Of a stretch of DNA of 38,094 nt, positions 1-38,094 are shown piece by piece. The stretch is from positions 1 to 38,094 of the forward strand of contig JANQFA010000263.1 in assembly GCA_028278065.1 (NCBI GenBank). The letters are read 5' to 3'. Both the position numbers and the translations under genes were made by a program. The notes under the pieces were generated by a model. The model was not told where the DNA came from. It saw only the letters and a program-made list of their open reading frames with translations, and did no database searches. Every line of letters starts with the position of its first letter. Within the stretch, counting starts at the first letter, position 1. Source of the DNA: Myxococcota bacterium (lineage in GTDB: Bacteria; Myxococcota_A; UBA9160; JAFDET01).

Positions 1-33
1 GAGGGCTGACGACCCTTCGCGCGACCCGGGAGC

Positions 34-1653
34 CTAGGTCTCGCCGCGCAGGAGCGTCTTCTCGAAGAAGGGCTCGAGGGTCGCGATCGCGTCCAGGCCG
101 TCGCGCGGCATCCAGCGGAAGAGCCGCACGTGGATGGCATCGCGCGTGAAGTCGAGCAGGGCGAAGCCGTTCTCCTCGAGCGGCGCCTGCCACTCTTCGG
201 CGTCGAGGGTCGTGGACGGCCGCGGCGGGGTCCCGCGGAAGTTCGAGGGCCAGCCCACCTCGCCGGTTCCGGGTGGACCCGTCAGCAGGCTGACGGGCGG
301 GTTGTGCGAGAGGTCGAGCCCGCCGGAGCGCAGGATGCGGCCCATCCCCAGGGCGTGCAGGTCGCCGCTGGCGAACAGCGGGATGCGGTCGCGGCGCACG
401 GCCGCGGCGAAGAGCAGCCGATCGTGCTGCTCCTTCCAGCCTCGCGGCCAGAACGCCTTGGCCGGCTCGGCGCGCAGGGCGCCGTCGTCGTCGAGTCCGT
501 CGGGATACCACTCGCCCCACTTGCCGGCGCTCCAGAGCACGGGAGTGGACGGCATGTTGACGACGTGATCCGCGTCGGACGTGGCGCTGCGTTCCACCAG
601 CCAGGTCTCCACGGCGGGAGGAAGGAAGCCCGAGGCCGCGTCGTGGCGGGCGGGATCGGCCCGGTTCGTGAGGTGGCGGCGGCAGTCGTAGAGGAGGGCC
701 TCACAGAGGCGGCCCCAGCGCAGCGAGCCGAAGCTCTCGGCGACGCGATCCGCGCCCCGCACGAAGGCGCGCGGGACGAGGCCATCGTCGAGGAGCTCCG
801 GGTAGTAGAGGCGCTGGGTGGTGCGCGCCAGGTCCAGCATGAACGGCGTCGGGGGGAAGGTGCGACGCTCCGGATGGGCCTCGTCGTTCTCGCCGTGGTC
901 GTGATCGTCCTGCAGGAACCAGGTCGGGACCGAGCGGAAGAGCGTCCCGTAGACCCCGGCGATCTGCGGACCGAACGCCGCGCGCACCACGTCCTCGTTG
1001 TCGGTGCCGAGGACCGGCTGCTCGGGATCCAGGAAGCCGGCCCGCCACCAGGCCTGGGGCGAGCTGGCCATCCCGATTCCGTAGCGCGAGTGCATGTCCC
1101 AGTACACGTGGTCACCGTTCGCGACCACCGCGTCGGGCGCGAAGGCGAGGGCCCGGGCGAGGAGCCGGCGGCGCACCGCGATGGGCCGGAAGACGGTCTG
1201 CAGGCGCGGGGTGAGGAAGCCCTCGGGGCCGCCGGCGCACGTGTAGGCGAGCAGGCGGAAGCGCTCGGGCCGGGCGTCGGGTGCGGGCGGCGTGCGCAGC
1301 GGCCACGGATCGCACAGGCGCTCGCTGCGGGCGTCGCGCAGCTCGAGCTGGTGGACGCGGTCTGGCGCCAGCCCGTCCAGGTCGAAGACGTGGTGCAGTC
1401 CGCGCGAGTCGGTCGCGCGGCCCGGAGCCTCGCGGCCTGCCACGCGCAGCACGGGCGCGTCCGGGGGGCGCGCGAACGAGGCCTTCAGGCGCAGACGCCG
1501 GTGGTTGGCGGCGGGGAGCAGGTGGAGCACCTGCCCCGCGCTCCAGTCGCCCGGCTCGTCGTAGGGAGGGACGTCGTCGCCACAGCCCAGGCCGAGCCCA
1601 CCGGCGGCCAGGGAGGCCGCGGCGCCGCGCAGGAACTCGCGTCGAGTGGGCAC
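34..1653 (-). CDS. PhoD-like / metallophosphatase-family phosphatase with Tat signal
   Basis: ORF 34..1749; likely GTG start at 1653 giving VPTRREFLRGAAASLAAGGLGLGCG (twin-arginine signal). Metal-site-like motifs VVANGDHVYWD, FLQDDHDHGEND and FASGDLHALGMGR. Confidence 0.8.
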   Translation of the reverse strand: MPTRREFLRGAAASLAAGGLGLGCGDDVPPYDEPGDWSAGQVLHLLPAANHRRLRLKASFARPPDAPVLRVAGREAPGRATDSRGLHHVFDLDGLAPDRVHQLELRDARSERLCDPWPLRTPPAPDARPERFRLLAYTCAGGPEGFLTPRLQTVFRPIAVRRRLLARALAFAPDAVVANGDHVYWDMHSRYGIGMASSPQAWWRAGFLDPEQPVLGTDNEDVVRAAFGPQIAGVYGTLFRSVPTWFLQDDHDHGENDEAHPERRTFPPTPFMLDLARTTQRLYYPELLDDGLVPRAFVRGADRVAESFGSLRWGRLCEALLYDCRRHLTNRADPARHDAASGFLPPAVETWLVERSATSDADHVVNMPSTPVLWSAGKWGEWYPDGLDDDGALRAEPAKAFWPRGWKEQHDRLLFAAAVRRDRIPLFASGDLHALGMGRILRSGGLDLSHNPPVSLLTGPPGTGEVGWPSNFRGTPPRPSTTLDAEEWQAPLEENGFALLDFTRDAIHVRLFRWMPRDGLDAIATLEPFFEKTLLRGET

Positions 1654-1738
1654 GACCGCATTCTGCCGTGCCCGCCCGGGCCGCGCATCCGTTCCGGGTG
1701 TCATGCCGCGCGCGCAGCCAGGAGGGTGGCCGGTCGGG

Positions 1739-2968
1739 CTAGATGGCACCGGACTCGCGCAGGCGACGGCGCGCCGCCGCGTCGAAGCCGAGCTCCTCGA
1801 GGATCGCGTCGGTGTCGGCGCCCAGCGCCGGCGGACCGCTGCGCACCGCCGTGGGGGTGCGCGAGAGCTTCACGGGAGGGGCCACCGTGGGCGCCTCGGC
1901 GCCGCCGTCCACCGGCACCCGCGCCAGCAGCTCGCGCTCGCGCACGTGCTCGGAGGCGGCGGCTTCCGCGTAGGTCAGGACGCGCGATGCCGGGAGACCC
2001 GCATCGAGGAGTACACCGGTCACCTCCTCCGCGCTGCGCGCGCCGACCCAGTCCGCGACCAGCCGGTCCACGTGCTCGCGGCGCGCGACGCGCGCGGCGG
2101 CCGTCGCCCAGTCCGGGTGCTCGGCCAGCTCCGGCCGCCCCATCGCGGCGGCGAGCCGGCGCCAATGGCTGTCCAGCACGACGCCGATCATCACCAGCCC
2201 GTCGCGGGCCGGGTACACGTTGGCCGGGACCGCGATGCGGAACTGGTTGCCCAGGCGCGGGAGATCCACGCCCATGGCCGCCAGCGCCGGGTAGCCGCAG
2301 GACTGGAAGAGGAGGACGTCGAGGAGCGAGACGTCGACGTGCTGTCCCTCCCCGGTGCGGTCGCGATGGCGCAGGGCGGCGAGGGCAGCGAGGGCCGCGT
2401 GCAGGCCGGCCAGATCGTCGGCCAGGAAGGTGGGCGCCTTCAGGGGGCCGCCCTCGGGCTCTCCGTTGAGGGACATCCAGCCACTCGCCGCCTGGGCGAG
2501 CGGGTCGTAGCCCGCCCGCTCGCTCTCCGGGCCGTACTGCCCGAAGCCGCTGATCGAGACGTAGACCACGTCCGGTCGGACGCTGCGCACCGCCTCCCAC
2601 CCCACGCCGAAGCCGTCGAGCGCCCCCGGACGGAAGTTCTCGACCACCACGTCCGCGTCGCGCACCAGGCGCAGGTAGACCTCGCGGCCGGCCTGCGCAC
2701 GCAGGTCGAGGGTGAGGCTGCGCTTGTTGCGATTGAGGGTGGCGTGCATGAAGCCCGCGGGCGGATCGGTCCCGGGTACGAAGGGCGCCAGGTGCCGCGC
2801 CACCTCGCCGCCCGGGTGCTCCACCTTGACCACGTCGGCACCGAAGTCGGCGAGCAGGCAGCCGCACATCGGGCCGGCCCAGGTGGTGGTGACCTCCACC
2901 ACCCGCACGCCCTCGAGGGGCCCGCTCAGATCGCTGCGCGCCTCGCGGTGGAACTCGTCCTTGCGCAT
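1739..2968 (-). CDS. CaiB/BaiF family (family III) CoA-transferase
   Basis: MRKDEFHREARSDLSGPLEGVRVVEVTTTWAGPMCGCLLADFGADVVKVEHPGGE..., ..NRNKRSLTLDL..DVVVENFRPG..; ATG at 2968 overlaps the TGA of the upstream RND gene (TGATG). Confidence 0.9.
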   Translation of the reverse strand: MRKDEFHREARSDLSGPLEGVRVVEVTTTWAGPMCGCLLADFGADVVKVEHPGGEVARHLAPFVPGTDPPAGFMHATLNRNKRSLTLDLRAQAGREVYLRLVRDADVVVENFRPGALDGFGVGWEAVRSVRPDVVYVSISGFGQYGPESERAGYDPLAQAASGWMSLNGEPEGGPLKAPTFLADDLAGLHAALAALAALRHRDRTGEGQHVDVSLLDVLLFQSCGYPALAAMGVDLPRLGNQFRIAVPANVYPARDGLVMIGVVLDSHWRRLAAAMGRPELAEHPDWATAAARVARREHVDRLVADWVGARSAEEVTGVLLDAGLPASRVLTYAEAAASEHVRERELLARVPVDGGAEAPTVAPPVKLSRTPTAVRSGPPALGADTDAILEELGFDAAARRRLRESGAI

Positions 2969-5900
2969 CAGCGCTGGGCGAGCTCCGGATCTCGCGCGTA
3001 GGGGTCGTCGATCTGGATGCCGAGCTGCGCCACGCCGCGGCGCAGGGGCGCGGCCAGCCGATCGACCACGTCGTAGACGCAGGGGACCACGAGCAGCGTG
3101 AGCAGGGTCGACACGGCGAGTCCACCCACGACCCCCGCGGCGAGTCCTTCGAGCACGCTCGAGCCGCGCCCCAGGCCGAGCGCCATGGGGGTCATGCCCA
3201 GGATGGTCGTGCCGGCGGTCATCAGGATGGGGCGCAGGCGCACGGCGGAACCCAGGGCCAGGGCCTCTCGGCGCGAGACGCCGCGCCGGCGCAGGCGATT
3301 CACGTAGTCCAGCAACACGATGGCGTTGTTCACGACGATGCCGGCCAGCATGATGATCCCGATGTAGGCCGGAACCGTGAGGTCGTGGCCGAAGAGCGCG
3401 AGTCCCAGGTAGACGCCGGCCACCGCCAGGGGCAGGGTCGCCATGATCACGAGCGGCTGTACCAGGGATTCGAAGAGGGCCGCCATGATCATGTAGATGA
3501 GCACCACCGCGATGGCGAGGGAGATCGCGAGACCCTCGAAGGCCTCGGCGCGGCGCTGCTCCTCGCCCGAGAACTCCCAGCCGTAGCCGAGCGGGAAGGG
3601 GACGTCGCGCATGCGCGCCTCGAGCTGGCGGGCGACTTCGCCCACCGTGGCGCCGCGCTCCAGGTTGGCCTCCACCTCCACCAGCCGGCGCTGGTCCACG
3701 CGACGGATCTCGACCGGCCCGCGCGAGGCGTCGATGCTGGCGACGTCGCGCAGCACGACCGACCCGCCCGCGTCGTTGCGGACCACCAGGTCGCGCAGGG
3801 CGGTCAGGCTGTTCCTGTGGGTGGGCTTGTACTGGAGGCGGATGTCGACCTCGTCTCCCCGCTCGGTGTACTGACCGACCACCTTGCCGTCCATGGCCGT
3901 CTCCACCACGTCCGCCACCGCGCGCACCGACACGTCGCGGTCGGCCACGCGCAGTCGGTCGATCCTCACCTGCAGCTCGGGTCGCCCCTTCTCCATCGAG
4001 GTCTGCACGTCGACCGCGCCCGGCACCGCCGCGAGCTTCTGGCTGAGGATGGTGGCGAGCACGGCCAGGCGTTCGGGATCGTCGCCGAGGACGTGGACGT
4101 CCACGGGCTTGCCGCTGCCGCCGCCGCCGTCGTGGGTCACGAGCGAGACCTCGGCGTCCGGCACATCCGCCAGGACCCGGCGCAGGTCGGCCTGGATGTC
4201 CTTGGTGTGTCGCGAGCGGTTCTCGTGGAGCATCACGCCCACCAGCACGCGGTCGCCGGCCCGCACGGAGCCGAATACGTTCTTCACGTCCGGGTCGGCG
4301 GAGGCGGCCGCCTCCGCCTGGCGGGCCACGCGATCGAGTACCGAGAACGCCGTGCCCTGGGGCAGCTTCATGCGGATGGTGAAGGCGTCGCCGTCGTTGT
4401 CGGGGAAGAAGCTCTTGGGATGGCGCGCGATGCCCACGACCGACAGCGCGAAGACGGCGACCGCGACGCCGAGCACGGCGACGATGCGACTTCGCTTCGC
4501 GAGGAGGTGGAGAAGGAGCATGCGCATGCGCGCCTGCGGGCGGCGCAGGGACTCGATCTCGTCCTCGACCGAGACCGAGCCCTCGTCCAGCGCTGCTTCG
4601 GGCTGGGGCAGGAACTTCGAGGCGAGCATCGGCACGATGGTCACCGCCACCAGCAGCGAGGTGGCGAGGGAGAACGAGACCGTGAGCGAGAGGTCGTTGA
4701 ACACCTCGCGGGCGATTCCCTGGATCCAGGCGATGGGCAGGAAGACCGCCAGGGTGGTGAGGGTGGCGACCAGGATGGCGAGCCCCACCTCCTGGGTGCC
4801 CTGGATCGCGGCGCGGCGGGGGCTGGCACCCAGGCCGAGGTGCCGCTCGATGTTCTCGATCACCACCACCGAGTTGTCCACCAGCATCCCCACGCCCAGG
4901 GCAAGACCTCCCAGGCTCACCATGTTGAGGGTGAGGCCCGCGAAGTGGATGAGGATGAAGGTGGAGATGATCGAGATCGGCATCGCCAGGGACACCACGA
5001 GTGTGGCGGGCGAGCTCCGCCAGAGGAGCCGGAGCATGAGGACGGCGAGGGCGGCGACCGCCAGGCTCATGGCCAGTCCGCTTCCGTGGCCCACCTCGGC
5101 TGCCAGCCAGGCCGCGGCGGGCGCGGCGGCCAGCAGTGCCGCGCCCGTGCCCGCGATCATGGCGAAGGTCCCCCAGCGCCGGTTCGAGAGGAAGGGCCAC
5201 AGCACCAGGATCGCGAAGAAGGCGCCCCAGGAGGCGTTCTCCTGCACGTCGGTGATCGAGCGGCGCACGTAGGGTGCGGCATCGAAGGCGACGCCCAGCT
5301 CGAGCTGCGGGAACTCCAGGCGCAGGTCCTCGATCTTCGTCTTCACGGCATCGCTGATGGCGACGACGTTGCCCTGGGTCTCCTTCAGCACGGCCAGCTC
5401 CACCGTGGGCCGGCCGTTGAAGCGCGACAGGCTGCGGGTCTCCTTGTTGGTGTCGATGACCTCCGCCACGTCGCCCACGCGGATCGGCCCGCCCTCGGAG
5501 TCGCGCACCGGGAGGCGTCGTATCTCGTCCAGGGAGCGGAACTTGCCGACGGTGCGGACCAGGAACTCGTCCCGGCCGCGGTCGATGCGACCCCCGGGGT
5601 TGTTGAGGTTGCCGCCCTGGAGCGCGCCCGCCACCTGCGCGAGGGGGATGCGGTAGGTGCTGAGCAGGCCCGGGAGGACGTTGACCTGGATCTCGCGCTC
5701 GAGGCCTCCGTACACGTCGGCGGTCGCCACCCCGTCGATGCTCTCGAAGCGGGCCTTCAGGATGTCCTCGGAGAGGCGACGGATCTCGGCCAGCGGGACG
5801 GTCTCCGAGGCCACCGACACCCGGATGGCCTGGTCGTCGCCGCCGTACGTGAGACGGGAGACCACGGGGTCCTCGATGTCGTCGGGCAGGAAGGAGCGGA

Positions 5901-6243
5901 TCGCGTCGAGCTTCTCGCGTACGTCGATGCGCAAGAGCTCCGTGTCCGCGCCCCAGTTGAATTCGATCAACACGAAGGAGCTGCCCTCGCGGGTGAAGGA
6001 GCGCAAGCGCTTGACGTCCTCCACGGCAGCCACCGACCGCTCGATCGGCTTGGTGACGCGCTCTTCCATCTCCTGGGGCGCGACGCCCTCGTAGACCGTC
6101 TGGACGCTGATCATCGGGAACTCGAGCTCGGGGAACATCTCGATCGGGATCCCGAATACCGACACGAAGCCGAGCCCGACCAGGATCGCGATGAGCATCG
6201 CGATCGAGACGGGATGCCGGACGCTGAACTCGGTCGGCGTCAT
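2968..6243 (-). CDS. RND-family efflux transporter permease (AcrB/MdtB-like)
   Basis: MTPTEFSVRHPVSIAMLIAILVGLGFVSVFGIPIEMFPELEFPMISVQTVYEGVAPQEMEERVTKPIE...; LALGVGMLVDNSVVVIENIERHL; IIMLAGIVVNNAIVLLDYVNRLRRRG. About 1091 aa. Confidence 0.93.
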   Translation of the reverse strand: MTPTEFSVRHPVSIAMLIAILVGLGFVSVFGIPIEMFPELEFPMISVQTVYEGVAPQEMEERVTKPIERSVAAVEDVKRLRSFTREGSSFVLIEFNWGADTELLRIDVREKLDAIRSFLPDDIEDPVVSRLTYGGDDQAIRVSVASETVPLAEIRRLSEDILKARFESIDGVATADVYGGLEREIQVNVLPGLLSTYRIPLAQVAGALQGGNLNNPGGRIDRGRDEFLVRTVGKFRSLDEIRRLPVRDSEGGPIRVGDVAEVIDTNKETRSLSRFNGRPTVELAVLKETQGNVVAISDAVKTKIEDLRLEFPQLELGVAFDAAPYVRRSITDVQENASWGAFFAILVLWPFLSNRRWGTFAMIAGTGAALLAAAPAAAWLAAEVGHGSGLAMSLAVAALAVLMLRLLWRSSPATLVVSLAMPISIISTFILIHFAGLTLNMVSLGGLALGVGMLVDNSVVVIENIERHLGLGASPRRAAIQGTQEVGLAILVATLTTLAVFLPIAWIQGIAREVFNDLSLTVSFSLATSLLVAVTIVPMLASKFLPQPEAALDEGSVSVEDEIESLRRPQARMRMLLLHLLAKRSRIVAVLGVAVAVFALSVVGIARHPKSFFPDNDGDAFTIRMKLPQGTAFSVLDRVARQAEAAASADPDVKNVFGSVRAGDRVLVGVMLHENRSRHTKDIQADLRRVLADVPDAEVSLVTHDGGGGSGKPVDVHVLGDDPERLAVLATILSQKLAAVPGAVDVQTSMEKGRPELQVRIDRLRVADRDVSVRAVADVVETAMDGKVVGQYTERGDEVDIRLQYKPTHRNSLTALRDLVVRNDAGGSVVLRDVASIDASRGPVEIRRVDQRRLVEVEANLERGATVGEVARQLEARMRDVPFPLGYGWEFSGEEQRRAEAFEGLAISLAIAVVLIYMIMAALFESLVQPLVIMATLPLAVAGVYLGLALFGHDLTVPAYIGIIMLAGIVVNNAIVLLDYVNRLRRRGVSRREALALGSAVRLRPILMTAGTTILGMTPMALGLGRGSSVLEGLAAGVVGGLAVSTLLTLLVVPCVYDVVDRLAAPLRRGVAQLGIQIDDPYARDPELAQR

Positions 6244-7382
6244 GTGCCCGAGTGCGGCTCGCTGAACACCAGCCGCACCTCCGTGCCGTCGCGCACGCTG
6301 CTCTTGCCTTCGACGATGACGGACTCGCCCTCCGCCAGGCCGGTCGCGACGGCGGCGGCGTTGCCGGCGATGAAGAGGGTCCTGACCGCGCGCAGGCGCG
6401 CCTGCTGACCCCCGTCCACCACGTAGACGCCGGTGCTGTCGCCCAGATCGATGAGCGCATCGGCCGGCACCACGAGCGCGTCCTCGGCGACCTCCTGGAC
6501 CGATTCGACCCGCGCGAAGAGCCCGGGCTTGAGGCGTCCGTTCGGGTTGGGGATCTCCAGCCGGTAGGCCTGGGTGAAGGAGACCGGGTGGAGGCTCGGG
6601 GCCACGTAGTCCACCCGCCCGAAGAACTCCTCGCCCGGGTAGGCGTCGATGATCACCGGGACGGGCTCGTCGCTGTGGCGGATCCGCGGTGCGTCCTCCT
6701 CGGGCACGTTCACCTGGAGGAGGAGGGGGTCCACCTGGATGATGGTGAAGATCGCGCCGCGGTTGGCTCCCTCTCCGGCGGCACCGCCGCCGAAGGTGGG
6801 CGCCGCGAAGTCGCCCACCGAGTGGTTGCGGTTCTGCAGAATCCCCGAGATGGGGGCCACGATGCGGGCGTCCTCCACCCGCTGGGCCGCGAGATCGCGG
6901 TTGGCCACGGCCGTCTGCAGGTCCGCCTCGGCGATGTCCTTCTCGGCCTGGGCCGTGTCCAGGTTGGCCTGGGAGAGGATGTTCTTCCCCGACAGCTCGA
7001 CCGCGCGGGCGTGCTTGCGCCGTGCCTCGTCGCGCCGGGCGCGGGCCTGGGTCACCGCGGCCTCGGCGCGCTGCAGCTCGAGCTGGAGCTCGGTCGTGTC
7101 GAGCTCGACGAGCAGGTCGCCGGCCGCGACCGGGTCGCCCTCGAATCGGTGGAAGCGCACGATGCGCCCCGCCAGCTTGGGCTGGACCTCGACGACCGCC
7201 TTGGCCTGCAGTCGGCCCGAGAGCAGGACCGTGCGGGCGAGATCGCGACGCTCGACGGGCAGCACCCGCACCGGGACGCGGTCGTCCTGGCTGATCGCCT
7301 CGCTCTCGGCACCGCCGCAGCCGGCCAGCAGCGTCGGCGCCAGCAGCGTGATCGCGAGCAGTGCCGGCACGGCGCGGATCAC
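6240..7382 (-). CDS. RND efflux periplasmic adaptor (membrane fusion protein), lipoprotein
   Basis: LLAGCGG lipobox; VEVQPKLAGRIVRFHRFEGDPVAAGDLLVELDTTELQ hairpin/lipoyl signature; ATGA overlap with the RND pump. Confidence 0.92.
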   Translation of the reverse strand: MIRAVPALLAITLLAPTLLAGCGGAESEAISQDDRVPVRVLPVERRDLARTVLLSGRLQAKAVVEVQPKLAGRIVRFHRFEGDPVAAGDLLVELDTTELQLELQRAEAAVTQARARRDEARRKHARAVELSGKNILSQANLDTAQAEKDIAEADLQTAVANRDLAAQRVEDARIVAPISGILQNRNHSVGDFAAPTFGGGAAGEGANRGAIFTIIQVDPLLLQVNVPEEDAPRIRHSDEPVPVIIDAYPGEEFFGRVDYVAPSLHPVSFTQAYRLEIPNPNGRLKPGLFARVESVQEVAEDALVVPADALIDLGDSTGVYVVDGGQQARLRAVRTLFIAGNAAAVATGLAEGESVIVEGKSSVRDGTEVRLVFSEPHSGT

Positions 7383-8011
7383 GGCCGGTCTCCTCGGCGG
7401 GCGAGCCCGTGGAAGAAGACGTCGAGCATCTCGTCCACGTCCCCGTCATCGGGGAAGGGAAGTCCATGGAGGAGGCTCTCGGCCACCAGTCCGGCCAGCC
7501 CGTGGGCCAGGATGCGCGCGCTGCGTTCGGGATCGACGGCGCGCAGGGTGCCCTCGCGGCGGCCCTCGGCGAGGAGCTCGGCCAGCAGGCTCGTGTAGGG
7601 ACTCATCCCGCCGTCGGCTCGCCGTCGACGCGCGCCGGAGTCGACGAGGGCCTGGAAGAGGGCCCGGTTGTCCCGTGCGTGGGCCACGCCGGTGTGCACG
7701 GCCGCGGCGATCCGCTCGAGCGGGTCGCCGGCCGCCTCCACCGCCTGGCGGGTGGCGTCGAGGAGCTGATCCAGACCGTGGTCGATCGCCCGCTGGAGCA
7801 GGTCCTCCTTGCTCTCGAAGTAGAGGTAGAGCGTGCCCTTGGCGACGCCGGCCTCCTGGGCGATTCGCTCCATCGATGCATCCGTCCAGCCCAGCTCCCC
7901 GATCACGCGTCGCGCGGCGTCGAGGATGGCGGCGGTGCGGAAGTCCTTCAGGACCTCCGAGCGAGTCGGGGAGGCTTCGGCCATCGGTCTTCGAGAGTCT
8001 CTTCCGGCCAC
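7379..8011 (-). CDS. TetR/AcrR family transcriptional regulator
   Basis: AAILDAARRVIGELGWTDASMERIAQEAGVAKGTLYLYFESKEDLLQRAIDHGL is a typical TetR HTH; alternative ATG at 7984; ATGA overlap with the adaptor gene. Confidence 0.93.
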   Translation of the reverse strand: MAGRDSRRPMAEASPTRSEVLKDFRTAAILDAARRVIGELGWTDASMERIAQEAGVAKGTLYLYFESKEDLLQRAIDHGLDQLLDATRQAVEAAGDPLERIAAAVHTGVAHARDNRALFQALVDSGARRRRADGGMSPYTSLLAELLAEGRREGTLRAVDPERSARILAHGLAGLVAESLLHGLPFPDDGDVDEMLDVFFHGLARRGDRP

Positions 8012-8092
8012 GCAGCGGCGGCCTCGACGTCGGTCCGGCTGCCCTCCGGCGCATTCGGATGGGGCGGATCGCGGGGCGCGGGCGCGCGTTGA

Positions 8093-8128
8093 ATGACCCC
8101 GCGGTCATCGCACTGACCGACGAGTCAG
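8093..8128. promoter_or_regulatory. Candidate TetR operator region with two inverted repeats
   Basis: ATGACC-CCGC-GGTCAT (8093-8108) and CTGAC-CGACGA-GTCAG (8113-8128), directly upstream of the tetR start. Confidence 0.45.
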
Positions 8129-8219
8129 AGACTAGCCCGGGTTCTGGAGGCGGCAAGCGGTCGGCCCTCACTCCCGGCTGCGGCTTCGGCCCCGACCCGG
8201 CTTCGCTTGGAGACGGCCC

Positions 8220-8903
8220 TCAGACCGGGATGGCGCCGCCGCGGACCGTGGCCCCGGCGGGGCTGGCGAGCCAGACCATCACATCGGCGATCGCGGCGGG
8301 TGGCGTCCAGGCCGCGAAGTCGGCAGCGGGCATGGCCGCGCGGTTTCCCGGCGTGTCGATGGTGGTGGGGACCACGGCGTTCACGCGCACCCCGGCCGCG
8401 GCCACCTCCTTCTGGAGGGTCTCGGTCAGGACCAGGATGGCGGCCTTCGAGGCGCTGTAGGCGGCGAGGGTGGCCGGCGTCTCGATGGCGGCACGCGAGG
8501 CCACGTTGATCACGCAGCCCGAGCCGCGCTCGCACATCCCGGGCAGGGCGGCCCGCGAAAGGGCGGCTGCCGTGCGCACGTTGATCCGATACATCGCGTC
8601 CCAGGTCTCGAGGTCGGTCTCGCTGTGGGGCGTGCCGCCGGCGAAGCCGCCGGCTCCGTTCACCAGCACGTCCACGGGACCCGCGGCCTTCACCGCGGCC
8701 TCGGCCCCCGCGCTCTCCGCGACGTCCGCCTCGAGCAGGACGAGCCGGCCGGCGCCGAGCCCCTCGGCGAAGTCACGCTCCATGGCCTCGCGCTCGGCCG
8801 CGACGATCCAGGGCACGGTGACCCGGTCACCTGCCTCCAGGAAGGCCCTCACGACGGCTCGTCCGAGGGCGCCGGTACCCCCGCTGGCCAGGACGCTGCG
8901 CAC
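8220..8903 (-). CDS. Short-chain dehydrogenase/reductase (SDR)
   Basis: GTG start at 8903: VRSVLASGGTGALGRAVVRAFLEAGDRV (Rossmann GxxGxxG), LVNGAGG, YSASKAA catalytic YxxxK. Confidence 0.88.
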   Translation of the reverse strand: MRSVLASGGTGALGRAVVRAFLEAGDRVTVPWIVAAEREAMERDFAEGLGAGRLVLLEADVAESAGAEAAVKAAGPVDVLVNGAGGFAGGTPHSETDLETWDAMYRINVRTAAALSRAALPGMCERGSGCVINVASRAAIETPATLAAYSASKAAILVLTETLQKEVAAAGVRVNAVVPTTIDTPGNRAAMPAADFAAWTPPAAIADVMVWLASPAGATVRGGAIPV

Positions 8904-8911
8904 CCTCTCAG

Positions 8912-9643
8912 TCAGTTGATGAAGACCTCGAGGTCGAAGCCCTTCCTCTTCTTCTCGAAGAAGTCGGCGATCTCCTCCTGCACCTGCAGCGACTCGGGAT
9001 CCTTGCCCGAGCAGGAGACCTTGAAGCGCGCCTTCAGGAAGCCCGGCTCGTCGCGGATGTCCGCCTGCGCCTTGCAGCCGGGCACCGTGCCGATCGCCCA
9101 GGGGGATCCGTAGCTCCAGTAGACGTCGCGGTTGACGCCGCTGAAGCCGCCCCGGAAGATGCCCACGTGGTTCTTCTGCTTGAGCTGGGTGCGGAACTTG
9201 CCGTTCTTGCCCTTGCGCTTGATCTGGTCGGGCTCGAAGATCGCGGCCTTGAGATAGTCCCCGCTGTTCCCGCCCGACGTGGCCTTGAGGAGCGCGCCGG
9301 AGACGAAGGGCGGGATGAGGGTGGTGGAGTAGGGGGTGCCCCCGCTGATCTGGAAGTAGAGGGGGCTGAACCGGTTGAGGGGACCGCTCGGCGTAGAGAA
9401 GTGGGGGAAGACGCCGCCGAGGATGCGCCCCTCCAGGTAGGACCCGTATCCGTTCGGGCCGGGGTCGCCCTTGACCTCGGCCGAGACTCCCATCCGGCCG
9501 TCCGCCGGCGGCAGGAAGCTGTCCTCGAGGTCGGGCCGGTTCAGTCCCAGGCCGGGAGCGGCCACCTGGGCGGAGGCGGGAGCCGCCAGCAGCACGGCGG
9601 CGCAGAGCGCAGCGGGGGTGAGCGTTCGCATGGCGCGGATCAT
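8912..9643 (-). CDS. Secreted hypothetical protein, family member 1 (EPDQIKRK/CKAQAD/GFDLE family)
   Basis: Signal peptide MRTLTPAALCAAVLLAAPASAQ; shares GLGLNRPDL, AAIFEPDQIKRK, LKQKNHV, CKAQADIR, CSGKD and KKRKGFDLE with ORFs 15448..16182 and 16179..16913. Confidence 0.75.
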   Translation of the reverse strand: MIRAMRTLTPAALCAAVLLAAPASAQVAAPGLGLNRPDLEDSFLPPADGRMGVSAEVKGDPGPNGYGSYLEGRILGGVFPHFSTPSGPLNRFSPLYFQISGGTPYSTTLIPPFVSGALLKATSGGNSGDYLKAAIFEPDQIKRKGKNGKFRTQLKQKNHVGIFRGGFSGVNRDVYWSYGSPWAIGTVPGCKAQADIRDEPGFLKARFKVSCSGKDPESLQVQEEIADFFEKKRKGFDLEVFIN

Positions 9644-9727
9644 ACACGATGGGGACGAGCGGCGGCCGTACCCTCCCGAAGACTGGAGGCTTCCCCGGAG
9701 GCCGGCTCCGGTCCCGCGGCCATTTGG

Positions 9728-9733
9728 TAGAGT
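9728..9733 (+). promoter_or_regulatory. Candidate extended -10 (TGgTAGAGT) upstream of the phosphatase/TPR operon
   Basis: TTTGGTAGAGTCTTCG in the 9644-9789 divergent intergenic region; no convincing -35. Confidence 0.25.
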
Positions 9734-9789
9734 CTTCGCTCGCCGCCCGCCCGGGCGGGACTCAGGTCGGGGAATCGGAGGGGCTCGGA

Positions 9790-11985
9790 TTGATCGTCCG
9801 CCGGGGACTGCTGGCGCTGTTCGCGCTGGGTTGGGCCGCCTGCTCCGCTCCCGAGCGACCCAACGTCCTGATCGTCACGTTCGATACCACCCGCTACGAC
9901 CACGTCGGCGTGAACGGCGATCGGCGCGCGCGCACGCCCAATGTGGATGGACTGGCCGCGCGCGGGATCGTGTTCGACCACGCCTACGCTCCGGTGGGCC
10001 TGACCCTGCCGTCCCACACCACGATGATGAGCGGCCTGCCGCCCATCACCCACGGCGTCCACAACAACGGTCGCTTCATCGTGCCTCCCCGGGTGGAGAC
10101 CCTGGCGGAGCGGCTCAAGGCGGCCGGCTACGAGACCGGCGCGTTCGTGTCGGCCTGGGTGCTGGACTCGCGCTTCCAGCTGGACCAGGGCTTCGATGTC
10201 TACGGGGACGAGGTGCACAGCAGCAACGGTCCCCTCGAGCTCACCGTTCCGAGCCGCCCGGCGGACGAGGTGGTCGACGAGGCGCTGGAGTGGCTCGGCG
10301 ACCGCTCGGGCGAGGCTCCCTTCTTCCTGTGGGCCCACTTCTACGACCCCCATCTCCCGCGCACCGTGAAGGCGCCGTTCGATCGCATGACCGATGCCTA
10401 CCGCGCCGAGGTGGCCTTCGCAGACCAGGAGTTCGGGCGCCTGCTGGAGGCGGTGGAGGCCGAGACAGGTGGGCGGCCGCTCATGGTGGTGCTGACCTCC
10501 GACCATGGGGAGTCCCTGGGCCAGCACGGTGAGGCCACTCACGGGCACGTCGCCTACGACTCCACGCTGCACGTACCGCTGGTGATGGCCGGCCCCGGGA
10601 TCCCCACCGGACGGCGCAGCGACGCCCTGGCGCGCCATACCGATCTGGTCCCGACGGTGCTGGCCGCGGTGGGTCTCCCGCCCGACGAGTCGCTCCCCGG
10701 GCGCGACCTCCTGGCCGCCCACCCCGACGACCAGGCCGTCGGGTACTTCGAGAGCCGTTCGCCCCACTTCGACCTCGGCTGGTCTCCGCTGGCGGGCGTG
10801 CGTACCCAGCGCTGGAAGTACACCGCCACGCCCGAGCCACGCGAGCTCTTCGACATCCACGCCGATCCCGAGGAGCTCGAGAATCTGTTCGAGTCGCAGC
10901 CGGAGGTGGCCGCCGAGCTCGAAGCCCGATTCCAGGCGCTCACCAGCGAGGTGAGCGATCTGGCTCAGGAGGCGGAGCGCGGAGAGGTGAGTCAGGAGGA
11001 GGCGGCCCAGCTCGCCGCACTCGGCTACGTGGCCGTGCCCAAGACCCCCGACGCGACGCCGGCGGACCCGCGCCGCTTCGTGAAGGCCTTCGGGCTGGTG
11101 GAGTCGGCGCGCGGAGCGGCGATGTCCGGGCGTTGGGCCCAGGGGATCGAGATCCTGGAGACGCTGCGCACCGTCGAGGTGCTCGAGACGCTGGTGCTGC
11201 GCACCCTGGCCACCCTCTACGAGCACGCCGGCCGCTTCGAGGACGCCATGGAGGCCTTTCGCGCCTATGCCGAGCTCACCGAGGCGCGCGAGGCCCAGGT
11301 CGGTCACATCCGCGCGGCGATCCGGGCGGGCAAGCTCGACGAGGCGATCGCGGCCGCCGAGGCGGTCGACCCGCCGGGGCCCGACGTGGCGATGCTCCAC
11401 TCTCGTGCGCTGGCGCGTCAGGGCCGCCACGAAGAGGCGGCCGCCATCGTCGAGGACACCTTCAAGCGCGAGGGCATGGACGTCGCGCGCGCGCGCGGCC
11501 GGGCCGCGGTGATCCTCGACGTGGCACCGTACGACGGCGGCCTGGACGAGCTGCGCACGCTGGTGGAGCGGGCGCCGGGCGATCCCGGCGTGGAGAGCGC
11601 CCTCGGCTACTACCTGGCCGTGTGGGGAGAGGATGGCTCCGAGGACGAGGCGCGCGCGCTGCTCGCCAAGGCGCGCGAGGCGGCAGGCGAGGATCCGGAG
11701 GTCCAGGCGCGCGCCGGCTGGGGCGCCTACCACCTCGGCGACGACGAGGACGCGATCGTGGCCCTCGAGCGCGTGCTGGAGCTCGACGCGCGTCGCACCC
11801 AGGACCGGGCGCGGCTGGGATTCGTGCAGTGGCGCGCGGGGCGCAACGAGGACGCGCGCATCTCACTCGCCACCGCGCTGCGCGAGCGCCCCGGCGCCGC
11901 CTGGGCGCCCGACGTGCGCCGCGGGCTCCAGGAGCTGGCCAAGACCATGCAGGAGGAGGCTGCGGCCCGGGAGGCTACGCCTTGA
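9790..11985 (+). CDS. Sulfatase/alkaline-phosphatase-superfamily protein with C-terminal TPRs (probable lipoprotein) 1
   Basis: ORF 9649..11985; probable TTG start at 9790 (LIVRRGLLALFALGWAACSAPERPNVLIVTFDTTRYDHVG); LTLPSHTTMMSGLPPITHGVHNN, SDHGESLGQHGE, STLHVPLVMAGPG; helical-repeat C-terminus. Confidence 0.85.
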   Translation: MIVRRGLLALFALGWAACSAPERPNVLIVTFDTTRYDHVGVNGDRRARTPNVDGLAARGIVFDHAYAPVGLTLPSHTTMMSGLPPITHGVHNNGRFIVPPRVETLAERLKAAGYETGAFVSAWVLDSRFQLDQGFDVYGDEVHSSNGPLELTVPSRPADEVVDEALEWLGDRSGEAPFFLWAHFYDPHLPRTVKAPFDRMTDAYRAEVAFADQEFGRLLEAVEAETGGRPLMVVLTSDHGESLGQHGEATHGHVAYDSTLHVPLVMAGPGIPTGRRSDALARHTDLVPTVLAAVGLPPDESLPGRDLLAAHPDDQAVGYFESRSPHFDLGWSPLAGVRTQRWKYTATPEPRELFDIHADPEELENLFESQPEVAAELEARFQALTSEVSDLAQEAERGEVSQEEAAQLAALGYVAVPKTPDATPADPRRFVKAFGLVESARGAAMSGRWAQGIEILETLRTVEVLETLVLRTLATLYEHAGRFEDAMEAFRAYAELTEAREAQVGHIRAAIRAGKLDEAIAAAEAVDPPGPDVAMLHSRALARQGRHEEAAAIVEDTFKREGMDVARARGRAAVILDVAPYDGGLDELRTLVERAPGDPGVESALGYYLAVWGEDGSEDEARALLAKAREAAGEDPEVQARAGWGAYHLGDDEDAIVALERVLELDARRTQDRARLGFVQWRAGRNEDARISLATALRERPGAAWAPDVRRGLQELAKTMQEEAAAREATP

Positions 11986-14483
11986 GCGGGCGGCGCCGGA
12001 CGGGCGGCCTGCTCGGCCTGCTCGCCCTGCTCGCCTTGGGGGGCTGTGTCCGCGAGGAACGGGTCGAGGGGCCGAACGTCGTGATCGTCACCCTGGACAC
12101 GACGCGAGCCGACCGGCTCGGGGCCATGGGGGACGAGTCGGCTCGCACGCCGGTGCTCGACGGCCTTGCAGGGCAGGGCGTCCTGTTCCGGCGCGCCTAC
12201 TCGCCGGTTTCGCTCACGCTGCCCGCCCACACGACCCTGCTCTCGGGCTTCGATCCGCTCCACCACGGGGTGCACGACAACAACCGCAACGCGGTGCCCG
12301 AGGCTCTCGAGACCCTGCCCCAGCGACTCGGCGCACGGGGCTACGAGTCCGCGGCCTTCGTGGCGGCCGTGGTGCTCGACGCGACCTTCGGGCTCGACCG
12401 GGGCTTCGACGTCTACGACGACGACATCGCGCCCAAGCACGGTCCCATCAGCATGGAGGTGCCGAGTCGGCGCGGCGAGGTGATCAGCGACCGAGCCCTG
12501 ACGTGGCTGGCCGAGCGCAGCGGCGCGCGTCCGTTCTTCCTCTGGGCGCACTACTACGACGTCCACGAGCCGCGGGTTCCCCCGGCTCCCTACGACGAGA
12601 TGGGCGACGAGTACGCGGGCGAGCTGGCCTACGTCGACGAGCAGGTGGGCCGGCTGCTCGAGGGCGTGGCGGCCGCGGCCGGCGAGCGGGAGACCCTGAT
12701 CATCGTGATCGGCGATCACGGCGAGTCTCTGGGCGAGCATGGCGAGCCCACCCACGGAATCCTCGCCTACGACAGCACGCTCCACGTGCCGCTGATCGTG
12801 AGCGGGCCGGGCTTCGCCCCGGGCGGTGTCTGGGACGGACCCGTCCACAGCATCGACATCGCGCCCACCGTGCTGGCGGCGGTCGGGGAGGCACCGATCC
12901 CGGGCTCGCGCGGCGTCCCGCTCCAGGAGCGGCAGGCGCGCGAGGAGGGAGCGGACCTGGGCTGGTTCGCCAGTCGCGGCGCGGTCGCCGGCTTCGGCTG
13001 GGAGCCCATCGAGGGCGTGCGCACGGGCCGCTACAAGTTCACCGCGACCCCGGAGCCCATCGAGCTCTACGACGTCGTGGAGGACCCCGGCGAGACCGAG
13101 AACCTGGCCGAAGCGCGCCCGGAGCTGGCCGCCGAGCTGGCAGCGCGCTGGAAGCGCCTCGTGCAGGAGACGCCGGTCCTCGAGGCCCCCAGCGCCGCCC
13201 TCTCGCCCGAGCTGGCCGAGCAGCTGGAGGCGCTGGGCTACACCGGCGGCGCGCTCGAAGAGGCGGTCGGAGATCCCCGCAAGCACATCCAGGCGGTCGA
13301 GCTGGCCATGCGCGCGCGGAGCCTCGCCGCCCTCGGGCGCGTTCCCGACTCCATCCAGCTCCTCGAGATCCTGACCGAGTTCGAGGTGACGCGCCTCCTG
13401 GCGATGCGCCACCTGGTGATTCTCTACGCCGCGGTGGAGCGCTTCGACGACGCGGTCGCGGCCCAGCGCGAGATGGTGGCCGCGCGACCGGAGCCCACCG
13501 AGCGTCTCCTCCTGGCGCGACTCCTGCTCTTCGCGGGAAAGGTGGACGACGGACTCGCGGTGATCGACGCCATGCTCGAGGAGGGCGCCCTGCCGCCGGG
13601 GCCGCAGACGCGGCGCCTGCAGGCCCAGCTCCTGATCATGGCCGACCGCGTGGACGAGGGGCTGGCGATCGCCGAGGAGCTCCTGGCCGAGGACCCGACG
13701 GACGATCGCGCACTGGTGATGGTGGCCGGCGGGCGCGCCGGCCGTTTCGGCGCCGAAGAGGAGATCCCGCGCCTGCGCGCGGCGATCGAAGCCGCTCCGC
13801 ATCCCGAGCGCATGATCGAGTCGCGCCTGCTCCTGGCCCAGCTCCTGCTGGACGAGGGAGAGCCGGAGGCCGCCGAGGAGATCCTCGGGAGCGAGGAGCT
13901 CCCCGAGTACCTCGAGATGCTCGCCGAGATCGCGCAGTCTCGCGGCGATCTCGAAGCGGCCGCCGGCCATCACGAGGCGATCATCGAGCAGCGGCCCACC
14001 GCGGTGACCTCCCTGGAGGCGCTGGTGGCGATCCGCCTGGCCCAGGGGCGCATGGACGAGGCCCTGGAGCACTCCGAGACGCTGGTGGCGGTGGCGCCGG
14101 AGGAGATCTCGTTCGTGGTCGAGCGCGGCGGCCTGCATCTGCGCGCGGGACGGCTGGCCGAGGCCGAGGCGGACTACCGCCGCGCCATCGAGCTCGACCC
14201 GGAGGTGCCCGAGCCGCACCTGAACCTGGCTCTCGTCCTGCTCGCGAGCAGCCGCGAGGGGGAGGCCGAGAAGGAGCTGCTGCGCGCGGTGGAGCTGCGC
14301 CCGGACTACGGCAAGGCGCATTTCCACCTGGCGAGACTGTACGCAGGGAAGGATGATCCCCGCGCTGCCCACCACGCCGAGCTGGCTGCGGTGGGGGGCG
14401 TCGGCACCCAGATGCCCGGCGGCGCCATGCCCGCGCCGACTCCCGAGATTCCCATGGAGGAGCCCCATACCGATGTTCCGTGA
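11982..14483 (+). CDS. Sulfatase/alkaline-phosphatase-superfamily lipoprotein with C-terminal TPRs 2
   Basis: Likely TTG start at 11982 overlapping the previous TGA (TTGA); lipobox LALGGC; GPNVVIVTLDTTRADRLG, LTLPAHTTLLSGFDPLHHGVHDN, GDHGESLGEHGE; TPRs such as GRLAEAEADYRRAIELDPEVPEPHLNLALVLL. Confidence 0.87.
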   Translation: MSGRRRTGGLLGLLALLALGGCVREERVEGPNVVIVTLDTTRADRLGAMGDESARTPVLDGLAGQGVLFRRAYSPVSLTLPAHTTLLSGFDPLHHGVHDNNRNAVPEALETLPQRLGARGYESAAFVAAVVLDATFGLDRGFDVYDDDIAPKHGPISMEVPSRRGEVISDRALTWLAERSGARPFFLWAHYYDVHEPRVPPAPYDEMGDEYAGELAYVDEQVGRLLEGVAAAAGERETLIIVIGDHGESLGEHGEPTHGILAYDSTLHVPLIVSGPGFAPGGVWDGPVHSIDIAPTVLAAVGEAPIPGSRGVPLQERQAREEGADLGWFASRGAVAGFGWEPIEGVRTGRYKFTATPEPIELYDVVEDPGETENLAEARPELAAELAARWKRLVQETPVLEAPSAALSPELAEQLEALGYTGGALEEAVGDPRKHIQAVELAMRARSLAALGRVPDSIQLLEILTEFEVTRLLAMRHLVILYAAVERFDDAVAAQREMVAARPEPTERLLLARLLLFAGKVDDGLAVIDAMLEEGALPPGPQTRRLQAQLLIMADRVDEGLAIAEELLAEDPTDDRALVMVAGGRAGRFGAEEEIPRLRAAIEAAPHPERMIESRLLLAQLLLDEGEPEAAEEILGSEELPEYLEMLAEIAQSRGDLEAAAGHHEAIIEQRPTAVTSLEALVAIRLAQGRMDEALEHSETLVAVAPEEISFVVERGGLHLRAGRLAEAEADYRRAIELDPEVPEPHLNLALVLLASSREGEAEKELLRAVELRPDYGKAHFHLARLYAGKDDPRAAHHAELAAVGGVGTQMPGGAMPAPTPEIPMEEPHTDVP

Positions 14484-15435
14484 ATTCCCCGTCTGGATCC
14501 TTTGTCTCTTCCTGCTCGCGCCGCTCGCCTGCAAGCAGCAGCAGAGCGACGTCGCAGCCGAGTCGGAGGCCGAGCCGCCGACCGCCGCGGCCCCCGCCGC
14601 CGAGCCGGCGCCCGCTCAGGCCCCCCCGGCCCGCCCCCCGCGCGCGGACGTGCCCACCGGTGAGTTCTCGGTGAGTGTGGACGACGAGGGCCTGGTGACC
14701 GTGGAGGCCAAGGACGCGCCCCGCGTGTCGGTCCTGAAGGAGATCGGCGCCAAGGCCGGCTTCGAAGTGATGCCGACCCGACGCCTGCAACCCCACGGTG
14801 TCACGCTGTCCCTCTCCCGGGTTTCTGCACTCGAGGCGATCGAGGCGCTGGCCGACGACATCTCCTATGCGCTCCTGTTCGATCCCGCCCCGGAAGGGGA
14901 GGAAGGCAGCCGGCTCACGGCGGTTCGTATCGGACTGCCCTCGGCCGATCAGCGCAGGGCGTCGCGCGAGCGCTTCGCAAAGGCGCGCGAGGCCATGCGC
15001 CAGGGCGGCCGACCCGGGCAGGGGCAGGGCCAGGGACCGGGTGGCATGCGCATCATCCGGCGGCCTCCCATGGAGCGCGAGGACGTGCTGGCCGGCGTGG
15101 AGAGCAACGACGTCGAGCTGCGCGAGAAGGCGGTCTCCTACCTCGACGCGGAGGGAGAGGACCTGGATCTCCTCGCGAAGATCGTGGCCGAGGACGACGA
15201 TCCGACGGTCCGTGCCACGGCCGCGGAGCGGCTCTCCCACAGCGAGTCCATCACCTCCGTGCGGGCGCTGGTGGCCGCGCTCGACGACCCGGAGAAGGAG
15301 GTCGTCCTCGAGGCGATCGACGGGCTGTCGTTCGTGGGCGACCCCGGGGCCATCCCGGACCTGAAGAAGAAGCTGAGCGATCCGGATCCCGAGGTCGTGG
15401 AGGCGGCGCAGGACGCGATCGAGTTCCTGGAGTAG
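14473..15435 (+). CDS. Lipoprotein with secretin/TonB short N-terminal (STN)-like region and HEAT repeats
   Basis: MFREFPVWILCLFLLAPLACKQQQ lipobox; VEAKDAPRVSVLKEIGAKAGFEV..GVTLSLSRVSALEAIEALADDISYALLFDP (STN-like); C-terminal VRALVAALDDPEKEVVLEAIDGLSFVGDPGAIPDLKKKLSDPDPEVVEAAQDAIEFLE (HEAT). Start overlaps the end of the phosphatase 2 gene. Confidence 0.75.
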   Translation: MFREFPVWILCLFLLAPLACKQQQSDVAAESEAEPPTAAAPAAEPAPAQAPPARPPRADVPTGEFSVSVDDEGLVTVEAKDAPRVSVLKEIGAKAGFEVMPTRRLQPHGVTLSLSRVSALEAIEALADDISYALLFDPAPEGEEGSRLTAVRIGLPSADQRRASRERFAKAREAMRQGGRPGQGQGQGPGGMRIIRRPPMEREDVLAGVESNDVELREKAVSYLDAEGEDLDLLAKIVAEDDDPTVRATAAERLSHSESITSVRALVAALDDPEKEVVLEAIDGLSFVGDPGAIPDLKKKLSDPDPEVVEAAQDAIEFLE

Positions 15436-15447
15436 GGGCTCCCGCGG

Positions 15448-16182
15448 TCAGGGTGCGGCGACGGTGTTCTCGAGATCGAAGCCGCTTCTCCTCTTGCCGA
15501 AGAGAAGCTCGAGCTGGTCCTTGATCTCGGAGACGCTCTTGTCGTTGCCGCTGCAGCGCAGCTTGAACTTGTAGGTCTTGCTGTCGTCGCTCTTGCGCTG
15601 CCGGATCTCGGCCTGCGCCTTGCACTTCTCCACGAACGCGAAGTCGGGAGAGCTCGTCGCTCGGCCGGCGCTCGTCTGTCCCCAGCGGAAGGCGACGTGG
15701 CTCTTCTGCTTGAGGAGCGCCCGGCTCTCCTTGCGGGTCTCCTTGCGCTTGATCTGGTCGGGCTCGTAGAGGAGCGCCTGCACGAAGTTGCCTATGTAGA
15801 CCGAGGGAACGTCCGTGATGTGTCGCACGAAGCCGGAGGCGAGCGGGGGGATCAACGTTCCGGGCCCGCCGTAGTAGCCGACGTAGGCGGGACGCCCGAT
15901 CGCCGACGGGAAGATGTTGCCCGGGGCGACGACGCCCTTGAAGCGGCCGAGCAGGCTGCTCTCCGTCGTCCCCGGGTCCTTGGCGCCCTTGACGTTGGCC
16001 GGGGCTCCGAGCTGGAGGTTGCGGAGGTCGGATCCGCAGGCGGTGATGTTGGGGCACTGGATGTCGAGGTCCCGCAGGTCGTCGCGGTCCAGGCTCAGGC
16101 CCGGAGCGCTCAGATCGGCCGAGGCCGCAGGGGCACCGAGCAGGAAGGCGAGGCCGAGCGAGAGGGCACGGAGGCGGGTCAC
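15448..16182 (-). CDS. Secreted hypothetical protein, family member 2
   Basis: Signal peptide; GAPANVKGAK, GTLIPPLASGF, ALLYEPDQIKRK, LLKQKSHVA, CKAQAEIR, LRCSGND, GFDLE shared with members 1 and 3. Confidence 0.75.
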   Translation of the reverse strand: MTRLRALSLGLAFLLGAPAASADLSAPGLSLDRDDLRDLDIQCPNITACGSDLRNLQLGAPANVKGAKDPGTTESSLLGRFKGVVAPGNIFPSAIGRPAYVGYYGGPGTLIPPLASGFVRHITDVPSVYIGNFVQALLYEPDQIKRKETRKESRALLKQKSHVAFRWGQTSAGRATSSPDFAFVEKCKAQAEIRQRKSDDSKTYKFKLRCSGNDKSVSEIKDQLELLFGKRRSGFDLENTVAAP

Positions 16183-16913
16183 GGGCTGTCCCCCTTGAGG
16201 TCGAAGCCGTTCTTGGGCTTGCCGCCGAAGAACTCGGCCAGGTCCTGCTTCAGCGACTCCACCTCGGTGCTCTTTCCGCTACAGCGAAGCTTCATCTTGT
16301 AGTTGGCGACGAGGCTGACCTCGGAGAGCTTGATGTCCGCCTGGGCCTTGCAGTCCGGGAGCGCCAGGACGGAGACGCTCGAGGCCTGGTAGGTGCTGAA
16401 GAAGGTGCCTCTGCGGATGGCGATGGAGCCGTTCTGCTTGAGCTTGATGCTGGACTGCTTGGCGGTCGTCTTGCGCTTGACCTGGTCGGGCTCGTAGAGG
16501 AGGGCCTGGAGAAAGATGCCCGAGTAGGGACTGGTGCTCTGCACCAGGGCCAGGCCGCCCGAAGCGAACGCCGGCAGGAGCGTTCCCGGAAGATCTCCGG
16601 ACGTCCAGCGTGGCGAGCTACCCGAGTTCGGATATCTCGAATCGATGTAGACGCTGACCCGGGGCTGGTTGTCGGGGACGCCCCCCTGGAAGCGACCGAA
16701 GACCGAGCCGGGCGCGTAGCCGTTCTGGGCTCCCTTCACGCTCGCCGGGGCACCCGGCACGGCGGTGTCGGCACAGCCCGGGCAGCTCACGAAGAGGTCC
16801 CGGAGCTCGGGGTGATTCAGGCCGAGTCCCTGCAGCACCTGTCCCTGCGCCGCCGCGGGCAGCAGGACGGCTCCGAGGGCGACGGCGAGGAGCGATCGCT
16901 TGGTCCACGTCAT
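16179..16913 (-). CDS. Secreted hypothetical protein, family member 3
   Basis: Signal peptide; GLGLNHPEL, GAPASVKGAQ, GTLLPAFASGG, ALLYEPDQVKRK, CKAQADIK, LRCSGKS, FFGGKPKNGFDL; ATGA overlap with member 2. Confidence 0.75.
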   Translation of the reverse strand: MTWTKRSLLAVALGAVLLPAAAQGQVLQGLGLNHPELRDLFVSCPGCADTAVPGAPASVKGAQNGYAPGSVFGRFQGGVPDNQPRVSVYIDSRYPNSGSSPRWTSGDLPGTLLPAFASGGLALVQSTSPYSGIFLQALLYEPDQVKRKTTAKQSSIKLKQNGSIAIRRGTFFSTYQASSVSVLALPDCKAQADIKLSEVSLVANYKMKLRCSGKSTEVESLKQDLAEFFGGKPKNGFDLKGDSP

Positions 16914-16989
16914 AGGGCCCCCGATTCTAGCGGACGGTGGGAGTGCCGCTCCGGGACGGCGCAGGCGCCGCGCCGGACGGAGCGGGCCG

Positions 16990-17901
16990 TCAGGGCTGCT
17001 GCTCTCCGTGCACCGGGTGAAGACCCCAGCGGGCGTACTGCGGGTCCCCGTCTCGGTCGTCGCGGCGCGTCCGGCCCTCGCGCTCGAGCTTCACCAGGTG
17101 CGATGCGACGGACAACGCGGCGGCGGCGTGGAGAACCTCCGGAACGTCCGTGTAGACCTGCTTGACGATGGCGGACACGGAGCTCGGGCCCAGCGTGGCG
17201 AGGGCGTCCACGATCTGGGCCTCGCGCTCGTTCCGGTGTTCCATGTACTCGCGGATCTTGCCGACCGCGTCTTCGATGCAGGGCCCGTGCGCAGGGTAGA
17301 TGCGGCCGGGCTGCAGGCTCAGCACCCGCTCGAGCGAGTTCATGTAGTCGAGCAGGTCCCCGCCCTGTGCGGGAATCACCGTGGTGCCGACGCCGAGCAC
17401 GTTGTCGCCCGAGAAGAGGGCGTGCTCCTCCTCGAGGAGGAAGCAGAGGTGGTCCTCGGCGTGCCCCGGCGTGTGGATCGCGCGCAGCGTGGCTCCCTCG
17501 GTCTCGACGAGGGCGCCGTCCGCGAGGGGGTGGATCTCCAGGGAGTAGTGACCGTCCATCCCCTCGTGAGGCAGCTTGGAGACGCGCAGGGGACCGAATC
17601 GCTCGATCACCTCCGGCACGCCCCCGATGTGATCCGGGTGTCCGTGGGTCAGCACGATCTCCTGGAGCGCCTCGCAGCCGCTCTCCTCCATCGCGCGCTC
17701 GAGGACCGGGATGTAGGACTGCTCGCCCTGGCCCGCATCGAGCAGGATGCGCACCTTCCCGGTTCCCACCAGATAGGTGTTGGTGCCGGGGCCAGTGAAG
17801 AGGCCCGGGTTCTGGCCGAGGGCCACCGTCACGCGCGGGGACCAGGCCGCCACGTCCGGCAGCTCGAGCCCGATCATGGTCGCCTGCTGCTTTCCGGCCA
17901 T
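16990..17901 (-). CDS. MBL-fold metallo-hydrolase (LACTB2/glyoxalase II-like)
   Basis: MAGKQQATMIGLELPDVAAW...NTYLVGTGKVRILLDAG..LTHGHPDHIGGVPEV..IHTPGHAEDHLCFLLEEEHALFSGDNVLG; C-terminal winged-helix-like region. Confidence 0.92.
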   Translation of the reverse strand: MAGKQQATMIGLELPDVAAWSPRVTVALGQNPGLFTGPGTNTYLVGTGKVRILLDAGQGEQSYIPVLERAMEESGCEALQEIVLTHGHPDHIGGVPEVIERFGPLRVSKLPHEGMDGHYSLEIHPLADGALVETEGATLRAIHTPGHAEDHLCFLLEEEHALFSGDNVLGVGTTVIPAQGGDLLDYMNSLERVLSLQPGRIYPAHGPCIEDAVGKIREYMEHRNEREAQIVDALATLGPSSVSAIVKQVYTDVPEVLHAAAALSVASHLVKLEREGRTRRDDRDGDPQYARWGLHPVHGEQQP

Positions 17902-17906
17902 CGTGC

Positions 17907-19271
17907 CTACTCCCCGGCGATGGTCATCTCGGCGATGCGCAGGGTGGGCGCCGCGACGCGCCCCTGCCAGAGCAGGTCGCTCCCGACCGCATCGATCGCC
18001 TTCAGCATGTCGAGCAGGTTGCCCGCGATGGTGAGCTCCTCGACGGGACGGTCCGGCCTGCCGTTCTCGATCCAGAGGCCTGCCGCGCCGCGCGAGAAGT
18101 CGCCCGTGACCGGGTTGAAGCCATGGCCGAAGAGCGAGGTGACCAGCAGGCCGCGCGGCGTGTCGGCGACGATCTCGTCCAGCGTCCCCGCGCCGGGCTC
18201 GATCCAGAAGTTGGTCGGGCCCGCGCCCGGCGCGCTTCCCGCACCGCGGGCCGCGTTGCCGGTCGAGGCGAGCCCGAGCTTGCGCGCGGAGTAGCTGTCG
18301 AGGAGCCAGGTTGCGAGGCGCCCGCCCTCGACGACCTGGTTTCGTCGGGTCGGGAGGCCCTCTCCGTCGAAGGGCTTGCTGCCCAGGCCGCGCGGGAGCC
18401 GCCCGTCGTCGATCACGTTGACCTTCGGCGAGGCGATCTCCTCGCCCATGCGCTCGGCGAGAAAGGAAGCGCCCCGGTAGACTGCGCCGCCACCGACACA
18501 GGCCGCCAGATGGGCCAGCAGGCTTCGCGCGACGCTCGGCTCGAAGACCACGGCCGCCCGGGTGGTGGCGATGCGTCGTCCGCCGAGTCGGCGCAGCGCG
18601 CGCGCGGCCGCCGTTCGGCCCACCGCCGCGGGGTCCTCGAGGTCCGCCCAGCGGCGCGCAACGCTGGTCCAGTAGTCGACCTGCATCGAGCCGTTCTGGG
18701 AGGCGATGGGCTGCGCGCTGACGCCGTGGGACGCGGTCGCGTACTCGGCGATGAACCCCTCGCTGTTGCCGTACACGCGTCGTCCCGCTTCCGACCCCGC
18801 TTCCGCGCCCTGCGAGTTGGTGATGCGCGGGTCCGCGGCGCGCGCGGCCGTCTCGGCGCGGCGGGCGGCGTCGATGCGCGCCTCGACCGAGAGGCCGGCG
18901 TCGTCGGGGTCGATCAGGGCCAGATCCGGAAGGTCGTCGGCGAAGCCACCCTCGGGAAGGCCCGCGGCCGGGTCGGCTGCGGTTGCCCGAGCCAGGGCCG
19001 CGGTCTCGTCCGCCATGCGCTCCACCGCCTCCGGCGCCAGGTCGCTGGTCGAGGTGACGGCGGAGCGGAAGCCCGGTCCCTCCCGCACGAGGGCGCGAAT
19101 CCCGAGCACCCGCTCGCGTGCCTGCTTGACCACGTCGATCTCGTCGTCGCGCACGCGCACCTCGACGGAGTCGCCCTCGACGAGGAGCGCGTCGGCCTGG
19201 TCTGCGCCCGCGGCCCGCACCCGCTCCAGCGCTCGGGCGACGGCCTCCCGTCCCTCCAACGGAGCGCTCAA
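17907..19271 (-). CDS. pmbA: PmbA/TldE-like subunit of the TldD/E metalloprotease
   Basis: Probable TTG start at 19271 overlapping the tldD TGA; VRVRDDEIDVVKQARERVLGIRALV, EEIASPKVNVIDDGRLPRG, GEGLPTRRNQVVEGGRLATWLLDSYSARKLGLASTGNAAR, GHGFNPVTGDFSRGAAGLWIENG. Confidence 0.9.
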   Translation of the reverse strand: MSAPLEGREAVARALERVRAAGADQADALLVEGDSVEVRVRDDEIDVVKQARERVLGIRALVREGPGFRSAVTSTSDLAPEAVERMADETAALARATAADPAAGLPEGGFADDLPDLALIDPDDAGLSVEARIDAARRAETAARAADPRITNSQGAEAGSEAGRRVYGNSEGFIAEYATASHGVSAQPIASQNGSMQVDYWTSVARRWADLEDPAAVGRTAAARALRRLGGRRIATTRAAVVFEPSVARSLLAHLAACVGGGAVYRGASFLAERMGEEIASPKVNVIDDGRLPRGLGSKPFDGEGLPTRRNQVVEGGRLATWLLDSYSARKLGLASTGNAARGAGSAPGAGPTNFWIEPGAGTLDEIVADTPRGLLVTSLFGHGFNPVTGDFSRGAAGLWIENGRPDRPVEELTIAGNLLDMLKAIDAVGSDLLWQGRVAAPTLRIAEMTIAGE

Positions 19272-20713
19272 CCCTCGGTCCCTCCCACGGTGACCTGGTC
19301 GAGCCGGATCGTGGGCAGGCCGACTCCGACCGGGACCTGCTGGCCGTCCTTGCCGCAGGTGCCGACCCCGTGATCCAGCTCCAGGTCGCTCCCGATGCGG
19401 GACACCCGGGTGAGGACGTCCGGGCCATTGCCGATCAGGCTGGCGCCCTTCACCGGTGCGCCGATGCGCCCCCCCTCGATCTTGTAGGCCTCGGTCGCCG
19501 AGAAGACGAACTTTCCGCTGGTGATGTCGACCTGTCCCCCTCCGAACGAGACGGCGTAGAGGCCTCGATCGACCGAGCGGATCACGTCCTCCGGGTCGTC
19601 CTCCCCGGACAGCATGAACGTGTTGGTCATGCGCGGCATGGGGAGGTGCGCGTAGCTCTCGCGGCGCCCGTTGCCTGTCGGGGCCATGCCCATCAGGCGG
19701 GCGTTGAGGCGGTCCTGCAGGTAGCCCACCAGGATCCCGTTCTCGATCAGGGTGGTGCGCCGGGTCGGTGTGCCTTCGTCGTCCACGTTGAGGGAGCCGC
19801 GTCGGCCGGGGAGCGTTCCGTCGTCGATCACCGTGACGCCTTCGCTCGCCACGCGCTGGCCCAGCTTGTCCGCGAAGGCCGAGGTGCCCTTGCGGTTGAA
19901 ATCGCCCTCCAGGCCGTGGCCGACGGCCTCGTGGAGGAGTACGCCGGGCCAGCCGGGCCCCAGCACCACGTCCATGGTCCCGGCGGGACACGGCTCGGCC
20001 TCGAGGTTGAGCAGGGCCACCCGCACCGCCTCGCGCACCTGCGGCTTCCAGGCCTCCGGGTCGAGGAGGCGGGTCAGCTCGAAGCGCCCGCCGGCGCCCT
20101 CGTAGCCCACCTCGCGGCGGCCCCCGTCGGCCGCGATCACCTGGACGTTGAGGCGTGCGAGGGGCTGGACGTCCCCCACCAGGACGCCGTCGGCGGCGGC
20201 CACGAGGACGTGCTTGTGCACGCACACCAGGCTCGCCATCACCTGCTGGATGCGCGGGTCGAGGCTGCGTGCGAAGGCATCGATCTCGGAGAGGAGGGCC
20301 ACCTTGTCGCCGACCGGGAGCTCGGTCGGGGCCTGCTCGACCGGGTAGAGGTCGTGGCGGCTGCCGCCGCAGACGCTGACCGCGGTCTTGCCGCCCGCGC
20401 CCTCGGAGATCGCGCGGGCGGTGCGCGCAGCGAGCTGGAGGCTGTCGACGGTGATCTCGTCCGAGTGGGCGTAGCCCTGGCGCGCCCCGTCCACGACTCG
20501 CACGCCCACGCCCTGCTCGATGTGCCGGTCGCCGCTCTTGACGATCCCGTCCTCGAGGGAGACCGCGTCCTGGGTCGTGTACTCGAAGAAGAGATCGGCG
20601 TGGTCCACGCGGCGTTCGAGGGCGGTTCCCAATGCCCCGTGCAGGCGGGCGTCGTCGAGATCGAAGCGTTCGCGGAAGAACGCGAGGGAGGTGTCGGTGG
20701 GTTGCGCAGACAT
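19268..20713 (-). CDS. tldD: TldD metalloprotease
   Basis: HEAVGHGLEGD (HExxxH), NRKGTSAFADKLGQRVASEGVTVIDDGTLPGRRGSLNVDDEGTPTRRTTLIENGILVGYLQD, GGGQVDITSGKFVFSATEAYKIEGG. Confidence 0.95.
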   Translation of the reverse strand: MSAQPTDTSLAFFRERFDLDDARLHGALGTALERRVDHADLFFEYTTQDAVSLEDGIVKSGDRHIEQGVGVRVVDGARQGYAHSDEITVDSLQLAARTARAISEGAGGKTAVSVCGGSRHDLYPVEQAPTELPVGDKVALLSEIDAFARSLDPRIQQVMASLVCVHKHVLVAAADGVLVGDVQPLARLNVQVIAADGGRREVGYEGAGGRFELTRLLDPEAWKPQVREAVRVALLNLEAEPCPAGTMDVVLGPGWPGVLLHEAVGHGLEGDFNRKGTSAFADKLGQRVASEGVTVIDDGTLPGRRGSLNVDDEGTPTRRTTLIENGILVGYLQDRLNARLMGMAPTGNGRRESYAHLPMPRMTNTFMLSGEDDPEDVIRSVDRGLYAVSFGGGQVDITSGKFVFSATEAYKIEGGRIGAPVKGASLIGNGPDVLTRVSRIGSDLELDHGVGTCGKDGQQVPVGVGLPTIRLDQVTVGGTEG

Positions 20714-20721
20714 GCTCGGGA

Positions 20722-21405
20722 TCACTCCAGCGCCGCCAGGCGACTCGGCAGCTCGCCGAGCGTAGCAAGCTCTCGCACGTCGATGACCCCGAGTCCGGCG
20801 GCCCGCGCTCCGGCCAGGTCCTCGTCCGGATCGTCCCCGACGTGCACCGCCTCTTCGGCGACCACCCCGAGGCGCTCGAGCGCCGCGCGGAAGATGCGCG
20901 CATCGGGCTTGGCGGCTCGCGCGTGGGCCGGTCGCACCACCGCCTGGAGCTTCGCTGCGAGGCCGAGGCCCTCGAGGATCCGGTCGAGCCGTGCGTCGAA
21001 GTTGGACACCAGCGCGAGGCCGAGGCCCCGCGCGCCGAGGGCGTCCAGCACTGCTTCCGCGCCGTCGAGCGCCACCCAGGAATCCGGTCGGGCGAAGTGG
21101 CTCCAGAGCTCGGCGAAGACCGCGTCGAAGTCCCGGACCTGGGCCTGGCTGTCGGTGGCCCGCAGGGTCTCGCGCACGCGCCACCACCACCAGCGGCGCT
21201 CCAGCTCGGGCACCTCCTCGTCGGGTGCTTCGGGAAACACGCACGGATCGGCGCGTCGCAGCACGCGGCGGAAGGCGTCCTCGATCCGCCAGGCGGGAAG
21301 CTCCACCCCCTGTGCGGCGAAGGCACGTGCGTAGACCTCGCCCACCGGCTCGGCGGTGCGGATGAGGGTCCCGGCGGCGTCGAAGAGAACGGCGCGGATG
21401 GGCAC
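20722..21405 (-). CDS. HAD-family hydrolase
   Basis: MPIRAVLFDAAGTLIRT motif I; ALVSNFDARL; KPDARIFRAALERLGV; VHVGDDPDEDLAGARAAGLG. Confidence 0.9.
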   Translation of the reverse strand: MPIRAVLFDAAGTLIRTAEPVGEVYARAFAAQGVELPAWRIEDAFRRVLRRADPCVFPEAPDEEVPELERRWWWWRVRETLRATDSQAQVRDFDAVFAELWSHFARPDSWVALDGAEAVLDALGARGLGLALVSNFDARLDRILEGLGLAAKLQAVVRPAHARAAKPDARIFRAALERLGVVAEEAVHVGDDPDEDLAGARAAGLGVIDVRELATLGELPSRLAALE

Positions 21406-21430
21406 GATCGTCCCGCGGCGGTGGCGCGCC

Positions 21431-22417
21431 TCACGGGCGGCGGGCCGAGACGATGAAGGTGGCGGGGAGGTCTCGCTCGCGGTCCCGCGGTGCCTCGCGC
21501 TCGACCACCGGCTCGTCGAGCCCCGCGTCGGCCAGCCAGCCGCGCAGGTCGTCGAGCGGGAAGCCCAGCCACTGGACGCCGAGCTCCTCGCGCATCCACT
21601 CGCGGTCGTGCTCCTCGAAGTCGACCACGACGACCACGCCTCCGGGCTTCACGACCCGAGCCATCTCTGCGAGGGCGTCGCCCGGCGAGGGGAGGTAGTG
21701 GAGGACCATGTGCGCGAAGGCCGCGTCCACGGAGGCGTCCTCGAGCGGGAGGTCGGCCGCGTCGCCCCGCCGCAGCTCCACCGAGGTCACCCCCTCGTCG
21801 GCGAGCTTGCCGCGCGCGGCGTCGAGCATCGGCTGGCTGTGGTCCACGGCCACCACGTCGACGCCGAGGCGCGCCAGCTCCAGGGCGAGGATCCCGGTGC
21901 CCGTTCCCACGTCGCAGACGCGCAGCCCGGGCGGAACCAGACGCGCCACCGCGCGCGCGCGCAACGTGTCGTCGTTGAACACCTTGCGCAGGGCGTCCCA
22001 CTCGGGTCCGACCCGGTCGAACCAGGAGCGGGTGCGCGCCGCTCGTTCGGCCAGCACCTCGGAGAGCGCCGCCGCGTCGCGATCGGCGCTCGGCTCGGAG
22101 GCGTGGGCGCGCCGCGCGAGATCCCAGGCGTCTCGCCACATGCCCTCGCGCGGTGCCGGGAAGCGGTAGTAGACGAAGGTCCCGTCGCGGCGATCGCGCA
22201 GCAGCCCGGCCTCGCGCAGGATGGCCAGGTGCCGCGAGACCCGCGACTGGGCGAGACCGAGGGCGCGCATCAGCTCCTGGACTGCCAGCTCCTCGCGCTC
22301 CAGGAGCGCCAGGAGGCGAACCCGGGTCGGGTCCGAGAGGATCTTGAAGACCTTCTGGAGCTCGTCAGCGCTCAGCGGGCCGTCCCTCCCGGGCCGGGAG
22401 TCCCGGCCGGACGGCAC
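21431..22417 (-). CDS. ArsR-family HTH fused to SAM-dependent methyltransferase
   Basis: LSADELQKVFKILSDPTRVRLLALLEREELAVQELMRALGLAQSRVSRHLAILREAGLLRDRRDGTFVYYR followed by LRVCDVGTGTGILALELARLGVDVVAVDHSQPMLDAAR. GTG start at 22417 is tentative. Confidence 0.88.
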   Translation of the reverse strand: MPSGRDSRPGRDGPLSADELQKVFKILSDPTRVRLLALLEREELAVQELMRALGLAQSRVSRHLAILREAGLLRDRRDGTFVYYRFPAPREGMWRDAWDLARRAHASEPSADRDAAALSEVLAERAARTRSWFDRVGPEWDALRKVFNDDTLRARAVARLVPPGLRVCDVGTGTGILALELARLGVDVVAVDHSQPMLDAARGKLADEGVTSVELRRGDAADLPLEDASVDAAFAHMVLHYLPSPGDALAEMARVVKPGGVVVVVDFEEHDREWMREELGVQWLGFPLDDLRGWLADAGLDEPVVEREAPRDRERDLPATFIVSARRP

Positions 22418-23324
22418 GTCCGCGACGCGCGGCCGTGCCGCGACGCGTCCCCGGCCCGCCGCCCAGGTCCGGCTGTCCGAGGGTGCCGCCGAGATCCACC
22501 TCCGCATGCCCTGCGCGGTCGAGGCGCAGCCCGAGCTGCCGCACCATCGGCCGGACGCTCTGCTCGCGCACGTCGACGACGAGCTTCCCGTTCAGTGGCG
22601 CGCGCTCCAGCGAAGGGCTCTTCCCGATCGTTCCGCTGCCCTCCAGGCTGAGCATGGGACCGTCCAGCGCCAGCTCCTCGACGACGAGCCAGGCGTCGCC
22701 ACCCAGCTCGCCGCGGCCGGCGAGGGACTCGAAGGGCAGGGCGACCGGCATCCCGGGCAGGCCGATCGAGCCGTCACTCACGCTCACCTCCACGCTTCCC
22801 ACGGGCCCCTCGGCACCGCTGCGCAGATCGACATCGGCTTCGCCGGTGCCGTCGAGAGCCAGGTCGGGAGCGAACGACGCGAGGGGAAGGGCAGCGAGGG
22901 AGACCCGTTCCAGGCGTCCGTCGAAGCCGGGCTCCGCGCCGGCGAAGACGGTGCCCCGGACGCGTCCCTGCGGTGCCTCGAGGTCGATGGCGACGGCCGG
23001 ATGGCCCCTGATCCACGCGGGCGACCAAGCCGGTCGCAGGCGCGCGCGGTCGAGCTGGATGACGGTGCCGTCGGCGAGGGTGGCCGAGACGCCCCGTGCG
23101 GCGAGGGCAGGGCCGAACAGGGTGAAGCTCGGCGCGAGCTCGGCGATCGTGACGCGGGCCCCGCTCGCCCGGGATGCCTGGCTCGCCACCGCATCGCGCA
23201 GCCCGTCCCACGGGAAGCCCATGAAGAAGAAGAAGGCGGTGAGCAGCACGCCTGCGATCGGCACGCCCAGCAGGAGGGCGGATCGCGGGATCGGACCGGC
23301 TGCGGCGCGACGCGGCTCGCTCAC
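22365..23324 (-). CDS. gspN: Type II secretion system protein GspN (AsmA-like)
   Basis: GTG start at 23324; one N-terminal TM segment, FMGFPWDGLRDAVASQASRASGARVTIAELAPSFTLFGPALAARGVSATLADG; located directly after gspM. Confidence 0.75.
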   Translation of the reverse strand: MSEPRRAAAGPIPRSALLLGVPIAGVLLTAFFFFMGFPWDGLRDAVASQASRASGARVTIAELAPSFTLFGPALAARGVSATLADGTVIQLDRARLRPAWSPAWIRGHPAVAIDLEAPQGRVRGTVFAGAEPGFDGRLERVSLAALPLASFAPDLALDGTGEADVDLRSGAEGPVGSVEVSVSDGSIGLPGMPVALPFESLAGRGELGGDAWLVVEELALDGPMLSLEGSGTIGKSPSLERAPLNGKLVVDVREQSVRPMVRQLGLRLDRAGHAEVDLGGTLGQPDLGGGPGTRRGTAARRGRAVRPGLPAREGRPAER

Positions 23325-23872
23325 GACACCGGCTCGAAGCTCGAGACGGTGAAGGTCACGTCCATGAGCTGGGGGTTGTCTCGCCGGGTCCGCATGCGCA
23401 GGCTCTTCACGCTGAGGAGCTGCTCGGCCGACTCGATCTGGTGCAGGTAGTTGACGGCCTGTCCGAGCGTGACGCTCTTCAGCACCACCTCCACCTTGGT
23501 CTCGCGGTACTCCTCGCTGGAGAGCGGCGTCTGCGGCTCCATCGACTCGACCTTCACCGCGGAGCGAGTGGCGAGGGTCTCCAGCAGGGTGAAGATGTTC
23601 CCGCGCGGACCGCGGGCGATGCGCTCCTCGACCGACGAGAGCCGGCCATTCACCTCGTCGAACTCCGCGCGGAGCCGCTGCACGACGGCGAGCTGGCGCT
23701 GGGCCGTCTCCACCCGGGCGGCGGCGTTCCGGCGAGCCCCCAGGACCGGCTGCACCACGGCGAGCCATACGACCACGAAGGTGATGATGGCTCCCGCGAC
23801 CCCGAGGAGACGCCTCTCGCTGGCGGAGAGCCCGCCCACCAGCGCGCGAATGCGGCCCAGGAGGGCACTCAT
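23321..23872 (-). CDS. gspM: Type II secretion system protein GspM
   Basis: MSALLGRIRALVGGLSASERRLLGVAGAIITFVVVWLAVVQPVLGARRNA..; ATGA overlap with gspL. Confidence 0.8.
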   Translation of the reverse strand: MSALLGRIRALVGGLSASERRLLGVAGAIITFVVVWLAVVQPVLGARRNAAARVETAQRQLAVVQRLRAEFDEVNGRLSSVEERIARGPRGNIFTLLETLATRSAVKVESMEPQTPLSSEEYRETKVEVVLKSVTLGQAVNYLHQIESAEQLLSVKSLRMRTRRDNPQLMDVTFTVSSFEPVS

Positions 23873-25434
23873 GCCTGCTCTCCCGGGGGCGCCAGGCTGA
23901 TGGTCAGGTTGAAGCTCTTGGCCCCTTCTCGACCCGTGGTGATCTCGCTGATCTTGATCTGCGAGAACGGCGTGAACTCCTGGAGCTCGGTGCGCAGGCG
24001 GTCCACGGCCTCGAAGCTCTTCGAGTAGCCCCGGATCCGCACCACCTGTCGGTCGATATTGAGCTCCTCGAATACCACGTCGAGGTCCTTGGGAACCCGC
24101 GCCGAGATCTCGGTGAGGAGGTCGAGGGCGGAGAGGTTGCCGCGGTACACGCCGAGGAACTCGGCGCGGTCGTGGGCCGAGCGGACTGCACCCTGCATGG
24201 CGCCCATCACGTTGGAGGGGGCGGGGCGGCCCGGAAAGGCCTCGCTCCAGAGGCGCGCCACCTCCCCTTCGACGGCGTCCGCGCGGCCCGCCTGGGTCGC
24301 GATCGAGCTGGCGCCGAGCGCGCCCGCCAGGACCAGGGCCACGCCCCCGAGCACTCCGGTCCACACGAGCTGGCGTCCGAGCGCGCCCACGTCGAAGCGC
24401 GTCGCGAACTCGTCCTGCCGGAAGTCCATGCTCGTCGTGGCCCGTGCCGTGCCGCGCACCGCCAGGGCCGCGGCGGGTGCGAGAAGGAGCGGGTCGCCCG
24501 CGGCGAGGAGCGCGCGTCCCAGCTCGTCCGAGCCGGGGGTCAGGCGTTCGGTCGGGACCCGCAGGCGATCGCCGAGGTACTCGTCGATGCCGTGCAGCCG
24601 AGAGCCTCCACCCACGAGGACGAGGCCGTCCGGGGCGGCGAGGGCGCGCGCGGCGAGGATCGGCTCGAAGGAGCCGAGGCTGCGCGCGATCTCGCGGGTC
24701 AGTCGATCCAGGGCTGCACCGGCCGAGCTGCCCGCGAAGCCGGCGACGCCCACCTCGGCCTTGGCCTCCTCGGCGCTGCGCAGGTCGATTCCGCGCTCTT
24801 CGGCGAGCGCCTCGCTGAGGGAGGCCGCGCCGCGGCGCAGGGTGCGCGCTGCCACCGCCGCGCCTTCGATGCAGAGGCAGAGCGTGGTGGTGCGGTGGCC
24901 GAGGTCGAGGATGACGCGCGCGCCCGCCAGGTCGTACAGGGAGGTCAGGTTGCCGAGCACGAGGCCCTCGGCCTCGACGATGCGGGGGTCGATGCCGGCC
25001 TCGGCGAGTCGCTCGAGGAGGGCGGCCACCTCGGCGCGGGGTGCGATCGTGGCGGCCACCTCGCTCGAGCCGCGATCGCCGCCGACGCGCTCCCAGTCCA
25101 GCAGCATCCCCTCCAGGTCGAAGGGGAGCTCGTCCTCCACCGACATGGGGACGGCCTGGGTCAGGCGGCGTCGGTCGGAGAAGGGGAACTCGAAGCGACG
25201 CCCGGTGAGGCGCGGGCCGGGTAGGGCGCAGACGGCGTCGGCGACCGGCAGCTGGTGCATGCGCAGGAAGCTCTGCAACCTCTCGCCGAAGGGGCGCAGG
25301 TCCTCCGGATCCTCGCTGGGCATGACGTGGGCACCGCCCACCTCGACACCGCGCAGGGTCTGCCGCAGCTCGAACGCCTTGATCGAGTGGCTTCCGAGAT
25401 CGAGCCCGAGCGCGCTCTTCGCGAGCATGGCCAT
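23869..25434 (-). CDS. gspL: GspL / PilM-like actin-fold ATPase with PilN-like periplasmic domain
   Basis: MAMLAKSALGLDLGSHSIKAFELRQTLRGVEV; ARVILDLGHRTTTLCL; LVGGGSRLHGIDEYLGDRL; TM LVWTGVLGGVALVLAGALGASSIA followed by a PilN-like tail. Confidence 0.85.
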   Translation of the reverse strand: MAMLAKSALGLDLGSHSIKAFELRQTLRGVEVGGAHVMPSEDPEDLRPFGERLQSFLRMHQLPVADAVCALPGPRLTGRRFEFPFSDRRRLTQAVPMSVEDELPFDLEGMLLDWERVGGDRGSSEVAATIAPRAEVAALLERLAEAGIDPRIVEAEGLVLGNLTSLYDLAGARVILDLGHRTTTLCLCIEGAAVAARTLRRGAASLSEALAEERGIDLRSAEEAKAEVGVAGFAGSSAGAALDRLTREIARSLGSFEPILAARALAAPDGLVLVGGGSRLHGIDEYLGDRLRVPTERLTPGSDELGRALLAAGDPLLLAPAAALAVRGTARATTSMDFRQDEFATRFDVGALGRQLVWTGVLGGVALVLAGALGASSIATQAGRADAVEGEVARLWSEAFPGRPAPSNVMGAMQGAVRSAHDRAEFLGVYRGNLSALDLLTEISARVPKDLDVVFEELNIDRQVVRIRGYSKSFEAVDRLRTELQEFTPFSQIKISEITTGREGAKSFNLTISLAPPGEQA

Positions 25435-25441
25435 GGTTTCC

Positions 25442-26455
25442 TCACCGCACCCGCCACGAGAGTACCAGCGGCGCCGTAGCGACGCTGCGATCGATCGTGG
25501 CCTCGACGGTTCTCCGCACGTCGCGCACCCGGCCCTGCGCGCGCACGACGAAGACATCGGACGTGTAGGAGAGCGGCGGATAGACCTCGCCCGGGACCGA
25601 CTCGCTCAGGGGAGTGCAGACCGGGTCCGTCGCGTTCTCGCCGCAGAGGAGACGACCCTGCTCGCGCACCCGCACGATGCGTTCGGCGGTGTCCACCGTG
25701 GCCAGCCGGTAGTCGCCGGCCACCCCGTGGAAGAGGACGCCCAGGACCCAGGGCGGGGCCGTGTTGGGGTTGATGCCGTCCCCGTCCACATAGGGATGGA
25801 CGGTGACGAACGGGCGCAGGGCCTCGATCACCCGCTGGTCGAAGCCGTCCACGAGGCCCAGCTCGTCCACCGTGAGGAGCGGACGGTTGGCAGCGCGGTA
25901 CGGCGGCTCCAGCAGCTGATAGGTGTCGTCCTCGAGGCCTCCACGCAGGGCGGCCTGATCGGCGTCCACCCAGTCGATCAGGTTCCGCGCCAGCTCGCCC
26001 GGATCGAACTCCCCCGCCTCGATCTCGGCCTCACGGAGCGCGTGCTCCAGGAGCGCGACCAGGAGAACCTCGCTGGCGCCGTCCCGCACACTGCCTTCGG
26101 CGAACAGGGCGTTCAGGTTCAGGCGGGCAGCGGCGTCCTCGATGTCGAGGCGCAGGCTGGCCTCCTCGTCGATGGGAAGCTCGAGGGACTCGGCACGGCT
26201 CCAGACGTCGTGGGGAGTCTCCGCCTGGAGGCCGCCGTTGGATTCGCGCAGCCGGTCCTCGAGGAGCAGGGCGATCGCCAGGTTCACGCCGCCGCGCGCC
26301 AGGGCCTCGGCGCGCGCGATGGCGTCCCGGTTCTCGACGATGGTCGCGTCCAGCACGGCGCGGCGCAGGAAGGTGGCCACGCTGGTCACGAGCAGGAGCA
26401 CGAACACCAGCACCAGCACGAGGACGATCCCCGACTCGCGTCGCCGCGCCCTCAT
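25442..26455 (-). CDS. gspK: Type II secretion minor pseudopilin GspK
   Basis: MRARRRESGIVLVLVLVFVLLLVTSVATFLRRAV; LARNLIDWVDADQAA, LLTVDELGLVDGFDQRVIEALRPFVTVHPYVDGDGINPNTAPPWVL. Confidence 0.93.
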   Translation of the reverse strand: MRARRRESGIVLVLVLVFVLLLVTSVATFLRRAVLDATIVENRDAIARAEALARGGVNLAIALLLEDRLRESNGGLQAETPHDVWSRAESLELPIDEEASLRLDIEDAAARLNLNALFAEGSVRDGASEVLLVALLEHALREAEIEAGEFDPGELARNLIDWVDADQAALRGGLEDDTYQLLEPPYRAANRPLLTVDELGLVDGFDQRVIEALRPFVTVHPYVDGDGINPNTAPPWVLGVLFHGVAGDYRLATVDTAERIVRVREQGRLLCGENATDPVCTPLSESVPGEVYPPLSYTSDVFVVRAQGRVRDVRRTVEATIDRSVATAPLVLSWRVR

Positions 26456-27423
26456 TGGCAGTCCTCGGGGATGGCGGCGAAGCCGGCGAAGTCGGACGCG
26501 CACTGGGGGCCGATGGTCCCGATCACCGAAGTCGGCAGACCGGCCGCGGCCAGCTCGGCGTTCAGGTCGAGCTCGGGGTACTTCGCGGCACACTGGGTGA
26601 CCGTCACGCAGGGGCCGTCCCCGTTCCCGCCATCCTGCTCGTCGTCGGGAACGCCGTCGCCGTCTTCGTCTCCGTCGCCGTCCCCGTCCCCGCCCTCGGA
26701 TGCGGGCGTGAGCAGCGCTGCGAGATCGAGCGGGCGCAGGGGATGGGTGACGCGCCGCACCGGGCTGTCACCCTCCTCGAGGGCGGTGCGGCGGGTGTCG
26801 TCGACCGGCTCCTCGACCAGGGCCATGCGGATCTCCGTGGCCACGGGCAGCCGGTTGGAGTCGTCCAGGGAGGACGAGTCCCAGGCGTCCTTCCACTCGC
26901 CGGTCTCGCTCAGGAAGCGCAGCCCGAAGTCGACCACCTCGTCGATGAGCACCTGGACGTCGTCATCGTCGCTGCGCGGGATCTCGCGCTCCAGCGATTC
27001 GGGAAGGCGCGGCGAGCTCCAGCGCACCAGCTCGAAGGCCCCGTCCGTCCCCTCGCGGAGTGCGTACGTCACCACGGCGAGGTCCGATTCGTGGGTCGCG
27101 CCCCGGGCCGGCCGATGGCCGCGAGTGGTGAAGCGGACCCGGTCTGCGCCCTCGCCGCCTTCTTCGTTCTCCGCAAAGAAGACCCAGGGGTGGTCGAGGG
27201 GGTCCACGGCGTCCGGGCGCAGGACGAGGACTGCCGACTCGAGCTCGCGGGCGATGCGGTCCATCGCTGCGGTGGCCCGGCGCGGGCCGCGCAGGGCCGA
27301 AGCGGCGGCGTTGCTCTCGCGCGAGAGCTCGATGTAGAAGTTCACCACCACACCCACGAGAATGCTCATGAGCAGCATCACGGCGAGCATCTCGATCAGG
27401 GTGAAGCCCGCGCGCCGGCTCAT
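26452..27423 (-). CDS. gspJ: Type II secretion minor pseudopilin GspJ with long Asp/Gly-rich C-terminal extension
   Basis: MSRRAGFTLIEMLAVMLLMSILVGVVVNFY prepilin motif; order consistent with gspJ; DGDGDGDEDGDGVPDDEQDGGNGDG tract and 4-Cys tail. Confidence 0.88.
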   Translation of the reverse strand: MSRRAGFTLIEMLAVMLLMSILVGVVVNFYIELSRESNAAASALRGPRRATAAMDRIARELESAVLVLRPDAVDPLDHPWVFFAENEEGGEGADRVRFTTRGHRPARGATHESDLAVVTYALREGTDGAFELVRWSSPRLPESLEREIPRSDDDDVQVLIDEVVDFGLRFLSETGEWKDAWDSSSLDDSNRLPVATEIRMALVEEPVDDTRRTALEEGDSPVRRVTHPLRPLDLAALLTPASEGGDGDGDGDEDGDGVPDDEQDGGNGDGPCVTVTQCAAKYPELDLNAELAAAGLPTSVIGTIGPQCASDFAGFAAIPEDCQ

Positions 27424-27992
27424 CCGTCCTCCTCCCGGCCATCCTCGTCCTCGTCACCGCCTTCGCCGTCGCCGCCGGGGTCGCCGGTCCCGGGTGTGGA
27501 GATGCCCTCCAGGGTCGACGCCACCGAGGCCGCGTCGAAGACGAACGTGTCGCGCACCACCCGTTCCTCGGCCGTCCCGTCCATCCAGCCCACTTCGATG
27601 CGCACGTGACGCAGGGGCGTGACCGCGCCGCCCCCGCCCGACGAGGAGAGCAGGGTCGGCCCGGACGGCTCGCCGCCCAGGGTAGGGGAGCCCGCGACCT
27701 CGGGAGGCAGGTCGGCGAGGACGACGGGGAGGGGCGCGACCTCGACCACGACGGCAAAGCCTTCCACCTCGTTCTCGTCCCGGCCGACCTGGGGAGCGGT
27801 CCCGGTGAGCAGGCCCGCCTCCAGATCGGAGAGCACGCGGTCGGCGAGCAGCGACGCCTCCAGCCGTCGCGAGGCCGTTCCCTCGGCGCGCAGCCCCTGG
27901 ATGTTCCAGGAAGCGAGCACGGTGAACACGAACCCGACGACCGCGCTGGCGGCGAGCACCTCGAGCAGCGTGAAGCCCGCCCTACTCCTCAT
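27420..27992 (-). CDS. gspI: Type II secretion minor pseudopilin GspI
   Basis: MRSRAGFTLLEVLAASAVVGFVFTVLASWNIQGLRAEG prepilin motif; operon order. Confidence 0.85.
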   Translation of the reverse strand: MRSRAGFTLLEVLAASAVVGFVFTVLASWNIQGLRAEGTASRRLEASLLADRVLSDLEAGLLTGTAPQVGRDENEVEGFAVVVEVAPLPVVLADLPPEVAGSPTLGGEPSGPTLLSSSGGGGAVTPLRHVRIEVGWMDGTAEERVVRDTFVFDAASVASTLEGISTPGTGDPGGDGEGGDEDEDGREEDG

Positions 27993-28569
27993 CGAACACC
28001 CGCACCGCGTCGGCCAGGGGGCGCACCTCGAGCACCACCCCCAGGCCCGACGAATCCCGCAGGGTGATCCGCGCGGCTTCGGCGCTGCCGTCCCGTTCGA
28101 AGTGCAGCGGGACCAGCTCGCCGGTCAGCAGGCCGTTCGCGGTCTCGACGCCGACGAAGCCGGTCTCGCCGTCGAGACGACTGGGCTTGCCAGCCTGGGT
28201 CGGCAACGGGCCGAACTCGCCCTCGCGGCTGCTCCTTGGCGGGGACAGGTCGATGGGAGGGCGGCCGTCGGGCGCCGAGGCGGCCTCCTCCGCCGGGCTG
28301 AGCTCCTCCTCCTCCGGCGGCGGCGGCTGCCACTCCACCCACCACGCTGCGCGCTCCAGGTCGAGGACCACCCGGTGCGGTACGCCGGTCATCACGGTCC
28401 GCTGTCGGGCGAACTCGAGATCCGACGAGAGCCTGCGCGCGCCGTCGTCGAGCGCCTGGCCGGACGTCACGCCGAAGCCGGGCAGCACGATCCCGGCGAT
28501 GAGGCCCATGATGAGCACCACCGCCAGCATCTCCAGCAGGGTGAAGGCATGTTGCCGGCGTGCGTCCAC
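27982..28569 (-). CDS. gspH: Type II secretion minor pseudopilin GspH
   Basis: MDARRQHAFTLLEMLAVVLIMGLIAGIVLPGFG..DDGARRLSSDLEFARQRTVMTGVPHRVVLDLE. Confidence 0.9.
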   Translation of the reverse strand: MDARRQHAFTLLEMLAVVLIMGLIAGIVLPGFGVTSGQALDDGARRLSSDLEFARQRTVMTGVPHRVVLDLERAAWWVEWQPPPPEEEELSPAEEAASAPDGRPPIDLSPPRSSREGEFGPLPTQAGKPSRLDGETGFVGVETANGLLTGELVPLHFERDGSAEAARITLRDSSGLGVVLEVRPLADAVRVFDEE

Positions 28570-28574
28570 CGTCG

Positions 28575-29027
28575 TCAGAACTCCTGGCTGTCGATCCAGT
28601 TGCCGATGTCGGCGTCCACATCGCCGCCGCCGGCCGTGCCGTCGGCGCCCAGGGACCAGATGTCGAAGGTGTGCACGTTGTTCGTTCCCGGCTGCTGGTA
28701 CTGGTACTCCTGGCCCCAGGGGTCGAGCGGCAGCTCCTTGAGGTAGCCCTCACGCCGCCAGCGGCGCGGCTCGGGGGCCTGGCTGGGGCGTTCGACGAGG
28801 GAGCGCAGCCCCTGCTCGCTGGTGGGGTAGCGGCCGTTGTCGAGCCGGTAGAACTCGAGGGCGCTCTCGATCTGCTTGATCTGGGTCCGTGCGGTGGTGA
28901 CGCGGGCGCTGTCGACCTGGCCGAAGATGACCACGCCGACGATTCCGCCGAGCAGGCCGATGATCAGGACCACCGCCATGATCTCGATGAGGGTGAAGCC
29001 GTGCCGACGCCGGGAATCGGGGGTCAT
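28575..29027 (-). CDS. gspG: Type II secretion major pseudopilin GspG
   Basis: MTPDSRRRHGFTLIEIMAVVLIIGLLGGIVGVVI..TARTQIKQIESALEFYRLDNGRYPTSEQGLRSLVERPS..GYLKELPLDPWGQEYQYQQPG..FDIWSLGADG. Confidence 0.97.
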   Translation of the reverse strand: MTPDSRRRHGFTLIEIMAVVLIIGLLGGIVGVVIFGQVDSARVTTARTQIKQIESALEFYRLDNGRYPTSEQGLRSLVERPSQAPEPRRWRREGYLKELPLDPWGQEYQYQQPGTNNVHTFDIWSLGADGTAGGGDVDADIGNWIDSQEF

Positions 29028-29050
29028 CGCAAGTCCTTTCGAGTGAAGCC

Positions 29051-30280
29051 TCATTGAAGAGTCGTCGTGATCTGGAGAAGCGGCACCAGGGTGGCGAGGA
29101 TGATCACCAGGACGATGCCGACCATCAGCAGGATGAGCGCGGGCTCGAGGAGGGCGGTGAAGCGCTGGACGCTGGTCTCCACCTGGTCGTCGTAGGTCTC
29201 GGCGATCTTCACGAGCATCGCCTCGAGCTCGCCGCTCTGCTCGCCCACCTCGATCATCTGCGTGACCATCGGCGGGAAGTGGCCGCTCGCGCGAAGCGGC
29301 GCCGCCAGGGAGGCGCCCTCGGTCACCGCGTCGCGGGCGGTGTCGATGGCGCGGCCGATCACGACGTTGTTGGTCACGTGCTTCGAGATGTCGAGCGCCC
29401 GGGTGATGGGGATGGCGCCGCTGAGCAGGGTGCCCAGGGTGCGGGTGAAGCGCGAGGTCGCGATCTGGCGCGCCACCCTCCCGAGGACCGGAAGGCGCAG
29501 CTTGGTCGCGTCCCAGGTGGCGCGGCCCCGCTCCGTCCCGATGGCGAAGCGCAGGCCGAGCGCCCCGAGGACACCCAGTGCCAGGAAGGCCCACCACCAG
29601 GCGCGCATGACGTCCGACAGGGTGATGATGGCACGGGTGTAGAAGGGGAGAGGCTGATCCAGGCTCTCGAGGAGCTCGGTGATCTGCGGCAGGACGACGG
29701 TCACCAGCGCGACCACCACGACGGTGGCGAAGCCCAGCATGGCCAGCGGATAGGCGATGATCGAGGTGACCCGATTGCGCAGGCGCTGCTGCCCTTCCAG
29801 GTAGTCGGCCAGGCGCTCGAGCACCTGCTCGAGGGCTCCGCCCGTTTCGCCCGCCCGCACCATGCTGATGTAGAGGCTCGAGAAGGGGCCGGCCTGGTCG
29901 AGGGCGTCGGCCAGGGAGGCGCCCTCGTTCACCTTGTCGCGCACCTCGCCGAAGACGGTCTTGAGGCGGGCGTTCTCGATCTGCTGGGAGAGCGCGGCGA
30001 GGGCGTCCACCAGCGGAATCCCGGCACCGACCAGCGTGGCGAGCTGACGGGTGGCGATGGCCAGGTCGATGCCGCCGATCCGCCGCAGCGAGGGCAGGGT
30101 GAAGCTGAGGGACGAGGCCGCGGTCGCCTGCACGGCCTTCGGGCCGCCCTCGGTGAGCTCGGTGGGGGTGATGCCGTCACCGCGCAGCTTGGCGCGGGCG
30201 GCGCGGGCGTTCTCCGCGTCGACGAAGCCGCGGGTCGAGCGCCCGCCGGCTTCCACTCCCTTGTAGGCAAAGACGGGCAT
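29051..30280 (-). CDS. gspF: Type II secretion inner-membrane protein GspF
   Basis: MPVFAYKGVEAGGRSTRGFVDAENARAARAKLRGDGITPTEL..LAIATRQLATLVGAGIPLVDALAALSQQ..MVRAGETGGALEQVLERLADYLE. Confidence 0.97.
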   Translation of the reverse strand: MPVFAYKGVEAGGRSTRGFVDAENARAARAKLRGDGITPTELTEGGPKAVQATAASSLSFTLPSLRRIGGIDLAIATRQLATLVGAGIPLVDALAALSQQIENARLKTVFGEVRDKVNEGASLADALDQAGPFSSLYISMVRAGETGGALEQVLERLADYLEGQQRLRNRVTSIIAYPLAMLGFATVVVVALVTVVLPQITELLESLDQPLPFYTRAIITLSDVMRAWWWAFLALGVLGALGLRFAIGTERGRATWDATKLRLPVLGRVARQIATSRFTRTLGTLLSGAIPITRALDISKHVTNNVVIGRAIDTARDAVTEGASLAAPLRASGHFPPMVTQMIEVGEQSGELEAMLVKIAETYDDQVETSVQRFTALLEPALILLMVGIVLVIILATLVPLLQITTTLQ

Positions 30281-30288
30281 CCCGATCC

Positions 30289-32022
30289 TCAGATCTGGGC
30301 GACCACGCCCTCGTCCTCGGTGGCGCGCAGGACCTCCGCGATCGAGGTGACGCCCTCCAGCACCTTCGCCGCGCCGTCGGCGCGCAGGCTCCGCATGCCC
30401 TTCTCCACGGCTCGGCGCTTGATGCTCTTGGCGTCGGTCGTCTGGGTGACCATCGCGCGGATCTCGTCGTCGATCATCATGAGCTCCATGATGCCGACAC
30501 GGCCGCGGTAGCCGGTGTGATTGCAGCGCGCGCAGCCCTGGGGCCGGTACACGGTGACCGGGCCGTTGGCGGAGCGGATGCCGATCTCGCCCAGCTGCTC
30601 GGCGGTCGGCTGCCAGGGCTCGCGGCAGTCGGGGCAGAGCACGCGCACCAGGCGCTGGGCCAGCACGGCCGCCAGGGACGACGCCACGAGGAAGGGCTCG
30701 ACGCCCATGTCGGCGAGGCGCGTGATCGCACTGGGCGCGTCGTTGGTGTGCAGCGTGGAGAAGACCAGGTGCCCGGTGAGCGATGCCTGGATCGCGATCT
30801 CGGCGGTCTCCAGGTCGCGGATCTCGCCCACGAGGATGACGTTGGGGTCCTGGCGCAGGATCGAGCGGAGGCCTCCCGCGAACGTGAGCCCGATGCGCGG
30901 GTTGACCTCGATCTGGCCCACGCCCTTGAGCTGGATCTCGACCGGTTCCTCGATCGTGATGATGTTCTTGTCGACCGAGTTGATGCGCGACAGGGCGGCG
31001 TACAGGGTGGTGGTCTTGCCGCTTCCCGTCGGGCCGGTGACCAGCACGATGCCGTTCGGGCGATGGATGAGCCGCTCCATGGCGCCGAGCTGCACCTCGT
31101 TGAAGCCCAGGGTCTCCAGGTCGAACATGTCGGTGCTGCGCGGCAGGAGCCGCAGCACGATGCGTTCGCCGTGGGTGACCGGCACCGTGGACACGCGCAC
31201 GTCGTAGTCCCGACCGGCGATCTTGAGTCGGATCCGGCCGTCCTGGGGTAGACGCTTCTCCGCGATGTTGAGGCCGGCCATGATCTTGAGGCGCGAGCCG
31301 ACGCTCGCCTGGAGCGCCTTGGGCAGGGTGGCGATCGGTTCGTAGAGCACGTCGTCGATCCGGAAGCGTACGCGGATCTCCGACTCGAAGGGCTCCATGT
31401 GGATGTCGCTGGCGCGCTCCTTGACGGCCTGCTGGAGGAGGGAGTTGACCAGCCGGATGATCGGCGCGTCGTCCGCGGCGTCGAGGAGGTCCTCGGGCTC
31501 GTGGCTGATCTCGTCGGCGAGGGTGGTGATGTCGTCGAAGGCGTCCTCGGCCAGGTCGGCGGCCGACTGGCCGCGGTCGTAGGCCTGGTTGATCGCGGCG
31601 ACCACCACACGGCGGCTCGCCAGCTCCAGCTCGACGTCGGCGCCGTCGAAGAGCAGGGCGAGATCGTCGAGGGGCTCGGTCTCGAAGGGGTCGCAGACGG
31701 CCACCCGCACGCGCCCGTCGTCGGCCTCGAGCGCGATCAGGCCGTGCTCCTTGGCGAAGGTGATCGGAACCCGGTCGAGCAGCTCGCCGGCGATCGCCTC
31801 CGGGTCGATCTCGGTGCGCACCGGGAGGCCGAGCTGGCTCGAGACCGCCTCGATGGCCTCGTCCTCGCCCAGCCAGCCCTCGTCCACGACGACCTGCAGG
31901 AGCTTGCGCCCCGTCTCGGACTGCAGCCGGCGCGCCTCCTCGAGCTGCTCGGCCTCGATGCGGGTGTGCCGCAGCAGGGTCTCGGCGAGCCCGAGGGGCT
32001 CTCCGGCGAAGGCGGTGCTCAC
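30289..32022 (-). CDS. gspE: Type II secretion ATPase GspE
   Basis: Walker A VTGPTGSGKTTTLYAAL; RQDPNVILVGEIRDLETAEIAIQASLTGHLVFSTLHTNDA; CPDC..CARC zinc motif. Confidence 0.97.
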   Translation of the reverse strand: MSTAFAGEPLGLAETLLRHTRIEAEQLEEARRLQSETGRKLLQVVVDEGWLGEDEAIEAVSSQLGLPVRTEIDPEAIAGELLDRVPITFAKEHGLIALEADDGRVRVAVCDPFETEPLDDLALLFDGADVELELASRRVVVAAINQAYDRGQSAADLAEDAFDDITTLADEISHEPEDLLDAADDAPIIRLVNSLLQQAVKERASDIHMEPFESEIRVRFRIDDVLYEPIATLPKALQASVGSRLKIMAGLNIAEKRLPQDGRIRLKIAGRDYDVRVSTVPVTHGERIVLRLLPRSTDMFDLETLGFNEVQLGAMERLIHRPNGIVLVTGPTGSGKTTTLYAALSRINSVDKNIITIEEPVEIQLKGVGQIEVNPRIGLTFAGGLRSILRQDPNVILVGEIRDLETAEIAIQASLTGHLVFSTLHTNDAPSAITRLADMGVEPFLVASSLAAVLAQRLVRVLCPDCREPWQPTAEQLGEIGIRSANGPVTVYRPQGCARCNHTGYRGRVGIMELMMIDDEIRAMVTQTTDAKSIKRRAVEKGMRSLRADGAAKVLEGVTSIAEVLRATEDEGVVAQI

Positions 32023-34631
32023 GGGGTCTGCTCCTCGACGACCACCCTGGACTCGAGCTTGAAGGCGTCGCGCAGGATGCGCGCCACGTCCTGGGCACCG
32101 TTCAGCGTCTCGAACGGGCCCACGTGGATCTCGAGCAGCACCACGCCCGCCTCCTGGCGCGAGAGCAGGCGACCTTCGTAGCCTGCGTCCAGGAGCTCCG
32201 TCAGCTTCTCGGCTGCCTCCACGTCGTTCCCGAAGCCGCCGGCCAGCACCGAGTAGCGCGGGCCCGTCTCGAGCGCGCGCTCCTCCGCCTCGCGCTCGGC
32301 GTCCTCGCGGGCCAGGCCTTCCTCGATCTCCTTCATGCGCTCCAGCGGGTAGCGCTCGCGGAGCTCGCCGATCTTGTCTCGGGCCGGGTTGCGCTTGCCG
32401 CTCTTCTCGATCGGGATCCCGAACTCGTCGACGAACTCCTCGTCGTCGAGCGACTGCCGGTACTCCGTCTTGCGCGGATCGCCCAGGGCGCCGCGCGAGC
32501 GTCGCTCGAACTCCTCGCGCTTGCGGATGGTCTGGTATTCGAGCTCCTCCTGCTGGCGGATGATGTGGGGCGTGATGAAGACCAGCAGGTTCACCTTCTC
32601 GAGCTGCTTCTCGGTGGTCTTGAAGGCCCAGCCGAGGATGGGGATGTCGCCCAGCCAGGGGACCTTGTTGACCGTGTCGCGGTAGGTGTCGCCGAGGAGC
32701 CCGCCGATCACGACCGTCTCGCCGTCGTAGACGACGACGGTGTTCTCGACCTTGCGGTTCGAGAGCGAGACGCCGACCTCCTGGGGGTCGCCGGTCACCG
32801 CCGAGGCCGCCAGGTTGATGTCGGTGATCTCCTGGAAGATCTCCATGCGCAGGCTGTCCCCCTCGGTGATCTGGGGCGTCACGCGCAGGGTCACGCCGAT
32901 GTCGCGGCGCTCGATGTTCTGCGAGGTCGCGAGGCCGGTGTCCTGCCCGGCAGCGGACTGCACCCGGCTGGTCACGATGGGGATGTTGTTGCCGATCTTG
33001 ATCTCGGCCTCCTCGTTGTCCGAGGTGAGGATGTGCGGTGCCGAGAGGATGTTGGTGCCGGCCAGGTTGGCCGAGGCGCGAATCACGCCGGCGATGAAGC
33101 TGCCGTTCAGGTTGCCGTCTTCATCGGCGGTGACGGTGTTGTAGGTGGCGCCGGCGACGAAGCTGTTGGCCGCCGCGGCGGCGATGTCGCCGATGAAGTC
33201 GCCGAGGCTGTCGCCCGTGCCGTTGCCGTTGTCACCGTCACCGTTGTCGCCATCGCCGTCGTCCGGCGGGGTCGGGGCCACGGCAGTGGGCGGCGTGAAG
33301 ATCGAGGGGTTGAGCTTGTTGTCGGTGAGCGAGCCCACCGTGAAGCTGTGGTTGTCGCGGAAGACGCGCACGATTCCGTTGAAGCCGAGCTCCTCGCTGT
33401 TGCCGACCGAGACCTCCATGATGAGCGCCTCCACCAGCACCTGGGCGCGGGCGATGTCGAGCTTCTCGATCACGCCGACGAGGGTCTGGTAGGCCTCCTT
33501 GCTGCCCTGGATGACCAGGCTGTTGGTGGCCACGTCGGCCGTGATCGTGATGCCCTCCGCCAGCTCGGAGACCACCGCGCGCAGGGCCTGGGGCGTCGCG
33601 GCGCCCGCGCGGCCGGGAGGGCCGCCCCCGGCGGGGGCCTGGGGCGCCCCCGAGATCAGGTTGTTGAGCGTCTGGGCGAGCTCCTCGGAGTCGGCGTGCT
33701 TCAGGTAGTAGACCCGGATGCGGCCCTCGCCGGTGACCGGGACGTCCAGGCGCTCCACGAAGGCGCGCACGTCCGCCAGGCGGGTGCGCGAAGCCAGCAC
33801 GATCAGGGAGTTGGTGCGCTCGTCGGTGAGGATGCGCGGCGGGTTGCGCGTGGCCGGATCGCTGGCACCCGCCGCGGCCTGGTTCGCGCGGCGCCGCGCG
33901 CTTCGGGCGCGGGGCGCCGCGGTGGCGCCCGCGCTCGCGACCTGGGCGCCGTAGATCTCGGCCAGCTGCTGCGCCAGCGTGGCGGCGTCGGCGTAGCGCA
34001 CGTGGATCACCGCCAGCTCCTCGCGATAGGTCTCCACGTCGATGGACTGCAGGATCGAGAGGATCCGTCGGATGTTCGAGGCGGAGTCGGTGAGGATGAT
34101 GGTGTTGGTCGGCGCGTACGCGACCATCGACGCGTCCTTGGACACGAGCGGCTTCAAGGTGTTGGTGATGGCCTCGGCGTCGATGTACTGGAGCGGGATG
34201 AGTCGCGTGATGTAGCGGTCCCGAAAGGCAGGGCGGTCCGCGCTCTGGCTGGTCTCGATGCTCGATTCCTTGGCTTCGCGGATCGGGATCACCTTGATGG
34301 CGCCGCCCGGTCCCGCGACCGTGGTGAAGCCCTTGACCTGCAGGACCGACTCGAACACCGCGTAGGCCTGGTCGACGGTGATCCGCGTGGGCGAGACGAT
34401 CGTGACGCGCCCGCGCACGCGGTCGTCGTAGATGAAGTTCTTCCCCGTGAGGCGTGCGATGGTCTCGATCACCGTGGAGAGCTCCACGTCCTGGAAGTCC
34501 AGCTGGACCATGCCTTCGCCGCCCTCGCCGTCGTCCGCCCGACCCGGAGCGGGCAGGACGACGCCCTGGAGCGTCACCAGCGCGGCCAGCAGGACCGCCA
34601 GGAAGCGCGCGCGCCCGGCGCGAGCGAGCAT
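32019..34631 (-). CDS. gspD: Type II secretion secretin GspD with C-terminal SPOR-like domain
   Basis: Signal peptide; LDFQDVELSTVIETIARLTGKNFIYDDRVRGRVTIVSP; GTNILSAPHILTSDNEEAEIKIGNNIPIVTSR; VPWLGDIPILGWAFKTTEKQLEKVNLLVFITPHII; C-terminal RYSVLAGGFGNDVEAAEKLTELLDAGYEGRL..IHVGPFETLNGAQDVARILRDAF. Confidence 0.95.
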   Translation of the reverse strand: MLARAGRARFLAVLLAALVTLQGVVLPAPGRADDGEGGEGMVQLDFQDVELSTVIETIARLTGKNFIYDDRVRGRVTIVSPTRITVDQAYAVFESVLQVKGFTTVAGPGGAIKVIPIREAKESSIETSQSADRPAFRDRYITRLIPLQYIDAEAITNTLKPLVSKDASMVAYAPTNTIILTDSASNIRRILSILQSIDVETYREELAVIHVRYADAATLAQQLAEIYGAQVASAGATAAPRARSARRRANQAAAGASDPATRNPPRILTDERTNSLIVLASRTRLADVRAFVERLDVPVTGEGRIRVYYLKHADSEELAQTLNNLISGAPQAPAGGGPPGRAGAATPQALRAVVSELAEGITITADVATNSLVIQGSKEAYQTLVGVIEKLDIARAQVLVEALIMEVSVGNSEELGFNGIVRVFRDNHSFTVGSLTDNKLNPSIFTPPTAVAPTPPDDGDGDNGDGDNGNGTGDSLGDFIGDIAAAAANSFVAGATYNTVTADEDGNLNGSFIAGVIRASANLAGTNILSAPHILTSDNEEAEIKIGNNIPIVTSRVQSAAGQDTGLATSQNIERRDIGVTLRVTPQITEGDSLRMEIFQEITDINLAASAVTGDPQEVGVSLSNRKVENTVVVYDGETVVIGGLLGDTYRDTVNKVPWLGDIPILGWAFKTTEKQLEKVNLLVFITPHIIRQQEELEYQTIRKREEFERRSRGALGDPRKTEYRQSLDDEEFVDEFGIPIEKSGKRNPARDKIGELRERYPLERMKEIEEGLAREDAEREAEERALETGPRYSVLAGGFGNDVEAAEKLTELLDAGYEGRLLSRQEAGVVLLEIHVGPFETLNGAQDVARILRDAFKLESRVVVEEQTP

Positions 34632-34634
34632 CGT

Positions 34635-35543
34635 CTACTCCTCCAACTCGTAGGTGAGCTTGCGGGGGGTTCCGTCGGAGCCGGTGACCTGGATCTCGAA
34701 CTGCTCCGCCTGGGTGATCTCGCGCAGGACCTCCGCGCTCCCCTGCGGACTGTCGATCTGGATCCCGTTGAAGTTGGTGATCGTGTCGCCGTCCTGGATC
34801 CCGATGGTCTCGAAGAGGCTGCCCGCCTTCACGTTGTTGAGCTGGATGCCGACCATCTGTCCGTCTTCGTACTTGGGCAGGATGCGCGCCGACGAGAAGA
34901 TCTCGGCCGGGTTGCGCCCGGCCATCTCGACCACGTCGTCGCGCTGGACCTGGAAGCGGTTCTCCGAGAGGCGCCGGACGCGTGAGGCCGCGTCGCGCGC
35001 CGCATTGGCGCGGGCGGGGCGTCGCGGCGGGGTGGCGCGACGCGCCTGGCGGCGCTTGACAGGCGCCGGCGCGGCGTCCTCGTCGAAGGTCAGCTCCTCG
35101 CGTTTGCCGCGGTTGTCGAGGACGATGCGCTTGCGCTCGATGCCCACGACGGTGGCGCGACCGGCGAGCTTGTCGCCGAGCTTCACCACCACCTCGCGAC
35201 GCTGGTCCTGGTCCTCGACGGCGGCCCACGAAATGTCCTCGCGCGTGGAGGCCGCGGTGCCGAGCAGACGCAGGGGCAGCTTGGTCTCCTCCAGCTCTTC
35301 CTCCTGCTGCACCGGAGCGGCGGGGATCAGGGTCGACACGTCGAACGGGTCGTTGTCGAGGATCACCTTGCGGTCTTCCCACGTCCGGGCGACGGGCCCC
35401 GCCGCGGGGGCGGGTGCGATCGAGGGGCTGGCGGACGTCGGCACCAGCATCGCTGCGGCCACCTGGTTCAGGTTCGCGGCGAGCAGCCAGCAGCAGGCCA
35501 CGAACAAGCAGGTATTGGCGCTCCAGATGGCGATCCGGCCCAT
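34635..35543 (-). CDS. gspC: Type II secretion protein GspC (PDZ-containing)
   Basis: N-terminal [25 protein letters not shown]..; C-terminal [40 protein letters not shown]; first gene of the gsp run. Confidence 0.9.
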
Positions 35544-35603
35544 GTTGCGAACGTCTCATCCCGACGCCGGGGGGGCCGGCGGAAAACGGCTCAAAGCCGC
35601 GGA

Positions 35604-35609
35604 ATTATA
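35604..35609 (-). promoter_or_regulatory. Candidate -10 box (TATAAT on the minus strand) for the gsp operon
   Basis: GGAATTATATTCG on plus reads CGAATATAATTCC on minus, about 60 nt upstream of the gspC ATG; rare AT-rich patch; no clear -35. Confidence 0.4.
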
Positions 35610-35759
35610 TTCGTTTCTGCACTCCGCGCTGCCCCCGCGCGGAGCTCGCGGCTGCGCCCGTGGGGGCTTGGCCCCACCGCTTCGGCTACGCTCCTCTGCG
35701 TCCGATGGACACCGCACGAGGCCCGGACGTTCCGAGGCTCGCGGCGCGGAGAGTCGAGC

Positions 35760-36179
35760 GTGGATGTCGAACGGCGACGTCGCCCCTGGGTGTTGATCGG
35801 CCTTCTGGCCCTCGGGCTTGTGGGTTCAGCCGCCGCACTTCTCGTCATTCCGCTGGGCCCGCGCCTCATCGAGATCACGGATCCCGCGCCCGGCCACACC
35901 CGCAGCAACGAGGCGTTCGAGGTCTTCGTGCGCTTCCCGGCTGCGGACCGGGTGCGGCCCGACACGCTGGGCGTCTGGCTCAACGGGGCCGAGGTGACCG
36001 GCTCGTTCAGCGTCGCCGAGAACGGGGCCATCGGAGAGGTGGTGCTCCTCGTCGACGGCGAGAACAGCCTGGAGGCCGCGGTGTTCGGCGCGCCCTGGTG
36101 GGCGCCCGAGCGGCTCGTGGAGCACCGGGTCCAGCTGAGCTTCCGGGTGGTGCGGGCGCTGGATCTGGACCAGGGCTGA
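35760..36179 (+). CDS. Small single-TM hypothetical protein with possible Ig-like extracytoplasmic domain
   Basis: GTG start; [28 protein letters not shown] segment followed by [45 protein letters not shown].. beta-rich region. Confidence 0.6.
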
Positions 36180-36346
36180 CCCCGGCCGGCATCGATCCCC
36201 GCGGGGCCAGCCCGATCTCGTCCGCCCTCCCCCGAGGGGGCAGCGGTGCCGCGCCCAGACACCGGCTGTTTGACACCGGGGACACCGTGCACAGCCTTGC
36301 CAGCGTCGCCGGCCGCTGGGGCCGGCACGATCGAGGAGAGGCTCGC

Positions 36347-38094
<1,748 letters not shown>

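Follow-up and report, generated by a model that had tools for sequence, protein, structure and literature searches.

An expanded family of secreted proteins of unrecognized function in one lineage of Myxococcota

We find that the draft genome of a Myxococcota bacterium (assembly GCA_028278065.1; 5.35 Mb in 275 contigs, 90.5% complete, 3.3% contaminated) encodes 30 domains of a secreted protein family in 28 genes on 18 contigs, based on a profile search and gene calls. The libraries searched do not contain this family; its general type, the expansion of secreted proteins within one lineage, is a known one. The window analyzed here is the whole of one contig (C64; 38,094 nucleotides), from which a sequence-only reading had described a three-copy family. 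That count applies to the contig and not to the genome: a genome-wide expansion can hide behind the three-copy reading of one contig. The genome count was made with a profile of 19 members and leaves two weaker fragments out of the 30. We have very high confidence in the existence of the family, its copy number, its distribution, and the gene cluster described below.

Results

Three family members in the window

The three genes in the window all lie on the minus strand. FAM1 (8912..9643) encodes 243 amino acids from an ATG start, and its mature protein begins, after the signal peptide, with QVAAPGLGLNRPDL. FAM2 (15448..16182, GTG start) and FAM3 (16179..16913, ATG start) each encode 244 amino acids, and the two genes overlap by 4 bp. 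All three frames are open, by visual inspection each starts with a signal peptide of the Sec type, and their codon usage is like that of other genes (0.485 versus 0.479 per codon). They are real ORFs and are homologous to each other. Their full-length proteins align end to end at 38-41% identity, and a search with FAM1 recovers FAM2 (E = 2.6e-27) and FAM3 (E = 6.9e-27), far above chance. Both the original description of three secreted 243-244-residue proteins and the ordered motif set that they were said to have in common are therefore borne out, with the motifs aligning well beyond chance.

Conserved core and predicted structure

Across the family, 34 domains share an N-terminal motif after the signal peptide, a YEPDxVKRK-LKQK-CKA-C core, and two invariant cysteines. 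The mature protein has a conserved N-terminal motif, PGLxLDxPDL, then a variable middle, and then a core of about 130 residues that carries, in order, YEPDxVKRK, LKQK, CKAQA, KxKCSG, and GFDL. The motifs named in the sequence-only reading are all present in FAM1-3, but strict invariance over the 34 aligned domains is limited to the arginine of VKRK, the glutamine of LKQK, and the two cysteines (CKA and RCSG). The proline and aspartate of YEPD and one glycine are nearly invariant. The two additional cysteines seen in FAM2 (CPNITAC) and FAM3 (CPGC) are indeed there, but they are not general across the family; some other copies have extra cysteines elsewhere.

Two AlphaFold runs with three sequences (mean pLDDT 69 and 60, pTM 0.74 and 0.66) both gave about eight antiparallel strands and, toward the C-terminus, a helix and a final strand. 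In the model, one invariant cysteine lies at the start of a strand and the other at the end of the next, on adjacent antiparallel strands, a placement that fits what a cross-strand disulfide needs. The disulfide suggested earlier for the two shared cysteines is thus plausible. For the core we infer an antiparallel beta fold in which a single disulfide links two strands and a helix plus strand form the C-terminal end. Variability peaks around residues 67-76 and 172-185 and in the stretch that joins VKG to the core; this last stretch is also modeled poorly. The middle varies more than the core does, but it is not the only variable part.

No match to known families

The 34 core domains have no significant match in Pfam-A or PHROGs, and FAM1-3 have none in NCBIfam or PADLOC. 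A profile search of PDB sequences returned 0 matches. Foldseek searches of PDB folds gave nothing at E ≤ 0.001 with a query model of moderate confidence, and the family model had no significant match among viral folds. No match to the family was found in plasmid, phage, and viral collections, and our literature search found no description of it. The sequence-only reading had been unable to place these proteins in a known family, and a confident match to a characterized one is equally absent from the sequence and fold libraries searched.

The nearest resemblances are loose. The best, non-significant Foldseek hits are avidin-like and lectin-like beta proteins, which are all-beta like the family model, but with E values of 0.07 at best and TM-scores under 0.2 they give no evidence of a common fold. 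PEP-CTERM proteins end in a PEP motif, a transmembrane segment, and an arginine cluster, whereas the C-termini of this family have neither a hydrophobic segment nor a PEP motif. A genome of the same order (G008:C25, L184:12367-17385) has, directly after a sulfatase/TPR gene, a tandem array of four or more PEP-CTERM-type secreted proteins, each about 250 amino acids long. This array resembles the present family in its tandem secreted proteins of similar size, in the same type of sulfatase/TPR gene, and in its occurrence in the same order of bacteria. The sequences are nevertheless unlike by eye, and the present family ends in GFDL.

Copy number and divergence

Within the genome, family genes occur singly, in tandem, or as fused pairs. 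They include four in a run on contig C4, a set on C253, a pair on C224, and the three in the window. Two genes (on C119 and C253) contain two complete domains each, which suggests a domain unit of about 225 amino acids.

The copies are strongly diverged. The best pair among the 20 full-length copies compared has 56% identity, and comparisons between copies show saturated synonymous sites; thus, no recent copies are seen in this genome. This agrees with the earlier view that the conserved islands do not result from recent duplication. Dating by synonymous sites gave no age, as saturation affects congeneric orthologues as well as the copies themselves. By contrast with other genes, whose median isoelectric point is 5.3, family members in the window's lineage have values of 8.3-10.1. 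Three of four copies tested in a second carrier genome (G012) are acidic, and basic charge is a trait of the window's lineage only, not of the family. A -10-like TAGNNT/TATNNT element lies upstream of 10 of the 28 copies versus 41 of 237 other genes, an enrichment that is only mild.

Two further observations concern individual loci. In G012 (C285, L077:9641-11173), a recent tandem pair of family genes has 84% identity and a dN/dS of about 0.8, with amino acids changing fast. Near a divergent family copy on contig C164 of the window's genome (L064:8249-9229), a gene encodes thrombospondin-type-3-like, aspartate-rich repeats and a C-terminal KSxLxIKDKxD...WKWxKG domain.

Distribution and phylogeny

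The family is rare. When the order was searched with a core profile built from 34 domains, only three of the 80 genomes screened carried it: the window's genome (30 domains), G012 (six; the metagenome-assembled genome "Proteobacteria bacterium isolate Glo_12"), and G048 (one, E = 7e-9). Direct tblastn searches connect G012 to the window's genome (9e-6) and to G048 (4e-9). No further carrier was found in a phylum sample of 379 genomes, and there are zero members in two congeners (G001 and G002) and in a genome of the same family (G003). Scans of 84,980 species with two sets of patterns, whose reach was limited by the patterns themselves, matched only Glo_12 contigs; the first family alignment was too diverse to yield scan patterns.

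All 30 domains of the window's genome group together against those of Glo_12 (support 91/95, a branch without a star). The tandem domains of C253 cluster with each other (87/87), and so do the two of C119 (96/98). FAM2 is placed near FAM3, while FAM1 is apart from them, with a copy on C274. Many inner branches of the tree are weak, and the G048 sequence forms a very long branch.

Family genes at sites that are closed in relatives

FAM1-3 lie in an 8-kb segment (8904..16989) with the gene order FAM1-sulf1-sulf2-HEAT lipoprotein-FAM2-FAM3. This segment is absent from five relatives (G001, G002, G003, G004, and G008), which at this site have one HEAT gene of about 235 amino acids (HEAT235) beside a gene for a metallo-beta-lactamase-fold hydrolase (MBL). 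The window lacks HEAT235 and has the six-gene segment in its place. The site is anchored on the left by SDR (8220..8903, minus strand) and on the right by MBL (16990..17901, minus strand), and the order RND-HlyD-TetR-SDR-HEAT235-MBL-PmbA-TldD-HAD-ArsR is kept wholly or largely in all five relatives. In G002, what by eye is an IS-type transposase lies between SDR and HEAT235 (C120, L098:4066-5160), at the site of the window's 8-kb insert.

Similar patterns are seen at other family sites, where single family genes separate neighbors that adjoin in relatives. The genes flanking the C274 site (ferritin-like/Usp) are about 140-170 bp apart in G001 and G002, and the neighbors of the C39 site (NUDIX/GT) are 4 bp apart in G002. 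At the C93 site, where the window's genome also has two further genes, the gap is about 30-40 bp in G002 and G003. The relatives' gaps at two C253 sites measure about 120-290 bp; unrelated genes occupy a third C253 site and the C73 site in relatives. No family-like ORFs were found in the relatives' gaps at the sites compared. At one C253-equivalent site, where the window's genome has two family genes, G001 and G002 carry genes that by eye are like REP-associated Y1 transposases (L132:5790-6551 and L133:4734-5495). At each closed site, insertion in the window's lineage is a simpler explanation than loss in several relatives; the relatives compared are few, and we consider insertion probable.

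A putative founding gene cluster

The window's family genes flank three genes on the plus strand. Two of these, sulf1 (9790..11985) and sulf2 (11982..14483), encode lipoprotein-like proteins with TPRs and a Sulfatase domain (PF00884; E = 7e-46 and 2e-41, respectively). The third encodes a HEAT-repeat lipoprotein (HEATlp, 14473..15435), a homologue of which lies beside a family gene in both G048 and G012. The formylglycine motif C/S-x-P-S/A-R was not found in either sulfatase-like protein: by eye, sulf1 has LTLPSHTT and sulf2 LTLPAHTT, with threonine at the position of the sulfatase cysteine or serine and histidine for arginine. We take both to belong to the alkaline-phosphatase superfamily. 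Together with threonine at the nucleophile position, this makes phospho-ester or phospho-transfer chemistry the more likely prediction from these residues, over sulfate hydrolysis.

Genes related to the sulf pair (9790-14483) occur in 26 of the 80 genomes of the order at E ≤ 1e-80. The closest full-length relatives of sulf2 are found only in G012 and G048 (646-687 bits; next best genome, 341 bits), the other two carriers of the family. In G048 (C104), the order is sulf1-Gluconate_2-dh3-GMC-sulf2-FAM-HEATlp, with all genes on one strand. In G012, one contig (C539) has sulf1-Gluconate_2-dh3-GMC-sulf2-FAM, reaching near the contig end, and another (C619) has FAM-HEATlp. The window keeps sulf1-sulf2-HEATlp, with family genes on both sides, and the genome as assembled has no orthologue of the GMC oxidoreductase (best match 37%). 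The genes of this cluster are linked and so represent one shared unit rather than independent co-occurrence. Its conservation in three genomes is what ties the family to the sulfatase-like lipoproteins. Most copies in the window's genome, however, lie away from any sulfatase, and thus may not work with one.

Discussion

We propose that the family would have started as one gene of the sulf1-Gluconate_2-dh3-GMC oxidoreductase-sulf2-FAM-HEAT lipoprotein cluster. It would then have been amplified to 28 genes in the window's lineage, with new copies arising in tandem or dispersed to intergenic positions closed in relatives, and the copies would have diverged fast. The variable middle might set the ligand of extracellular or surface binding modules, and the proteins may have, or may once have had, the lipoproteins sulf1 and sulf2 as partners in acting on a polymer of the envelope or outside the cell. 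As a whole, this account of a cluster origin, amplification, and secreted, disulfide-locked binding modules that began as partners of surface phosphoesterase-like lipoproteins is the one we favor, although it falls slightly short of an even chance; its evolutionary side has good support. Binding modules would best fit the conserved core and disulfide, the variable parts, and the many diverged copies, and we put this role forward tentatively, as somewhat less probable than not.

The proteins might instead be secreted enzymes, such as hydrolases, that leave the cell through the type II secretion system (T2SS) encoded in the window (gspC-N operon, 22365-35543). A Sec signal peptide, a disulfide, and a beta-rich fold are usual for T2SS substrates, and the family proteins do carry a Sec signal peptide. 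The operon, though, has the same place and order in G003, which lacks the family; its nearness is therefore no evidence, and we rejected a T2SS link by adjacency. Furthermore, the 34 domains have no conserved set of histidine, aspartate, glutamate, or serine residues apart from the aspartate of YEPD, which speaks against enzymes, and the searches above returned neither an enzyme family nor an enzyme fold. An enzymatic role is improbable for family members, and we regard T2SS-exported enzymes as unlikely.

Somewhat less likely still is a structural role, in which the proteins would build an extracellular matrix, sheath, or appendage and different copies would serve different conditions. Many diverged, small beta proteins and the natural two-domain fusions would suit such a role, but no sorting motif or repeat is seen, and no usher, curli, or chaperone genes were recognized among the neighbors read. 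Moreover, Glo_12 has six copies and G048 only one.

Insertion of single genes at sites closed in relatives, together with the IS-type transposase at the window site in G002 and the REP-type Y1 transposase at one C253 site in G001 and G002, could point to a selfish or mobile unit whose spread is due to transposition-like movement rather than to selection for the protein it encodes. Against this, inspection of the flanks of the 28 copies by eye revealed no common flanking repeat or end, the plasmid, phage, and viral collections gave no match, and no copies are near-identical (maximum 56%). We consider a mobile unit improbable. That the family stems from contaminating contigs in a chimeric bin, as a draft genome with 3.3% contamination and family-free congeners might suggest, is very improbable and largely refuted by synteny, since the flanking genes on C64, C39, C73, C93, C210, C253, and C274 are syntenic in G001-G003 (mostly at 55-90% identity) and family codon usage is that of the host.

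Lineage-specific expanded secreted families are a known kind in bacteria, and like this one they are large sets of diverged, signal-peptide-bearing paralogues confined to one lineage. The present family differs in that it matches none in the libraries searched, and in that its likely founding locus is visible in two distant genomes. Our proposed binding modules could even form a repertoire of secreted, single-domain recognition proteins, in which one gene was repeatedly copied from an enzyme cluster to new intergenic sites, by a mechanism that leaves no recognizable mobile-element ends, and its ligand-binding part diversified; this we consider a long shot.

Our results describe a new family that arose in, or arrived in, one lineage and then multiplied there, one for which we found no relatives in the genus. 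Sites that are closed in relatives allow the order of these events to be tested. The likely founding cluster, with its sulfatase-like lipoproteins, provides a concrete first hypothesis for the working partner of these proteins.
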